Positions 1-64,000 of a stretch of 64,000 nucleotides of DNA are shown piece after piece. The translations under genes and the position numbers were made by a program. Each line of letters begins with the position of its first letter. Positions within the stretch are counted from its first letter, which is position 1. The notes beneath the pieces are model-generated. The model saw only the letters and a list, made by a program, of their open reading frames with translations. It did no database searches and had not been told where the DNA came from. The stretch lies in the NCBI RefSeq assembly GCF_013168275.1, contig NZ_AP019547.1, positions 1-64,000 on the forward strand. Reading direction: 5' to 3'. Source of the stretch: Candidatus Nitrotoga sp. AM1P (GTDB lineage Bacteria; Pseudomonadota; Gammaproteobacteria; Burkholderiales; Gallionellaceae).

Positions 1-68
1 TTGAAACGTACAAGCTGCAGAGTGGCGCTATTGATTGGACGCAAGCAAGTGCGTTGCCCGTAGGATGA
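1..68 (+). CDS. 3' end of an unidentified upstream gene (partial)
   Basis: In frame 3 the first bases read as the last 21 codons of a protein ending ...[11 protein letters not shown], with TGA at 66-68. The piece is too short to identify. Its stop overlaps the ATG of the next gene as ATGA (65-68), the usual sign of translational coupling in an operon. That overlap is the main reason to think this frame, and not the others, is coding. Confidence 0.4.
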   Translation, partial: ETYKLQSGAIDWTQASALPVG

Positions 69-307
69 GCACCATGGAATTTGATGTCGAATTGGATGCT
101 CGTCAGTTGAGTTGCCCTTTGCCTATTCTGCGTACCAAAAAAATGTTGTCGCAGATGCAAGGTGGGCAAGTACTGAAAGTGGTTGCTACAGACAAAAAAT
201 CACCGGATGACTTCACCGATTTTTGCAAACAAACCGGGAATGATTTGTTGTCTGCTGCACAGCAAGGTGACGAGTTCGTATTTTACCTGCGTCGCCGACA
301 GATTTAA
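65..307 (+). CDS. tusA: TusA-family sulfur carrier protein
   Basis: A protein of 80 residues, the normal TusA/SirA-like size. It carries the family signature Cys-Pro-x-Pro (SCPLPIL) near residues 16-20, in which the Cys accepts persulfide sulfur. TusA-like proteins hand sulfur to tRNA thiolation, molybdenum cofactor enzymes or, in sulfur oxidisers, to Dsr/Hdr pathways; which partner applies here cannot be seen. I chose ATG 65 because it overlaps the upstream TGA as ATGA; ATG 74 is an alternative with an AGGATGAG sequence just before it. The stop shares bases with the stop of the convergent valS gene (TTAA at 304-307). Confidence 0.85.
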
Positions 308-3078
308 CCCAGCTTGTCGAGCTGCGCCTGTAACTGGATCAGCGTAATGGTGAAATCGTCCATACGCCTGCGTTCTTGATCCACCACTTGTGGTGGTGCG
401 CGTAAGACGAAACTGGCATTACCCAGCTTGCTTTGCGCCTTGGTGATTTCGCCCGCAAGACGGGCTATCTCCTTGTCTAGGCGCTCACACTCTGCGTCCA
501 CGTCAATTTCAATTTCCAGCATCAACTTGAAATTTCCGACGATGGCGACTGGCGCATCGGTGTTAGGCAGATCATCCACCAGACTAACCCCGCTTAACTT
601 GCCCAGCGCTTGCAGGTAAGGTGCGAAGTCGTGCAGGATGGTTGCATCGCCGCTCATAATCAGTGGCACTCTTTGTGCTGGAGACAAGTTCATTTCGCTG
701 CGCAGCTTACGACAGGCGGTGACCATTTCCTGCAGCAGGTTGATTTGTTGCAAGGCAATGGGGTCAATTAACTTGGAGTTGGCTTGCGGATAGGGCTGCA
801 GCATGATGCTGTCACCTTGTTTTCCGGCCAGCGGCGCAACTTTCTGCCACAGCTCTTCAGTGATGAACGGGATGATAGGGTGCGCCAGACGCAGTATGGT
901 TTCCAGTACACGCACCAAGGTGCGCCGCGTGGCACGATGTCGTGCGGTATTCAAAGCTCCTTCTTCCACTGAAAGGGGGCTGCCGGAGTGAGGGCTGAGT
1001 TGTACCTTGGCTAATTCCAGATACCAATCACAGTAGGTGTCCCACACCAATTCATGCAGCGTGCGCGCCGCCATGTCGAAACGGTAATGGTCAAAGTGAT
1101 CCGCCATTTCAGTTTCAGCCTGTTGCAAACGACCGATCAACCATTTGTCTGCTGCACTGAATTTAAGCGGCAATGATTCATCCAGTCCGATATCCTGACC
1201 TTCGCAATTCATAAGTACAAAGCGCGTGGCATTCCATAGCTTGTTACAAAAATTGCGGTAACCCTCACAGCGTTGCAGATCGAATTTGATGTCGCGCCCA
1301 TGCGAGGCAAGGCTGGCGAAGGTGAAGCGCATGGCATCTGTGCCGAAGGCCGGGATGCCGTCCGGGAAATGTTTGCGTGTCTGTTTTTCGATACTTTCTG
1401 CCTGCCTGGGATTCATCAGATTCTGCGTGCGCTTGGCCACCAAATCTTCCAGCGAGATGCCATCAATGAGATCCAGCGGGTCTAGCACATTCCCCTTGGA
1501 CTTGCTCATCTTTTGTCCCTCCGCGTCGCGGATCAGGCCATGTACATACACTTCGCGGAATGGCACTTTGTCGGTGAAGTGCAGCGTCATCATCACCATG
1601 CGCGCCACCCAGAAAAAGATGATGTCGAAGCCGGTAACCAGTACCGAGGTCGGCAGAAACGTTTTGAGTTCTTTGGTGTCGTGTGGCCAGCCCAGTGTTG
1701 AGAACGGCCACAATGCGGAGGAGAACCAGGTGTCGAGCACGTCCTCGTCCTGGCGCAACTTTGAGTTTCCTGCCTGCTTGCGAGCATCTTCTTCGTTGCG
1801 AGCGACAAATATATTGCCTTGTTCGTCATGCCACGCCGGGATGCGATGTCCCCACCATAATTGGCGCGAGATGCACCAGTCTTGAATGTTGGTTAACCAC
1901 TGGTTGTATGTGTTGGTCCAGTTTTCCGGCACGAATTTAATTTCACCATCTGCCACCGCTTGCAGGCCGCGCTGCGCCAAACCTTCCATTTTCACGAACC
2001 ACTGATCGGTGAGCATCGGTTCAATTACTGCATGACTGCGGTCTCCGCGCGGCACCATCAGCTTGTGCGGCTTGGTGTCTACAAGCAGGTTTTGTGCGGA
2101 AAGGTCGGAAAGGACTTTCTTGCGTGCGTCGAAACGATCCAGCCCTTGATAGACGCCAGGTGCATGTTCGTTGATTTTTGCATCCAGCGTAAATATGTTG
2201 ATCGGCGTAAGGCTGTGACGCTGCCCCACTATGTAGTCGTTGAAATCGTGCGCGGGCGTAATTTTTACGCAGCCAGTACCAAAAGCCGGATCGACATATT
2301 CATCGGCAATGATGGGAATAGTGCGATTGCACAGTGGCAGTTTCAAGCGCTTGCCGATCAGGTGTTGGTAGCGTGTATCTTCAGGATGTACCGCCACAGC
2401 TACGTCGCCGAGCAGCGTTTCAGGGCGTGTGGTGGCGATGATTAAAGCACCCACACCGGTTTCCAGCGGATAAGCGATGTGCCACATGAAGCCGTCTTCT
2501 TCCTGCGCGACTACTTCCAGATCGGATACTGCGGTGCCCAGTACCGGATCCCAATTCACCAATCGCTTACCGCGATAGATTAAACCTTGCTCGTAGAGTT
2601 TGACGAATACTTCAGTGACGGCTTCGGACAAACCTTCGTCCATGGTGAAGCGCTCCCGTGACCAATCACATGAGGCGCCGAGGCGACGCATCTGGTGAGT
2701 GATGGTAGAGCCGGACTCCTCCTTCCATTTCCACACGCGCTCAATGAATTTTTCACGGCCAAGGTCGTGGCGTTTAATTTTTTGGACATCCAGCTGGCGC
2801 TCTACCACGATTTGTGTGGCAATTCCGGCATGGTCAGTACCCGGCTGCCACAGGGTGTTATCTCCGCGCATGCGGTGATAACGGGTGAGCGCGTCCATAA
2901 GCGTGTCCTGGAAGGCGTGTCCCATGTGCAAAGTGCCGGTCACATTAGGTGGCGGCAGCATGATGGCGTAAGCAGGCTTGTCGCTCTCTAATTTAGCCTG
3001 GAAATAACCCGCGCTTTCCCATATAGGATACCAGCGCGCTTCGATTGCTTGCGGTTCAAAGCTTTTTGTGAGTTCCAT
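304..3078 (-). CDS. valS: Valyl-tRNA synthetase
   Basis: Class I aminoacyl-tRNA synthetase that charges tRNA-Val and edits misactivated threonine. Counting from the ATG at 3076-3078 it has 924 residues, close to the usual bacterial length. The HIGH-type motif is HMGH at residues 51-54 and KMSKS lies at 523-527. The CP1 editing region contains [10 protein letters not shown] (about 216-225). The C-terminal 60 residues form the charged coiled coil typical of ValS ([13 protein letters not shown]...). The start at 3078 matches where the family begins ([18 protein letters not shown]), but the reading frame stays open 405 bases further upstream to an ATG at 3483 (next entry), so the native start is uncertain. 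It lies downstream of holC, the order usual in proteobacteria. Confidence 0.95.
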
Positions 3079-3483
3079 GTTGATAGTATTTAATTTAATT
3101 CTGTCGGGTACAGTGAGAAGGGGCGTAATTATAGCGGATGGAGAGGGTACGGGCGGTGTGGAAATGTGCGCTTGAATTAATTCGGGCAGACTTGATTTAG
3201 CTTGGTGCCAAGCCTCTTGCCATAGCGCATCGAATTGTGGTGCAAGTTTTGCGCGCAGTAGTATTTCCAGTTGCGGTGCGATTTGCGTCGCGAGATGCTG
3301 GTATTGGGCGTCAGATAAGGTAGTAAATTCTTTATTTTCTTCTTGATTTTCCGCTAGGAGCGCTGAAGGTTCTTCAGCCACGATTTCTGTCAGTGTGGGA
3401 ATTCCCAGGGAGTCGGCATCGACTACATCGGTAAGTACAGGAAGGTTACCTAATTCATTTAACTGTTTGGACGGATAGCTCAT
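3079..3483 (-). CDS. Conserved hypothetical module fused in frame to ValS
   Basis: Between holC and valS lies an open frame of 135 codons that begins at ATG 3481-3483 and continues into valS with no stop codon. The joining codons read D-R-I-K-L-N-T-I-N just before the ValS Met. Its N-terminus repeats a short motif of the form x-P-x-L-T-x-x-V twice ([16 protein letters not shown]). A predicted amphipathic helical stretch follows, about residues 57-106 (Gln/Leu/Ala-rich). Betaproteobacteria often carry a small separate gene of this style near valS-holC; I recall DUF2486-like proteins with such motifs, but this assignment is weak. It may be a true N-terminal domain, or a small gene that lost its stop. 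No strong ribosome site is visible before 3483 or before 3078. Confidence 0.5.
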
Positions 3484-3571
3484 GGGTGTCTATAAAAATT
3501 TACAATGATTTCTTGAGGACTGCTGTGTGACAGATGCTCTCAAGTCTGGATTTTTAGAGATGCCTTCATGT

Positions 3572-4003
3572 TCAATATTCGGGTTGTTTACTCAGGTCGA
3601 AGTGGCGCATTTCATAGCCGCGATCTCGATAAAAGCTGAAGCGTTCACGGCCCAAGCGTGCATCTTCTGCATCTTGGCTGACGATTTCAAGGACGCGTTC
3701 GAAACGACTGAAAAATGGCAAACAGACGGTATGCAGACTGATCAACACTTCATTGTGTGGAAAAGTTTCGCCGTGATGATCGATCACAACCGGCATCTCA
3801 GCGGCGGCTGATTCATCGCTGTGGCAGTGTGGCATAAAGGCAGTAACCGGATACTGCCACAATAGTTTGTCCAACGCCTCAGTAGTGGTTTCGTCCGGGG
3901 TATGCAGCAGCACACGCAGTCCGTTTTGCATGGCCTTGTGGCTAAGGTGGCAAGCAGTGCGTAGTTTGTCATCCACACCGGTATAAAAATCAACCTTGGT
4001 CAT
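3572..4003 (-). CDS. holC: DNA polymerase III chi subunit
   Basis: The 143-residue protein begins MTKVDFYTGVDDKL and has the HolC layout: an N-terminal Rossmann-like fold, the segment HTPDETTTEALDKLLW and the late FERVLEIVS region. Chi joins psi in the clamp-loader complex and links it to single-stranded DNA binding protein during replication. Position upstream of valS on the same strand is the conserved proteobacterial arrangement (pepA-holC-valS). The gap to the next start at 3483 is 88 bases. Confidence 0.9.
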   Translation of the reverse strand: MTKVDFYTGVDDKLRTACHLSHKAMQNGLRVLLHTPDETTTEALDKLLWQYPVTAFMPHCHSDESAAAEMPVVIDHHGETFPHNEVLISLHTVCLPFFSRFERVLEIVSQDAEDARLGRERFSFYRDRGYEMRHFDLSKQPEY

Positions 4004-4068
4004 TTAATGAATTTACGAGTGATAGCGATGATTTAGAGTAACTATTTATGGCTACTGGGTGGGTGTAA

Positions 4069-4100
4069 TGTAGTCCTTGTCCTTCAGAACAAGAACTACA
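4069..4100. terminator. Imperfect hairpin between pepA and holC
   Basis: TGTAGT-C-CTTGT pairs with ACAAG-A-ACTACA (4069-4080 against 4089-4100), an 11-pair stem with one mismatch and an 8-base loop, in the 149-base gap after the pepA stop. No clear U-tract follows on the minus strand, so a role as attenuator or processing site is as likely as termination. Confidence 0.35.
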
Positions 4101-4152
4101 ATTCGCTGTGACCTGAATTTCTCACGTTGACCCAAATAGTTATGAGCCTAAA

Positions 4153-5652
4153 TTAATTACCGGCTTCGACACAATTGATCAAATACTGTGCCAGTAGCGG
4201 AACGGGACGTCCGGTGGCACCTTTTTCCTTGCCTGATTTCCATGCGGTACCAGCGATATCCAGATGCGCCCAGCGGTAGTCCTGGGTGAAGCGCGACAGG
4301 AAGCAGGCGGCGGTGATGCTGCCGCCTGCACGTCCGCCGATGTTTTGGATGTCGGCGAAGTTGCTGTCCAGTTGCGGTTGATACTCGTCCCACAATGGCA
4401 TGTGCCAAGCACGGTCATAGGTTTGTTCGCCTGCTGCCAGCAGTTCCTGTGCCAGGGTATCCTGATTGCTATACAGTCCGCTGGCAACATGGCCTAAAGC
4501 GATGACGCAGGCGCCGGTGAGAGTGGCTATGTCAATTACGGTGGTTGGTTCAAATTTTGCCGCATAGGTTAATGCATCGCACAGGATGAGACGGCCTTCC
4601 GCGTCGGTATTTAGAATTTCGATGGTCTGCCCAGACATGCTGGTGACGATGTCGCCCGGTTTGGTGGCGGAACCGCTGGGCATGTTCTCGCAGGTGGGAA
4701 TAATGCCGACTACATTCAGTTTGAGTCCAATTTCAGCAATGGCTTGCAGCGTACCGAGCACGCTGGCTGCGCCGCACATGTCGTATTTCATTTCATCCAT
4801 CTCGGCACCCGGCTTGAGCGAGATGCCGCCAGTGTCAAAAGTAATACCTTTGCCAACCAGTACGATGGGTTTTTGTTTCTTATCGGCCCCGCGATATTCC
4901 AGGGTAATCAGCTTGGCGGGTTCATCGCTTCCTCGGGTTACAGACAAGAGTGAATCCATACCAAGCTTATGCATGTCCTTTTCTTCCAGAACGGTAACTT
5001 TAAGTGATTTGTGCGCCTTGGCTAAAGCCACTGCTTGATGCGCCAGATAGCTCGGGGTGCATATATTACCCGGCAGATTGCCCAAGTCCTTGGTCAGCTT
5101 CATACCTTGCCCGATTGCTGCGGCCTGTTTGAGAGCGGCATCCTGATGGGCGGTTGATTTGCCGGACAACAAGCCAAACTGAATTTTGCACGAAGCTTTT
5201 TTATTTTTTTCCGCTTTGCTTTTAAGCTGGTCAAAACGATAAGCCATGTCGAATGCGGCAAGTACTGCTTGGCTGATACACCAAGCGCTATCGCGGCCTG
5301 CCACTGGCAAGTCAGCCAAATAGAGCACGGCATCCTTGGCCCCGGTGGTAAATAGTGTGCGCATTGTGGCACGGATACTGTCGATATATTGGCGTGCAGC
5401 AAACTCATCACGTTTGCCCAGCCCGACTAGTAGCACCCGTTCGCTCGGAATGTTGGGCACATTGTGCAGCAGCAGCGTGGTAGCGATTTTGCCACTCATA
5501 TCGCCGCGCGCGATGATATCGCTGAGCGTGTTCTTGGCTGCTTGATCCAGTATTTGTGCTGCGTCCGATAGCTTGCCACCCTCAAATACACCGACCACCA
5601 CGCAACCGCCACGCTGTTTTTCCGGGTTGCCCAGTTTTATGCTAAATTCCAC
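4153..5652 (-). CDS. pepA: Cytosol (leucyl) aminopeptidase, M17 family
   Basis: 499 residues, the size of E. coli PepA (503). It has the M17 metal and catalytic segments: [16 protein letters not shown] with the metal-binding Lys/Asp, [12 protein letters not shown], and the signature NTDAEGRL, which carries the Asp and Glu metal ligands. It is a hexameric two-metal enzyme that releases N-terminal residues from peptides; in some bacteria it also binds DNA at recombination sites. I take GTG at 5650-5652 as the start because TTAAGGAGA (revcomp of 5658-5665 and neighbours) sits about 5 bases before it and because homologues begin with EFSIKLG. An in-frame ATG at 5715 would add 21 unrelated residues. 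lptF is divergent. Confidence 0.95.
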
Positions 5653-5685
5653 TTGTATCTCCTTAATGATTTTTGTTTTACACAA

Positions 5686-6831
5686 ATGCCGGATTATCCG
5701 CAGATTCCAAAGCAAAAGTCAAAGCCGTCACGCTTTAAGTTATTGCGTGCCAGTATTTTTCATCGTGAACTAGTGCGCGAGTCCGCTGGCATGGGGCTAT
5801 TGGTATTTGCCATTCTACTTGGTATTGTTGTATTCACTCAGTTGGTTCGCTTGTTAGGTCAATCCGTTAGTGGTTCTTTAGCAGTGGACGGTGTGCTGGC
5901 ATTGTTGGGCTTTAGTGCTTTGAATTACCTGCCAGCGCTGCTTTCTATAAGTTTGTTTCTGTCGGTGTTGCTAACGCTGACGCGTAGTTACCGTGACAAC
6001 GAGATGGTGGTGTGGTTCAGTTCAGGCATTGGGCTGACACGTTGGATACGTCCGGTGATGTGGTATGCGCTGCCGGTGGTGTGCCTGATTGCACTGTTAA
6101 GCCTGGTGTTGTCGCCCTGGGCGATGTCTCAAGTGGAAGAACTAAAGCGCAGACTGGATAGCCGCGATGACGTAACCGCAGCATCGCCTGGAACATTTCG
6201 CGAATCCAAGCAGGCTGACCGCGTGTTCTTTATCGAAAACGTGGATGTGGGCAAAAATCGAGTTGGCAACATTTTTGTGCAATCGTTGCAGCATGGCAAG
6301 ATGGGCACCATGGTGGCTAAGCAGGGTATGCAGGAAACCGCACCTAACGGTGATCGTTTCCTGGTATTACTGAATGGTACGCGTTATGAGGGAGCACCTG
6401 GGCAGCTTGATTTCAAGATCGTTGAATTTGAGCGTTATGCGGTGCGCATTAAGGCAGTGGAGGCGAAGCAGCGACCTGCTCCTACCGATTCATTACCCAC
6501 TTTACAGCTGCTACAAAACCTTAACAGCGGAAATATATCCGAATTGGAGCGGCGGCTGAGTTTTCCGCTCGCTGCGCTGATCTTGTCCCTGCTGGCAATC
6601 CCGTTGAGTTTTGTTAATCCCCGCGCCGGACGTTCGCTCAATCTCATTATGGCGCTGATCATTTACATGCTTTATAACAATCTGATCAGCGTTACTAACA
6701 CATTGGTTGGGCAGGGGAAACTAGGTCCAGTTATTGGTTTTTGGGGTATTCATGTGCTGATGTTGATGTTGATGGTATTACTGTTCTATCGTCGTTTGTT
6801 GGTGTTCTCCGTGCGGCGGTGGGTGCGATGA
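5686..6831 (+). CDS. lptF: LPS export ABC transporter permease LptF
   Basis: The YjgP/YjgQ-family permease that, with LptG and the ATPase LptB, extracts lipopolysaccharide from the inner membrane. It has the family architecture: transmembrane helices at the N-terminus ([22 protein letters not shown] and following), a large periplasmic beta-jellyroll (about residues 135-260), then three C-terminal helices starting [19 protein letters not shown]. With ATG 5686 it has 381 residues, slightly long. The conserved part starts around [12 protein letters not shown], so a TTG at about 5740 is an alternative start. It overlaps lptG by 4 bases. Confidence 0.9.
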
Positions 6832-7904
6832 GGCTGTTGACCCGTTGTCTGGCGCGTGAGATATACGCCAGCATCGCACTGGTGTTCACTGCCTTGCTAA
6901 TGCTGTTTTCTTTTTTTGACCTGATACATGAACTGAATGTACTGGGCAGCGGCAATTATCATCTAGGTTATGCGATGCTGTTTGTTTTGCTGACAGTGCC
7001 TGGCCGAATTTATGAGTTGTTTCCAGTAGCAGTACTGATTGGCGCAATTTTTGCGTTGACGCAGATGGCTGCTAATTCGGAATTGACCGTCTATCGTTCT
7101 TCAGGCGTTTCACTGCGGCAAATGGTAATAGCTTTGTTCAAGATAGGGTTGCCACTCGTTCTGTTGACTTATCTATGTGGTGAAATGATTGCCCCTATTA
7201 GTGAACGTATGGCGCAGGAATTAAGGCTTAAAGCTCAGAATGCTGAAGTGTCGCTGAGAGAATTCCGTTCCGGCGTGTGGGCCAAAGATGAACGCAGTTT
7301 TGTAAACATAAAAAACGTGCTGCCCGATACCACCCTATTGAATATCAGCATTTATGAATTTGATGAGAGTTACCATCTGCGTGCCATTACTGCAGCAAAA
7401 CGCGCTGCTTATGTGGAAAAAAATCGCTGGCAACTGGAAGACGTGACGCAAACCCTTTTTAATACACAGGGTACGACAGTAAATCATCAGGCAAGCATGG
7501 AATGGCGCTCGGCGCTTAACTTGGGTATTTTGAGGGCGATACTGGTGGGGTCGAAACAGATGTCGATATTGAATCTTTATCAATATATCCAGCACCTGCG
7601 CGACAACCATCAGAAGACCGTGTCTTATGAAATTGCCATGTGGAACAAGCTGGTGTATCCATTCGCAGTATTGGTGATGATGTTATTGGCCTTGCCCTTT
7701 GCTTCGCACCAGCGGCGCCAAGGTGGAATTAGCGCCAAAATATTTTTGGGTATTATATTGGGGCTAGCTTTTCACTTTGTAGGTAAGCTGTTCACCAATT
7801 TGGGTGCACTCAATGAGTGGCAGCCTTTGCTAAGTGCTGTGGCGATGCCACTACTGTTCTTGTTATTAGCGACTGGGATGCTGTGGATGACTGAAAGACG
7901 ATAA
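6828..7904 (+). CDS. lptG: LPS export ABC transporter permease LptG
   Basis: 358 residues starting [20 protein letters not shown] at ATG 6828, which overlaps the lptF stop as ATGA; this coupling and the family N-terminus rule out the longer in-frame start at 6741. It has two N-terminal helices, then TVPGRIYELFPVAVLIGAIFAL, the LptG segment that contacts LptB. A periplasmic beta-jellyroll and three C-terminal helices (NKLVYPFAVLVMMLLALPF...) follow. It forms the heterodimeric LptFG channel for LPS. Confidence 0.93.
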   Translation: MRLLTRCLAREIYASIALVFTALLMLFSFFDLIHELNVLGSGNYHLGYAMLFVLLTVPGRIYELFPVAVLIGAIFALTQMAANSELTVYRSSGVSLRQMVIALFKIGLPLVLLTYLCGEMIAPISERMAQELRLKAQNAEVSLREFRSGVWAKDERSFVNIKNVLPDTTLLNISIYEFDESYHLRAITAAKRAAYVEKNRWQLEDVTQTLFNTQGTTVNHQASMEWRSALNLGILRAILVGSKQMSILNLYQYIQHLRDNHQKTVSYEIAMWNKLVYPFAVLVMMLLALPFASHQRRQGGISAKIFLGIILGLAFHFVGKLFTNLGALNEWQPLLSAVAMPLLFLLLATGMLWMTERR

Positions 7905-8136
7905 AGCTGTTTTTCCAAAAATCGAGGCTCATTCCCGAGAGATGATGTGCTACTGAAATTATTCTCTTTGGTAATCAACAATATCTGTAGTAAAGGGGTG
8001 ATGCCGATTCGCGATTGCAAAGCTGTGCTCTACTATTCAATTTGATGACCGGATGCCAAGGAGGTCAAAAATTCCGTTTACATAAAATTTGGGATAATCC
8101 CAGCTCCAGATTTATTTCAGTGAATTAACAAACCGA

Positions 8137-8940
8137 TTATTGTTCCCAATTCCATACTAATTTAAGCGTCACCGATGTCTGTGATTGCATTTGTCTGGGC
8201 TCAGCAGCAGCGTCACTCGCTGCTGCCAAGTAATTGGCCGTAAGAAATACCTCGCGTCCGGGCACAATTATCCAATGTACGCGAGCGATGGCGCCAAGTT
8301 GTTCAGATACATTGTCCCATTGAAATGTTAAGCTCTCCGAAAGCCGATTCGATGCGGCATGATCTAGTCGTATTTTTGCCGTGTGTACAATGAAACTTCC
8401 TGTTGGTAGGTTGATGTCACCACGCTCCAAACCACCGCGTAGCCCCCAGTGTTTATTGACGTTCCAAATCGTGCTAATAGATTGATCATTACGTCGGCCA
8501 TCATAGTAACCCCCAATCCGAGCGTAGGCTGTCATTGAAAAAGGTCGAGACGGTGATGAACCAGCTTCAAGTGAGAAGTAATTCCAGCGATAGTTTCCAG
8601 CCGGGATAACAACACCGGGCAGTATGTGAAATGGTGCGGCTAGCCGATCACTCTGTATGAAAAATTCAGGGAAAATGAAATCTTCGGCCGCATTTGCAAT
8701 ATAGATCTCTGGATTGAGTAGCACTGAGCTTTCCGTTCCATCGAGTTTATTGCGAGCTTGCCAATCTAGCGCCGGGATAATATTCCCTTCCCTTTTTTGG
8801 TGCGTGTCCACCAGCCGATCCACGCAGAAAAACCGATTGGGTGTGTTACTGCTGGTCGCATGTCTTGCCTCGTTCGTACTGCGCTTGATTGGTGAGGTGG
8901 GTAAAGCGCGACAGTTGGAGTTAAAATTCTAGAGCAACAC
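8137..8940 (-). pseudogene. C-terminal remnant of a DUF5916 (CBM9-linked) surface protein
   Basis: The minus strand encodes about 228 residues from a GTG at 8821-8823, and the frame stays open further upstream to a TAG near 8929. The text matches the C-terminal half of DUF5916 proteins as I know them: LPAGNYRW, a GGYYDG turn, INLPTGSF, a repeating pattern of beta-strands (DHAASNRLSESLTFQWDNVSEQLGAIARVHWIIVPGREVFLTANY) and an aromatic end (VWNWEQ). Full members are several hundred residues longer, with an N-terminal carbohydrate-binding-like domain, so this piece is 5'-truncated. There is no ribosome site or start that fits a complete gene. It is probably a decayed outer-membrane-associated protein. 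Confidence 0.7.
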
Positions 8941-9092
8941 GCGGCGTTCGCGCCCGGTTCTCTCTGTGATTACTTTGGCATTGCAGCTTATACAACATGG
9001 TATGGCGGCATTCCCGCCGCATGAGCTTGGCGCAGCCCTTGAACGGTTGCGTTATGATCATCCTGCGCTGCAACTTTGAGGGGAGACCTCAG

Positions 9093-9193
9093 GGTTTGAG
9101 TTTATTTTTTATGACTCTAGTCTCAAGAATTGGTGCTTTTCCGGTGTCGTTTTTCGATCAGTTATGCCTGGCGTTTTGGTTTTACAAAACCTT
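9093..9193 (-). repeat. Remnant of the IS also present at 60.4-61.9 kb
   Basis: About 100 bases (from TTTGAGTTTATTTTTTATGA to TTTTACAAAACCTT) match 60443-60543 with only a few differences. In the complete copy this stretch is the 3' end of the rve-type transposase gene and its downstream sequence. Homology stops exactly where the left inverted repeat of the IS1380 element begins, so the fragment was cut by, or rearranged with, that insertion. Confidence 0.8.
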
Positions 9194-9194
9194 G

Positions 9195-10689
9195 AACCCA
9201 GATTGTCCATTAGCGCGAAATCAGCTATGTTTCAAAGCGCGGGTGATCTAACTTTGCATACTTTTTCTAATGGATACCAATAGAAAACGACGATGCGGCT
9301 AGTCAATTGATTAAATGACATAAGAATCGATAAATGAGGTGATAGATGGCGACCGACTCTGACTTTGAGATGCGCTTCAGCAATCGAGAGGTGAGTGCAT
9401 GGGGTGGATTAGCGCTTCTTAAGCGCGTGCTCAATGTAATTGGTTTTCGTACGGCTGCTCGAAGCTGGGGTTTGCCACAGCCTGGCTCAAACCGTGGCTA
9501 TCCACCGATCCAGATTGTGGAACAGTTTATTGTCAGCATCTGGTGTGGTGCCAATCGTTTTCCATGCTGAAATCACCCGTTTCGACAAGACCCTAACGCG
9601 TCTGTTTGAGTGGAAACATGTAGCGGGCCACAAGTCCATTGTGCGATTGTTCGCCAAATTTGACATGGCACGTAACGAGAACGTGCAAGCCCAAATTTAT
9701 CGTTGGATATTTGACCACATCCGATTCGATCGAATTACGCTGGATATGGATTCCACCGTGATAACGCGCTATGGCACTCCAGAAGGCGGCGCCAAGGGTT
9801 ACAACGCTGCCAAACCGGGGCGGTTATCGCACCACCCACTGCTCGCATTTGTAGCCGAATGCCGCATGGTGACTAACTTCTGGTTACGTCCAAGTAACAG
9901 CAGTAGCGCCAACAATACGCTGCAATTTTTGGAATCAACTCTCCCCCACCTGGAAAGCAAGATCGTTGGACTATTACGTGCTGACAGCGGGTTTTACGAT
10001 GATGCCATTCTCACCTTCCTGCAAGGTCGCCACATCGACTACATTATAAGCGCCAAGCTCACGCATGGACTACAACGTGCCATTGCCGAGCGGGTCACTT
10101 GGTGGAGCGTTGAGCGTGGACTGGAGATCGGTGAACTGAATCAGGCTCAAGGCTGGAGTGCGCCGCGCCGTATCATAGTGGTGCGACAATACGCTGTGCA
10201 GAGAAAGAAAGCGATAGGCAAAGCCATGAGCCTGTTTGCCGATGATCCTGACCAGCAAGGCTGGCGTTACGGTACGATGGTCACTACGCTGAATTTGCCC
10301 GCACTGGAGATATGGCGTTCTTATCGGGGGCGGGCAGATTGCGAAAATCGTATCAAGGAACTCAAAGCAGACTTTGGTTTGAACAGTTTCAACGTCAATG
10401 ATTTTTACGCGACTGAAGCGGCATTGGGTTTCGCCATGCTGGCATACAACCTGATGAGTTTGTTTCGGCAAGCTGTGTTACGAGGCTCGGTACAACATAC
10501 CCTTGCCACCTTGCATCACAAGGTATTTGCAGTAGGGGCGTTCTGGCACAAAAACCCAGACAAGCGACAACTGAACTTGGCGGTGAGTCGACAACGAAAA
10601 GCTTGGTTTAGGGACTCTGGACTAATGCAGGTAATGTCTGGCATGACGATAACACTGTCCCGCAGAATCTCTAATGGACAATCTGGGTT
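9195..10689 (+). mobile_element. IS1380-family insertion sequence
   Basis: Perfect 19-base terminal inverted repeats: AACCCAGATTGTCCATTAG at 9195-9213 and its reverse complement at 10671-10689. They enclose one transposase gene. Family ends usually begin CC, which would place the tips at 9197 and 10687. The flanking bases (TGAA on the left, TTTA on the right) are not a matching 4-base duplication, so the locus was rearranged after insertion or arose by recombination between copies. Confidence 0.85.
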
Positions 10690-10711
10690 TACAGCTCTCT
10701 CGTGTACTTGA
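9346..10711 (+). pseudogene. IS1380-family transposase, frameshifted
   Basis: The N-terminal part (9346-9570) reads in one frame up to ...SIWCGANRFPC-stop. The rest (from about 9565) reads in the +1 frame, HAEITRFDKTLTRLFEWKHVAGH... The two join perfectly if one T is removed from the TTTT run near 9559-9562 (ANR-F-HAEI), so a single-base insertion broke the gene. The DDE domain is otherwise intact: LDMDSTVITRYG, the KPGRLSHHPLLAFVAE segment, LLRADSGFYDD and YRGRADCENRIKELK. The frame runs through the right inverted repeat and ends 22 bases outside it. Programmed frameshifting is not usual for this family, so I call it inactive. Confidence 0.85.
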
Positions 10712-10823
10712 ACGAGGAACATTCAGATGATGCACAACGAGAATGAAATGGGTTTGAGACTGGTTCAGGAATGCAATAGAACTATGATCAATGATTGTTT
10801 ATATCCTGATAGATACCCTAATA

Positions 10824-11177
10824 TTATTTTTTTAAGATATTTTTCAGGTCTGCGAAAGGATTAAAGGTAGCCAAGGTTTCTGGGCTTTTACCATCGGAGC
10901 GACCTACTGAGTCTTTAACCCGTGAGTGCTCATTTTCATGGCAATAGGTACATAAAAGCTCCCAGTTGCTACCATCTGGGGGATTATGGTCATGGTTGTT
11001 ATTCTTGTGGTGGACTTCTAATAACTGAAGATTCTCGCGGGTAAAGGTCCGGGCACACCGACCGCAAACCCAAGGATACATCTTGAGCGCTTGCTCGCGA
11101 TATCCCATGGCACGTTTTTCTGCATTTTGACGTGCATCCAGCACGATTTTATCCAGCTTACTATTCTTTAGCGTCAT
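10824..11177 (-). CDS. yajD: YajD-like HNH nuclease
   Basis: 117 residues closely resembling E. coli YajD: GYREQALKMYPWVCGRCARTF (first CxxC), then EVHHKNNNHDHNPPDGSNWELLCTYCHENEHS with the HH, the N and the second CxxC-H that form the beta-beta-alpha-metal HNH core, and the NPFADLKNILKK end typical of the family. The activity expected is a small zinc-containing DNA endonuclease; the biological role of YajD is not settled. The gene stands alone beside the IS1380 element. It has no obvious partner, and I see no sign of damage. Confidence 0.88.
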   Translation of the reverse strand: MTLKNSKLDKIVLDARQNAEKRAMGYREQALKMYPWVCGRCARTFTRENLQLLEVHHKNNNHDHNPPDGSNWELLCTYCHENEHSRVKDSVGRSDGKSPETLATFNPFADLKNILKK

Positions 11178-11474
11178 AAGTATTCTTTAAAATAAAGGGG
11201 AATTAATACGCACTACGGTGAATCCAGTAATCCCCCAAATAGGGAATGTTTATTATAAGAAAAAATCATTCTGGTAGGTAACCCAAAATTCACATAATCC
11301 GCAATTGACAGTTTTCCGACAAACCTCCTCCATTAATAATCAAAGATGCCAGTAATAAAAATTAAGGTAATATTGATACCCTATCCACTAGTCGCTCGTA
11401 TGATATGCATATGTGCTAACAACATATTGTTCTATATGTTTTTTTCACGCTAACAAAAAATTTATGGGGAAATC

Positions 11475-11905
11475 ATGAAATATTCTAAATATTATCTTTC
11501 ATCTCGGATCACAATGGTCGTATCCACTTTTCTAACTATCGCTATTTTTAGCCAAGCAGCTCAAGCAGTTTGTAATGAGCGCGGTACGGTCACAGATGTG
11601 AAGACCATAAAAATCGAGGGATAGGGAAGCGGTGTTGGAGCTGTTACAGGGGGTGTATTGGGTAGCGCAGTGGGTCACCAAGTGGGAGGAGGAAGAGAGG
11701 TCAGGATTTAGCGACTATTGGAGGGCTTGTAGGGGGCGCTTATGTCGGCCATCAGGTGGAGAAAAAATCAAAATCTGGAATCAGATATCACGTTTTTGTA
11801 GAGATGGAGGACGGCTCCAGCAAGACTTTCAAGTATTTTTCGAAAACTAGCTATCAGGTAGGAGATCGTGCCAAGGTTAAAAATGGTAAGCTGATTCGAG
11901 CATAA
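11475..11905 (+). pseudogene. Glycine-zipper (17 kDa surface antigen-like) protein, two lesions
   Basis: ATG 11475 starts a signal peptide (MKYSKYYLSSRITMVVSTFLTIAIFSQAAQA) followed by VCNERGTVTDVKTIKIEG. An in-frame TAG then occurs at 11622-11624 where relatives would have Gln (CAG to TAG). Downstream the glycine zipper SGVGAVTGGVLGSAVGHQVGGG is readable in the same frame. Near 11698-11703 an extra AG in AAGAGAG shifts the frame, after which GQDLATIGGLVGGAYVGHQVEKK and a beta-rich end ...VKNGKLIRA lead to TAA 11903-11905. With both lesions undone the protein is a normal 2TM glycine-zipper lipoprotein/periplasmic protein. It is therefore a recent pseudogene. Confidence 0.8.
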
Positions 11906-11943
11906 AGATTGCTTGAAGGGTGCTGCTGTATGGAACCCAGAAA

Positions 11944-12240
11944 CTATTTCATCGTTCCATAGCACTGACTGTCGTCAAGTTTAGATTGGCGTATCCAGCA
12001 AAGCTCGTTCAGCTGGAATATTTCCTGCCAAGCCTCATCTGGGAAGCCATCTCGATTGAGTCTCCCGCCACCACGACCATTGGGTTGCAGCAGGTCGGTG
12101 AAATAGGCTTCGCAATGAGGTGAGTCCCAGAGCTCAATAATTTTATTGAGGACATGAGGAAATCGTTTTTCAAGCATTTGTGGGTATGCATTAGGTAAAC
12201 AATTGAGTGTTTTCATGACGATTTCTTTATTAAACATCAT
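11944..12240 (-). CDS. Conserved hypothetical protein
   Basis: 98 residues, no signal peptide, rich in aromatic residues and with segments such as FPHVLNKIIELWDS, CEAYFTDLLQPNGRGGGRLNRDGFP and AWQEIFQLNELC. It looks like a compact soluble protein, but I recognise no domain. AAAGGTGGA precedes tandem ATG codons (12240 and 12237), which supports translation. The gene runs opposite to the glycine-zipper pseudogene, ending 38 bases from it. Confidence 0.6.
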   Translation of the reverse strand: MMFNKEIVMKTLNCLPNAYPQMLEKRFPHVLNKIIELWDSPHCEAYFTDLLQPNGRGGGRLNRDGFPDEAWQEIFQLNELCWIRQSKLDDSQCYGTMK

Positions 12241-12403
12241 TCCACCTTTGTAATAATGGTTATCTTGGAGATTTTACCAGGCACAGTTGATGGTGTTCTC
12301 GGCTGTTAAGTTAAGTGTAATACTAATTGAGATTCCTATAAAATCTCAATTGCAAGGGAAACCATGCCTATTCATGAGAAATTTAATTAACTGAGGAAAA
12401 TCT

Positions 12404-12919
12404 ATGGCAACTTATATGTACACCACGTCCGTACCCGTCTTCAAACAGCTATTGAACAGCCTCAGCGTTATTTTGACCAAGGCTGAAGTATTCGCTACTG
12501 AGAAAAAATTTAAACCGACAGTGTTGCTGGATGCACGGCTATTCCCTGATATGTTTCCCTTGATCCGCCAAGTGCAAATTGCTGCTGATTTCGCCAAGAG
12601 TGTGTCAGCGCGGCTGGCGGGTGTTGAGGTACCTGCGTATGACGATAACGAACAAACTTTCGCTGAGTTACAGGAACGAATTGGCAAGACCTTGTCGTTT
12701 ATCGAAAGTCTAACGCCAGCACAATTCGAAGGTAGCGAAACGCGTGAAATTGTGTTGCGCCCGGGCACACCAAAAGAGAGAAAATTGGTTGGCCACACCT
12801 ACTTATCTAACTATGGTCTGCCGCAATTTTTCTTCCATGTCACCACCGCTTATGCGATCTTGCGGCACAATGGCCTGGAAGTCGGTAAAGGTGATTTTAT
12901 GGGTGCTGAGTTACGATGA
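12404..12919 (+). CDS. DUF1993 family protein
   Basis: 171 residues beginning MATYMYTTSVPVFKQLLNSLSVILTKAE, the characteristic DUF1993 opening. It is followed by the PTVLLDARLFPDMFPLIRQVQIAADFAKS block and a late HTYLSNYGLPQFFFHVTTAYAILRHNG helix, as in the family. These proteins are predicted four-helix bundles related to the DinB/YfiT fold; the His in the last block may bind metal. Function is unknown. A GAGGAAAA sequence lies at the right distance before the ATG. It appears monocistronic. Confidence 0.88.
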   Translation: MATYMYTTSVPVFKQLLNSLSVILTKAEVFATEKKFKPTVLLDARLFPDMFPLIRQVQIAADFAKSVSARLAGVEVPAYDDNEQTFAELQERIGKTLSFIESLTPAQFEGSETREIVLRPGTPKERKLVGHTYLSNYGLPQFFFHVTTAYAILRHNGLEVGKGDFMGAELR

Positions 12920-13176
12920 AAATGATCGTTCATGAGAGTCTGAAAAGTGATTCGATGACAATCTGAAATATTTTTTTGTAAACATGATTATGTGTGCTCA
13001 CACAATCCAAGTTGTTAGTCAGTGCATGTGGAGGCGGGCAGGCTCTTAGTCTTACGATGTCACAAATGTAATTTTGGGTTTATCTATCTAACGCGGACTA
13101 ACGCGGAATTTTGTTGTGACTCAATTTGTTTAAATACGAACCTGGATATATTCAGGCGATTCAAAAAAATCGATTC

Positions 13177-13207
13177 AAAAAAAGTGCGTCAGGGGGAGTT
13201 GACGCAC
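13177..13207 (-). terminator. Rho-independent terminator of the EF-hand gene
   Basis: On the minus strand GTGCGTCA pairs with TGACGCAC (13200-13207 and 13184-13191, 8-base loop) followed directly by seven T residues (13183-13177). It lies about 45 bases past the stop of the EF-hand gene. Confidence 0.85.
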
Positions 13208-13250
13208 CAGAAGGGGAGCTTTTTATGAAAAAAACAGAACAAAACTCAAA

Positions 13251-13529
13251 TTATTTCATAGGCCTACTTTCTTTTTTGAACTCATCTGAGCTCAATTTGC
13301 CGTCATGGTTGGTATCCAGCTCTTTGAATACTTGGGTGGGCATTTTATTAGTTGTGGCTTCTTCCAAACTAACAGAGCTATCATTGTTTGTGTCGTAAGC
13401 GGCCCAAGCTGGCGCACCTTCTTTTGTAACGGAATTAGCCTGAACAATGCCAATCGCGCCAATTAACAGCAGGGAAGCAAGCGCTATTGATTGGGCCGCT
13501 TTATTTTGTAAAGTTGAAGAATAATTCAT
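13251..13529 (-). CDS. Secreted EF-hand protein
   Basis: 92 residues with an N-terminal signal peptide (hydrophobic ALASLLLIGAIGIVQA, cleavage after Ala-x-Ala-like VQA). Two calcium-binding loops follow: DTNNDSSVSLEE (about 46-57) and DTNHDGKLSSDE (about 72-83), each with Asp/Asn at positions 1, 3 and 5 and Glu at 12. It is probably a small periplasmic calcium-binding protein. A strong terminator follows, and an unusual perfect palindrome lies about 60 bases upstream of the start (13590-13630), within the likely promoter zone. Confidence 0.85.
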   Translation of the reverse strand: MNYSSTLQNKAAQSIALASLLLIGAIGIVQANSVTKEGAPAWAAYDTNNDSSVSLEEATTNKMPTQVFKELDTNHDGKLSSDEFKKESRPMK

Positions 13530-14063
13530 CTTTTTCCTTATATCAGCTCAGCGATATTGCTGTATTGATAAACTAAGCATTTATCATACCAATACTAATA
13601 AATCGTTTAATAAACAATTTATTAGTATTGTTTATTAATATTAAGATGATATGAAAATATAGATAATTGGAATGTTTGTGTCGTTACATGGCAACAGGAA
13701 GGTTGCATGATAATTCTAACTACTTGAAATACAGTAAATGTTACTGTCGTCGAGAGCCGACGAATTAGGAATATCCATTTGGATATGTGAAAGTAAAAAT
13801 ACTAAGTTTTGAAATGTATCGCATACAACGTTCATGGCACAGGTAATTCAGGCTATACGATTGAGTTGCTGACACGGATTAAAACTTTAATAATTTCTAG
13901 TACTTGGAACTGAACGCTGTTTATATTTTTACAAAATATTTATATATTATTTTCGTAAGTAAGAGTATGCAAAGTTAGCTGGCTCAATTTCTATTAACAT
14001 AGATACCCTTGGTATTTATTTTCCAGTCGGTATGTTGCACTTCGATTATTTAGATACGTAAGC
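13530..14063. other. A+T-rich intergenic region with a perfect palindrome
   Basis: 534 bases without a convincing gene. It contains the divergent promoters for the EF-hand gene (left) and udg (right). The one clear structure is a 14-base perfect inverted repeat: CAATACTAATAAAT at 13590-13603 and ATTTATTAGTATTG at 13617-13630, with a 13-base spacer. The remainder is strongly A+T rich with no recognisable RNA. Confidence 0.6.
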
Positions 14064-14744
14064 ATGAAATTTTCAACTGCCTGCTGTTTATGTCCGCGCT
14101 TGGCGAACTTTCTGAGTGAAGTACGCCAAACGCATCCAAACTACTATGCTCGCCCGGTGCCATCCTTCGGCGATGCGCAGGCGCGCTTGCTAATTGTGGG
14201 GTTGGCACCCGGTATGCACGGAGCGAATCGCACAGGTCGGCCATTCACCGGCGATTTTGCCGGGAAATTGCTGTATTCCACACTTTATCAATTTGGTTTT
14301 TCCAGCCAAGCCGAGCCTTTGAATGGGGCAGGCCATGCTAATGCTGAACTGATTCTAAGCGATTGCCGCATTACTAATGCTGTGCGTTGCCTACCGCCGC
14401 AGAACAAGCCGGAACCTGCCGAAGTGCGGCAATGCAATCAATATCTGGTGGCGGAACTGGCTTCTTTACCATTAGGCGCAGTCGTGTTGGCTTTAGGGGC
14501 GATTGCCCATCTTGCGGTGTTGCGTGCGCTGGACTTGAAAATAAAAGACTATAAATTTTCGCATGGCATGCGGCATGCACTGCCGAACGGCATAATGCTG
14601 TATGACAGCTACCATTGCAGCCGCTACAATACTCAGACCAAGCGTCTGACCGAGGCCATGTTTCATGCCGTTTTCAGCGCAATTGTTCTACATTTGCATA
14701 GCCGTGATCTAAATAATAACCTTGACCCAAACGACCGAATTTGA
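14064..14744 (+). CDS. Uracil-DNA glycosylase, family 5 (UdgB type)
   Basis: 226 residues. The N-terminal CCLC and later Cys residues are suited to an iron-sulfur cluster. Motif [20 protein letters not shown] (residues 46-64), is the family 5 form, lacking the polar Asp/Glu of families 1 and 4. The late motif is [12 protein letters not shown], where families 1 and 4 have HPS. UdgB removes uracil, and in characterised members also hypoxanthine and oxidised pyrimidines, from DNA. The last 23 bases overlap the start of uvrC, so two repair genes are co-transcribed. Confidence 0.9.
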
Positions 14745-16533
14745 TCTTAAATCATTTGTTGCCAGTCTGCCCTTACTGCCTGGTGTGTACCGTATGCTGG
14801 ATAGCCAAGGGCAAGTGCTTTATGTCGGCAAAGCTGGGCAGCTTAAAAAACGCGTTGCATCTTACTTCCAGAAAAAAAATATCTCACCGCGCATCAGCTT
14901 GATGGTGTCGCATATTGCCCGTATTGAGGTGACGGTTACTCGCTCCGAGGCTGAGGCTCTGCTGCTGGAAAATAACTTAATAAAAACATTAAAACCACGA
15001 TACAACATACTTTTTAGAGATGATAAATCTTACCCGTATATCGTCCTGACCGCGCATGGTTTTCCTCGTCTGGCTTATTATCGCGGTGCGACTGCTAAGC
15101 ACCATCAATACTTCGGGCCTTATCCTAACTCACATGCCGCCAAGGAAAGCATACAGTTGCTGCAAAAAATTTTTCGCATCCGTACTTGCGAGGACAGCAC
15201 ATTTTCCAATCGCGCTCGTCCCTGTTTGTTGCACCAGATTCATCGCTGCACTGCCCCTTGTGTTGGACTGATTAGCAAGCAGAATTATGCGATTGATGTG
15301 CGCAATGCGAATTTGCTATTACAGGGCAAGCAGGGCGAGGTGGAAAGCTTGCTGCGACTAGCCATGGAACAAGCGGCAGAAGTCCAACACTATGAACAAG
15401 CCGCTGCGCTACGCGACCAGTTGCATGCGCTGCATACGGTGCAGCAAAAGCAGTTCATGGAAAGTGGTCGTGCAACAGATGCGGACATCGTTGCTGTCGC
15501 TGAGTTGAATGGCGTGCTGTGCGTGAATTTGGCCATGGTGCGCGGTGGCAGACATCTCGGTGATAAAAGCCTTTTTCCGCAAAATGCCGAAGGGCAGGCG
15601 GTTGACGAAGTGTTGCATGCTTTTCTGGCACAGCATTATTTAAACCATAGTGTGCCGCCTCTTATTCTTACCAGCACACCTCTCGCGGCAAATGCCTTGG
15701 AAGAGTTACTTGGCGAGCAGGTCGGGCATAAAGTACAGATACGTCACAGTGTCAGTGGTGAGCGGCGTCGATGGTTGGATATGGCGTTGAAAAATGCTCT
15801 GCTGGCATTACATCAGCAAGCAGGCCAGCAGGCCGGACAGCTGGCTCGACTGGAGAAATTGCGCGAAGCCCTTATGCTTCCACAACTGTCACGCATCGAA
15901 TGTTTTGATATCAGCCACACCATGGGCGAAGCGACTGTGGCTTCCTGTGTCGTGTACGACAATATGGCTATGCGTACTGCGGAGTACCGGCGCTACAACA
16001 TTAGCGGTATTACTGAGGGAGACGACTATGCAGCTATGCGCCAAGCCTTGTTTCGTCGCTATCAAAAATTACAGATAGGTGAAGGTAAGCGTCCCGATTT
16101 GATTTTGATAGATGGTGGCGTGGGTCAGCTAAGTGTGGCTTGCCAGGTGTTGGAACAACTAGGCTTGATGGAAATCCCGTTAATGGGCGTAGCCAAAGGC
16201 GTGGAGCGCAAGCCTGGATTAGAGCAATTATTGCTTCCGCAGCATGAAAAGCCGCTACAATTGTTGCCGGACAATCCAGCATTGCACTTGATTCAGCAGG
16301 TGCGCGATGAAGCGCACCGTTTCGCTATTAGCGGACACCGCGCCAAGCGCGGTAAAACGCGCACAACATCCATGCTGGAGGAGATCAGCGGGGTAGGAGA
16401 AAGGCGCAGGCGTAATTTGCTCGCTCGGTTCGGAGGCCTACAGGGCGTATACCAAGCCAGTTTGGAAGAGTTGGCACAGGTAGAGGGTATTAGCCTGTCG
16501 CTGGCGGAAAAAATTTATCAACAATTGCACTGA
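14722..16533 (+). CDS. uvrC: Excinuclease ABC subunit C
   Basis: 603 residues, the normal length. The GIY-YIG nuclease comes first ([27 protein letters not shown]), then the UVR segment ([17 protein letters not shown], about 210-227). The RNase H-like second nuclease contains [11 protein letters not shown] and [11 protein letters not shown], and two helix-hairpin-helix repeats form the end ([20 protein letters not shown]). UvrC makes both incisions in nucleotide excision repair after UvrAB damage recognition. The start must be TTG 14722: a stop (TAA 14710-14712) lies just upstream in frame and no ATG or GTG occurs before the conserved N-terminus. That start lies inside udg, implying coupling. 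Confidence 0.95.
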
Positions 16534-16535
16534 TC

Positions 16536-17102
16536 ATGCCACTCAATATCCCAAATCTGCTGACTTGGTTACGTATTATGCTTATACCGGTGTTTCTCGG
16601 GGTATTTTACCTGCCTGACACAACACTTTCTCTACATCACAAGCATTTACTCAGTACGGTGATATTCGCGTTGGCCGCTCTCACAGATTGGTTAGATGGT
16701 TATCTGGCGCGCGCGCTCAATCAGACTTCCGCTTTTGGCGCATTTCTCGATCCAGTCGCTGATAAGCTGATGGTGGCTGCTGCATTGATTATGTTGGTAA
16801 AGCTTGGCTATGTGGATATGGTCATTGCGTTCATTATTATCGGTCGTGAAATTGCTATCTCTGCTTTACGCGAATGGATGGCCCAGCTTGGTGAAAGCAA
16901 GAGCACCGCGGTTTCCATGCTGGGTAAGGTGAAAACTGTATTTCAAATGATCGCCATATTGTTGCTGCTTTGTCATGAATCATTGGTGGGGTTGCCTGCT
17001 AATGCATTGGGTACATTGTTGATTTATCTTGCTGCTATCTTGACATTGTGGTCAATGATTTATTATTTGAAACTCGCGTTGCCACAAATTATACGCAAAT
17101 AG
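16536..17102 (+). CDS. pgsA: CDP-diacylglycerol-glycerol-3-phosphate 3-phosphatidyltransferase
   Basis: 188 residues, membrane protein. The CDP-alcohol phosphotransferase signature D-x2-D-G-x2-A-R-x8-G-x3-D-x3-D is complete (D51, D54, G55, A58, R59, G68, D72, D76). The opening NIPNLLTWLRIMLIP is typical of PgsA. It makes phosphatidylglycerol phosphate, the precursor of phosphatidylglycerol and cardiolipin. It starts two bases after the uvrC stop; uvrC-pgsA is a widespread proteobacterial pair, often followed by tRNA genes as here. Confidence 0.95.
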   Translation: MPLNIPNLLTWLRIMLIPVFLGVFYLPDTTLSLHHKHLLSTVIFALAALTDWLDGYLARALNQTSAFGAFLDPVADKLMVAAALIMLVKLGYVDMVIAFIIIGREIAISALREWMAQLGESKSTAVSMLGKVKTVFQMIAILLLLCHESLVGLPANALGTLLIYLAAILTLWSMIYYLKLALPQIIRK

Positions 17103-17269
17103 GGGGAGGGTATTATGTTGCATGAAAGATCCCCTTTTAGTGGTAAGGCGTGACACGAAATAAAGTGTCGCCATTAGGCTATACAGAAATAAATATTTCA
17201 TTCGGCCAGCGACAAATGGCCCGAACATTATTGATTTTTTATCGTATGCGAGGTATAGTGCTCCGCTTT

Positions 17270-17346
17270 CGGGGTGTAGCGTAGCCTGGTAGCGCGCCTG
17301 CTTTGGGAGCAGGATGTCGGGAGTTCGAATCTCTCCACCCCGACCA
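17270..17346 (+). tRNA. tRNA-Pro (UGG)
   Basis: 77 bases including an encoded CCA. Acceptor CGGGGTG (17270-17276) pairs with CACCCCG (17336-17342). The anticodon stem CCTGC/GCAGG encloses the loop TTTGGGA with anticodon TGG. The T-loop is GTTCGAAT. Confidence 0.95.
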
Positions 17347-17389
17347 GTATATCTTAGTGGTACAGAGTCGAATGGCTCCACAGGAAATT

Positions 17390-17466
17390 GTGCCCGTAGC
17401 TCAACCGGATAGAGCACCAGCCTTCTAAGCTGGGGGTTACAGGTTCGATTCCTGTCGGGCACGCCA
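17390..17466 (+). tRNA. tRNA-Arg (UCU)
   Basis: 77 bases with encoded CCA. Acceptor GTGCCCG (17390-17396) pairs with CGGGCAC (17456-17462). The anticodon stem CCAGC/GCTGG encloses CTTCTAA with anticodon TCT. The T-loop is GGTTCGATTCC. It lies 43 bases after tRNA-Pro. Confidence 0.95.
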
Positions 17467-17496
17467 ACGACACATCTTGTTGATGTTTTACCCCGT

Positions 17497-17573
17497 GGTG
17501 GCTGTAGCTCAGTTGGTAGAGCCCCGGATTGTGATTCCGGTTGTCGTGGGTTCGAGCCCCATCAGTCACCCCA
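17497..17573 (+). tRNA. tRNA-His (GUG)
   Basis: Acceptor GTGGCTG (17498-17504) pairs with CAGTCAC (17563-17569, one G-T pair). The extra G at 17497 opposite C73 (17570) is the identity element unique to tRNA-His. The anticodon stem CCGGA/TCCGG encloses TTGTGAT with anticodon GTG. CCA is encoded. It is the last of the Pro-Arg-His cluster. Confidence 0.95.
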
Positions 17574-17976
17574 TATAAATCAAGCAGTTTCAGATTGATA
17601 CTGACTTACTTCGTAAAATGAAGCGCTGTTTGTAAGACAATTTCACCGCTTTAGATTTTCTACCAATCGATAGTTGTACCTTTGACCGGTATGTTTTCGG
17701 TTCTGTGGCCAGTCAACTCACTTGCTTTTCTTCCATCCTAGATCAGATCTGTGGCCGCTTTTGTGCGGAAGTCATGGAATGTGCATCGTTCGTTGTTAAT
17801 TTGACTTACGCAGTTGAATTTCCTATCCTTTACCGTTGATTTGCATCAAGTCTTCGTCGGCAGTTGCTGCAACTGCATATCAGGCATCGTGCGAGCTACA
17901 CATTGATTCAGCACGGTAGCTGCGACCTTCTTGCAGCCTCCGCAAACGCATGCTTTATTTAAGCAATGGAGAGGTT
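17574..17976. other. Intergenic region after the tRNA cluster
   Basis: About 400 bases with no convincing gene, tRNA fragment or attachment-site repeat that I can see. A GGAGAGG ribosome site closes the region just before the small ORF at 17977. Confidence 0.5.
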
Positions 17977-18141
17977 ATGAACGGATTGCGGGTTATTTCT
18001 CTGGAGGCATTTATAGTGTTGTATATGTTGCTGGGGATTGTGCGGGCAACTTGGCCGAAAGGAAAGCTCGAGCACCGACACGTAGACGCTGTGGTCGTGA
18101 GCATTGATACAATAAGCCGGAACAAGGAGGAAAGCCCATGA
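17977..18141 (+). CDS. Small membrane peptide upstream of the DUF815 ATPase
   Basis: 54 residues from ATG 17977, preceded by a good ribosome site (GGAGAGG). A single hydrophobic segment (ISLEAFIVLYMLLGIVRA, about residues 7-24) is followed by a charged, presumably cytoplasmic tail (KGKLEHRHVDAVV...RNKEESP). Its stop overlaps the next start as ATGA (18138-18141), so it is translationally coupled to the AAA ATPase and may recruit it to the membrane; that role is inference. I recognise no family. Confidence 0.6.
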   Translation: MNGLRVISLEAFIVLYMLLGIVRATWPKGKLEHRHVDAVVVSIDTISRNKEESP

Positions 18142-19028
18142 CCCCCGATGATATCGAGCGATTGGTCGCGCGCGCCGAGCATCTCATGTCGCGCTTTGAA
18201 GCGATTTTGCCACTGGCGCCTCCGATGCCAGACTGGAGCGCGTTGGCTCAGCGCTGGCGCACGACGCATCAGGCCCGCGGCTGGCTGGAGCCGCTGCACG
18301 TGTTGCAACCCATTCATCTCTCTGACTTGAAGGATATCGACGATCAGAAGAAGCGCGTTGACGATAACACGCGTCAGTTTGTATGGGGCCAGCGCGCCAA
18401 TAATGTATTACTGACCGGAGCGCGCGGCACAGGTAAGAGTTCCATTGTCCGGGCTATGCTGACGGAATACTCGGCTGAAGGTCTGCGCGTGATCGAGGTC
18501 GACAAAACTGATTTGGTCGACTTGCCGCACATTGTCGATCTAGTGCGCAAGCGCTCCGAGCGCTTCATTATCTTCTGCGACGATCTGAGTTTCGAAGACG
18601 GTGAACCGAGTTACAAGGCGCTCAAGACGGTGCTCGATGGCAGCTTTGCTTCTGTACCAGATAATGTGCTGGTTTATGCCACCAGCAATCGTCGCCACCT
18701 TATGCCGGAATACTTTTCCGAGAACCAACAGACAACGCACGGTGACGACGGTGAGCTACATCCCGGGGAAGCTGTAGAAGAGAAAGTTTCGTTATCGGAT
18801 CGTTTCGGTCTGTGGGTGTCATTCTATAGCTTTAACCAGGAAGCCTATCTGCAGATCGTGCGACACTGGCTGGGTGTGTTCGGTGTCGATCTTAAGGACT
18901 GGGACGACGTGATCCGTCGTGAAGCGCTGCAGTGGTCGATGATGCGCGCGTCGCGCAGCGGTCGCGTGGCGTGGCAGTTCGCACGCGACTATTCTGGAAA
19001 AGCTGCGGGCTTACTAAGAATTACATAG
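18138..19028 (+). CDS. DUF815 family AAA ATPase
   Basis: 296 residues. Walker A is GARGTGKS (94-101), Walker B FIIFCDD (143-149), and a sensor-1-like segment VLVYATSNRRHLMPE follows. The region around RVDDNTRQFVWGQRANNVLL before Walker A and the C-terminal SRSGRVAWQFARDYSGKAAG are characteristic of DUF815 (COG2607), a family of predicted ATPases of unknown function. Coupled to the membrane peptide upstream. No damage is seen; the C-terminus may be slightly altered after FARDYSG. Confidence 0.88.
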   Translation: MTPDDIERLVARAEHLMSRFEAILPLAPPMPDWSALAQRWRTTHQARGWLEPLHVLQPIHLSDLKDIDDQKKRVDDNTRQFVWGQRANNVLLTGARGTGKSSIVRAMLTEYSAEGLRVIEVDKTDLVDLPHIVDLVRKRSERFIIFCDDLSFEDGEPSYKALKTVLDGSFASVPDNVLVYATSNRRHLMPEYFSENQQTTHGDDGELHPGEAVEEKVSLSDRFGLWVSFYSFNQEAYLQIVRHWLGVFGVDLKDWDDVIRREALQWSMMRASRSGRVAWQFARDYSGKAAGLLRIT

Positions 19029-19050
19029 GCTAAGAATTACATAGAGCCCT

Positions 19051-22000
19051 TTAAGTTTGGGCATTTGACATGGGTACGATTGCTTCTTGGTTATGTTCAG
19101 CAGCAAGTAGCATATACATGCCAGGTACTACGAACAGGGTGAACAATGTGCCTATCGATAAACCACTGGCGATCACTAAGCCCATATTAGAGCGGCTTAC
19201 TGCGCCTGCACCGCTTGCCATGATGAGTGGCAAAACCCCCAGTACCGTGGCGGCAGTTGTCATTAATATCGGGCGCAAACGTAAGCCAGCAGCTTTCACA
19301 ATAGCATCACGCTTGCTCAACCCCGTTTGTTGCAAGTTATTAGCAAATTCCACAATTAAAATGCCATTTTTTGAGATAAGAGCAATGAGTGTAACTAAGC
19401 CAACCTCAGTATAAATATTGAGCTTGGCGTGTCCAATACCGAGATTAATAAAAATCAATGCTCCCGCAATAGACATGGGCACGGACACCAAAATAATTGC
19501 AGGATCGCGAAAGCTCTCAAATTGAGCCGCAAGTGCCAGAAAAATAATTACAATAGCAAAGAAAAAGGTGAGTAACAGACCGCCAGATTCTTGTACAAAC
19601 TGTCGTGAGGGTCCCGCGTAGTCATAGCTGTATCCAGCAGGCAAGGTTTTCTCCGCTAAAGTTTTAAGTCGTTCCAGTGCCTGACCTTGAGAAATAGTGG
19701 GAAAAGCCACTCCCTGTATGGTCGCCATATTTTGTTGCTGAAAGCGATTGATGGTTTCTGGTTCAGTACTGGTTTCCAAATGAGCCACTGTGGATAGAGG
19801 CACCATCTGTCCACTTTCGGTACGCAGATAATAGTTCTTGAGTTGATCTGCATTAAGTCGGAAACGTTGTGCTACTTGTGGAATAACTTTATAAGACCGA
19901 CCCTCAAGTTCGAAATAGTTCACATACCCACCGCCCAGCATGGCAGACAGGGCAGAGCCTATGTCTTGCATATTTAGCCCAAGCTGGGACGCCATATTGC
20001 GATCAATTACTACTGTAGTTTGTGGCAGATCAATGCGCAAATCCGACTGTACAAAAATAAATTCGCCTGTTTTCTCAGCATCTTGCAAAAATTTCTGGGA
20101 CACATCATAAAGCTTGGAGAATGGCTCTGTACTAGTAATCACAAATTGAATTGGCAAACCGCGCGCCCCCGGTAGTGGGGGTGGCTGGAAAAGTGCACTT
20201 TGCGTACCGGAAATTTTATTCAATTCATTTTGTACCTCGGGCTGTAGCTGAGTGGCGGTTTTAGTGCGCTCATCCCAAGGCTTGAGTACCATACCAGTGA
20301 TAACCTGTGTCGGCATGTTTAGCTGAAATATGTGATCTGTTTCCTGATGTGACCTGTAAACTTTTTGAGTCTGCTCTCCAAATATTTCTCGTTGCTGTAG
20401 TGTCGCATCCGGCGCATTAAATGAGGCTGCAATCAACACACCCTGATCTTCCTGTGGCGCGAGTTCAGACATCGAAGTGGTGTAGAGAAAATAAATACCG
20501 CCCATCACCACTAACGCAAATATAGCTATTACATTGACAAAGTTAAGTGTGCCGTTCAGGGTTTTTTCATAACGAAGGTGTAAGCGTTCAAATCGTTTAT
20601 CCAACCATACTACCAAACGATCTTGCCAATTGCCGCCCTCGCGTCTAGGCGGGCGCAGAAGACGCGAACACATCATCGGTGAAAGTGTCAACGCAATCAC
20701 AGCTGACATAATCACAGCACCCACAAGCGTAAAAGCAAATTCGGTAAACAGCGCGCCAGTAAGGCCACTCATGAAACCTATCGGCAAATATACAGCTACA
20801 AGCACGACGGTCATCGCAATAATAGGATTAGCCAGCTCACGCGCCGCTTTTATAGATGAGTCAAAGGGCGACAACCCTTCTTCCAGATGACGACTTACGT
20901 TTTCTACTACGATGATAGCATCGTCCACTACTAGTCCGATGGCAAGTACCAGCGCTAGGAGCGTGAGCAGGTTAATGGAATAACCTAATGCCAGCATCAC
21001 AGTGAAGGTTCCTATCAGGGAAATTGGTATAGCAATCACCGGAATCAGCACCGAGCGTAGCGAGCCCAAGAAAATAAACACCACTGCAGTGACAATTAAG
21101 ACTGCTTCCACAAGCGTTTTAATTACCTCGTTAATTGACGAATTGACGAATTTGGTCGAGTCATAAACAACATTGCTATTCAAACCCTGCGGTAACTGGG
21201 CCTCGATTTCAGGCATGGCTTTGCGTACACGGGCGACTACATCCAATAGATTTGCACCTGGGGCAACCTGAATAGCCACATATACCGCTTTTTTACCGTC
21301 AAAAGACACACTGGAGTCATAGTCATCAGCGCCCAAAGTAACATTCGCGACGTCTGCCAAGCGCACTATCGAACTGCCCTCTTGCTTGATGACCATCTGC
21401 TTGAATTCATCTACTGAGCGTAGTGCCGTAGAAGCGTTCAGATTGATTTGCACCATTTGGCCCTTGGATTGGCCACTGGATGAGAGAAAGTTGTTTGCAG
21501 CCAAAAGTGCGTACACATCGGCAGCGGTGAGACCAACAGCAGCGAGTTTTTGTGGGTCAAGCCATGCCCGAAGGGCGAAGTTTTTTGCACCCAGCAATTC
21601 GGCAACTTGCACACCTTCAATCGCTTGCAGCTTGGGTTGTACGGAACGTACAAGATAGTCAGTAACTTGGTTAGGTTTGAGAACATCGCTATAGAAACCG
21701 ATGTACATCGCGGCTATAGTTTGCCCGATGCTGACGGAAAGTGTGGGTTTTTGCGCCTGCGGCGGCAATTGATTGAGAACAGCATTAACCTTAGTGTTGA
21801 TTTCAGTTAATGCCTCGTTTGGATCATAGTTTAATCGAAGATTCGCAGTAATAGTGCTCACACTCTGGGTACTGTTCGAGGTCATATAATCGATGCCATT
21901 AGCCTGAGCTACAGCATTTTCCAGAGGAGTAGTGATGAAGCTAGTCACTAGATTGGCACTGGCGCCTGGATAAGCAGTGTTGATCGTAATTACGGCATTT

Positions 22001-22149
22001 TGAGTGTAAGGATATTGCAGCACCGGCAATGAAGCAAGCGAGCGTAAGCCCAGAACAAGTATCACCAAGCTAATGACGGTTGCCAAAACTGGGCGTTCGA
22101 CGAAGATGTCAGTGAACTTTCTCATCGCAGCTCCAGCACTGTTGCTCAT
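19051..22149 (-). CDS. RND multidrug efflux permease (HAE1 family)
   Basis: 1032 residues, the usual AcrB/MexB-type length. It opens with FVERPVLATVISLVILVLGL (TM1). It has the TM4 proton-relay Asp pair in LAIGLVVDDAIIVVENVSRHLEEG, two large periplasmic loops (after TM1 and TM7) and the C-terminal six helices ending FTLFVVPGMYMLLA. It is a trimeric proton-driven inner-membrane pump that sends drugs through the periplasmic adaptor and outer-membrane channel encoded just upstream. The start ATG at 22149 overlaps the adaptor stop as ATGA; a second Met at residue 9 (MRKFTDIFVERP) is where many homologues start. Confidence 0.93.
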   Translation of the reverse strand: MSNSAGAAMRKFTDIFVERPVLATVISLVILVLGLRSLASLPVLQYPYTQNAVITINTAYPGASANLVTSFITTPLENAVAQANGIDYMTSNSTQSVSTITANLRLNYDPNEALTEINTKVNAVLNQLPPQAQKPTLSVSIGQTIAAMYIGFYSDVLKPNQVTDYLVRSVQPKLQAIEGVQVAELLGAKNFALRAWLDPQKLAAVGLTAADVYALLAANNFLSSSGQSKGQMVQINLNASTALRSVDEFKQMVIKQEGSSIVRLADVANVTLGADDYDSSVSFDGKKAVYVAIQVAPGANLLDVVARVRKAMPEIEAQLPQGLNSNVVYDSTKFVNSSINEVIKTLVEAVLIVTAVVFIFLGSLRSVLIPVIAIPISLIGTFTVMLALGYSINLLTLLALVLAIGLVVDDAIIVVENVSRHLEEGLSPFDSSIKAARELANPIIAMTVVLVAVYLPIGFMSGLTGALFTEFAFTLVGAVIMSAVIALTLSPMMCSRLLRPPRREGGNWQDRLVVWLDKRFERLHLRYEKTLNGTLNFVNVIAIFALVVMGGIYFLYTTSMSELAPQEDQGVLIAASFNAPDATLQQREIFGEQTQKVYRSHQETDHIFQLNMPTQVITGMVLKPWDERTKTATQLQPEVQNELNKISGTQSALFQPPPLPGARGLPIQFVITSTEPFSKLYDVSQKFLQDAEKTGEFIFVQSDLRIDLPQTTVVIDRNMASQLGLNMQDIGSALSAMLGGGYVNYFELEGRSYKVIPQVAQRFRLNADQLKNYYLRTESGQMVPLSTVAHLETSTEPETINRFQQQNMATIQGVAFPTISQGQALERLKTLAEKTLPAGYSYDYAGPSRQFVQESGGLLLTFFFAIVIIFLALAAQFESFRDPAIILVSVPMSIAGALIFINLGIGHAKLNIYTEVGLVTLIALISKNGILIVEFANNLQQTGLSKRDAIVKAAGLRLRPILMTTAATVLGVLPLIMASGAGAVSRSNMGLVIASGLSIGTLFTLFVVPGMYMLLAAEHNQEAIVPMSNAQT

Positions 22150-23288
22150 TCGTCTTTCACCTCAGGATTGGGATTATTTGACGGTTGCACACTATTATTT
22201 ACAAATACCGGAGTGCCATTGCGTAGCTTGAGTTGACCCGAAGTGACCACAACCTCATTCACTTTCAGACCGCTAAGCACCGCCACCTGATCGCCGCGTA
22301 CAAGGCCGGTAGTAACAAAACGCTGCTCGACCACTAGCTTAGGCTTGCCATCGGCCCCCTTCCCTTCATTTTTCACTATGAACACGGTGCTACCGTAAGG
22401 GTTATAAGAAATAGCTGAATTCGGCAGGGTGACGTACTGTTTTTTATCTCCTCTCTTTACCTGTGCCGTAGCAAATAATCCGGGTAGCAATTCACCATTA
22501 GGATTGGCAATGCTTGCTCGTACTTTGAGGTTACGTGTGGATATATCCACCTGCGGTTCAATCGCGGAAATGGTACCGGTGAAAGCTTTGTTTGGAAACG
22601 CATTGGTTTGTACAGTGACGCTCTCGCCGGCATGAATCAAGTCAATCTGGGCCTGTGGTACCGTAAAGTCCAGATACATGGGGTCAAGTTTTTGCAGGTT
22701 TACAAGCGTAGTGCCTGGCGCCAGATATTGACCAAGATCTACTTGGCGTATACCCAGCTGGCCAGAAAAGGGAGCACGGATACTTTTTTGTGCAATGATT
22801 GCTTCTTGCATCGTTACCTGCGCCAAGGCACTTTTCAAATTGGCTGCCGAAATATCTACTGCAGCTTGGCTGACTGCCTGCATTTTGAGTTGAGCCAGGT
22901 CGCGGTCGAAAGTTTGTTTGGCGAGCCGAACGGCAACCTTGAGCTGTTCGAGCTGAGCTTTAAGCGGCGCGGCATTCAGTTCTAATATCAGCTGACCCGT
23001 TTTCACCATTGCTCCAGAATCAAAGTGTATGGCTGTCACTATGCCGCTGACCTCGGCTGCCAGGCTGGTGCCATTAGAAGCACGCAGATTGCCTACCGCT
23101 TCGACTGAAGGTTGCCAAGTGGATGTTTGTGCTACGGTAGTAGATACACTTTGCGGTGGGTTAGCCTGTCCTTTGATAGACTGTTGTATCATTTTGTTGC
23201 GAAATTGTTGAAAAGCATAAATTCCGCCGAATATTATTGCAGCTATGAGCAGCATAATGACCATGCGCTTGGTCGTGCCTTTAGTCAT
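22146..23288 (-). CDS. RND efflux periplasmic adaptor (membrane fusion protein)
   Basis: 380 residues. An N-terminal membrane anchor (MVIMLLIAAIIFGGIYAF) is followed by the barrel-sandwich/lipoyl halves (VSGIVTAIHFDSGAMVKTGQLILELN and KSIRAPFSGQLGIRQVDLGQYL) around an alpha-helical hairpin. Then come the beta-barrel domain (VTVQTNAFPNKAFTGTISAIEPQVD) and the membrane-proximal domain ending VVTSGQLKLRNGTPV. It links the RND pump to the outer-membrane channel. Middle gene of a three-gene operon, 15 bases after the channel gene. Confidence 0.93.
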   Translation of the reverse strand: MTKGTTKRMVIMLLIAAIIFGGIYAFQQFRNKMIQQSIKGQANPPQSVSTTVAQTSTWQPSVEAVGNLRASNGTSLAAEVSGIVTAIHFDSGAMVKTGQLILELNAAPLKAQLEQLKVAVRLAKQTFDRDLAQLKMQAVSQAAVDISAANLKSALAQVTMQEAIIAQKSIRAPFSGQLGIRQVDLGQYLAPGTTLVNLQKLDPMYLDFTVPQAQIDLIHAGESVTVQTNAFPNKAFTGTISAIEPQVDISTRNLKVRASIANPNGELLPGLFATAQVKRGDKKQYVTLPNSAISYNPYGSTVFIVKNEGKGADGKPKLVVEQRFVTTGLVRGDQVAVLSGLKVNEVVVTSGQLKLRNGTPVFVNNSVQPSNNPNPEVKDE

Positions 23289-23303
23289 GAAAATACTCCA
23301 TGC

Positions 23304-24908
23304 TCACTTTGGGTTCAAAAGATGCCGCACAAAACCTTTGTGCTCGGTATTCTGCATTGCTAATTGAGTAGGCTGCGGCGGTATCTCCGCTCGTTGCTTT
23401 GATGCGGCAACCCAGCCACCACCCATAGCCTGATAAAGCGCTGCGGTATCCGTCAAACGCTGAACTTGCGCGGCAATTAAGTTAATCTGAGTTTGTTGCG
23501 CCTGTTGTTGCGCGGTAAGTAGCTGCAAATAATTCACTCCACCTAATAAAAATTGCTGTTGGATAAGATTAAGCGATGCTTGTGCCGATGCATCGGCGGC
23601 GGCTTGTGCTTGTAATATTTGCGCGTCATTGTCTAGTGCACGCAGAACGTCAGCAACATTACGTAAAGCTTGCAACACGGTTTGGCGATAGTTAGCTGTT
23701 GCTGCATTGAAACCAGCTTCTGCTGATTTAATCCCAGCTTTGAGGCCGACATTGAACAATGGCTGCGTTACTTGACCTACCAAATTCCAAATCATTGATC
23801 CGGCTCCGAATAAACTGGATGCAGCAAGAGCCTGCGAGCCCAGAGTAGGAGACAAGTTAATTTGCGGATAGCCAGTGGACACGGCCACCCCATATTGTGC
23901 ATTTGCTACATGCAACAAGGCTTCAGACGCTTGAATGTCAGGACGCTGACGCACCAGTTCTGAAGGTATGATAAAAGGAAGGTCTGCCGGCAAATTAAAA
24001 TCTGCTAAAACAAATTTAGGTATTTGCGCCGTGCCGGGTAGTTGACCCACTAACACAGCAAGCAAGTGATTTGTTTTCTCAAGATTGTTACGCAAAAGCG
24101 GAATGCTGGCGCTGGTTTGCTCTACCTGGGTAAGTAAAGCAAATTCGTCACTGCGCGGCACAGCCCCCAGTTGGAAGCGTTGTCTCGTAATATTCAGCTG
24201 TTTTTTTTGCGCTGCCAAAATGGCCACAGTGGCCTTAAGCTGTGCGGTAAATTGTGCCTGTGACATTGCAGTAGTCGTGATGTTGGCAGCAAGCGTAAGT
24301 CGCGCACCTTCAAACTGGTAGCGTTGATAGTCAGCCTGCGCAGCAAAAGATTCGAGAGCGCGGCGGTTGCCCCCGAACAGATCAAGGTTATAACTAACCG
24401 TTACGCCAGCGTTATACAAATCGAATATTTTGCTTCCGCCTGGCTGACCAAAAATTGAAGGATTGAACTTTTGACGCTGTGTACCCAGCTTGGCATTCAC
24501 CTGGGGGTACTGCAAGGAACCCGCTTGCGCAGCATAGGTTTGCTGTGCTTGAAACAAAGTAGCTTGCGCCGCATCTAACGTTGGGCTGGCATTTAGGGCT
24601 TGGTCGATGAGCGCATTAAGTTTGGGCGAGCCAAAATTTTGCCACCAATTCACGGGCACATCTTTTCCGACCACGAAATGTTGCGCTCCGCCAAAGTTAC
24701 CTTGTGCTGTTGCAGTTTGCAGCGGTAATTTTTGTGGGGTGTAACTTGTTACAGCGGGCGGGTCAGGTTGCTTAAAATCAGGCCCTACACTCGTACAACC
24801 AAACAGCGATAGGGTACCTCCCAATAGCAACCCTGCGGTTAGCCGTGAAATAAACCTTATAAAGGCGGGGCAGTCCTTTATATACAAATTTTTAATTTTA
24901 AATAGCAA
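23304..24908 (-). CDS. RND efflux outer-membrane lipoprotein channel (NodT/OprM type)
   Basis: 534 residues. The lipoprotein signal ends at LSLFGC, with Cys as the lipidated residue, followed by VGPDFKQPDPP, the standard opening of OprM-like channels (VGPDYxxP). Two TolC-like repeats, each with alpha-helical hairpin and beta-strand pair, are recognisable (LDAAQATLFQAQQTYAAQAG...; VRQRPDIQASEALLHVANAQYGVA...). First gene of the efflux operon. The N-terminal 20 residues before the hydrophobic stretch are unusually long, so a later start is possible. Confidence 0.9.
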   Translation of the reverse strand: MLFKIKNLYIKDCPAFIRFISRLTAGLLLGGTLSLFGCTSVGPDFKQPDPPAVTSYTPQKLPLQTATAQGNFGGAQHFVVGKDVPVNWWQNFGSPKLNALIDQALNASPTLDAAQATLFQAQQTYAAQAGSLQYPQVNAKLGTQRQKFNPSIFGQPGGSKIFDLYNAGVTVSYNLDLFGGNRRALESFAAQADYQRYQFEGARLTLAANITTTAMSQAQFTAQLKATVAILAAQKKQLNITRQRFQLGAVPRSDEFALLTQVEQTSASIPLLRNNLEKTNHLLAVLVGQLPGTAQIPKFVLADFNLPADLPFIIPSELVRQRPDIQASEALLHVANAQYGVAVSTGYPQINLSPTLGSQALAASSLFGAGSMIWNLVGQVTQPLFNVGLKAGIKSAEAGFNAATANYRQTVLQALRNVADVLRALDNDAQILQAQAAADASAQASLNLIQQQFLLGGVNYLQLLTAQQQAQQTQINLIAAQVQRLTDTAALYQAMGGGWVAASKQRAEIPPQPTQLAMQNTEHKGFVRHLLNPK

Positions 24909-25081
24909 ACCTGGAACACTTATTTTTATCGAAGTTTAATAATAACAGATTTTGGAAATCATTAAGATTGCCAGCGTTTCCCCGTATGAACGGCCAAGGA
25001 AATTTGGCTGTTTTACCGCATTCCAGCTTCGAGCCGTTATTAAACAAGCTTTTCCAAACGACACAGGTGTTGTAAATTTGC

Positions 25082-25612
25082 TTAACGAGGATCACGGAAA
25101 GGTTTCACTGTTCCGCAGTTTTCACTAATCCATCGACCGTCAGTGTAGGCACGTTCACTAACAGGATTGCCTTGTACAACTCCATTGAATTCAGTTCGTC
25201 CTGTAAAACTTTCTGGGCTCGTAAAAATCCCCTCAGTTACGCCATTCCCCTTAAGGACGGAGTTTTCACAGATAAGGTTTATTTTGTAGTCGTTTCCAGT
25301 TTGGACAGAATTTTTAACATCACATCCATATTGATTTTGATTCAAAACAGTTGGAATTTTTTGATTCGCCATTTCCTGGGTAATGCAAACCTGAGATGTT
25401 GCTGCCCCATTACTAATCTTGGGCATATCAAGTCCGTACTGTTTAGCCAAATTCGTCAAATTTTGCATTTGATCCGGCGGAATCATTGTTACAAGCGATA
25501 ACAAGCCTGATGTCGTCGTCATTTCCCATAATCCCGGGCGCATATGAGATTCTGCTGAGTTTGCTGTTGATACCGCGAACAACAATGATAGTGAAAGAAT
25601 AATTTTTTGCAT
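25082..25612 (-). CDS. DUF3617 periplasmic protein
   Basis: 176 residues with a signal peptide (MQKIILSLSLLFAVSTANSA). The family opening RPGLWEMTTTS follows, then VCITQEMANQ with a conserved Cys, a second Cys (YGCDVKN), a third (INLICEN), and the SFTGRTEFNGVV...GRWISENCG end. DUF3617 proteins are small beta-rich secreted proteins of unknown function, common in betaproteobacteria. It lies upstream of the efflux operon on the same strand, separated by 173 bases. Confidence 0.85.
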   Translation of the reverse strand: MQKIILSLSLLFAVSTANSAESHMRPGLWEMTTTSGLLSLVTMIPPDQMQNLTNLAKQYGLDMPKISNGAATSQVCITQEMANQKIPTVLNQNQYGCDVKNSVQTGNDYKINLICENSVLKGNGVTEGIFTSPESFTGRTEFNGVVQGNPVSERAYTDGRWISENCGTVKPFRDPR

Positions 25613-26051
25613 CGGGCCTCCGGAACGTGATTGATAATTAATGGCTCAAAGTGAGTCAATTTAGAAATTTGATTATAGGCTTTTGATCATTTAGGCTTGG
25701 CAGAGTCTCTCGGTGGACCAGAAGAAACGTAATTGTAAGCATTTCTCCATCCATTAATACAGCCAAGTGGAGTTTGAAGTGGCAAGGTACAGTCACTGCG
25801 TAGTTGGGCAGTTTGACTGGCAAATAAGTTCAAATATATCCTAACTAGACTAATAAGCACGGGTGGAGCATGTGTTCTGATGATCAATCGGCAGTTTGGC
25901 TTCAATAACACGCGCTACCCTCGTGGTTTATAGGTCCGGATAGTTTATCTATTCGCTACATCTGAGAGCTTTAATGTTGACGCTACCCGAAAATAAATCT
26001 ACATTAAATTCCGCCAAAAATATGAAACATTAACCATACCGAGGGAGTGCC
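25613..26051. other. Intergenic region before acs
   Basis: 439 bases between the divergent DUF3617 gene and acs. A 74-codon GTG-initiated minus-strand frame (25687-25911) is open but has no ribosome site and no family I know, so I do not call it a gene. The right end carries the candidate acs promoter. Confidence 0.5.
25977..26005 (+). promoter_or_regulatory. Candidate sigma-70 promoter of acs
   Basis: TTGACG (25977-25982), a 17-base spacer, then TACATT (26000-26005). This predicts a transcript start near 26012, 40 bases before the acs ATG. Confidence 0.5.
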
Positions 26052-28022
26052 ATGCCCACCAGCATCAAATCAGTTTTGCAAGAAACCCGCGTTTTTCAGC
26101 CTGCCCCTGCATTCGTCGAACAAGCGAATGTTTCTGGTATGGCAGCCTACCAAGCTCTGTGCAGGGAGGCAGAACAAAATTATGAAGGGTATTGGGCACG
26201 GCTAGCACGGGAGCATATCGTATGGCACAAACCGTTTAATACCGTGTTAGATGAGAGTCGCGCGCCATTTTACGCGTGGTTCGCGGATGGCGAATTGAAT
26301 GTTTCTTATAATTGTCTGGATAAGCATCTGGCCACGCAACCTGAAAAAACTGCGCTGATTTTTGAGGCGGACGACGGCCAAGTGACCAAGATTTCCTACC
26401 GCGAGTTGCACGCTCGCGTGTGTCAGTTTGCCAATGCGTTAAAGTCACGCAATATTCAGAAGGGCGATCGTGTCGTTATCTACATGCCCATGAGCATCGA
26501 GGTGGTGATAGCGATGCAGGCATGCGCGCGCATTGGCGCAATCCATTCAGTCGTTTTTGGCGGCTTCTCTTCCAGAAGCCTGAATGAGCGTATCGAAAAT
26601 GCGCAGGCGTGTGCCGTCATTACTGCTGATGCGCAATTCCGCGGCGGTAAGATGATGCCGCTCAAACCAGCCGTGGATGAGGCGCTGAGCATGGGTGGTT
26701 GTGATGCAGTGCATAGCGTAATTGTTTATAAGCGTGCGGGCGATGATGTGCAGTGGAATGCGAAACATGACCTGTGGTGGCATGATCTGATTGCTGGTCT
26801 TTCATCTACGTGCGAACCGGAATGGGTGGGTGCGGAACATCCATTGTTCATTTTATATACCTCAGGTTCTACCGGAAAACCCAAAGGAGTGCAGCATTCC
26901 AGCGGCGGCTATCTGCTTGGCACGATGGTTTCCATGCAATGGGTATTTGACTATAAGCCTACTGATATTTTTTGGTGTACCGCTGACGTGGGCTGGGTGA
27001 CTGGCCACAGCTATGTTGCATATGGTCCGCTGGCGATGGGGGCGACGCAAGTGATATTTGAGGGCGTGCCCACTTGGCCCGATGCCGGACGTTTCTGGAA
27101 GATGATTCAGGATCATCAGGTCACCACTTTTTATACTGCGCCCACCGCCATCCGCTCGCTGATTAAATTAGGGGGCGAATTGCCGAAGCAATACAACCTT
27201 TCCAGTCTGCGTTTGCTCGGTAGCGTTGGCGAGCCGATCAATCCAGATGCATGGATGTGGTATTACACCATAGTCGGCCAGTCGCGTTGTCCCATTGTTG
27301 ATACCTGGTGGCAGACCGAAACCGGTTGTCACATGATTGCACCACTGCCGGGAGCAATGGCAACCAAACCTGGTTCCTGCACCCTGCCGCTGCCCGGCAT
27401 AATGGCCGCCATCGTTAACGAAGCAGGTGACGAAGTGCATGACCAACATGGAGGGTTTCTTGTCATCAAACGTTCTTTCCCGTCTCAAATCCGTACCATA
27501 TGGGGTAATGATGAGCGCTATCGCAAAGGCTACTTCCCAGAAGAAATGAAAGGCGCTTACTTGGCGGGCGATTCAGCACACCGCGACGAGGACGGTTATT
27601 TCTGGATCCTGGGACGCATTGACGACGTACTGAAAGTATCCGGCCACCGCTTGGGAACTATGGAGATAGAGTCTGCGCTGGCGTCAAATCCGTTGGTGGC
27701 GGAAGCCGCTGTCGTTGGAAAGCCGCATGAGATAAAAGGAGAGGCCATAGTGGTATTTGTGGTGTTAAAAGGCTCGCGACCGAAAGATCCCACTACGGAA
27801 AAAGAAGTGTCGGAAATTCTGCGTAATTGGGTCAGCAAGGAACTCGGCCCAATCGCCAAGCCGGACGAAATCCGCTTCGGGGACAATCTGCCAAAGACGC
27901 GCTCCGGCAAGATTATGCGTCGCCTGTTGCGCGCCCTTGCCAAGGGCGAAGAAATAACACAGGACATTTCGACGCTGGAAAACCCGGCGATTCTTGAACA
28001 ACTAAAGCACGTTATTCAATAA
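26052..28022 (+). CDS. acs: Acetyl-CoA synthetase (AMP-forming)
   Basis: 656 residues, the normal length. Adenylate-forming enzyme: the phosphate loop [11 protein letters not shown] is near residues 270-280, the DTWWQTETG motif near 418-426, and the C-terminal lysine in TRSGKIMRR near 620. That lysine is the site reversibly acetylated in known Acs enzymes. It activates acetate to acetyl-AMP and then acetyl-CoA. GAGGGAG precedes the ATG. It is apparently monocistronic, with the next gene 90 bases downstream. Confidence 0.96.
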
Positions 28023-28112
28023 ACCAGGAATTGCAGTCGGCGTAGCTTTCTATAGTTTGTACCGAAAGCGCAGTGTCGGTTATACCGTCAATTTTCCGAT
28101 ATCGCTATAGAT

Positions 28113-28925
28113 ATGCAAGATCATAAATATAAAATTAAAGACACCTTTAATAATGCGGCAGAAGGCTATGACAAGCCGGCACTGCGCTTTTTTTCAGTGG
28201 CGGCAGAACATTTGGCGAACAACATGAAGTTTGCTGGAAATGAACATGTTTTGGATGTGGCCACTGGCACAGGGTTGGTTGCGCTGGCATGTGCACAGCG
28301 GTTGAGCGCAGGGCATGTGACGGCCATTGATTTATCCGACGGAATGTTGGCGAAAGCGAAGATCAAAGCTCAGGAGCAGCAGTTAACTAATCTCGATTTT
28401 TTATGCCTGGATATGGAGGCCGCAAATTTTAACGCCGACTCATTTGATGCCGCTTGTTGTGGTTTTGGCATCTTCTTCCTGCCTGATATGGAGGCCGGAT
28501 TCAAGGCCATCGCCAAACATGTCAAACCCGGCGGCGCTATTGGAATCTCAAGTTTTACGGGCGCGGTTATGGAACCCCTAGCGCAAAAATTTATCGAGCG
28601 CATTCAGACCTATGAGGTAGCTATGCCATCGCTATCCTGGAAACGACTGGATAGCGTAGAGAAAATCCATATTTTGTATCAAGCAGCGGAGCTGGAACGA
28701 TTGCATACGTATACCTATCAGGTTGGATACCATCTTGCTGGGTTTGAAGAATGGTGGGATATTTTATGGTATAGCGGCTTCCGCGGATTATTGAGTCAGC
28801 TTTCTTCCTTTGATTTAGCACGCTTCCGGCAATCGCATCAGGAAGAAATAGAATTACTTGTCGAAGAGCAAGGCATTTGGATGAATGTTGAAATTCTCAT
28901 CAGCGTGGGCTATAAACCCGTATAG
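28113..28925 (+). CDS. Class I SAM-dependent methyltransferase (UbiE-like)
   Basis: 270 residues. Motif I VLDVATGTGLVALACA (about 46-61) forms the SAM-binding loop, followed by VTAIDLSDGMLAKAK (motif II) and LPDMEAGFKAIAKHVKPGGAIGISSF (post-motif strand with the PGG turn). The opening FNNAAEGYDKPALRFF is that of UbiE/MenG-type enzymes. The substrate cannot be told; the C-terminal domain (WDILWYSGFRGLLSQL) differs from UbiE. It lies 67 bases before the DUF1853 gene. Confidence 0.85.
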   Translation: MQDHKYKIKDTFNNAAEGYDKPALRFFSVAAEHLANNMKFAGNEHVLDVATGTGLVALACAQRLSAGHVTAIDLSDGMLAKAKIKAQEQQLTNLDFLCLDMEAANFNADSFDAACCGFGIFFLPDMEAGFKAIAKHVKPGGAIGISSFTGAVMEPLAQKFIERIQTYEVAMPSLSWKRLDSVEKIHILYQAAELERLHTYTYQVGYHLAGFEEWWDILWYSGFRGLLSQLSSFDLARFRQSHQEEIELLVEEQGIWMNVEILISVGYKPV

Positions 28926-28991
28926 AAAAATATTCTGCTGTTACCCGGCTACACTCACGCAGCCGCCATTGCCACAACAACTTTAGTCAAT

Positions 28992-29951
28992 ATGTCTTCC
29001 CTTCCGCAAGATTCGTTCATGGACTCATTACACGACCCCGCAGTGCGCGACCTCGCATGGGTTATCGGTTCGCCGGGATTGCTGGATGAAACTTGGGCCG
29101 CGTATGCCGGACGTGTGGTTGACGACGCATGGTGCCATGCGCAATTAAAAACATGTATTCAGTGGTTGACTGGATTGGATAATGACCCGCACAGTCTGTA
29201 TGACTTTATTGCCCAGCGTTCAACGCGTCGCCTGGGCCAATATTTTGAATCGCTCATTGCATTCTGGTTAGCACGCATCCCCGATACGCAAATTATTGCC
29301 ACCAATTTGCAGGTTCAAAATGCGCAACGTATCTTGGGTGAATATGACTTTTTATTTCGTGATGCCGATGGAAATGTTTGTCATTGGGAAACCGCTGTAA
29401 AGTTCTACCTGCAAGCAGAGCCATTGTTCGAGCAACATGCATTTATCGGCCTTGCGGTGCGCGATCGGCTCGATATTAAATTGGACCGCGTATTTCAACA
29501 TCAACTTGAATTAGGCCACACACCCGCCGGGCGTGCAGCACTGCCACAAGGGGTAGCGCTGAAAAAAACACAGGCTTTCATCAAAGGCTACCTGTTCTAC
29601 TCTGCAACACAAGCAGGAAAATTTTTTAATCCTATCACCCCAATCCCTGGCGTATCGGTCAATCATTTGTCTGGCTGGTGGATGCGTCATCCGGTAGGTT
29701 CACTACCGCAAACAACATCGGATAGTTACTGGACTATATTGCCACGTTTACGCTTCTTAGCTCCGGTACGCCTGGATGCTGAAGCCAGCGTGATGCGGCA
29801 GGCTGAGATATGCACAGCACTCGATGCACATTTCGGGGTTTCTGACGAGCCTGTGCAGGTGATTGAACTCCAGCATGGTGCGGACAATAGCTGGCGCGAA
29901 GCGACACGGGGATTTGTAGTGTGTAGTAAATGGCCAGTAATCAACACCTGA
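28992..29951 (+). CDS. DUF1853 family protein
   Basis: 319 residues. It contains the family blocks: an opening DPAVRDLAWVIGSPGLL, then STRRLGQYFESLIAFWL, LGEYDFLFRDADGNVCHWETAVKFYLQ and LPRLRFLAPVRL, with the usual RGFVV..WP end. The central E-x-D...HWE-x-AVKFYL arrangement resembles a PD-(D/E)xK nuclease core, but activity is unproven. The reading frame continues open for 69 codons after the TGA stop (next entry). Confidence 0.85.
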   Translation: MSSLPQDSFMDSLHDPAVRDLAWVIGSPGLLDETWAAYAGRVVDDAWCHAQLKTCIQWLTGLDNDPHSLYDFIAQRSTRRLGQYFESLIAFWLARIPDTQIIATNLQVQNAQRILGEYDFLFRDADGNVCHWETAVKFYLQAEPLFEQHAFIGLAVRDRLDIKLDRVFQHQLELGHTPAGRAALPQGVALKKTQAFIKGYLFYSATQAGKFFNPITPIPGVSVNHLSGWWMRHPVGSLPQTTSDSYWTILPRLRFLAPVRLDAEASVMRQAEICTALDAHFGVSDEPVQVIELQHGADNSWREATRGFVVCSKWPVINT

Positions 29952-30529
29952 AATAGGCTGAAAGAAACTGTACGCCAACGTTTTGTTAAGCTTGAAACGG
30001 AGGTATCACAAAAAGAAAAAATACTAAAAGTGATAACAGCGAGAAACTTCGAGAAACATGTGAAACACACTGTTCACGCGGTTGATAGGCTTAATGAGCT
30101 CGAAGCTTCAGTGTCGGAATTTTTTACAGTGTCGGCCAAAAGTTACCTAAGGAAATACTGATTTATTCCCGCGCATTGGTTGGAGTAATTCGTTAATCTG
30201 AGAAAGCCAATTCTTTGATAAAAACCACAAAACTCACCCCGGTGGCTCTGGTAGAGTGAATTATTCAGCGTTTCCCTAAAACCGTTGTAACTTCCCCTAT
30301 GTGCGCGTTAGCAAATAAGCGTGGCTTTATCACGATAAAAATGTCTCGCAAATAGGATGAGCACATCGGACATGACTCGCGATATCAACGATAATTGGAA
30401 TATAGCGGGTGGGCGATATATAGCGCGCGTTGCGACAAATCAAGCTTTCTATCGCGTAGCGATAAAAAAATTCAGGGGCAATAAACCGTTTGCTGTGGCA
30501 CAGCAGTTCTTGTGGGAGACAGGTAGCGC
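29952..30529. other. Intergenic region with an in-frame open extension of DUF1853
   Basis: From 29952 to TGA 30159-30161 the DUF1853 frame is open again, encoding a charged helical text (LKETVRQRFVKLETEVSQ...LEASVSEFFTVSAKSYLRKY) with no good start codon. This is probably the remnant of a neighbouring gene. From 30162 to 30529 I see no gene. The stretch before hsdR is rich in short GCGATA/TATCGC elements, including TATCGC-GTA-GCGATA near 30451-30465, which may be regulatory. Confidence 0.4.
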
Positions 30530-33328
30530 ATGGCCAAATCCGAGGCAAAAACTCGTTCTGAGCTCATTAACCAGCAACTTGCGCAGTCCGGCTGGAATGT
30601 CAAAGATCCTACGCAGGTCATAGAAGAGTTCGATATTCTGACGGCTTTGCCACAAGGTATTGCGGAGCCCCGCACCCCCTACGAGGGCCACCAATTCAGT
30701 GACTACGTATTGCTGGGCAAAGATCGCAAACCTCTTGCCGTCATTGAGGCCAAAAAATCGAGCAAGGACGCTGCCATCGGCCGCGAGCAGGCAAAACAAT
30801 ATTGTTACAACATTCAGAACCAACTCGGCGGTGAGTTGCCATTCTGCTTTTATACCAACGGACTGGAAACGCATTTCTGGGATATAGGGAGCTACCCTCC
30901 GCGCAAAGTCGCTGGTTTCCCGACGAGAGATGATTTGGAGCGTTTCCAGTACATCCGCCGCAACCGCAAGCCGCTCACCCACGAATTCATCAATACCTCG
31001 ATCGCCGGGCGTGACTACCAGATTCGCGCTATTCGTGCGGTACTGGAAGGCATCGAACAACAGAAACGCGATTTTCTGTTGGTCATGGCCACCGGCACTG
31101 GCAAAACCCGTACCTGTATTGCCATGACGGATGCACTGATGCGCGCAGGCCATGCCGAGAAAATCCTGTTCCTCGTGGATCGTATCGCACTGCGTGAGCA
31201 GGCGCTGGCCGCCTTCAAGGAGCATCTGCCCAACGAACCGCGCTGGCCCAATGTTGGCGAAAAACTGATTGCAAAAGATCGTCGCATCTACGTTGCCACG
31301 TACCCGACGATGCTCAACATCATACGCAATGAGTCCCAGAGCCTCTCGCCACATTTTTTTGATTTCATCGTGGTCGATGAAAGTCATCGCTCCATCTACA
31401 ACACCTATGGTGAAGTGCTCGACTATTTCAAAACCATCACGCTAGGTTTGACGGCAACACCTACTGACATCATCGATCACAACACCTTCCAGCTTTTTCA
31501 TTGCGAAGATGGTCTGCCGACCTTTGCCTACACTTATGAACAGGCCGTGAACAACGTGCCGCCTTACCTCTGCAATTTTCAGGTCATGAAAATTCAGACA
31601 AAGTTCCAGATGGAGGGCATCAGCAAGCGCACTATTTCATTGGACGACCAGAAAAAACTGATCCTGCAAGGCAAAGACGTTGAAGAAATCAACTTCGAAG
31701 GCTCGCAGCTCGAAAAGCAGGTGATCAACAAAGGCACCAATACCTTGATCGTCAGGGAGTTCATGGAGGAATCCATCAAGGATGCCAATGGTGTGTTGCC
31801 CGGCAAGACCATCTTCTTCTGCGCAACCAAGGCGCACGCCCGGCGCATGGAAGAAATTTTCGACAAGCTCTATCCGCAATACAAGGGTGAGTTGGCCAAG
31901 GTGCTCGTATCCGACGATCCGCGCGTTTATGGCAAGGGCGGTTTGCTGGATCAATTCACCAACAACGATATGCCGCGCGTTGCCATCAGCGTGGACATGC
32001 TCGATACCGGTATCGACGTGCGCGAGATTGTTAACCTCGTGTTCGCCAAGCCGGTGTATTCCTATACCAAGTTCTGGCAGATGGTGGGGCGCGGCACACG
32101 CTTGCTGGAAACCAGCAAACCCAAGCCCTGGTGTACCGACAAGGACATGTTCCTGATTCTCGACTGTTGGGACAACTTCGAATACTTCAAGCTGAACCCC
32201 AAAGGCAAAGAGCTCAGGCCCCAATTGCCGCTGCCTGTGCGGCTGGTTGGCCTGCGCCTGGACAAGATCGAGAAGGCCAGCGACAGCGGTCATGCCGATA
32301 TCGCCGCGCGTGAAATCGCCAAGCTCCGCCTGCAAATTGCCACGCTGCCCAAAGAGTCGGTGGTGATCAAAGAAGCTGCCGCTGCACTGGCGCGGCTGGA
32401 AGAAGAAAATTTCTGGATCAGCCTCACGTACGCAAAGCTGGAATTTCTGCGCGCCGAGATCAAGCCGCTGTTCCGCACCGTTTCGGAAGCCGACTTCAAA
32501 GCCATGCGTTTCGAGCGTGACCTGCTGGAATACTCTCTCGCACTGCTCAATGAAGACAACGAACAAGCCGACACTCTCAAGGAAGGTATCGTGGAGCAAA
32601 TCAGCGAGCTGCCACTCTCAGTCAGTTTTGTTAAACAGGAAGAGGCACTAATTCGTGCTGCGCAAACCAAGCACTATTGGGCCAAGGCGGACGAAGACGC
32701 CTTCGACGAGCTCACTGTAAAACTTGGCCCGCTGATGAAGTTTCGCGAGCAAACCACCGGCCAAGACCAAACGCATCTTGATCTAGCTGATGAACTTCAC
32801 AAGAAGGAATGGGTGGAATTTGGCCCGCAGCACGAGGCCGTTAGCGTCAGCCGTTACCGCGAAATGGTCGAGGCGTTGATCGTAGAGTTGACCGAGCACA
32901 ACCCTATCCTGCGCAAGATCAAAAATGGCGAAACAGTGAGTGCTGATGAAGCTGCTGAACTGGCCGCGCTGTTGATTGAGGAGCACCCGCACATCACTGA
33001 AGCCCTGCTGCGCCAGGTCTACAAAAACCGCAAAGCGCATTTCATCCAGTTCATCCGTCACATTCTCGGCATCGAGGTGCTGCAAAGTTTCCCCGACACC
33101 GTCAGTACAGCTTTTGATCAATTCATCCGCGCACACACAACCCTTAACAGCCGCCAGCTGGAGTTCCTCAGCCTGCTGAAAAGCTTCATCGTTGAACGCG
33201 AAAAGGTGGAGAAACGGGACCTCATCAACACGCCCTTTACGGTCATTCACCCGCAGGGCATACGTGGTGTGTTCAGTCCGGCCGAAATCAACGAAATCCT
33301 GCAGCTCACCGAGCAGTTGGCCGCATAA
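30530..33328 (+). CDS. hsdR: Type I restriction enzyme, R subunit
   Basis: 932 residues. The N-terminal PD-(D/E)xK nuclease has FSDYVLLGKDRKPLAVIEAKK (about 56-76). The superfamily 2 translocase follows: Walker A ATGTGKT near 187, DESH near 283, TLGLTATPTD, and the late motif VGRGTRLLE. The helical C-terminal part binds the methylase core. R subunits cleave far from the recognition site after ATP-driven translocation. First gene of the operon, with hsdM following after 31 bases. Long open frames on the opposite strand (30449-31387, 31637-32599) are shadows of this gene. Confidence 0.95.
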   Translation: MAKSEAKTRSELINQQLAQSGWNVKDPTQVIEEFDILTALPQGIAEPRTPYEGHQFSDYVLLGKDRKPLAVIEAKKSSKDAAIGREQAKQYCYNIQNQLGGELPFCFYTNGLETHFWDIGSYPPRKVAGFPTRDDLERFQYIRRNRKPLTHEFINTSIAGRDYQIRAIRAVLEGIEQQKRDFLLVMATGTGKTRTCIAMTDALMRAGHAEKILFLVDRIALREQALAAFKEHLPNEPRWPNVGEKLIAKDRRIYVATYPTMLNIIRNESQSLSPHFFDFIVVDESHRSIYNTYGEVLDYFKTITLGLTATPTDIIDHNTFQLFHCEDGLPTFAYTYEQAVNNVPPYLCNFQVMKIQTKFQMEGISKRTISLDDQKKLILQGKDVEEINFEGSQLEKQVINKGTNTLIVREFMEESIKDANGVLPGKTIFFCATKAHARRMEEIFDKLYPQYKGELAKVLVSDDPRVYGKGGLLDQFTNNDMPRVAISVDMLDTGIDVREIVNLVFAKPVYSYTKFWQMVGRGTRLLETSKPKPWCTDKDMFLILDCWDNFEYFKLNPKGKELRPQLPLPVRLVGLRLDKIEKASDSGHADIAAREIAKLRLQIATLPKESVVIKEAAAALARLEEENFWISLTYAKLEFLRAEIKPLFRTVSEADFKAMRFERDLLEYSLALLNEDNEQADTLKEGIVEQISELPLSVSFVKQEEALIRAAQTKHYWAKADEDAFDELTVKLGPLMKFREQTTGQDQTHLDLADELHKKEWVEFGPQHEAVSVSRYREMVEALIVELTEHNPILRKIKNGETVSADEAAELAALLIEEHPHITEALLRQVYKNRKAHFIQFIRHILGIEVLQSFPDTVSTAFDQFIRAHTTLNSRQLEFLSLLKSFIVEREKVEKRDLINTPFTVIHPQGIRGVFSPAEINEILQLTEQLAA

Positions 33329-33359
33329 CGCCGCACCATAAAACCAAGGAATCCAGCCC

Positions 33360-35078
33360 ATGCTGCAAAACAACCCCGAACTCAAAAGCAAAATCGATCA
33401 GCTCTGGAACAAATTCTGGAGCGGTGGCATCAGCAACCCGCTTACCGCCATCGAGCAGATCACCTACCTGCTATTCATGAAGCGGCTGGATGAGCTGGAT
33501 CAGAAAAAACAGGCGGATGCCGAATTCACTGGCGAAAAATACACCTCAAAATTCGAAGGGAAATGGATACCGCCGGAATACCGCGCCAAATCGCGCGAGG
33601 GTGATACCCAAGTTGAAACGGATAAAAAAATCTCCGATGGCAAGATGTTTGAAATAGACAAGCGTACTTTGCGCTGGAGCGAATTCAAGCGCATGCAGGC
33701 AGAAGACATGCTGCAACACGTGCAGGGTAAGGTCTTCCCGTTCCTCAAGGATTTGAACGGCGCCGAGTCCAACTTCACCCACCACATGAAGAACGCCGTG
33801 TTCATCATCCCCAAACCAGCGCTGCTGGTGGAAGCGGTGAAGACCATTGACGAAATCTTCGAGGTGATGGAGAAAGATTCAAAGGAAAAAGGCCAGGCCT
33901 TTCAGGACATCCAGGGCGATGTCTACGAAATGCTGCTGTCCGAGATCGCCACCGCAGGCAAGAATGGTCAGTTCCGCACCCCGCGCCACATCATCAAGTT
34001 AATGGCCGATCTGGTGCAGCCGCAACTCGGCCACAAAATTGCCGACCCGGCCTGCGGCTCTGGTGGCTTTTTGCTCGGTGCCTATCAATACATCGTCACG
34101 CAACTGGCCATTAAGGCTGGCACCAAAAATCTCACGCCCGATGAAGATGGATTCGTTCGCACCTCGGTCGCCGCCGCCCTCACCGAAAAAGCCCAGGCCA
34201 TTCTGTCCAGTTCACTGTGGGGTTACGACATCGACGCCACCATGGTGCGCCTGGGGCTGATGAACCTGATGATGCACGGCATCGACGAACCGCACATCGA
34301 CTACAAGGACACGCTGTCCAAGAGTTTTGTCGAAGAATCTGAATACGACATCGTGATGGCCAATCCGCCCTTTACTGGCAGCATTGACAAGGGTGATATC
34401 AACGAAAACCTGCAACTAGGCACGACCAAGACTGAACTGCTGTTCGTTGAAAACATCTACCGCCTGCTCAAAAAAGGCGGCACCGCCTGCGTCATCGTGC
34501 CGCAGGGCGTGCTGTTTGGTTCCGGCGGCGCCTTCAAAACCCTGCGCCAGTTGCTGGTGGAGCGTTGTGACCTCAAGGCCGTAATCACCCTGCCTAGCGG
34601 CGTGTTCAAACCCTACGCCGGGGTCAGCACCGCCATCCTGCTATTCACCAAGGTCTGGGGGCCGAAAGACAAAGTCACCCAACCCGCCACCGAACACGTC
34701 TGGTTTTTTGAGATGGCGGCCGACGGCTACAGTCTGGATGACAAACGCAGCAAGCAGGAAGGTAATGGTGATCTGCAAGACATCATCGCCCAATTCCATA
34801 ACCGCCACGCCCGCAACCCGGCCGCCCCTGATCAAGAAAGCGACCGCACGGCGAAGTGCTTTATGGTGCCACGCACCGAGATTGAAGCCGAAGGCTTTGA
34901 CCTTTCGCTTTCCCGCTACAAGCAGGATGTGTTCGAGGAAGTGCACTACGACGCTCCGGGCGTAATTCTGGACCGGCTGATTCAGGCCGAAGTGGGTGAT
35001 GTGGACGAGGTGGAGCTCGCCAAGGTACAGAGCGGCATCGTGCGCGAATTGCTGGCGTTGAGGAGGATGATTGGATGA
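33360..35078 (+). CDS. hsdM: Type I DNA methyltransferase, M subunit
   Basis: 572 residues. It has the N-terminal helical HsdM_N domain (IDQLWNKFWSGGISNPLTAIEQITYLLFMKRLDEL), then the N6-adenine methylase: motif I DPACGSGGF (about 229-237) and the catalytic NPPF (about 334-337), with RTPRHIIKLM before it. It modifies adenines at the site chosen by HsdS and forms the core of the restriction complex. The stop overlaps the next start as ATGA (35075-35078). Confidence 0.95.
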   Translation: MLQNNPELKSKIDQLWNKFWSGGISNPLTAIEQITYLLFMKRLDELDQKKQADAEFTGEKYTSKFEGKWIPPEYRAKSREGDTQVETDKKISDGKMFEIDKRTLRWSEFKRMQAEDMLQHVQGKVFPFLKDLNGAESNFTHHMKNAVFIIPKPALLVEAVKTIDEIFEVMEKDSKEKGQAFQDIQGDVYEMLLSEIATAGKNGQFRTPRHIIKLMADLVQPQLGHKIADPACGSGGFLLGAYQYIVTQLAIKAGTKNLTPDEDGFVRTSVAAALTEKAQAILSSSLWGYDIDATMVRLGLMNLMMHGIDEPHIDYKDTLSKSFVEESEYDIVMANPPFTGSIDKGDINENLQLGTTKTELLFVENIYRLLKKGGTACVIVPQGVLFGSGGAFKTLRQLLVERCDLKAVITLPSGVFKPYAGVSTAILLFTKVWGPKDKVTQPATEHVWFFEMAADGYSLDDKRSKQEGNGDLQDIIAQFHNRHARNPAAPDQESDRTAKCFMVPRTEIEAEGFDLSLSRYKQDVFEEVHYDAPGVILDRLIQAEVGDVDEVELAKVQSGIVRELLALRRMIG

Positions 35079-36184
35079 CGAATTCACGTGAAGACGAACG
35101 GCTCACCAGAGGAAGGCAGAAACCGCAGGCATCATTTCCGGTTGCCGGGAGCCGCCTTGATTTACCGGTGGATTATCACGCAACGTTGGCCAACCTTAAA
35201 CAACGCATCAAAAACGAACGGCTGCAGTTAACGCTAACCGCCAACGCCACGATGACTCTGCTTTATTGGGATATAGGCCGGGTCATTCTCGACCGCCAAA
35301 ACCAGCAAGGATGGGGCGCAAAAATCATCGACCATCTTTCCGAAGACTTGAAACTGGCTTTCCCGGAAATGAATGGATTTTCCCCGAGAAACCTTAAATA
35401 CATGCGTAAATTTGCCCAGCAGTGGCCGAAACGCGAAATAGTGCAGCGGGCCGCTGCACAAATTCCATGGCGCAGCAATCAACTGCTGCTGGATAAGCTG
35501 GATCATGAAGAAAAACGCCGCTGGTATGCGGAACAAACCTTACAAAACGGCTGGTCGCGGGATGTTCTGGCCATGCAGATTGAAAACCGGCTCCACGAAC
35601 GGCAAGGCAAGGCCATTCAGAATTTTGACCTGACCCTGCCACCGGACGATTCCGACATGGCCGTGCAAATATTCAAAGACCCCTATCTGTTTGATTTCTT
35701 GGGTACAGCGGATACACGCAAAGAGCGCGAAGTCGAACAAGCACTTATCGATCATGTGCAACAATTTTTGCTCGAACTCGGCAGTGGATTTGCCTTTGTC
35801 GGCCGCCAGACCCTTCTCGAAGTAGGTGATCAGGATTTTCGACTCGACCTGCTTTTTTATCATCTCAAGTTGCGCTGTTATGTGGTTATTGAACTGAAAG
35901 CGGTTCCCTTTGATCCCGCCTTCGCCGGAACCTTGAATCTTTATCTGTCCGCCGTGGATGACCTGCTCCGCCACTCCGATGACAAACCGACCATTGGCTT
36001 GCTGCTGTGTAAAAGCAAAAACGATGTAGTCGTGGAATATGCCCTCGATGGCTACCGCCGCCCTATGGGCGTCGCCCAGTGGGAAACCCAGCTAACCCAA
36101 AGCCTGCCGGACGACATGAAAGGTTCACTGCCAAGCATCGAAGAGATTGAGGCCGAACTGAAAGAAGCGGGAGGTGAAGAATGA
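35075..36184 (+). CDS. YhcG/DUF1016-type PD-(D/E)xK nuclease family protein
   Basis: 369 residues. The N-terminal DUF1016 winged-helix-like domain has LYWDIGRVIL, WGAKIIDHLSEDLKLAFPEMNGFSPRNLKYMRKFAQ and IPWRSNQLLLDKL. The C-terminal nuclease has DFRLDLLFYHLKLRCYVVIELKA, whose D and E-x-K suit a PD-(D/E)xK active site. Such genes are common passengers inside type I restriction operons; their role is not settled and has been suggested to be DNA repair or defence. Coupled by ATGA overlaps to hsdM before it and a 28-codon ORF after it. Confidence 0.88.
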   Translation: MTNSREDERLTRGRQKPQASFPVAGSRLDLPVDYHATLANLKQRIKNERLQLTLTANATMTLLYWDIGRVILDRQNQQGWGAKIIDHLSEDLKLAFPEMNGFSPRNLKYMRKFAQQWPKREIVQRAAAQIPWRSNQLLLDKLDHEEKRRWYAEQTLQNGWSRDVLAMQIENRLHERQGKAIQNFDLTLPPDDSDMAVQIFKDPYLFDFLGTADTRKEREVEQALIDHVQQFLLELGSGFAFVGRQTLLEVGDQDFRLDLLFYHLKLRCYVVIELKAVPFDPAFAGTLNLYLSAVDDLLRHSDDKPTIGLLLCKSKNDVVVEYALDGYRRPMGVAQWETQLTQSLPDDMKGSLPSIEEIEAELKEAGGEE

Positions 36185-36267
36185 GGGGATGGAACCACGG
36201 AATGCACGAAAAAAGTATGGTGATGGTAAAAAATAAAGTTCGTGAACTGTTGGGGATGATGGAATGA
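36181..36267 (+). CDS. 28-codon linker ORF between yhcG and hsdS
   Basis: ATG at 36181 overlaps the yhcG stop as ATGA. The frame runs 28 codons (MRGWNHGMHEKSMVMV...LLGMME) to TGA 36265-36267, which overlaps the hsdS start again as ATGA (36264-36267). It has no family and may serve only to carry ribosomes from yhcG to hsdS. A G-rich GGGGAT lies just before its last codons, so hsdS could also be started directly. Confidence 0.35.
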   Translation: MRGWNHGMHEKSMVMVKNKVRELLGMME

Positions 36268-37451
36268 AGTGGTATCCGTTTGCAGAGGTTGTCAGTGATG
36301 TGACCTCGAAGTTCAGAAAAATTAAGGCATCCGAATACCAGCCAGCGGGTCAATTCAAAATTATTGATCAGGGAAAAGATGCGATTGCTGGTTATACAAG
36401 TGACAAAACACTAATAAATGATGAGCAACTACCAATCATTATTTTTGGTGATCATACTCGGATATTGAAGTATGAAGAAAACCCTATTGCGCTTGGTGCG
36501 GATGGCGCAAAAGCTCTAAAAGTTGATCCGGAAATTGCTAATACTCTGTATGTCTATTACTACCTGAAATCCATCAAACTAAAGGAAGCTGGGTATAGCC
36601 GACATTTCAAATTTCTAAAAGAAACAAAAGTCCCAATCCCAACGAAAGATGGCAGGCCAAGCCTCGACGACCAAATCCGCATTGCCCATCTGCTCGGCAC
36701 AGTGGAAGGGCTGATCGCCCAGCGCAAACAGCGCCTGCAACAGCTCGACGACCTGCTCAAAAGTGTGTTTCTGGGAATGTTTGGTCCCCAGTCAATTGGA
36801 TATCTCAATTGGCCTCTGGTTGAAATCAAAGATCTTGCAGCCAAGCATAAGGGTGCAATGCGCACAGGGCCCTTTGGTTCACACCTTTTGCACAGCGAAT
36901 TTGCGACTAAAGGTGACGTGGCGGTACTAGGTATTGATAACGCTGTACAAAATCGCTTTGCCTGGAGTGAACGCCGGTATATCACACACGAAAAGTACCG
37001 GGAGCTTGAGAGTTACCGAATTTTTCCGGGTGACGTGATAATCACAATCATGGGCACCCTTGGCCGTTCGGCGGTCATTCCCAAGGATATTCCCCTGACT
37101 ATCAATACTAAACATTTGGCCGCAATTACTTTGAATACAGCCGTCGCCAATCCTTTATTTGTTTCTTACTCAATCCACTCAAGCCCATTTATTCTCAATC
37201 AATTTCGAAGCAAGAATCGAGGAGCAATCATGAGTGGCTTGAATCTCGGCCTCATTAAAGAGACAAAACTTAAACGTCCTCCAATTGAATGGCAGAACAA
37301 GTTTGCTGCCATTCACGAAAAAATCGATAGCGTTAAGTCGCGCTACAAACACAGCCTCACCGAGCTGGAAATCCTCTACGGTGCATTGAGTCAGCAGGCA
37401 TTCATGGGCGAGCTGGATTTGTCGCGTGTGGTGTTGCCGGAGTCTATGTAA
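36264..37451 (+). CDS. hsdS: Type I restriction-modification specificity subunit
   Basis: 395 residues with two target-recognition domains. The first is about 1-130, followed by a conserved coiled-coil spacer (LDDQIRIAHLLGTVEGLIAQRKQRLQQLDDLLKSVFLGMFG). The second is about 175-340 (MRTGPFGSHLLHSEFATKGDVAVLG...MSGLNLGLIKETKLKRPP), followed by the second spacer (WQNKFAAIHEKIDSVKSRYKHSLTELEILYGALSQQAF). Each domain reads half of a split DNA site, which cannot be predicted here. It ends TAATG-fused with the next gene. Confidence 0.93.
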   Translation: MKWYPFAEVVSDVTSKFRKIKASEYQPAGQFKIIDQGKDAIAGYTSDKTLINDEQLPIIIFGDHTRILKYEENPIALGADGAKALKVDPEIANTLYVYYYLKSIKLKEAGYSRHFKFLKETKVPIPTKDGRPSLDDQIRIAHLLGTVEGLIAQRKQRLQQLDDLLKSVFLGMFGPQSIGYLNWPLVEIKDLAAKHKGAMRTGPFGSHLLHSEFATKGDVAVLGIDNAVQNRFAWSERRYITHEKYRELESYRIFPGDVIITIMGTLGRSAVIPKDIPLTINTKHLAAITLNTAVANPLFVSYSIHSSPFILNQFRSKNRGAIMSGLNLGLIKETKLKRPPIEWQNKFAAIHEKIDSVKSRYKHSLTELEILYGALSQQAFMGELDLSRVVLPESM

Positions 37452-37559
37452 TGATCAGGAAAATCGAGTCCATTGCTAAGCTGGGCGTGTTCAAGGACTT
37501 CGACTGGGATAGGGACGTGCGCGACAAAAGCGGCAATGTCCAGCTTTTGCAAGGTGGAT

Positions 37560-38654
37560 TCAAGAACCAACCACAACAGTTAATGTTTAGTCGCGGATTT
37601 AGCGAGTTCCATATTGAGCAGGAGCTCGTTGTAAACCGCTACTGGCGTTCGAAATCCGAGCGATTTCCTCGGACGTGTATTTAAACTCCAAGCAATTTCA
37701 TCCAACTGTTCTTGCGTGTAAACCGACAGGTCTGCCCCCTTGGGCAAATACTGGCGCAGCAGTCCGTTCGTATTCTCGTTCAAGCCGCGTTGCCACGGGC
37801 TGTGCGGGTCGCAGAAGTAAACCGCCATACCCGTTCGTTCAGTCAGCTGCACGTGTTTGCTCATCTCGCGCCCTTGATCGTAGGTGAAGGTCTTGCGTAG
37901 CTCAGGTGGAATTGCACTGAGCGCTTCACTGAAACCGTCCAGGGCCGATTGCGCCGTGCCATCAGTCATTTTGGCTAACACCACCATTAATGTGGTGCGT
38001 TCGACCAGCGTGCCGACTGAGGAACGGTTCATCGCGCCTTTGATCATGTCAGCTTCCCAGTGCCCCGGTATCAAACGATCCGCCACTTCCGGCGGACGCA
38101 TATGGATGCTCTGCATTTCTGCTATATGCCCACGACCATCTGGAGCACGGGTCTTGGAACGGCGCTTGTCTCGGCTCCAGCGTAAGCTGGCAATCAATTC
38201 ACGGCGCAGTTCACCACGCGGCATGGCGTAAAGCGTGTGGTAAATCGTTTCGTGGCTTACACGTTGTGAGGGCTGAGCTGGGTGCATACTTTTAAGTGTG
38301 CCTGCAATTTGCTCAGGTGACCATTTCTTCTTGAGATGTTCCTTTACTACTTCAAACAACGGATTCCTTTCCACGAGCTTCAATGGCCTACGGGGCTTGA
38401 TTCGCAGACGGTGCGCCTGTTCGCCAGCCAAGGAGGCAACGTAGCCAGACTCACACCCCAAATCCCGTGCTATCTCGTTTGAGATAGTGCTTGGCGAGCG
38501 TTTCAAGTATCGCCCAATTTCCCTCAGTCCACTTCCTGCTCGTTTCATTAGCATTATCGTCGCGCGCTCTTCAGCATTCAACTGCTTGTAATGTTTTCCT
38601 GATTTCTCCATCCCAACACCTTAACCTCTCCAAGGTGTTGCGGTTGGTTATTGA
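37560..38654 (-). mobile_element. IS30-family insertion sequence
   Basis: Imperfect inverted repeats: TCAAGAACCAACCACAACA at 37560-37578, and TGTTGCGGTTGGTTATTGA at 38636-38654 (two mismatches). They enclose an intact IS30 transposase. The true tips may extend a few bases outward (GG...). It sits inside the RloC-like gene, in the opposite orientation to it. Confidence 0.85.
37580..38611 (-). CDS. IS30-family transposase
   Basis: 343 residues, apparently intact. The N-terminal helix-turn-helix has YKQLNAEERATIMLMKRAGSGLREIGRYLKRSPSTISNEIARD. The DDE integrase core has WEADMIKG (first Asp), FTYDQGREMSKH (second Asp) and SPWQRGLNENTNGLLRQYLPKG (Glu), all at IS30 positions. A good candidate for a still mobile element. 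Confidence 0.92.
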   Translation of the reverse strand: MEKSGKHYKQLNAEERATIMLMKRAGSGLREIGRYLKRSPSTISNEIARDLGCESGYVASLAGEQAHRLRIKPRRPLKLVERNPLFEVVKEHLKKKWSPEQIAGTLKSMHPAQPSQRVSHETIYHTLYAMPRGELRRELIASLRWSRDKRRSKTRAPDGRGHIAEMQSIHMRPPEVADRLIPGHWEADMIKGAMNRSSVGTLVERTTLMVVLAKMTDGTAQSALDGFSEALSAIPPELRKTFTYDQGREMSKHVQLTERTGMAVYFCDPHSPWQRGLNENTNGLLRQYLPKGADLSVYTQEQLDEIAWSLNTRPRKSLGFRTPVAVYNELLLNMELAKSATKH

Positions 38655-39691
38655 GCGCGCCCAAGCTATCAATATCATCTACGGCAGAAACTATTCAGGC
38701 AAAACCACCCTTTCGCGTATCTTGCGCGCCATGGAAACCGGACAACTCTCCGATAAGTTTGAAAATCCATCATTTTGTGTAGCCTTTGCCGATGGGACGC
38801 AAACAACGCAAACCAGTTTGACAAACCACGGCAAAAAATTCGGGTATTTAACGAAGATTTCGTCCGGGATAATCTGCGCTTCATCACCAACCCGGATGAC
38901 AACATTGAATCGTTCGCCATCCTCGGAGAAGACAATAATAAGATTGAGCAAGAAATTGGAGCTTTAGAAAAGGAGTTAGGCGCTCAAGAACAAGGGGAAG
39001 AAACCGGTTTATATGCACAGCGAGCTGAAATAAGAAAGGAATACGTCAAACACAAAGGCGAACATAAACAGACCTTTGATGCGTTGGAAAAGCAACTTTC
39101 TGATAAAGCCACGGACCGAAATATAGGCATAAAGTACAAGCCAGAGCGCTTTGGTGACCAAAACTACAACGTTACAAAGCTGAAAACTGAAATTGAAGAG
39201 GTCTTAAAGCCAAGTTATCAACCCTCTACAGGCGATCAATTGAGTAATTACGAAAAATTGATCGCTGAAAAAATACTGCAACCGGTTTCGCCATTTTGTC
39301 CCTCCAAACTGCAATTCGGTAATCTGGCAAATGAAGCAGAGATTCTTATCACCAAGAAAATTAGTGAGTCTGACAAAATCGAGGAATTGGCGAAAGACGC
39401 GGTCCTGAATCGCTGGGTTAGTGAGGGTCGATCTCATCACAAAGGAAAAAAGAGAGCGTGTGGTTTCTGTGGAAGCGCAATTACTACTGAACGCTGGGAG
39501 AAGCTGGAAAAGCATTTTGACGAAGAATCCAGCAAATTGGAAAAAGACCTTGATGTTTTCCTCAACAAAATCGAGACCGAAAAAAACTCTACATCGTTAG
39601 CGCTGTCAATTTTCGACCGCGCTGGACTGCTCGGGCTGTTGCAAGACCTGTACGCAGCCAACAAGGATAACCAAACCTTCCTGCACGCGCG

Positions 39692-40102
39692 TCTCAGTGT
39701 CTGGGCGACGATGTGCTCAAGCCGTACAAAACCACCATCGACCGCTGGCTGTGGCCCGATTTGTTCAAGAATCAGGATACTTCGGTCGCCAAGGCAAAAA
39801 AGCCTATCGCCGATTACAAGAAAGCCATCGGCCAAGCGGAAGGTCTGGCCGAACTGATGGTGTTTTATTGCGAACGGGCAGCGGGGTTCAGCAATGATGT
39901 CGGCCTGCAGGATGAGGGCTACTTCGATGCGCTGGTGCGAATGTTCGAGCAGGCCTTGAAAACCATCGCCAGTTTGGCCAACGTGCAGCGCCAGTCCTTA
40001 TGGGCAAGGCTGGATACGGTGCGCCGCACCTGCCATAACTTCGGCTATGGCGTGGGTGACGATATGGACGACCTGCTTGCCGAGTATGAAGCCGATGATT
40101 GA
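39692..40102 (+). pseudogene. DUF6155-like C-terminal fragment
   Basis: Frame 2 reads LGDDVLKPYKTTIDRWLWPDLFKNQDTSVAKAKKPIADYKKAIGQAEGLAELMVFYCERAAGF..., ending DDLLAEYEADD at TGA 40100-40102. The KAKKxIxDYKK and LAELMVFYCE blocks followed by a helical end resemble the C-terminal two thirds of DUF6155 proteins, which I recall near restriction loci. It begins abruptly where the RloC-like frame ends. GTG 39713 could start a shortened protein, but the family N-terminus is missing, so a deletion probably fused two genes. Confidence 0.5.
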
Positions 40103-40431
40103 ACGCGATCAGTTGGCTGCGCTGCCTGCGGTACGCGTCCTGGCTTTTCTTAGTGCTGATATCCACATCGTTTCTATTTGCCTGTCACCAGCTCATCGGT
40201 AAAAGCTTAGTGGATTCTGGAATATTTTAGCGTCTTTGAGGTAGGTAAATTCCATCTGTGCATGCAACGCTTTAATAGCCCCGGAAATAGAAAAGCAATC
40301 AACTCTCGCCCCTTACTACCTCACCCAATTGGTGCGCTGCATATTTTAAAATGTATAAAATTGGTGCATGCAAACTTTCTCCTTTTGACATAATACATTT
40401 CAATACATTGTTTTTTTTAGTTAAATTATAT
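40103..40431. other. Intergenic region between the defence island and glnK
   Basis: About 330 bases with no gene I can support. It becomes A+T rich toward the right, as upstream of the nitrogen-regulated promoter. NtrC-type enhancer sites (GCAC-N-GTGC-like) could lie here, but I did not find a clear pair. Confidence 0.45.
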
Positions 40432-40447
40432 TGGCACGGAAGCTGCT
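40432..40447 (+). promoter_or_regulatory. Sigma-54 (RpoN) promoter of glnK-amtB
   Basis: TGGCACG (40432-40438), four bases, then CTGCT (40443-40447). The GG and GC dinucleotides are spaced exactly as in the -24/-12 consensus TGGCACG-N4-TTGCA. It lies 110 bases upstream of the glnK ATG and predicts NtrC-dependent expression under nitrogen limitation. Confidence 0.85.
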
Positions 40448-40544
40448 TTTAACTGACTGCTGACTGAGTATTCCTTAGTCACTTTTCAAGCTTGGCAAAG
40501 AAAGAAGGGCATGTATCTCCCGATTTATGCACCAATACACATGA

Positions 40545-40895
<351 letters not shown>

Positions 40896-40905
40896 GGAGA
40901 ACGAC

Positions 40906-42396
40906 ATGAAAAAACTTTTTGTGACTTTTGCGTTGCTGGGCGTGTTGTATGGTCTGGTAGCCCCGGCATTTGCGGAGGAGGCTGCCCCTGCAGTATCGAC
41001 AACAGCTACAGCCCAGACTGCTACGGCAATTGATGCAGTTAAGCCCGTTCAAGCGGTAGCCGCTGTCGCGCCCACGCCCAACAAGGGTGATACGGCGTGG
41101 ATGCTGACGGCTACCTTGCTGGTCATCATGATGTCCATCCCGGGTCTTGCCCTGTTCTACGGCGGCCTGGTGCGCAGCAAGAACATGTTGTCCATCCTGA
41201 TGCAGGTGTTCGCTATCTTTGCGCTGATCATCGTGCTGTGGGCCATCTATGGCTATTCGCTGGCGTTCACGCAGGGTAATGCATTTATCGGCGGATTTGA
41301 CAGGCTGTTCCTGAGGGGCATCTTTGATCCGGTCACCGGCAGTGTCGCCAATGCGGCAACCTTCAGTAAGGGCGTGGTGATTTCTGAGTTCGCCTTCGTG
41401 GTCTTTCAGGCTACCTTCGCCGCCATCGCCGTTGCATTGATCGTGGGTGCTTTCGCCGAACGGATGAAATTCTCCGCTGTGCTGTTGTTCTCTGCATTGT
41501 GGTTTACCTTCGCGTATGTGCCGATTGCACACATGGTGTGGTTCTGGATGGGACCAGATGCCTACACTACTCAGGCTGCGGCTGATACTGCAACGGCAGC
41601 CGCAGGATGGCTGTTCCAGAAGGGCGCATTGGATTTTGCAGGCGGCACTGTGGTGCATATCAACGCGGCTGTTGCGGGTTTGGTCGGTGCATTCATGGTT
41701 GGCAAACGCATTGGCTACGGCAAGGAACCAATGGCACCACACAACATGGTCATGACCATGATAGGCGGCTCTCTGTTGTGGGTTGGTTGGTTCGGCTTTA
41801 ATGCTGGCTCGGCTCTGGAAGCATCCGGTACGGCTACGCTGGCCTTCGTTAACACGCTGGTTGCTACTGCCGCCGCCGCACTGACCTGGACGCTGGCTGA
41901 ACAGTTATTGAAAGGCAAGCCATCCGTGCTGGGGGCGGTTTCCGGAGCAGTTGCGGGTTTGGTTGCCATCACTCCTGCCTGCGGCTGGGTGGGCGTAGGC
42001 GGCGGCTTGATTATCGGTGCGCTGGCTGGGGTGGTGTGCTTCTGGGGCGTAACCGGTCTGAAAAAACTGCTGGGAGCAGATGACGCGCTGGATGTGTTCG
42101 GCATCCACGGTATCGGTGGCATATTGGGCGCATTACTCACCGGCGTGTTCAACACTTGGAGCATGGGTGGTACCGGTATCGTGGATTATGTCAATAATAC
42201 TATCATCGACACCACTATCAGCGGACAGGTGTGGATACAAGCGCAAGCTGTGCTGACCACGATCATCTGGTCCGGTGTGGTCGCCTTCGTTTGCTACAAG
42301 ATTGTGGATATGACCATCGGTTTGCGTGTGAAGCAAGAAGAGGAGCGTGAGGGGTTGGATACTACAAGTCACGGCGAACGGGCTTATAACTTCTAA
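40906..42396 (+). CDS. amtB: Ammonium transporter AmtB
   Basis: 496 residues from ATG 40906, which follows AAGGAGAACGAC. It has a signal peptide (MKKLFVTFALLGVLYGLVAPAFA), then a low-complexity Ala/Thr/Val linker of about 40 residues. Eleven helices follow, with DTAWMLTATLLVIMMSIPGLALFYGGLVRSKN at the first and the twin-His residues in FAGGTVVHINA and FGIHGIGGILG. The C-terminal tail (KQEEEREGLDTTSHGERAYNF) is the GlnK contact. The long linker after the signal peptide is common in proteobacterial Amt proteins. Confidence 0.95.
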   Translation: MKKLFVTFALLGVLYGLVAPAFAEEAAPAVSTTATAQTATAIDAVKPVQAVAAVAPTPNKGDTAWMLTATLLVIMMSIPGLALFYGGLVRSKNMLSILMQVFAIFALIIVLWAIYGYSLAFTQGNAFIGGFDRLFLRGIFDPVTGSVANAATFSKGVVISEFAFVVFQATFAAIAVALIVGAFAERMKFSAVLLFSALWFTFAYVPIAHMVWFWMGPDAYTTQAAADTATAAAGWLFQKGALDFAGGTVVHINAAVAGLVGAFMVGKRIGYGKEPMAPHNMVMTMIGGSLLWVGWFGFNAGSALEASGTATLAFVNTLVATAAAALTWTLAEQLLKGKPSVLGAVSGAVAGLVAITPACGWVGVGGGLIIGALAGVVCFWGVTGLKKLLGADDALDVFGIHGIGGILGALLTGVFNTWSMGGTGIVDYVNNTIIDTTISGQVWIQAQAVLTTIIWSGVVAFVCYKIVDMTIGLRVKQEEEREGLDTTSHGERAYNF

Positions 42397-42774
42397 TCCA
42401 CCTTATCTTGAAGCATTTCCGTTAGCTTCGCTATGAAGGTTGGACCGCCAGTTCATTGACTATTAAATGTTAATATATTTGTTGGTTTCGAGAAAAACAT
42501 AAAACGTAACATCAAGCATTGGTAAGGATGGTATTGATTGATTAATTTGATCCAGCCCCCCGCCAGAATGCTGGTATTCTGGCGGGCTTAGTTATTTAGT
42601 GTGATTTTTGCACAGGAACCTGCAATATAAATTTCGTTTAGCGCCTATTATTAGCATCCTGATAGATCTTCATGTCATGGAGCGGCTTTCGACAACCGCG
42701 CCATCTTATAAATTGTCGGCCGTTCCCCCACCCGCATAAAAAATCAGACAGTAGATGTTTTGCAAGAGACTCAA
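42397..42774. other. Intergenic region with the amtB terminator
   Basis: 378 bases between amtB and the glycosyltransferase operon. Apart from the hairpin at 42559-42586, no gene or RNA is evident. Promoter elements for the glycosyltransferases are not obvious. Confidence 0.5.
42559..42586 (+). terminator. Terminator hairpin after amtB
   Basis: Perfect 11-base stem CCCGCCAGAAT (42559-42569) / ATTCTGGCGGG (42576-42586) with a 6-base loop. It is followed by CTTAGTTATTT, a weak U-rich run. It closes the glnK-amtB operon. Confidence 0.7.
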
Positions 42775-45700
42775 ATGAACGCATCATGCGCACCTTCACC
42801 GATCGCTGATCACGCATCTCAATGGCCTGCATCGGGCGATCGTCTTGTATTGAAATTGCTGGAGCCAGGATTCAATCTGCAAGACGTTGTGCTGGTGCCG
42901 TCACCTGTTGCACCGGAGGGGCCGTTGGTATCCTGCCTGATGGTTAGTCGCGGCCGACTGTTGCCAGCGCGTCATGCTATTGATTGTTTCCGTCGACAAA
43001 CCTACCGGCAGCGTGAACTGGTAATCATTGATGACAACCCGGCATCTGAGCTGGCGGAGTTTCTGGTGGTTATGGACGATCCGCTGATCCGACACGTTAT
43101 ATTGCCGGCAAGCCAAGGGAGTCTGGGTAGCCTGCGCAACCGCGCGCTGGCCGAATCGCGCGGCGAGTTGGTGTGCCAGTGGGATGACGATGACCTGTAC
43201 GATGTGCGCCGCATCGCCTGGCAGGTGGAGGCTCTGCAGACGAGTGGGGCGCAAGCCTGTTTCTTGCGTCGCTGGACCCTGTGGTGGCCGGCTGAGCGCC
43301 GCATCGCGGTGTCCGGTGAGCGCATATGGGAAGGCAGTATGCTGGCAAGGCGTACGGCAGTGCCGGCCTATCCGGACCAGCGGCGAGGGGAGGACAGTGT
43401 GCTCACCGGGCAGATCATTGCAGACCACCGCGTGGTGCTGATGAATGCGCCAGAGCTCTACTGCTATACCATTCATGGCGGTAATACTTTCCACTACCAG
43501 CATTTTCTGGGCATCTACAATTCTTCCAGTGAGTTTGCGGGTCGTCAGAAATATGACAATTACTTGCAGCTGCTTGGTCGTCGGTTGCCGATCCTGGATT
43601 ACGCTGTTGCGTTGGAGCAGGCGGGCAACCTGGCTGCTTATCGGCGTCCGCAGCCAGTACCACTGCCCGATCGATTTATCGACCCGTCGCGGCAGCGCTC
43701 CGGACGCACACCGTCATGCAGCGAGCCGACAGTATCAATCGTCGTGCGCAGTATGGGCCGCAGCTGCCTGGCTGATGCCCTGAGTTCGCTGGTCGCGCAG
43801 TCCTATATTAAGCTCGAAGTGGTGGTGGTGGATGCCACCGGCGGGCGTCATCCGCCATTGCCGGCAACCATTGCGGCAGATGTGCGCTTTCGATTGGTGT
43901 GTGCAGGACGTCCACTGAAGCGCCCAGCGGCTGCAAATTTCGGTCTTGAAGCGGCCACTGGCGAATACATTGGTTTCCTGGATGACGACGACCTGTTTGA
44001 TCCGGAACACGTCGCGCTGCTGGTTCGCCGCATACTCGAGCCGGATCACCCTGACCTGGTCTATGCCGGCCTGTGGCTGGTTGATCGCTATCATCGTCTT
44101 ACTCGAAAACAGTGCAATCCGTTCAACACGCTGATGTTTCAGTTTTTCAATCTGATCCCGGCAATCTCGGTGCTGTTTCATCGCCGTGTGATTGAACTGG
44201 GTTGCCGTTTTGATGAGAGCCTGGAAATCTTCGAAGACTGGGATTTCTGGCTCCAGCTCGCATCACATGTGCGCATAGGGCGTATCGAAGTGCCGACGCA
44301 GCAGTACTTTATCGAGGCCGGAACATCCGGTTGCAGCATTGGCTTGAATGCCGATCCGGCACGTGCCGGACATTATTCGAAACACGTGCGTCAGCGCTGG
44401 CAGCCCTGTAGTTCGACACTGTGGCGTGAATATACTGCGCTGGTGCATGACCTGCTTGCGCGCTTTCACGATGGTGAGCGAGCTGAACTGCGTCCGGCGA
44501 TGCGGGCGCTGCTGCGGCGCTACCCAGAGGAGCCAAACATTGAATTCCACCTCGGACGCAGCTATCTCGCGGAAGGCCATGTTTTCAGTGCGCGCCGGCT
44601 TTATGAGTCGGCCGTTTCGCACAATCGCAGCTGCCCAGAATTCATACTGTCGCTGGCCCGGTTGTGGGAGGCACAGGGTTCGCCGGAAGATGCACTGTCA
44701 TGTTTGGAAGAAGTACGCCCAGCGCTGTTAAAGCAGACACAGGTAGTGGATGCCGAAATCATCCGCCTGCGACGCCTGCTCAACAGCCGCCGGATTTTTC
44801 CGGGAAGAGGAGCGGGCGGTGGACGCATGGGCCGCAATGAACCCTGTTCCTGTGGCAGCGGTGCACGTTATAAACATTGTTGCGGCCACTCCAGTGCGCG
44901 GCCAGAGTTGGCGGTTGCAGATCAGTCATTGCAAGTTGAATGTGACCGGTTGCAGGTGGCTGGTATTGAACAGTATCGATGTGGCGAGCTGCCCGCCGCC
45001 GGTGAATATCTGGCAGCGGCCAATGCCCTGCTACCGGGCCAGCCGATGGTAAATCATGCGTTGGCGTTATTGGCCTATGATCGAGGCGCGCTCGACGAGG
45101 CTGCGCGTTATGCCGATGTTGCACTGGCGACCTCTACTGATTCGGTTATCACGAGCTTCCATCGCCAATTGAATTACCGACGGCGCCGCATCGTCGAAGC
45201 GCAATTGCTGCGCGAAGCACTACGCGTTTCTGGACGTCTTTTATCAGCAGATGGCGTGCGTCTTGCGCTGGAGGCCGCGCGAACCATACTGGTGCTGCGT
45301 TGTAATGAGAGCTTTCCTCTGGCAAAGGATGATTTCAATGGTTGGCAGGGCGGGCTACACTTCTTCCAGGCCGACACAGAGGCACTACCGGATGTCGCGC
45401 TTTTGTCGTGGCCGGAACAGGGCGGTGTGCTGGTGATCGATGGGGTGCCCGAGGTTTTACCACCTCTCCTGGATTCGCAACTCTGTACACAGGTACTGAT
45501 GCGAGTTACCCGGGATTGTCCAGCCATGCTGTTCGAAATCGCTCATGCAGTGCCGTGCGGAATTGGCCTCGTCTATCCCGACGAGATTACTGCGCGACAG
45601 GTCGGTTTACCTGGGCTGGTTTTGCGGCCGACGCTGCCGCCAGCTGCATTCGAGATCGCGCGCCCGTCGCCCGGGATTCCTTTTCGGATAGGGCTGCGCG

Positions 45701-46206
45701 GTAGTTGCGAGGTTGATGGCCTGCATCCGCTTGATGCAGTGCTGATCCGTCGTCTGCTGGCCAGCAGACTGTCAGTAAGCGTGCATGGTGGCACACCTCT
45801 GCTGCGACATTTTCCGCCATCAGCGCTGCCGTCAGGTCTGCAGCTGCATGGCTTCGATGCGTCGCTGGGAAATTTTCTCGCCGGCATTGATTGCCTGGTG
45901 CTTCGACGCGCACCGCTGGCAAGTGGTGAGGCAGCGCTTGGCTTTGTTGCCGGCGCGCTGGCAGCGGGCTGTCCACTGATCTGCGCGGATGGACTGCCGG
46001 GCGCGGAGTTGATCGTGGATGGTCGCAATGGTTTTCTAGTCGCCGCCGGAGATGAGGCCACTATTTGCGAGCGCATTGCGCGGCTGCGCCAGGATGCGAC
46101 ACTCATGCAATCTATTTCCGAAGAAGCTCGCGCGACCGCCCGCCAACATTGGGCCGCGCAGGAATTGGGGTGCTGGACGCGTGTTCACATGGGGCTGGAG
46201 GTCTGA
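42775..46206 (+). CDS. Giant multidomain glycosyltransferase (GT2-GT2-SEC-C-GT-B-like)
   Basis: 1143 residues from ATG 42775 (a TTG 15 bases earlier is also open). Domain order: a GT-A/GT2 domain (about 50-250) with LVSCLMVSRGR...ELVIIDD and the acidic CQWDDDDLYD (137-140). A second GT2 domain (about 318-540) has TVSIVVRSMGR and IGFLDDDDLFD (403-406). Then come helical TPR-like repeats (about 560-670). A SEC-C zinc motif GRNEPCSCGSGARYKHCCG lies near 686-704. More TPR-like repeats follow, then a region ending in a GT-B/GT4-like half (about 1030-1140, SGEAALGFVAGALAAGCPLICADG...GRNGFLVAAGDE). This order is unfamiliar to me. It overlaps the next gene as TGATG. The region is G+C richer than its surroundings, suggesting transfer. 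Confidence 0.85.
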   Translation: MNASCAPSPIADHASQWPASGDRLVLKLLEPGFNLQDVVLVPSPVAPEGPLVSCLMVSRGRLLPARHAIDCFRRQTYRQRELVIIDDNPASELAEFLVVMDDPLIRHVILPASQGSLGSLRNRALAESRGELVCQWDDDDLYDVRRIAWQVEALQTSGAQACFLRRWTLWWPAERRIAVSGERIWEGSMLARRTAVPAYPDQRRGEDSVLTGQIIADHRVVLMNAPELYCYTIHGGNTFHYQHFLGIYNSSSEFAGRQKYDNYLQLLGRRLPILDYAVALEQAGNLAAYRRPQPVPLPDRFIDPSRQRSGRTPSCSEPTVSIVVRSMGRSCLADALSSLVAQSYIKLEVVVVDATGGRHPPLPATIAADVRFRLVCAGRPLKRPAAANFGLEAATGEYIGFLDDDDLFDPEHVALLVRRILEPDHPDLVYAGLWLVDRYHRLTRKQCNPFNTLMFQFFNLIPAISVLFHRRVIELGCRFDESLEIFEDWDFWLQLASHVRIGRIEVPTQQYFIEAGTSGCSIGLNADPARAGHYSKHVRQRWQPCSSTLWREYTALVHDLLARFHDGERAELRPAMRALLRRYPEEPNIEFHLGRSYLAEGHVFSARRLYESAVSHNRSCPEFILSLARLWEAQGSPEDALSCLEEVRPALLKQTQVVDAEIIRLRRLLNSRRIFPGRGAGGGRMGRNEPCSCGSGARYKHCCGHSSARPELAVADQSLQVECDRLQVAGIEQYRCGELPAAGEYLAAANALLPGQPMVNHALALLAYDRGALDEAARYADVALATSTDSVITSFHRQLNYRRRRIVEAQLLREALRVSGRLLSADGVRLALEAARTILVLRCNESFPLAKDDFNGWQGGLHFFQADTEALPDVALLSWPEQGGVLVIDGVPEVLPPLLDSQLCTQVLMRVTRDCPAMLFEIAHAVPCGIGLVYPDEITARQVGLPGLVLRPTLPPAAFEIARPSPGIPFRIGLRGSCEVDGLHPLDAVLIRRLLASRLSVSVHGGTPLLRHFPPSALPSGLQLHGFDASLGNFLAGIDCLVLRRAPLASGEAALGFVAGALAAGCPLICADGLPGAELIVDGRNGFLVAAGDEATICERIARLRQDATLMQSISEEARATARQHWAAQELGCWTRVHMGLEV

Positions 46207-47405
46207 TGCGTGGCATAAAACTGGTTTCCTGGTCGGGTACAACGGGTTACGCGCTGTCGGCGCTGGATTATCTGCGCGGTCTGGTGATGCAGCAGGTGCC
46301 GGTTGAATGGGTGCCGCTATGTTCCGGGCCAGATGGCTACATGCCATGGCGCGCGGACCTGGGCATTGATGCACTCGACTTCTTTCCGGCATTGTTGAAT
46401 GATCCAATGCATGCCGACCTGCCACAGCTGGTCGAGCGCTATTGCAGACCCTGCGACTACGACACGGTACTGGTGCATCTGCAGCCGGAATACTGGCCGG
46501 TGTATTTCGAACCCGGGCAGCGCAATATCGGCTTCACTGCGTGGGAAACCGATCATTTGCCGCCACACTGGCCCTCGCTGCTCAACCTGGCTGAGCGCGT
46601 GCTGGTACCCAGCAGCATAAACCGCGAAGTGTGCGAGCGTTGTGGAGTTGTGGTACCAGTGCGCGCAGTGCCGCACATGCTGCGCGAAATACCGCCGCCG
46701 GTGTCGGACGAACGGCGCCGGCAAATACGTGCCGGGCTTGGCATTGGTCTGCATACTACGGTGTTCTATTCGATCAATACTTGGGAGCCGCGCAAGGGCG
46801 TCTATGACCTCCTGAGTGCCTTTGCGAGCGCTTTTTCTAATGCGGATGACGTGGTGTTGCTGCTAAAGACCTCGCCACGAGGTATCGGTGCGCCGCCGTC
46901 TTACACTGCTGCACCGGTGGAAGAGTTGCTTGCGAAATGGCGCCAGCGCGCCACACGGGGTCGCGAGGTCGGCCTGCCATCGATCCGCGTGATCGGGGAT
47001 AATCTGTCCGGCGAGCAGATCGAAGACCTGCACCGCGCCGGCGACGTGTTTGTTTCGCTGACACGCGGTGAAGGTTGGGGCATGGGCGGCTGCGAGGCAC
47101 TGGTGCGCGGCCGCCCGGTATTGATGACCGGATGGAGCGGTCAGCTTGATTATCTTGGCAGCGAGTGGCCGTGGTTGGTGAACTATCGACTGACGCAGGT
47201 GACGCCATGGCCGGAGCAAGCCAGTTTTCTTGCTTCGCAACGATGGGCGCAGGCCGACCTGGCGCATGCTGCCGAATTAATGTGTAGTCTGCACCGTGAT
47301 CTGCCAACAGCCATGATGTATGTCGCGCAGGCTGCCGAAGTGCTGCACCAGAGGCTATCGATGGGGCGAATGACCGAACATTTACTGGCGAGTCTGAATG
47401 ACTGA
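46206..47405 (+). CDS. GT4-like glycosyltransferase
   Basis: 399 residues from ATG 46206, which shares its A with the stop of the gene before (TGATG). GT-B fold features: an N-terminal Rossmann half opening GIKLVSWSGTTGYALSALDYLRG, the NIGFTAWETDHLPPHW segment and the sugar-nucleotide half with VFYSINTWEPRKGVYDLLSAF. The late VSLTRGEGWGMGGCEALVRGRPVLMTGWSGQ corresponds to the E-x7-E-like acidic motif of GT4. It probably extends a surface glycan or modifies a protein. It overlaps the next gene by 8 bases. Confidence 0.88.
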   Translation: MRGIKLVSWSGTTGYALSALDYLRGLVMQQVPVEWVPLCSGPDGYMPWRADLGIDALDFFPALLNDPMHADLPQLVERYCRPCDYDTVLVHLQPEYWPVYFEPGQRNIGFTAWETDHLPPHWPSLLNLAERVLVPSSINREVCERCGVVVPVRAVPHMLREIPPPVSDERRRQIRAGLGIGLHTTVFYSINTWEPRKGVYDLLSAFASAFSNADDVVLLLKTSPRGIGAPPSYTAAPVEELLAKWRQRATRGREVGLPSIRVIGDNLSGEQIEDLHRAGDVFVSLTRGEGWGMGGCEALVRGRPVLMTGWSGQLDYLGSEWPWLVNYRLTQVTPWPEQASFLASQRWAQADLAHAAELMCSLHRDLPTAMMYVAQAAEVLHQRLSMGRMTEHLLASLND

Positions 47406-48237
47406 AATACCGCGTATCTTTCATTTTGTGTTTGGGTTGCGTTCGCAGAACGAACCATTTCATTTGCTGCACTATCTGTGTCTGGAATCATGCCGGCAGG
47501 TCAATCAACCTGAGGTGATCCACTTTCACTACCTCAACGAGCCTTGGGGGTACTGGTGGGATCGTATTCGGCCGCACCTGGTGCTGCATCGTGTTGATCC
47601 GGAGCCATTTGTTCGTGATACCACCCGCTACGCCAACACGCCGGAGGGGCGCATTATTCGCCAGCGCAACCTCGACTACGCGCACGAATCAGACTTCATT
47701 CGCATGAAGGTGCTGCAGACTTGGGGCGGGGTGTATGCGGACATGGACACGCTATTCTTACAGCCGATGCCGGATGAATTCTATCGCGAGCAGTTTGTTA
47801 TCGGTGCGGAGCAGGATGAGGTGGAGGAGCACGATCCGATGAAACGCTCGCTCTGTAACGCGCTAATGCTGGCGCGGCCGGAATCAGTCTATTTGGCGCG
47901 CTGGCTGGAGAGTATGTATCGGGTATTTGACGGCACCTGGAGTCGTCACTCCTGCCAGGAGGCGACGCGAGTGCGGCAGCAGATACCGGATGCAGTGCGC
48001 GTGCTGCCCAAGCGCTGTTTCCACCGACATGGTGCTGACCCAGTCGGTGTGCATACCCTGTTCGAGGGGCTTGACGAGGATTTTTCAGGCATGTATTCAA
48101 TGCATTTGTGGGCGCACCTGTGGTGGGATGAATGGCGCACCGATTTCACCATTGTGCATGGTGGCATGATCGACGAGGACTACGTGCGTTACGCCGAGAC
48201 CACTTACGCGGTGGCGGCACGAAGGTTTCTTGACTGA
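47398..48237 (+). CDS. GT32-like glycosyltransferase (DXD, Gly_transf_sug)
   Basis: 279 residues. It opens IPRIFHFVFGL (the IPKxIHxxW-like start of the family) and has YAHESDFIRMKVLQTWGGVYADMDTLFLQPMP, with the DXD metal-binding site DMD near residues 114-116. Family members transfer a hexose from a nucleotide sugar onto glycans or lipids. The C-terminus is rich in Trp and His (HLWAHLWWDEW). Third gene of the glycosyltransferase operon, after which strand direction changes. Confidence 0.88.
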   Translation: MTEIPRIFHFVFGLRSQNEPFHLLHYLCLESCRQVNQPEVIHFHYLNEPWGYWWDRIRPHLVLHRVDPEPFVRDTTRYANTPEGRIIRQRNLDYAHESDFIRMKVLQTWGGVYADMDTLFLQPMPDEFYREQFVIGAEQDEVEEHDPMKRSLCNALMLARPESVYLARWLESMYRVFDGTWSRHSCQEATRVRQQIPDAVRVLPKRCFHRHGADPVGVHTLFEGLDEDFSGMYSMHLWAHLWWDEWRTDFTIVHGGMIDEDYVRYAETTYAVAARRFLD

Positions 48238-48314
48238 AGTAGAGAAACGCGTTGTACCTGCGGCCCGGAGGATCGTTCATCCTGCTTCTGCAGATAGATT
48301 GAATTCGTTGCCGC

Positions 48315-48860
48315 TCAGGGGTGTTTTATCATTTTTCTGCCTTGCTGCCAGAGTAAGAAGACTCCTAGGGCGCCCGCAAGAATGGACGCAAGGAACACTC
48401 CAATCTTTGCAGCCGCGAAGTTCGGAGCATGCGGAAATGCTTTAGCAGCGATGTAGAGCGACATCGTAAACCCAATGCCGGCAAGTGCAGCGGCGCCGAT
48501 CATCTGCTGCCAGGAATAGGCATCGGGTTTGACGGCCCATCCCATTCGAACCGCAATAGCGGCTGCCGCGACCATGCCAAGCGGCTTACCCACAATCAGT
48601 CCCAGCATGATGGCAAGGATCAAATACTCTCGTCCGTGGACGACTTCCATGGAAAGAACGAGGCCCGCATTGGCGAGTACAAATAAGGGTAGCACCAAGT
48701 AGCTGGACCACGGTTCCACCGTCCGCAGTAGCTTGTCGGCCGGGGATTCGATTCGGTCGTGAATGGCATCGAGGGCACGCATTGATGACTCTGACGGGCC
48801 GTGTCGCAGGACTCTTTCTTCTGAACTGACAGTTTGGCGTGGAGCACCGACTCGGCTTGT
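48315..48860 (-). pseudogene. nhaA: C-terminal half of Na+/H+ antiporter NhaA
   Basis: From about [18 protein letters not shown] to the stop, the text is the C-terminal part of Nha[76 protein letters not shown] and [23 protein letters not shown]. The N-terminal helices, including the conserved Asp pair of the ion site, are absent. The frame continues upstream to 49139 but that text is not NhaA-like. The truncated transporter cannot work. Confidence 0.8.
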
Positions 48861-49233
48861 GCTATTAATGCCGCTAGATTCGCGGGTGGTCGGGTTAGTG
48901 TAATTCCATTTCTCAATCAATAATAAAATATTGAATGGTGCATTGCATCTGCTAATAGCAACGGAGCATAGAATGCACCACATAGTTATTGCCGCTTTGA
49001 AAGATAAATGGAATAACATCGCAAAATGGCTCTGTTTCGCTTTCACTGCAAGAGCGGAGGCGTGATTGGTTTGCATCTTCTCCTGCGTGGTGACGCGTTC
49101 AATTCTGGTCTTGATTTTCAAATTGTCGCGTACTTGCAATGGAAGCTGGTATCTGGGTGAGAACGATGCTATTGATATGCTTCCGAATGCTTTGCAGGTA
49201 AGGTTAGTCGTCGATCTCGGCGCTGAAAGAGAG
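48861..49233. other. Non-homologous flank of the nhaA remnant
   Basis: 373 bases. On the minus strand the nhaA frame remains open to 49139, but codes for an unrelated text ([21 protein letters not shown]...) that I cannot assign. Nothing else is recognisable. The junction near 48860 is presumably where the 5' half of nhaA was deleted. Confidence 0.45.
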
Positions 49234-50142
49234 TTACTTTTTAAAGTCTGATCTGTTTATTTCAGGAAAATGCCGTGAACGCACATTACCTTTACCGTTT
49301 TTCTTTACTTCATACATTAAATCATCGGCAGCTTTGAGCATTGCAGGGAACGAACGATCAGCTTCGCTGAACCACGCTATTCCGATGCTACCCTTTACTG
49401 GCGGAAAACTTTGAAGTGCGGTGTCCACTGCAGTGGAAATTTTCCGACCTACCTCGACAGCTGCCTCGTATCCAATTTCTAAGAGCAGAACGGCAAATTC
49501 GTCACCACCCAATCGCGCGACTCGATCGCTAGAGCGCGAGATACTGCGCAGCGCTATGGCTGTCGCTCGAAGTGCCGCATCCCCAGCATCATGGCCTTTG
49601 GTGTCGTTAAGCTGTTTAAAATCGTCCAAATCCAGAATAATAACGGCCAATGGGTGTGTATAGCGCTTTGTGCGCTCAACTTCGGAGGCGCCAGCCTCGA
49701 GAAAGGCTCGCCTGTTATAAAGCCCAGTCAGAGGATCCCGGGTTGCGCGTTCATGCTCTCTTTCAAATTGCAAACGAACCTGATTGGCAAGAAGAGCTAC
49801 CAAGCTGTAAGTCATTAAGTGGGTTAAAGCGTTTATCCATGGAATCCACAGGAAACTGTATTGTCGCTCGGAAGCAATATCGCCTACGAGAGATATCGTA
49901 GAGGCAAGAATAGCCATAAACAAACCATTCTTTTTTCCACCTATCCATGTAATTACAAGTACCGGCAGCACCGCTAAGGATACAAAATCGAATTCGGCGT
50001 GAGTTGCTATCCGAAACGTAATAATAAGAAAAAATATACAGACGCAGATTGACCATACAATCCACAGGCGCCAACCGGTCCATAAGGTACCGAGGAGGAA
50101 ATTAGGAATCCTTACCTTTTTCATATTTATTGAGCCGATCAT
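49234..50142 (-). CDS. Membrane-bound diguanylate cyclase (GGDEF)
   Basis: 302 residues. Four hydrophobic segments (about 28-42, 53-69, 72-90, 105-119) are followed by a short coiled link and a complete GGDEF domain: [32 protein letters not shown], and GGDEF at 212-216. An inhibitory-site RxxD (RSSD, 203-206) stands exactly five residues before it, so product feedback is expected. It makes cyclic di-GMP, probably in response to a membrane or redox cue. The start may be ATG 50142 or the Met seven codons later. Confidence 0.92.
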
Positions 50143-50442
50143 TAAATAGTGAGCGGTTCACTTTGTTCATTTTAAAGGTTAGGTGAGTTGGACAAGTTCA
50201 GGCAGGACGGTTTCAAGTTTTAAATTGGCCGACTATAAACTCCCTGCATGATGCGATTTTCCAAATTTACAATATCTCCACTACTAAATTATCAAACAGC
50301 GTCATTTGTGAGGTATCGAATAGTGTTCGGTATTATCACATTTAGCATTTATTTGTACTAGGCTAACAGCTCAATATAATTATTAAACAATGTGATATAG
50401 ATCAATTCTTAGGCTTTTAATTATCAATTACAAGGTTTAAAC

Positions 50443-50688
50443 CACTGGCTTTAGCCGGTCAGCTTTAGCTGCGACAACATGTCACACGAATGGAGGTATG
50501 GGATACATCACATGGTATTTCAAATTGAGTATCATTTTGTATGGGTAACGAAGTATTGCTACAAGGTGCTGAATGGAGAGGTGACGGAGCGAGTCCGGGA
50601 TTTGGTGAGAGAGATATGCGAAGCCTTTGAAATTAGGATCGTCAAAGGTATTGTGAGTAAAGATCATCGGTTAAATTTGAACTCATAA
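50443..50688 (+). mobile_element. Left end of an IS200-type element with truncated TnpA
   Basis: Two adjacent small palindromes (ACTGGCT-TT-AGCCGGT at 50443-50458, CAGCT-TT-AGCTG at 50460-50471) form the usual subterminal hairpins of IS200 elements. ATG 50479 then begins MSHEWRYGIHHMVFQIEYHFVWVTKYCYKVL...IRIVKGIVSKDH, the N-terminal half of an HUH transposase. It ends just at the first His of the HUH region (KDHRLNLNS-stop). The right half is deleted, so the element is dead. Confidence 0.75.
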
Positions 50689-50773
50689 ATTAATGAATGA
50701 TCGTTGTTATAGAAGATTGAAAGTTGAGGGTAACGAATTCATATTTATTATTATTCAAATGGATATGTACATA

Positions 50774-51001
50774 CTAATGGTCGGAATCCTTAGGGGCGTC
50801 GCAACGATCTTCCTCAGATATACCTGCAGAGGCCTTGGATTTATCCGATCCCGATGTGTCAGATGGTACTGACATATCTGACCTTGATTGACCAGGATCT
50901 CCAGACCTATCAGACATGGATGTATCAGAATCTGCATACACTAACGTAACAGCTAATGTGAAACAAGAAACTATAGCAAGATTAATAATAGTCTTTTTCA
51001 T
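50774..51001 (-). CDS. Small secreted Ser/Asp-rich protein
   Basis: 75 residues from ATG 50999-51001, preceded by a perfect AAGGAG six bases upstream. The signal peptide MKKTIINLAIVSCFTLAVTLVYA is followed by a low-complexity polar tail with repeated SDxS-type units (SDTSMSDRSGDPGQSRSDMSVPSDTSGSDK), ending DRCDAPKDSDH. It is probably disordered and periplasmic. No family is recognised; a metal- or cell-wall-interacting role is only a guess. Confidence 0.65.
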   Translation of the reverse strand: MKKTIINLAIVSCFTLAVTLVYADSDTSMSDRSGDPGQSRSDMSVPSDTSGSDKSKASAGISEEDRCDAPKDSDH

Positions 51002-51336
51002 GAAATTCTCCTTGAGATGAAATGTGCGAAAGTATCTCGGTAAGGTTAGCCACGCTTTGCTTGTATAGGCTCTCATTGAGTCTGCTCATATTGCCAGTGG
51101 GCAAACTCAGTCAGGACATTAAGTGAGGGTGCTTGAGCTGTCTGTGTGGTATCGCACGCTAACAAATATGAAGCTTGAGAAGAAAGGACAGAATTCTTTT
51201 GATAGATTTAAAAGGAGGTGTCAAATGAGGCGAGGAATCTCTGGGGCGATATACCGTTCAAATTACAGTATTTGTTAAGACGGATTGATTGATCTACTTG
51301 AATGCTTTTATGCGGCTACTGGATGTCCAAATTTCA
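51002..51336. other. Intergenic region before the small secreted gene
   Basis: About 335 bases between the stop of cioB and the start of the small secreted protein gene. No gene is supported. A CydX-like peptide was looked for just past the cioB stop and only a 9-codon frame was found. Confidence 0.45.
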
Positions 51337-52341
51337 TCAATGATAAGTCCTTGCGGCGCCTACTTTGTCGCGGAATACCCAATAAGAATAGCCGGAGTAA
51401 ATTAAAATTAACGGAAGCAAAACTGCAGATCCCGTTAAAAGAAATGAAAGACTGTTGTCGGGAGCGGCTGCATGCCAAATCGTGACCGATGGTGGAACTA
51501 TATAGGGATAAAAGCTGAAACACAGGCCGATGAATGAGAGTATGAAAAGTCCTAGCGAAGCCAGGAACGGCATTAATTCCCATTTCTTTGTCAGGCCCCA
51601 ATACAGACCCAAAGCGCACAGGGCAACAAGAATAGGAACGGGGGCGACGTAGAGAAATTGTGGCCATGAAAACCATCGCATCATGAAACGCTCATTAAGA
51701 AACGGCGTCCACAGGCTAACACAACCGATCAGTATTAATGTCATTGGACCGGCGATCCATGTAAAGCGATATGCCGCTCGTTGTACATTGTTTTCGGTTT
51801 TGTAGATCAGCCATGTTGCACCCAACAGGGCGTAACCTACGACGAGCGCTACGCCCGTCATCAGGCTAAAGGGCGTTAACCAATCCCAAAATTGTCCAGC
51901 ATAAGCCCGGCCACTGACCGGAATGCCTTGAATAAGTGCTCCAAGTGTAATGCCCTGTGCAAAAGCTGCCAGGATTGAACCGCTGGTGAATGCCCAATCC
52001 CAAAGATACTGGCCGTGTTTTGTTTTCCAACGGTATTCGAAAGCGACACCGCGAAACACCAAAGAGAGCAGCAAAGTAATAATGGGTACATAGAGAGCCG
52101 GCATGATGACCGCATAAGCAAGTGGAAAAGCCGCAAACAACCCACCGCCGCCGAGCACCAGCCACGTCTCGTTGCCATCCCACACGGGTGCGACAGAGTT
52201 CATCATCTGATCACGATCGGCTTCATTTTTGACGAAAGGAAAAAGGATGCCGATACCCAGGTCAAAGCCGTCGAGGATGACATAAGCTAAGACCGCAAAG
52301 GCAATGATGCCGGCCCATATCAAGGGAAGATCAAGTGTCAT
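51337..52341 (-). CDS. cydB: Cytochrome bd oxidase subunit II
   Basis: 334 residues. It begins [37 protein letters not shown], the CydB opening that includes the conserved DGFDLG. NSVAPVWDGNETWLVLGGGGLFAAFP follows, the classic signature, and later helices complete eight or nine spans. It pairs with subunit I to form a quinol oxidase reducing O2 without proton pumping. The start overlaps the subunit I stop as ATGA. Confidence 0.93.
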   Translation of the reverse strand: MTLDLPLIWAGIIAFAVLAYVILDGFDLGIGILFPFVKNEADRDQMMNSVAPVWDGNETWLVLGGGGLFAAFPLAYAVIMPALYVPIITLLLSLVFRGVAFEYRWKTKHGQYLWDWAFTSGSILAAFAQGITLGALIQGIPVSGRAYAGQFWDWLTPFSLMTGVALVVGYALLGATWLIYKTENNVQRAAYRFTWIAGPMTLILIGCVSLWTPFLNERFMMRWFSWPQFLYVAPVPILVALCALGLYWGLTKKWELMPFLASLGLFILSFIGLCFSFYPYIVPPSVTIWHAAAPDNSLSFLLTGSAVLLPLILIYSGYSYWVFRDKVGAARTYH

Positions 52342-53756
52342 AAGAATGGCTCTGTTTGATTTGATACGATCACAGGTGCCGGCATGAGCCCCGCGGTACG
52401 AATGGGTTGATTTGGTGAAGAATCAGATTCCCTATCCTTCGGTGGTTTGCTCATGAGACGCAAAACATAGAATACCCCGGCGCCAAACAACATAAAATAA
52501 ATCATAATAAAGGCTATCAGTGTGACACCCACCGCCGTCGCGTTTATTGAAGACGCTGATTGTGCTGTCAGCAGCAGGCCATAGACTGTATAAGGCTGAC
52601 GCCCCGCTTCAGTCGTGATCCAGCCTGCTAAAACCGCGATGAATCCAGCAGGACCCATCAACAACGCAGCCCGATATATCCATGGCGTTTCATAAAAGCG
52701 ATGGCGACTACGAAGATAGAGACTCCAAGCCCCCATAGCTAGCATTGTAAAACCGATGCCAAGCATGATTCGAAAACTCCAGAACACAATATTGACAGAG
52801 GGGCGCTTATCCTTTGGCCATTCTTTCAGGCCCTTCACTACACCGTTCCAGTTATGAGTCAAAATGAAGCTACCCAGTTTCGGAATGATGATTGAGTAAT
52901 CGACTCGTTCTTTTTCAGGATTCGGTAAACCAATCAAAATCAGTGGTGCACCGGCGCGAGTCTCAAAATGGCCTTCCATGGCGGCGATCTTGGCAGGTTG
53001 ATACTTGAGTGTGTTCAAGCCATGCAGGTCACCGGCAATGATCTGCATGGGAGCGACAATAACCACCATCCACATTGCCATGGAGAACATGATACGTGCA
53101 CCCGTATTCGCATTATTCTTTAACAGATGGTATGCACCCACTGCACTCACAACAAATGCGGTAGTAAGATAAGCGGCGAGTAGCATGTGTACGAGACGAT
53201 ACGGGAAAGATGGATTGAAAATCACTGCCCACCAATCGGTAACGATGAATTGACCGGCAGTATTGATAGCGTAGCCGCTCGGGGTATGCATCCAACTGTT
53301 GGCAGCCAGAATCCAGAACGCTGATACGATGGTACCGAGCGCCACCATAACGGTGGCGAAGAAATGCAGTTTCGGGCCAATCCGGTTCGAGCCAAACAAC
53401 ATGATGCCGAGGAATCCGGCCTCCAGAAAAAAGGCAGACAATACCTCATAAGCCATCAATGGACCCAGCACTGGGCCGGTCTTGTCTGAGAACACACTCC
53501 AGTTGGTTCCAAACTGATAGCTCATTACAACGCCAGAAACTACTCCCATGCCAAACACAACTGCAAAGATTTTTTTCCAGTAGTCGAACAGACTTAAATA
53601 AATATTTCGGGCTGTAGTGATCCACAAGCCATTCAACACGGCAAGATAGCTGGCAAGACCGATCGAGAAGACTGGAAAAATGATGTGAAAACTGATGGTG
53701 AATGCGAACTGAATGCGGGCTAAAAGAAGGGCATCGAATTGTTCCATAGAATACAT
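52338..53756 (-). CDS. cydA: Cytochrome bd oxidase subunit I (CIO-type, short Q-loop)
   Basis: 472 residues. Haem-ligand regions are visible: [13 protein letters not shown] (His ligand), [18 protein letters not shown] (second His) and the conserved [11 protein letters not shown] motif. It is shorter than E. coli CydA (522), and the Q-loop C-terminal insertion appears absent, as in the cyanide-insensitive oxidase (CioA) group. It gives high-affinity or stress-resistant respiration. The start is [22 protein letters not shown]; Met 4 is an alternative. Confidence 0.93.
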
Positions 53757-54083
53757 AACGGTTCTTATAAGCAGTTTTTATTATGCTCACATAAAAAAAC
53801 AATTCAGTGCGATAACGTACATTAACCTCTCAATACCTGGACGCGATAGCGGCAGAACAGTTGTGCTCGTTGGAAAATAACTGATTCCCTATCCCATCCA
53901 GTTGGATTATCGCTACGGTGAACATTGGCTTCATCCAATGTCGAGTTAAATTTAACTGTCTTGGCAATCACGTCGCCAAGCAAATCGAAGCGCGTAGCCA
54001 CTTGGGTAAAAACACACATTACCTGAGGCAGTAGATACTGCTGAGGTGGGTAAAGTAGCTGGTTTATGCTGATAGCAATTCGG

Positions 54084-54581
54084 TTAGGGAGAAAAGCTGC
54101 CGGTTTGATCAATCCGAATTACTGGGTCCATCGCTCCGATATCAAGCTTGGTTTGAATCCGGTAAGCGACTTGGCCTGTGGTATTTTGTAGCAGTCCACC
54201 AACGAATCGAATGCCTTCTATCAGGCCGATAGTTGCAATGACCTTGAACTCTGCCTCACCATATGCCGGCACTTCAGGTAGCACATTGGTTGCACCTGCT
54301 ACGACCTCGGAATCATTTAAGAATACTTTGTAGCTCATACCACGCAGACTTAGTTTGGTTGCATTGGGATTCACTACGCGCATGCCGATCTCAAACTGTG
54401 GTACGAGGCTCTCAGATGTCAGTGGCTTAAAAGAAGTGACGCCGACTGACGGTGTCTCAAAGTTCGGGCGCAGTGACGTGCAACCTGTACTAAGGCAAAC
54501 CAAGAGACAGAAGAGGATCAGGAGGGGTGCAGAATTCTTGCTGTGGAGACGTGTCAGCGTTTTTGTATAAAGTTGTTTCAT
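54084..54581 (-). CDS. LEA14-like (WHy domain) lipoprotein
   Basis: About 165 residues from ATG 54579-54581 (the frame stays open to 54638). The lipoprotein signal ends LLVCLSTGC, giving a lipidated Cys. A WHy/LEA type 2 domain follows: PSVGVTSFKPLTSESLVPQFEIGMRVVNPNATKLSLRGMSYKVFLNDSEVVAGATN..., with the characteristic VxNPN and the alternating beta pattern. Family members are thought to help desiccation or stress tolerance. Downstream (53822-54083) I see no supportable gene. Confidence 0.85.
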   Translation of the reverse strand: MKQLYTKTLTRLHSKNSAPLLILFCLLVCLSTGCTSLRPNFETPSVGVTSFKPLTSESLVPQFEIGMRVVNPNATKLSLRGMSYKVFLNDSEVVAGATNVLPEVPAYGEAEFKVIATIGLIEGIRFVGGLLQNTTGQVAYRIQTKLDIGAMDPVIRIDQTGSFSP

Positions 54582-54805
54582 ACTATTCACCATAAGGATG
54601 AGTGTATCAACTGCACAAGCTAAAGTAGCTGCGATCACTGTAAATCAAACAATATCATTATTCATCTTCAAATTCTTGATGGAATATGTATTCCACATGC
54701 TTCACCATGTTGATGGTTAGAAGCTGATGGGCTTGTTAGACTCAAATTAAGTTGAAATGGTTAGAGGCATATTAAAAGAATAAATTCCACCTACAGGCTG
54801 CTAAC

Positions 54806-55852
54806 ATGTGCGCCATGAGCACACCAAATCCAACAAAATTACAACAATGGCTGCTGTATTGTCGCCCTGGTTTTGAACGAGACTGCCTGCAGGAAACACA
54901 GGTATCGCCGCTTGAAGCCAGCGCCAACAGCGGTTTTCTCATCCTCCAGGGCAAACCGCGCCTTCATTATGACCAACTTACCTTTACCCGTCAGTTGATT
55001 ACCTTGCTAGCCGAAGTGAGTGAGCTGCCTGATCGTGACCGCCTTACCCCTCTGCTTGCAGCCATACCCGATATACCCGCTCAATTTAGTGCATTGTGGC
55101 TGGAAACGCCTGACACCAACGATGGTAAAACCCTGTCCGGTTTTATCAAGCGCTTTCAACCCCTGCTGGAAGAAAAGCTGCGCGCCAGCGGGCGTATGGC
55201 TGAAGACCCTAGTCTGCCCCGCCTGCATATCTTTTTCCCTGACAAGAATCGTGCACTGATCGGTACAAGTGATCCGCGCAACAGCAGCACCGCAGCTATG
55301 GGCATCCTGCGCATGAAGATGCCCTATGAAGCGCCGAGTCGTTCTGTGCTCAAGCTGGCCGAAGCTTTTGAAGTGTTTTTATCGGAAGACGAAAAAATAC
55401 AATGGATCAGGCCGGGCATGCGCGCGGTAGATCTGGGTGCAGCTCCCGGTGGTTGGACTTGGCACCTTGTCAGTCTGGGCATGCAGGTGGAGGCAGTTGA
55501 TAACGGGCCGCTCAAAGGCGTAGTGGCCGATCATCCTTCAGTTAAACACCTGCGTCTGGATGGCTTCCGCTATCGCCCCAAACACGCGGTAGACTGGCTG
55601 GTATGCGACATGATAGAGCAACCGGGGCGAGTGGCCGCGCTGGTTGCTGATTGGATCGCTAGCGGCTCAGCCAGTCGTGCCTTCTTCAACCTTAAGCTGC
55701 CGATGAAAAAACGCGTGGAAGCCTTGAACGAAGCGCTCGTTAGTATCCGCGAGGTAATGGATAAAAAAAGCTTCAAGTATCGCTTGAAAGCGAAGCAGCT
55801 ATACCATGACCGTGAAGAAGTCACTGTATTTCTGGCCAGGATTAAACGCTAG
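54806..55852 (+). CDS. rlmM: 23S rRNA (cytidine2498-2'-O)-methyltransferase
   Basis: 348 residues. The N-terminal THUMP-like part has WLLYCRPGFERDCLQETQ. The Rossmann methylase has VDLGAAPGGWTWHLVSLGMQVEAVDNGPL, then WLVCDMIEQPGRVAALVADW and the catalytic Lys-bearing FFNLKLPMKKR, with EVTVFLARIKR at the end. RlmM 2'-O-methylates C2498 of 23S rRNA before subunit assembly. The start is ATG 54806 or ATG 54815 (MSTPNP); neither has a strong ribosome site. Confidence 0.93.
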   Translation: MCAMSTPNPTKLQQWLLYCRPGFERDCLQETQVSPLEASANSGFLILQGKPRLHYDQLTFTRQLITLLAEVSELPDRDRLTPLLAAIPDIPAQFSALWLETPDTNDGKTLSGFIKRFQPLLEEKLRASGRMAEDPSLPRLHIFFPDKNRALIGTSDPRNSSTAAMGILRMKMPYEAPSRSVLKLAEAFEVFLSEDEKIQWIRPGMRAVDLGAAPGGWTWHLVSLGMQVEAVDNGPLKGVVADHPSVKHLRLDGFRYRPKHAVDWLVCDMIEQPGRVAALVADWIASGSASRAFFNLKLPMKKRVEALNEALVSIREVMDKKSFKYRLKAKQLYHDREEVTVFLARIKR

Positions 55853-55866
55853 AAAATATTTTACAG

Positions 55867-55890
55867 AATCCTGCTTTTAGGAGCAGGATT
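55867..55890. terminator. Hairpin between rlmM and the cytochrome c gene
   Basis: AATCCTGC (55867-55874) pairs with GCAGGATT (55883-55890), 8-base loop, between two convergent genes. An A-tract follows on the plus strand, which is a T-tract entering the stem on the minus strand, so it is not a textbook terminator for either gene. Confidence 0.45.
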
Positions 55891-55912
55891 AAAAAGGATG
55901 CAAAGTTCAATC

Positions 55913-56233
55913 TTATTTTGCCAAGTCAGCAATAAACTTCGAAAGTGACTGGATTTCAGCATCATTTGCGCCCAAGCCTTTTGCCGGCATTTCTCCAAAT
56001 TCCCAACCAAATGAACCACCCGTTGTAATGCTAGTCGCAATTTTATTTACTGCGTCTTTATCACCTTTGTATTTTTCGGAAATTTCCATAAAAGACGGTG
56101 CAACGCTACTTTTATCAATGGCGTGACATGTACCACATTTAGCCTTGCCTTCTACAGGCATATCTACTGCCAGTGTGTGGCCTGAAATCATTAAGCCTGC
56201 AATCACAGCCATATTTACGATAATTGAATTCAT
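55913..56233 (-). CDS. Small class I cytochrome c
   Basis: 106 residues. The signal peptide (MNSIIVNMAVIAGLMISGHTLA) is followed by the haem site CGTCH at 33-37, the ...VAPSFMEISEKYKGDKDA segment typical of cytochrome c-551/c5-like proteins, and the methionine ligand in GEMPAKG (M82). It is a periplasmic electron carrier; the partner cannot be named, and the nearby cioAB takes electrons from quinol, not from cytochrome c. In iron oxidisers such small cytochromes often feed terminal oxidases. Confidence 0.9.
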   Translation of the reverse strand: MNSIIVNMAVIAGLMISGHTLAVDMPVEGKAKCGTCHAIDKSSVAPSFMEISEKYKGDKDAVNKIATSITTGGSFGWEFGEMPAKGLGANDAEIQSLSKFIADLAK

Positions 56234-56353
56234 TTTTTCTCCGTTTAAAAAAGTTTAGTTGAAATCATACACTGAGCATTTTATACAAATCTGTCTTAGC
56301 GCATATATTTTCACCGAGAAATCACCTGGGAGAAATTAATTCACTGAGGTAAA

Positions 56354-56372
56354 CCCCCGGCTCTGCCGGGGG
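56354..56372. repeat. Compact GC-rich hairpin (IS200/REP-like)
   Basis: CCCCCGGC-TCT-GCCGGGGG at 56354-56372, a perfect 8-base stem with a 3-base loop, in the 256-base gap between cytochrome c and the TacT-like gene. Such hairpins form ends of IS200/IS605 elements or REP units. A 15-codon ORF (ATG 56432, MKRFTNERVRHAKKR) follows, perhaps the stub of an IS gene. Confidence 0.4.
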
Positions 56373-56489
56373 GCTCACCAAGGTTTGATCTATACGACGG
56401 TCGGAGTGAATCTCCGAGTCTTGACCAAAAGATGAAGAGATTCACAAATGAAAGAGTGCGTCATGCCAAAAAGCGCTGAATTCATTTGT

Positions 56490-56978
56490 TCATGGCTTGC
56501 CGATATTTAATCTCAGCATCAGCGTCATCGGATGCAACGGTGACGACTGAAAACCGTAGTGTTCGTAGAACTCCTTGGCACGGTCATGAAGTGCATGCAC
56601 CAGCAGAGCTCGAACATCGGCGTTCTGAGAAACCACCACAGCCCGATTGACTGCGTCTTGCAGTAGGGATGCGCCAAGCTTAATGCCTTGGGCGTGGTGG
56701 TCAACCGCGAGCCGAGCCAGAACCATCACCGGAATGGGCATGTTCCGGCGCACAGAACTGGTTGCCATCTGGTGCGAGACAGCGCCCGCAGCCATGGCAT
56801 AGTAGCCGTAAACACGACTATCCTGATCCACCACTACAAACGTGCGGCTGGCTCCACTCACTTGGTTGACCATTGCGCGGCGCTTGAGCCACTCGTCGAG
56901 AACGCCCTCGCCGCACTCAAATCGATCCAGAATGTGGGTGGTCGCGAGTGGCTGAGGTGCGTTGAGTTGTAATTCCAT
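56490..56978 (-). CDS. TacT/AtaT-type GNAT acetyltransferase toxin, apparently without antitoxin
   Basis: 162 residues. The opening LATTHILDRFECGEGVLDEWLKRRAMVNQVSGASRTFVV is the hallmark of GNAT toxins paired with DUF1778 antitoxins. The acetyl-CoA site lies around LARLAVDHHAQGIKLGASLLQDAV, and the catalytic Tyr in FYEHYGF. Such toxins acetylate charged tRNAs and stop translation. The antitoxin gene should overlap the start upstream, but the IS630 remnant begins about 50 bases from it and no RHH gene is seen there. Either the antitoxin is lost, or the toxin is inactive or silent. Confidence 0.85.
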   Translation of the reverse strand: MELQLNAPQPLATTHILDRFECGEGVLDEWLKRRAMVNQVSGASRTFVVVDQDSRVYGYYAMAAGAVSHQMATSSVRRNMPIPVMVLARLAVDHHAQGIKLGASLLQDAVNRAVVVSQNADVRALLVHALHDRAKEFYEHYGFQSSPLHPMTLMLRLNIGKP

Positions 56979-57032
56979 TTACACATCAATAGTGCAAAAT
57001 TACCTGATCGAATAAACGGGGGAGGTAATTCA

Positions 57033-58092
57033 TGTCACGACCACCGCGAGGCCAGGATGTACTTGCTATCGCACCCCAAGCCATTGCTTCAGCGACGACG
57101 ATTGAGCAGTTACGCGACAAGCACAGGCAGTGGTCTTGCCCCTTCAATACGGCATGAGTCTGGAGCAAACAGCACAGGCCATCGGATTGTCCAAAGGTTG
57201 GACGTGCCGTTTGCGCAACCAGTTCATTGCGGGTGGAGCCATAGGCGATAAAGGCAAGTCGGTGCGCGGAGGGCGACACAGAGAGCACTTCCCCCCTGCC
57301 TGAGCGCGAAGCTGAACTACTCAAACCGTTCCTGGAGTCTGCCCGTATGGGCGGTATTTTGATGGTCAGCCAGATCAAGCCCCAACTCGAAATAGCGCTG
57401 GGGCGGAAGATGGCGCTGTCATCGGTGTACAAATGACTGCATCGGCACAACTGGCGCAACTCGCACCTGACAAAAGACATCCGCAAAGCAATCCTGTAGC
57501 CCAGGCAGACTGGAAAAAACTCCCCGAAACGCTCGCCGAAATCCGTCAGGACTGAGCAAGAAACGAACCGATCCGACTGATGTTTCAGGATGAGGCGCGT
57601 TTTGGGCGCATCAACGACGTGCGTCGGTGTTGGGCTCCCAAGCCCGTACGACCACTATGCCAAGCGATGCTGACCCACGAGTACACCTACGCCTACGCGG
57701 CAGTGGAGGTCAAAAGTGGAGAGCTCGATTCTTTGATCTTGCCATACGTCAATACCGACTGTATGCAGTTGTTTCTCGATGAGGTGGGCGCGCGCCACCC
57801 CAGCGACAAAATCGTAATGGTGCTCGATGGCACCGGCTGGCACGCCAGTCGGTTACTCAAACTACCACAGAGCATGAAACTGTTACCTTTGCCACCTTAT
57901 GCGCCTGAGCTCAATCCAGTCGAACATGTGTGGGATGAATTGCGTGAGAAGCACTTCCATCACCGCGTCTTCGATAGTCTTGATGCACTGGAGGATCAGC
58001 TCGAAGTGGCCCTGCATACCTTCGAGAACAATGCGCCAATGGTCAAGTCCATTGTGGCTTGGGAATGGATTATTAATACTTTATTGAATTAA
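57033..58092 (+). pseudogene. IS630-family transposase, N-terminal part degenerate
   Basis: The N-terminal helix-turn-helix region (57033 to about 57560) is readable only in pieces across frames with stops (MSRPPRGQDVLAIAPQ...; LQYGMSLEQTAQAIGLSKGWTCRLRNQFI; PEREAELLKPFLESARMGGILMVSQIKPQLE). From 57580 the DDE half is intact: MFQDEARFGR, IVMVLDGTGWHASRLLKLP, LPLPPYAPELNPVEHVWDELREKHF, the canonical IS630 D-D-E. With this many lesions it cannot be active. It probably replaced the antitoxin of the adjacent TacT-like gene. Confidence 0.8.
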
Positions 58093-58099
58093 AAATTGA

Positions 58100-58740
58100 A
58101 TTAGGCTAGATTCCTCAACGTCACGCTAACCTTGGCGCGAGCGATACCGATGCTGCGTACGAAGACGCCACCCATGCTGTTCTCCATGTATCCAAAGACA
58201 TGCTCAACCCTTGCCCGTACGCGGGGCTAGGCTTTGTTGCTGATTTTTTGGCTTTCGCTCAATGGCTTACTTCGGTAGGTGCGCTCGTTGATTTGACTGG
58301 TGTGTTCACTGTTTTTGAAGCTTTGTTTTTGCTCTTCTGAGCGGGTAGGCGCTATCAGCTCAAACCTGTCCGCCACCCGCGTCCTGATTGCGCAGCACCA
58401 CCTCAAACACTTGGCTGTCATGTACGCTGGCATCCGTACAGGCGTGGCTGGCAATGTGAGCTTGCTGTTTTGTCGATGTTGATGTGATTCTTGTAGCCGT
58501 AGTGGTTTTACCCGCCTTTTTTAGGCTAGCGTGCATCCGTGTCTTTATCGGCACAGGGACAAAAGGGGCATCAATAATCTGGCTGCTTTTGGTGTCAATG
58601 CACTCAAGGATGGAGCGAAATATCTCAGTTGATGATGACATTGAGTCGCTCCAGTGGATCTCCAGTTTTGCTTAGGCTGTCGTAGCGGTTCTCAAGGTCG
58701 AAGAGGTTGTTTTGCATCGGGCGGTTGTCAGTTTTGGCTC
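58100..58740 (-). pseudogene. IS5-family transposase remnant
   Basis: The minus strand contains fragments of an IS5 DDE transposase in different frames: ILECIDTKSSQIIDAPFVPVPIKT, TDASVHDSQVFEVVLRNQDAGGGQV, YRSKPLSESQKISNKA, and near the 3' end RARVEHVFGYMENSMGGVFVRSIGIARAKVSVT. Several frameshifts and deletions separate them. It lies directly against the IS630 remnant, so two insertions have decayed side by side. Confidence 0.75.
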
Positions 58741-58984
58741 AGATAATGTAAAGTTCCAGACCAAACTTTCGAGGACCGAAATTCAAGGGAATTTATAGAA
58801 ATGCCCTAAAGATTGTGATGGTATGGATTGTACAGAAATTGTGTCAAGTAAACATAATGTTGCGGTAGCATTTTTGCATGGAATCACGTGCCAGAATTGC
58901 ACTATGGAAAATTGATTGCAAACTCCATTTGATGGTGCTTATACCGGCCACATGAGGTTTGAGGTATAAATCTACTGCTCTCAA

Positions 58985-59491
58985 CTATCCCTGTCTGCCC
59001 ATCCTGCGATACTGTACAGCCTCGGCGATGTGAGAAGCAAGGATGTTTTCGTTGCCTGCCAGATCGGTAATCGTGCGCGCCACTTTCAGTACGCGGTGAT
59101 AAGCGCGTGCAGATAAATTCAGACGACTGATGGCTTGTTGCAATAGTACTGCACCTTGTGCATCGGGTGCACAAAGAACGTCAATCTCGCTGACCGTGAG
59201 TTGTGCATTCGGTTTGTTCTGGCGGATTAATGCATGTTGCCGCGCGGCGTTTACACGTGCTTGAATATCACTATTTGATTCTCCATCAGCTTGTTTGAGC
59301 AAGGTTTCCTGTGGCACTGCGGGAACTTCGATCTGAATGTCTATGCGATCTAATAGCGGACCAGAAATTTTGCCGCGATAGCGCGCAATTTGATCGGGCG
59401 TGCAACGGCACTTGCCGTTGTAATGACCAAGATAACCGCATGGGCAGAGACGCGTTGCCTTTTTGCCATTTGTCCAAGTGAACTTTAACAT
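58985..59491 (-). pseudogene. comM: C-terminal remnant of ComM (YifB, Mg-chelatase-like helicase)
   Basis: From about 59445 down to the stop the text is the ComM end: CPCGYLGHYNGKCRCTPDQIARYRGKISGPLLDRIDIQIEVPAVPQETLL, then the sensor-2/C-terminal part LSARAYHRVLKVARTITDLAGNENI...HIAEAVQYRR. A complete ComM has about 500 residues; here the N-terminal Lon-like domain and the Walker motifs are missing. The junction (NGKKATRLCPCG) replaces the usual MNPCPCG. ComM promotes branch migration during natural transformation, so that step is lost unless a second copy exists. Confidence 0.85.
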
Positions 59492-59720
59492 ATTGAGAAA
59501 AAAGCCTTTTGATTTTGTCCCTCATACTTTGGGCGAGTATATCAAGAAAAAACGGCTGGAGTTGGGGCTCACCCAGAAAGAGGTGGGAAAAATGCTCGGT
59601 GTAACATCATTTACTGTTTTGAACTGGGAAAAGGGTAAAACGGAGCCGCTTCCCCATTTCATATCGGGAATTAATTTGTTTCTTGGTGTTGTAAATATCA
59701 AATATAATCACATTGATTAA
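59463..59720 (+). CDS. XRE-type helix-turn-helix protein
   Basis: About 80 residues ending at TAA 59718-59720. HTLGEYIKKKRLELGLTQKEVGKMLGVTSFTVLNWEKGKTEPLPHFI is a clear Xre/Cro helix-turn-helix. The start is unclear: TTG 59463, GTG 59478 or a TTG at KKPFDF are possible and no ribosome site is decisive. The 5' end lies in the comM junction, so the gene may have arrived with, or been trimmed by, the rearrangement. It precedes the toxin-antitoxin pair by 23 bases and could regulate it. Confidence 0.6.
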   Translation: MPFVQVNFNILRKKPFDFVPHTLGEYIKKKRLELGLTQKEVGKMLGVTSFTVLNWEKGKTEPLPHFISGINLFLGVVNIKYNHID

Positions 59721-59743
59721 ACTTGATTATAAGGATGCCTGCC

Positions 59744-60004
59744 ATGAATACAAAAGTGCTAACTGCGCATGTCCCGATACCTCTTGCCGAGAAAGTTGAT
59801 CAAATCGCTGCTCGCATGGAGCGTTCGCGTGGCTGGGTTATGAAGCAAGCATTGTCCGCTTGGGTAGATCAAGAAGAAGAGCGTCGGCGATTGACCTTGG
59901 AATCGATGGCTGACATTGAAACAGGGCAGGTTATCGACCATCAGTTTGTTCAAGCTTGGGCTGAAAGCCTGAGTACCGACACTCCTTTGCCGGTACCGCG
60001 TTGA
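59744..60004 (+). CDS. Ribbon-helix-helix antitoxin (CopG/ParD type)
   Basis: 86 residues from ATG 59744. TKVLTAHVPIPLAEKVDQIAARMERSRGWVMKQALSAWVDQEEERRR is a typical RHH DNA-binding domain; the acidic/polar C-terminal tail would neutralise the toxin. The stop overlaps the toxin start as TGATG (60002-60006). It represses its own promoter in known pairs. Confidence 0.88.
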   Translation: MNTKVLTAHVPIPLAEKVDQIAARMERSRGWVMKQALSAWVDQEEERRRLTLESMADIETGQVIDHQFVQAWAESLSTDTPLPVPR

Positions 60005-60279
60005 TGAAATTGAAATGGACGAGCAAGGGATTGTCCGATTTAGTCAGGTTGTATGAGTTTCTCTCGCCGCTGAATAAAAAAACCGCAATAGCTACGGTAC
60101 AAGTATTGACAGCAGCTCCTGCAAAACTTCTGGCACAGCCTCGTATTGGAGAAAAGCTGGAAGAGTTTGAGCCGCGTGAAATACGTCGCATTTTGGTGGG
60201 ACATTATGAAATACGTTACGAAATTCAACAGTCCACTATTTATGTACTACGACTCTGGCACACACGAGAGAATCGCTAG
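60004..60279 (+). CDS. RelE/ParE-family toxin
   Basis: 91 residues. The opening KLKWTSKGLSDLVRLYEFLSPLNKKTA and the late IRRILVGHYEIRYEIQQSTIYVLRLWHTRENR match the ParE/RelE fold, with the conserved RxxxxxxYxIRY pattern and the LRLWHTRENR end that is typical of ParE. ParE toxins poison DNA gyrase; RelE toxins cut mRNA, and the text here favours ParE. Coupled to the antitoxin before it. Confidence 0.88.
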   Translation: MKLKWTSKGLSDLVRLYEFLSPLNKKTAIATVQVLTAAPAKLLAQPRIGEKLEEFEPREIRRILVGHYEIRYEIQQSTIYVLRLWHTRENR

Positions 60280-60352
60280 ATTGCCGAGCTTACCTTCGCG
60301 AGTGGCCGCTTACACAAAACTAATTAACCCTCATTCAGTATTTTCCAACTCA

Positions 60353-61871
60353 GGTATGAGCCTGAAGCGGTTACGGACTTGGTGATTTGATGGTGCGGGT
60401 TGGTCGGGTTAAACATAAAGTTTAATGGATTTCTGCTAATCGGTTTTGAGTTTATTTTTTATGATTCCAGTCTCAAGAATTGGGGTTTTTCCGGTGTCGT
60501 TTTTCGATCAGTTATGCCCGGCGTTTTGGTTTTACAAAACCTTCAAATAATTCACTCCTGGCGCGTTGCATTTCCTGGGCCGCAGCCAAGTCTATTTTAG
60601 ACTTCGCAAGCGCCTGCAAAGCTTCCAGCGTGATGCCCTTTTTGAGGGTGACCCAACCCTTTGTCTTCAACTGCACCCAGCACTCCAGCGGAGTCTTCAC
60701 ATCCTCGTTTTTATAGCGCTTTATGATTTTGCCTTTCGGGCTAATGATCTCGGTCGCAAACATGCACGGGCGGTGAAAATTGAGCCATGGATTGAACGTT
60801 TCCTGATAGAACGCATTGATGGGTTTAGCGTACTTCTGGGGGATATGTTCGTAGTCCATGTGCATGCGCACCACACTGGCATTCTTGCTCTCTGCCAGCG
60901 CGTTATTGTTACTGTGGCGCGAGCGCGATTTGGTTTGTTCGATGCGCAGTTTCTCAAGGATTCTCGCCACTGGGCCGTTGATGTACTCGGAACCGTTGTC
61001 CGAGTGAAAGCCCAAAATCACAAACGGGAATTGTTCGATGATTAACTCCAGTACGGGCAACAAAAATGCCTCGCTGATACCCTGCACGCACGCCTCGACT
61101 TGCCACTGGCTCACAGCGTCAACGCAGGTGATGTGATATACGCCCTTGATGCCGTCAAGATCGCCCTGGTGGACGGTGTCGATACGCACAGAACCGACCC
61201 TCCCATTGGGGCGTGGCACTTTGCGTACTCCGATGGAATTGCGCACCGGATGGGTCTTGATGAAAATCACCCGCAAGGCTTGATAACCCGTGCTTTTGCG
61301 CAGGTGCGAAACAGACAACGTAGATAGCCGCTCATAACGTGTATCGCCATAGACGCTGTAAGCACGCGGCAAGCGGTGCGCTATTGCCGGGCCACACGCG
61401 TCTTCATTGGCTTTGTCCCTCTCGACGAGCAGTGCGATATCGATAGCCGTGTATTTGCGCGCAAAGGGAGCCGTAGGCGCACGATAGCGTTTGGACAGGG
61501 GTACGGCAGCTAAACGGTTTGTGAACCACTGCGTGACCAGACGGGTGACCTGCGCAAGGCTGTAGCCGCTGGTGACTGGCAGATACTTCAGCAGCACACC
61601 TTTCTCTCGCTTGCCTTGTCTGGGGTAGTCAAAGCGCTTGAGCACGCGGCTAATGTGCTCGTAGCGCTCGCTGTCGTCACCAGACTTTGTGAACTCAATC
61701 TGGGTGCAGCCATTGAGAAATTGCTCGATCTGTTCAATCGCACAAAGCCGTGTTTCGTTCATGTTGATCATCATCCTGGTAATGATCAACCCACATCTTT
61801 AAATCAACCTCAGATTCCTCGCTTCAGACTCATTCCTCGTTGGAAATACGGCTTTCGTTCAGGCTCATACC
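60353..61871 (-). mobile_element. Rve-type insertion sequence with multiple end repeats
   Basis: A perfect 14-base inverted repeat, GGTATGAGCCTGAA at 60353-60366 and its complement at 61858-61871, encloses the transposase gene. A related inner site lies at about 61818-61838 (complement: GAATGAGTCTGAAGCG, close to the left-end TATGAGCCTGAAGCG). Repeated transposase-binding sites at the ends recall Mu- or Tn7-like elements more than simple IS. A 100-base piece of the same element occurs at 9093-9193. Confidence 0.6.
60512..61762 (-). CDS. DDE integrase-core (rve) transposase
   Basis: 416 residues from Met 61762 (the frame opens at 61789). The N-terminal helix-turn-helix-like part (VTSGYSLAQVTRLVTQWF) is followed by the rve catalytic core: RIDTVHQGD (first Asp), FHSDNGSEYIN (second Asp) and NALAESKNASVVR (Glu). 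The C-terminal part is LECWVQLKTKGWVTLKKGITLEALQALAKSKIDL. It resembles IS481-like transposases, but I cannot name the family firmly. It appears intact. Its 3' end is duplicated at 9093-9193. Confidence 0.82.
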   Translation of the reverse strand: MNETRLCAIEQIEQFLNGCTQIEFTKSGDDSERYEHISRVLKRFDYPRQGKREKGVLLKYLPVTSGYSLAQVTRLVTQWFTNRLAAVPLSKRYRAPTAPFARKYTAIDIALLVERDKANEDACGPAIAHRLPRAYSVYGDTRYERLSTLSVSHLRKSTGYQALRVIFIKTHPVRNSIGVRKVPRPNGRVGSVRIDTVHQGDLDGIKGVYHITCVDAVSQWQVEACVQGISEAFLLPVLELIIEQFPFVILGFHSDNGSEYINGPVARILEKLRIEQTKSRSRHSNNNALAESKNASVVRMHMDYEHIPQKYAKPINAFYQETFNPWLNFHRPCMFATEIISPKGKIIKRYKNEDVKTPLECWVQLKTKGWVTLKKGITLEALQALAKSKIDLAAAQEMQRARSELFEGFVKPKRRA

Positions 61872-61963
61872 ACATTGGATAAGGCTCTTTATGTACGCTT
61901 TGATGCTATGGTGAGCAAATAATGCGTATTTCTTTCACCTGCTTTGTCAGAGTGAAATGAATT

Positions 61964-62479
61964 ACCCCGCGGCAAGCCGCGGGGTATCAGAACAGCGCCA
62001 GTTAACGATCCTCGTGTATCTTTGTGTATACCTTACCTTGACCACTTACATACTTCATAATCATCTCTTCGTTACCATGCTTCCCAACGCTACTTGCAAA
62101 ATATCCGCTTGTCCAAAACTCTCCACCCCACAATTGCTTCTTGACCTCTGGACATCTACGAAATATCTCTCGTCCCGTTATACTCTTAATTACTCTGACC
62201 ACCTCTGACACTGACTTGGTGGGTACACTTTGCACCAAAAAATGAACATGCTCTTCATCCGCACCTATCTCTAAAAATTTGATCTCATACCTCTTCTCTA
62301 TCTCAATACATACGTCTCTTAACCCATCCTCTACCTTTTTACTGAATACCATCCGACGATACTTCGCTGGACACACTATGTGGTACAGCAATACCGTTAC
62401 ATTATGCTTCTTAATGAATGTATTCACTCATCCATCCAGTTTAAGTCAAAGTCAAAGGCAAAGTCGCGGCAAGCCGCGA
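61964..62479 (-). mobile_element. IS200/IS605-family element (TnpA only)
   Basis: Both ends are hairpins of the same sequence core: ACCCCGCGGC-AA-GCCGCGGGGT at 61964-61985 (right end) and TCGCGGC-AA-GCCGCGA at 62464-62479 (left end). They enclose a complete tnpA and no tnpB. This fits the single-strand transposition mode of the family. It is inserted beside an unidentified gene fragment (62480-62691). Confidence 0.85.
62002..62427 (-). CDS. tnpA: IS200/IS605 TnpA (HUH-Tyr transposase)
   Basis: 141 residues from a GTG at 62425-62427 preceded by GGATGGATGA. The HUH motif is EEHVHFLV (His-x-His near residues 59-61). LWGGEFWTSGYFASSVGKHGNEEMIMKYVSGQ follows with the catalytic Tyr in MKYVSGQ or SGYFAS. 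It appears intact. The enzyme cuts the hairpin ends of single-stranded DNA. Confidence 0.92.
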   Translation of the reverse strand: MNTFIKKHNVTVLLYHIVCPAKYRRMVFSKKVEDGLRDVCIEIEKRYEIKFLEIGADEEHVHFLVQSVPTKSVSEVVRVIKSITGREIFRRCPEVKKQLWGGEFWTSGYFASSVGKHGNEEMIMKYVSGQGKVYTKIHEDR

Positions 62480-62691
62480 GGAATCATACCCAAGAGATTG
62501 ATCTCCAAGAGTTCACGGCAATCTATCAAGAAGAAGTTGGCGAAATGCTTTCACGCGCAGAAGCAAGTGAAGTTGCTTTCTGTTTGGTCAACCTGGACAT
62601 GCAACTCACCAAGGCACTACTCAGTGAACAAAAGGATGTCCTTAAACTGATGGAGGTGGGGCATTTCCAGTCTCAATTTCGGATTTTATAG
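62480..62691 (+). pseudogene. Unidentified gene fragment next to the IS200/IS605 element
   Basis: The frame reads NHTQEIDLQEFTAIYQEEVGEMLSRAEASEVAFCLVNLDMQLTKALLSEQKDVLKLMEVGHFQSQFRIL to TAG 62689-62691. It is helical with no start codon of its own, since its 5' side is the IS left end. It is probably the 3' part of a gene interrupted or bounded by the IS; I do not recognise the family. Confidence 0.35.
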
Positions 62692-62987
62692 CCAATTAAC
62701 AAAAAACACCCCAGCAGGATCAATGCAGTACCTATCCTTCATTTGGTAGTTCGTAATCCAGCTCTTCATTCATACCGTCGATCATGAGGGGTTTCATTCT
62801 CCATGTCCAAAATCATTGGCTACATCACGATTAGTAGCGTTCCATAAGCGTCGTTTTATGGACACAGGCGGTGCAGATGAAATAGGCAAGTTCTGACATA
62901 AAGAACCCTATCGTCTACAGGCGTTATGTAATGTTGCCCCTTTCTGGTGTCCATAGCATCGGCCCCATCACTGCGACGATTATGCCA

Positions 62988-63416
62988 TCATGGCACGGAG
63001 ATGATTTGTTTACCCGGAATCCTCGTTCTATGTCCGTCTAGGGTCACTTCGAAATAGTACTCTATAGGTCCAACAACGTCATGCAAGGCACGCGATATGC
63101 GGAATTCATACCACTGCATCGACTCATTGCTGGAAATAATATGTCCGGATACCTTATGAATCTGATTAGATCCGGTCGAATTGTAAAACATAATTACATC
63201 AGTATAGCGTCCATGAATCGGACCCCCTCCCCCCCAAACCGTAAGCCTCAGTCCGAGGCGAACCGACCCGTCAGGCTCAATAACAGGAGACGGTTGATCA
63301 GAACCCCCACCACCTGGCTCGAAGTACGGCAGAGCCCAACACGTAATTCCGACGACAGCAACGAAGACTGCGAGGAATGTCCGCAATAGAGTTGATCGCT
63401 TGATACGCATTGACAT
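62988..63416 (-). CDS. Hypothetical secreted or anchored beta-rich protein
   Basis: 142 residues. An N-terminal hydrophobic stretch (LLRTFLAVFVAVVGITCWALPYF, about 10-32) acts as signal or anchor. Then come Gly-rich turns (EPGGGGSDQPSP, WGGGGPIHGRY) and alternating strands ending IEYYFEVTLDGHRTRIPGKQIISV. No cysteines beyond one near the signal and no known domain. It lies 130 bases downstream of the thioredoxin-like gene on the same strand, so the two may form one unit. Confidence 0.6.
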   Translation of the reverse strand: MSMRIKRSTLLRTFLAVFVAVVGITCWALPYFEPGGGGSDQPSPVIEPDGSVRLGLRLTVWGGGGPIHGRYTDVIMFYNSTGSNQIHKVSGHIISSNESMQWYEFRISRALHDVVGPIEYYFEVTLDGHRTRIPGKQIISVP

Positions 63417-63546
63417 ACAGCTTTAATATTAATTAAATGATGTTTTTATAGTAAAGGAGGACGCAATAGATGTCAAAGCAAGGTTGGTAGGAAATTGATT
63501 ACAAGGATTTGTCAATCAGCCCTATTACTGTAGTTCATGATAATCG

Positions 63547-64000
63547 TTACGCGATTGATTGGTTCCCCGACAGCGAAGGCGTGAATAACTCACGAGATGG
63601 GACGCTCAGGTGATGAGGCATGAGCTCGTGCACCAGCGAAGCGATATCAAGTTCGCCGAGTGCTAGATGCGAATCAATTAGTCCGTCGACATTTATGCGT
63701 ACAGCACTCGGAGTTGCGACAGCCATATATAGATTGGCGACTTCTCGATCAGTTTGGAGAAGAACTTTATCCAAACTGAGTTCCCCGAGCTTGGCCAGAT
63801 TTTCTTGGACAGAGCCGCGACTGACTAATACGAGAGTGATTTCAAACCCTGACTCCTGTTCAAGTAGTGCTAAGCGAGGCAACATAGCGGTGCATGGACC
63901 GCATCCCGGGTCAGAGAACACTAGTAGCACCGGTTTTCTTATAACCAGCAAATCATCAAGCGAGACTGTACCACCGCGCAGGCGCGGCAAAGAAAAATAC
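63547..64000 (-). CDS. Thioredoxin-like (TlpA/MauD-like) protein, 5' end outside window
   Basis: The frame is open to the window edge (YFSLPRLRGGTVSLDDLL), so the start lies beyond 64000. The thioredoxin active site is CGPC within PVLLVFSDPGCGPCTAMLPRLALLEQES. VATPSAVRINVDGLI supplies the conserved cis-Pro (TPS). The PGCGPC form with a preceding FSLPxLxGG opening resembles MauD/TlpA redox proteins, usually periplasmic and membrane-linked, that help assemble cytochromes or secreted enzymes. The N-terminal membrane segment cannot be seen. Confidence 0.8.
   Translation of the reverse strand, partial: YFSLPRLRGGTVSLDDLLVIRKPVLLVFSDPGCGPCTAMLPRLALLEQESGFEITLVLVSRGSVQENLAKLGELSLDKVLLQTDREVANLYMAVATPSAVRINVDGLIDSHLALGELDIASLVHELMPHHLSVPSRELFTPSLSGNQSIA

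Follow-up and report, generated by a model that had tools for sequence, protein, structure and literature searches.

A SEC-C-bearing predicted multi-transferase leads a three-gene glycosyltransferase cassette in Candidatus Nitrotoga

The genome of the nitrite-oxidising bacterium Candidatus Nitrotoga sp. AM1P contains, within the 64,000-nucleotide stretch analysed here (the window), a gene (gene 1, 42775..46206, + strand) encoding an 1143-residue protein with two GT2 domains, TPR repeats, a SEC-C motif, a further helical block and a GT-B end, followed by two overlapping transferase genes. We tentatively propose, at somewhat less than even confidence, that this protein is a cytosolic multi-transferase leading a glycan-assembly cassette that would modify a protein before its export. 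It is poorly understood how the cytosolic glycosyltransferases of bacteria locate those proteins that are exported later; a SecA-type docking finger shared among transferases of several classes in one genome would, if true, connect glycosylation with export targeting physically and in a testable way.

Gene 1 is an open frame from ATG to TGA, and the opposite (-) strand of 42775-46206 holds many stops in the frame read. Of 19 Candidatus Nitrotoga genomes, nine including its own have a full-length orthologue (71-92% identity), and the summed dN/dS over the Nitrotoga orthologues is 0.13 overall. Together with the invariant residues described below, these observations confirm that the gene is not a chance frame, and Pfam, the orthologues and the alignment bear out the domain composition given in an earlier note made from the letters alone. 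Two MAGs from outside the genus (L061, L062) have the same domain order, with identity of about 33%; homologues thus exist, none of which we found described, and the note's impression of an undescribed arrangement agrees with the open-licence literature searched, where no description of this order was found. Outside its own genome, no full-length match was obtained in 199 genomes of the order (E 1e-60), in 368 of the class or in 397 of a phylum sample (both E 1e-70), and no plasmid or phage record spanned 80% of the query. Partial matches came from three genomes of the order (G096, G330 and G346) and two of the phylum (G651 and G705); that in G096 covers residues 310-1137, and its SEC-C scores 20.2 bits, just short of the 20.4-bit cut-off. 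Over 39000-52000, Rfam matched no RNA element at gathering score. A defence role was set aside: the sole PADLOC match, to PDC-S12, is weak (21.8 bits), spans the SEC-C end of gene 1 and is attributed to that motif, genes 2 and 3 being without any match.

The first GT2 domain (residues 48-280; 42916..43614, + strand) and the second (residues 313-545; 43711..44409, + strand) were recovered by PF00535 as two stretches of the protein (83 bits for the whole protein, 3e-23, cut-off 23.3), in agreement with the two GT-A cores announced earlier. In GT2 enzymes the Asp-rich motif has a metal and nucleotide role and the ED dipeptide is the catalytic pair. The DDDD motifs at residues 137-140 (43183-43194) and 403-406 (43981-43992), as well as E206 D207 and E487 D488, are invariant in all 11 aligned sequences, so that both sites look intact and are predicted to be active. 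Two tandem GT-A domains are also found, at about 15% identity, in K4 chondroitin polymerase and heparosan synthase, which are not known to have TPR, SEC-C or a GT-B end.

Next to the second GT2 domain lies a first TPR block (residues 546-674; 44410..44796, + strand), with a TPR_19 match at residues 598-653 (27 bits, cut-off 25) and seven helices in the structure model. It is followed by the SEC-C motif (residues 686-705; 44830..44889, + strand), whose letters are exactly those quoted in the earlier note and which matches PF02810 at residues 687-704 with 26.1 bits (cut-off 20.4); the strict pattern occurs once across the six frames of the whole window. Cysteines 691, 693, 702 and 703, the predicted ligands of a metal (Zn or Fe) in the CxC...CC/HC pattern of SEC-C, are invariant in 11 of 11 sequences, out to about 33% identity, and the 20 SEC-C codons have the lowest dN/dS of ten segments measured (0.076), the linker preceding them evolving fast (0.455). 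Residues 675-713 were modelled with low confidence and are possibly flexible. A second helical, TPR-like block comes after (residues 715-820; 44917..45234, + strand), where the Pfam TPR matches (761-789) are all below cut-off and the helices are those of the model, which places helices at 547-673 and 714-819 and then a GT-B fold. The model of the whole protein is weak (mean pLDDT 60.8, pTM 0.30); that of residues 546-1143 alone is better (77.2 and 0.51).

The closest relatives of the SEC-C segment are the SecA C-terminal metal-binding domain, YecA and YchJ, the motif of gene 1 being internal, within a glycosyltransferase. Its best PDB match is the SecA peptide chain 1ozb_I (16 of 21 letters identical), with Cys at the fourth ligand position in gene 1 and His in 1ozb. 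This peptide is bound to SecB; the likeness therefore suggests SecB, or some other partner of SecA, more than SecA itself, and the SecA association suggested earlier is not borne out. Nor is a membrane association, as no membrane-span-like segment was found in gene 1, whose sole hydrophobic windows above 1.6 sit within the GT-B core.

The C-terminal GT-B domain (residues 837-1129; 45283..46161, + strand) matches PF13692 (GT4) at residues 999-1107 with 30.7 bits (cut-off 27) and, marginally, PF00534 (26.5 bits, cut-off 26.4). The models indicate two alpha/beta halves (about 837-1127), so that the GT4-like segment noted previously resembles a whole GT-B domain; its EX7E, a GT4 motif, is however not intact in Nitrotoga. 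In all nine Nitrotoga copies EX7E is broken, with G, S or W standing at the position of the second Glu, and L060 (Ca. Nitrotoga fabula) has Ala in place of the first; the motif is intact in the Thiobacillus homologue L061 and not in L062. For this reason we term the domain GT4-like and not an active GT4; it may be non-catalytic in Nitrotoga, probably degenerate and mainly structural or binding. PF13844 (Glyco_transf_41) gave no match to gene 1 up to E 1. Foldseek with the TPR-GT-B half returned SPINDLY and O-GlcNAc transferase (OGT) first, at low TM-scores of 0.2-0.3. By its model, gene 1 may have the order TPR then GT-B that is seen in OGT, SPINDLY and FlmG, a functional analogy only, and it differs from them in having a GT-B of GT4-like and not GT41 type that has lost EX7E in Nitrotoga, and in the addition of two GT2 domains and SEC-C.

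Gene 1 is followed by gene 2 (46206..47405, + strand), a 399-residue GT4-type transferase in which E-GWGMGGC-E is present and whose ATG overlaps the gene 1 stop by one base, and by gene 3 (47398..48237, + strand), a 279-residue Gly_transf_sug (DXD) transferase that shares its first 8 bases with gene 2. The three genes co-occur in all nine Nitrotoga genomes having gene 1. Upstream, between amtB and gene 1, lies a terminator-like 12-pair hairpin (42559..42586, + strand), by which the cassette would be transcribed on its own; the region has no more terminator-like sites than chance predicts (6 found vs 6.0 expected), the promoter and terminator scan as a whole being at or below chance. The earlier note did not cover the two downstream genes, the broken EX7E or the further SEC-C/TPR transferases that this genome encodes.

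The same modules are associated in other bacteria. Relatives of the first GT2 domain sit in Gly_transf_sug-GT2-Anp1 proteins. Among 68 loci with the GT2_1 family (1.25 Mb), the gene-2 profile matched 10 distinct loci and none of the rest, always on the same strand and at most 2.35 kb from GT2_1, and in the same frame in six of the ten. In Parvibaculum (L098), Gly_transf_sug, GT2, GT4 and Anp1 lie within one protein. The gene-2 relative of Magnetococcales (L142) forms a fusion with TPR-GT41, GT41 being the family of protein O-glycosyltransferases, and beside this fusion are encoded an outer membrane efflux protein and a DUF4347 protein rich in Ser and Thr; in Azospirillum soli (L117) an RTX/Big_5 protein lies downstream of the fused enzyme. 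Since the relatives of these modules occur elsewhere as fusions or as neighbours, genes 1-3 probably form one pathway.

From this arrangement we infer that sugars would be added successively by the two GT2 sites, then by the GT4 enzyme of gene 2 and then by the DXD transferase of gene 3, to an acceptor held by the TPR superhelix of gene 1. The SEC-C finger, on its predicted flexible stretch, would dock gene 1 to SecB, to a ribosome site or in general to some partner in export, a proposal argued from likeness only, and this docking would let an unfolded exported protein be modified before leaving the cytosol. On this reading, the acceptor is probably a protein encountered prior to export. The earlier suggestion of several sugars added in one pass is thereby partly supported, as it would fit the two GT2 sites and the two coupled downstream transferases.

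A serious rival, which we rate as possible and somewhat behind the protein reading, is that gene 1 is a dual GT2 polymerase or oligosaccharide extender for LPS, capsule or exopolysaccharide, with TPR and SEC-C serving only to scaffold partners. With the whole model, the first Foldseek match was K4CP, a chondroitin polymerase whose two GT-A domains alternate two sugars to make a polymer, and heparosan synthase also ranked near the top; the C-terminal half matched, among others, the capsule synthesis multienzyme 8qoy. Three scanned relatives of the second GT2 (L126, L130, L163) carry RgpF, two of them also PIG-L, and the plasmid on which L163 lies has two genes with an LPS-transport annotation. 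Weak NCBIfam matches of gene 1 to TuaG, WcaA and EpsD, far under cut-off, and the Thiobacillus homologue, which by eye lies within a cluster of transferases and acyltransferase-like genes, point the same way. Against this, the neighbours of the Nitrotoga cassette (six scanned with Pfam, the rest inspected by eye) showed no gene for a flippase, a polymerase, an ABC exporter or sugar-nucleotide synthesis, and a protein acceptor agrees better than a polysaccharide with TPR, with SEC-C and with the fusion of the gene-2 relative to GT41.

No acceptor gene was recognised by eye beside the Nitrotoga cassette, and an obvious Ser/Thr-rich surface-protein gene adjoins the transferase in 2 of 11 listed relative loci (L142, L117). 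The RTX protein that L117 suggests was rejected as the Nitrotoga acceptor, RTX repeats being present in none of the nine cassette genomes and in 5 of the 10 without cassette. DUF4347, the candidate from L142, was matched in 0 of 19 Nitrotoga genomes and likewise in none of 14 control genomes. In Caulobacter, the TPR part of FlmG binds flagellin (PMC7591256), and gene 1 might be a flagellin glycosyltransferase of the same cytosolic type. Flagellin_N matches occur in eight of the nine cassette genomes, and in G013 the contig with the cassette also has, some 20 kb from it, a 401-residue frame whose Flagellin_N match is of the weaker sort. However, G005, rated 100% complete, has the cassette and no PF00669 match, for which reason flagellin was rejected as obligatory acceptor; moreover, six of the ten genomes without cassette have a flagellin match, the flagellin matches of the own genome are more than 400 kb away, and inspection by eye of the stretches around the cassettes revealed no flagellar gene. 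We therefore regard a flagellin-dedicated enzyme as highly improbable.

Compatible with either acceptor is the proposal, unlikely in our view, that SEC-C is a structural relic of a fusion between a GT2-TPR gene and a SEC-C-TPR-GT gene, its docking function being lost. In separate SEC-C-TPR-transferase genes (L016, L061 at 18584-19903, L159) the motif lies within the first 45 residues, so that its internal place in gene 1 fits a fusion scar. A relic would decay, whereas the four cysteines persist to about 33% identity and dN/dS is lowest at SEC-C, though over 20 codons only; a structural role is conceivable, but the segment was modelled with low confidence.

The preferred reading, modification of a protein before export, can be set within a broader one. 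Apart from gene 1 and SecA (the latter identified by eye), this genome encodes three SEC-C proteins, all of them TPR transferases: L014 (GT2-TPR-SEC-C-GT2), L015 (DUF5672-SEC-C-TPR-GT9) and L016 (SEC-C-TPR-GT41). Thus SEC-C/TPR looks like a re-used adaptor. Like gene 1, they have SEC-C beside TPR and a transferase, and L014 is 35% identical to it over residues 316-708; unlike gene 1, they belong to other transferase classes, none with two leading GT2 domains and a GT4-like end. It is conceivable, albeit rather doubtful, that SEC-C and TPR form a general adaptor passing unfolded export clients from Sec/SecB to modifying enzymes, gene 1 being its most elaborate member, which would assemble an entire glycan on one of these clients. 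The enzymes so served would be GT2, GT9, GT41, GT4 and even sulfotransferases, glycosylation thereby being coupled to export targeting. SEC-C was matched in 129 of 140 genomes of a class sample, from which 15 stretches were picked among the best-scoring matches listed, a choice biased to high-scoring SEC-C; five were excluded (two SecA-end-like by eye, three without an ORF matching the motif pattern). None of the ten non-SecA proteins scanned in this high-scoring sample is a glycosyltransferase, a result that counts against the preferred reading and for which the idea of SEC-C-transferase fusions being common in the class was dropped; one (L159) is a SEC-C-TPR-sulfotransferase. In a scan of 78 retained loci over any frame of at least 120 residues, the SEC-C motif was present in nine (seven Nitrotoga, L061 and L062) and absent in 69.

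Fused Gly_transf_sug-GT2-(GT4)-Anp1 transferases are found in Streptomyces, Azospirillum, Parvibaculum, Symploca and Azoarcus; in their loci no SEC-C was found, TPR occurs in one of six, and Anp1 replaces the second GT2. Each of the six scanned pairs GT2_1 with Gly_transf_sug, and three of them also have a gene-2-like GT4. The Nitrotoga cassette itself, with four predicted active sites (two GT2, one GT4 and one Gly_transf_sug), would be a compact set for glycan synthesis in vitro.

The open frame at 42775–46206 on the forward strand (gene 1) encodes a protein of 1143 residues, and the frame read on the opposite strand is interrupted by many stops. Pfam matches above the curated cut-offs place GT2 in two stretches, TPR, a SEC-C motif and a GT4-type domain on this chain, confirming the earlier note, which had described two GT2 domains, TPR, SEC-C and a GT-B-like end in a single protein. 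All NCBIfam matches, TuaG and WcaA for example, were far under cut-off. No convincing membrane segment was found using 19-residue hydrophobicity windows: only three windows exceed 1.6 (1.71, 1.98 and 1.71), all of them at 1052–1054 within the GT-B core, compared with 72 for the ammonium transporter encoded next door. We found no description of this architecture in titles and abstract openings of the open-licence literature on SEC-C with glycosyltransferase or TPR, on Nitrotoga glycosyltransferase or motility and on type I secretion with glycosylation and TPR, and it is not treated in the accessible parts of PMC8076867, PMC7591256 (FlmG) and PMC10734462 (Gallionellaceae pangenome).

Full-length copies of gene 1 are present in 9 of the 19 genomes of the genus, including that of the window (a single contig of 3,008,303 bases). 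These nine sequences were aligned with two from outside the genus, L061 (a Thiobacillus MAG) and L062, both with the complete domain order by Pfam; the MAG contig carrying the full architecture of L062 is labelled Bordetella parapertussis, and this label looks doubtful. None of the 11 sequences departs from the DDDD and ED motifs of either GT2 domain or from the four SEC-C cysteines. Over up to 36 Nitrotoga pairs, synonymous-saturated pairs being excluded, the whole gene had a dN/dS (summed dN over summed dS) of 0.130. The two GT2 domains gave 0.098 and 0.082, the first TPR block 0.106 and the halves of the GT-B domain 0.192 and 0.140; SEC-C (20 codons), at 0.076, was the lowest of ten segments. 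The linker preceding SEC-C reached 0.455; the linker following it and the second helical block, measured jointly, gave 0.150.

The EX7E motif is a mark of activity. Its second Glu is replaced by G, S or W in all nine Nitrotoga copies, one of which (L060) also has Ala for the first; among the distant copies, L061 retains E-x7-E and L062 has D...Q. The motif is E-GWGMGGC-E in gene 2, the GT4-type gene that follows, and an E-x7-E stretch also occurs in an 852-aa protein of genome G096 that matches residues 310–1137. We interpret the GT-B end of gene 1 as remaining under selection, although in Nitrotoga it is probably no normal catalyst.

A Foldseek search with the whole model placed chondroitin polymerase at the top, and SPINDLY, heparosan synthase and O-GlcNAc transferase also fell within the first 20. 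With residues 546–1143, SPINDLY and O-GlcNAc transferase headed the matches, which also include the capsule synthesis multienzyme 8qoy. The query-normalised TM-scores are low (0.11–0.17 for the whole model, 0.20–0.33 for residues 546–1143), so that these matches point to folds in a similar order and do not imply an identical arrangement.

In the PDB, the SEC-C motif comes closest to the SecA peptide of 1ozb, a structure that we take to show this peptide in complex with SecB; 16 of the 21 residues are identical. According to a review, the SecA metal-binding domain binds SecB, nearly identical domains occur in YecA and YchJ, and at least a dozen further unexplained proteins in Pfam carry such a domain (PMC8076867). 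The genome of the window has five SEC-C loci. One encodes a 903-aa protein with a C-terminal SEC-C, taken by eye for SecA; the other four are gene 1 and proteins of the types SEC-C-TPR-GT41 (L016), DUF5672-SEC-C-TPR-GT9 (L015) and GT2-TPR-SEC-C-GT2 (L014). In the Thiobacillus locus L061, about 8 kb are enough to hold three proteins with SEC-C: the gene 1 homologue, a SEC-C-TPR-GT2 protein and a DUF5672-SEC-C-TPR protein whose GT9 match is under the cut-off (18.9 vs 22 bits). In the window's genome the pattern is strong, and SEC-C/TPR looks like a re-used adaptor there, but it may not be general: the best-scoring non-SecA SEC-C proteins of a class-wide sample are mostly of other kinds, and the 10 scanned include no glycosyltransferase and one SEC-C-TPR-sulfotransferase. 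The latter, an 877-aa protein of another genome (L159, 2703–5333, forward strand), indicates that the SEC-C/TPR head extends beyond glycosyltransferases. AlphaFold was run on 12 sequences, metal-free and partner-free, and in the better model SEC-C lies in a low-confidence stretch (675–713) between two helical blocks, a predicted position that fits a tethered docking finger.

Gene 1 is followed by gene 2 (46206–47405), which overlaps its stop by 1 base, and by gene 3 (47398–48237), a Gly_transf_sug gene with DXD overlapping gene 2 by 8 bases. The trio is kept together in the window and in all eight further Nitrotoga loci examined; it adjoins amtB in the window, L042, L054 and L056, lies beside or close to acs in L055, L057 and L058, and has other surroundings in L059 and L060. 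Gene 3 was found in these nine genomes and, as a remnant interrupted by a stop, in G008, which lacks gene 1. There, 405 bases of the cassette end remain (L138, about 9356–9759); the rest was not found in the 19.9-kb stretch around them, and the cassette was probably lost.

Elsewhere, relatives of the modules are fused or adjacent. Among the loci scanned, 68 belong to the first-GT2 family at E < 1e-50. The order Gly_transf_sug-GT2-...-Anp1 was found in 6/6 proteins of this family, from Streptomyces (L069), Azoarcus (L066), Symploca (L065), Parvibaculum (L098), Azospirillum soli (L117) and Azospirillum (L088). GT4 lies in between in L098, L117 and L088, and L117 has TPR and a GT-D-like domain in addition. 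These fused Gly_transf_sug-GT2-(TPR, GT4)-Anp1 transferases reach 1831 aa (L117), and a literature search for Gly_transf_sug with Anp1 found no paper. The gene 2 profile matched 11 rows of the 68, that is, 10 distinct loci, L142 and L075 being one contig counted once; all ten matches are on the same strand as GT2 and within 2.35 kb of it, six of them in the same frame, and the remaining loci, Streptomyces included, gave no match. Weak matches to the gene 3 profile were detected in four other loci (E 2.9e-5 to 2.7e-7). In the Magnetococcales locus L142, a TPR-GT41 protein ends in the gene 2 relative; behind it come the GT2 gene and then genes for a DUF4347 protein rich in Ser/Thr and for an outer-membrane efflux protein. 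Of the 11 loci whose neighbours were examined, L117 is the only other one where a comparable gene for a surface protein directly adjoins the transferase; L126 has a Ser/Thr-rich 1034-aa frame without Pfam match some 5 kb off the transferase.

The linkage of gene 2 with GT2, the fusions and the L142 context lead us to treat genes 1–3 as one putative pathway and to favour a protein as the likely acceptor. The earlier note's interpretation, a membrane- or SecA-associated enzyme adding several sugars, possibly to a secreted protein, is supported in part. A role in surface polysaccharide is a serious rival because, among the relatives of the second GT2 that were scanned, three have RgpF (Nitrosomonas L126 and L130 and the Methyloprofundus plasmid L163) and two of these also PIG-L, and because the L163 plasmid has two genes annotated as LPS transport and, further along, others with the annotations membrane fusion protein and EexD-type ABC protein.

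As for the nature of a protein acceptor, counts across the genus are indicative only, several genomes being incomplete and all related. Flagellin occurs in 14/19 genomes (8/9 with the cassette, 6/10 without) and RTX in 5/19 (0/9 and 5/10), which counts against either as an obligatory acceptor; G013 has a 401-aa frame with a weaker flagellin match about 20 kb from the cassette. DUF4347 was detected in 0/19 genomes, the controls being equally silent. GT41 is present in 15/19 (9/9 with the cassette, 6/10 without), a distribution compatible with a GT41-initiated glycan. GT41 frames of 717, 1321 and 736 aa are clustered on one strand in L143 (G000:C1:2073503-2080223), with similar frames in many Nitrotoga genomes; they are possible initiating protein glycosyltransferases.

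Elsewhere in the window, 30530–39857 contains a type I restriction-modification set (R, M, a PDC-S02-like nuclease and S), followed by a transposase-like gene on the opposite strand (37580–38611), IS30-like by eye. The best match of the next frame spans only positions 82–348 of the 790-position PDC-S06 profile, so that it is apparently a truncated defence gene. Finally, a Na+/H+ antiporter frame on the reverse strand (48315–49139) is open for 274 aa, only part of the 617-aa counterpart in L042 and L054, and this gene may therefore be broken.
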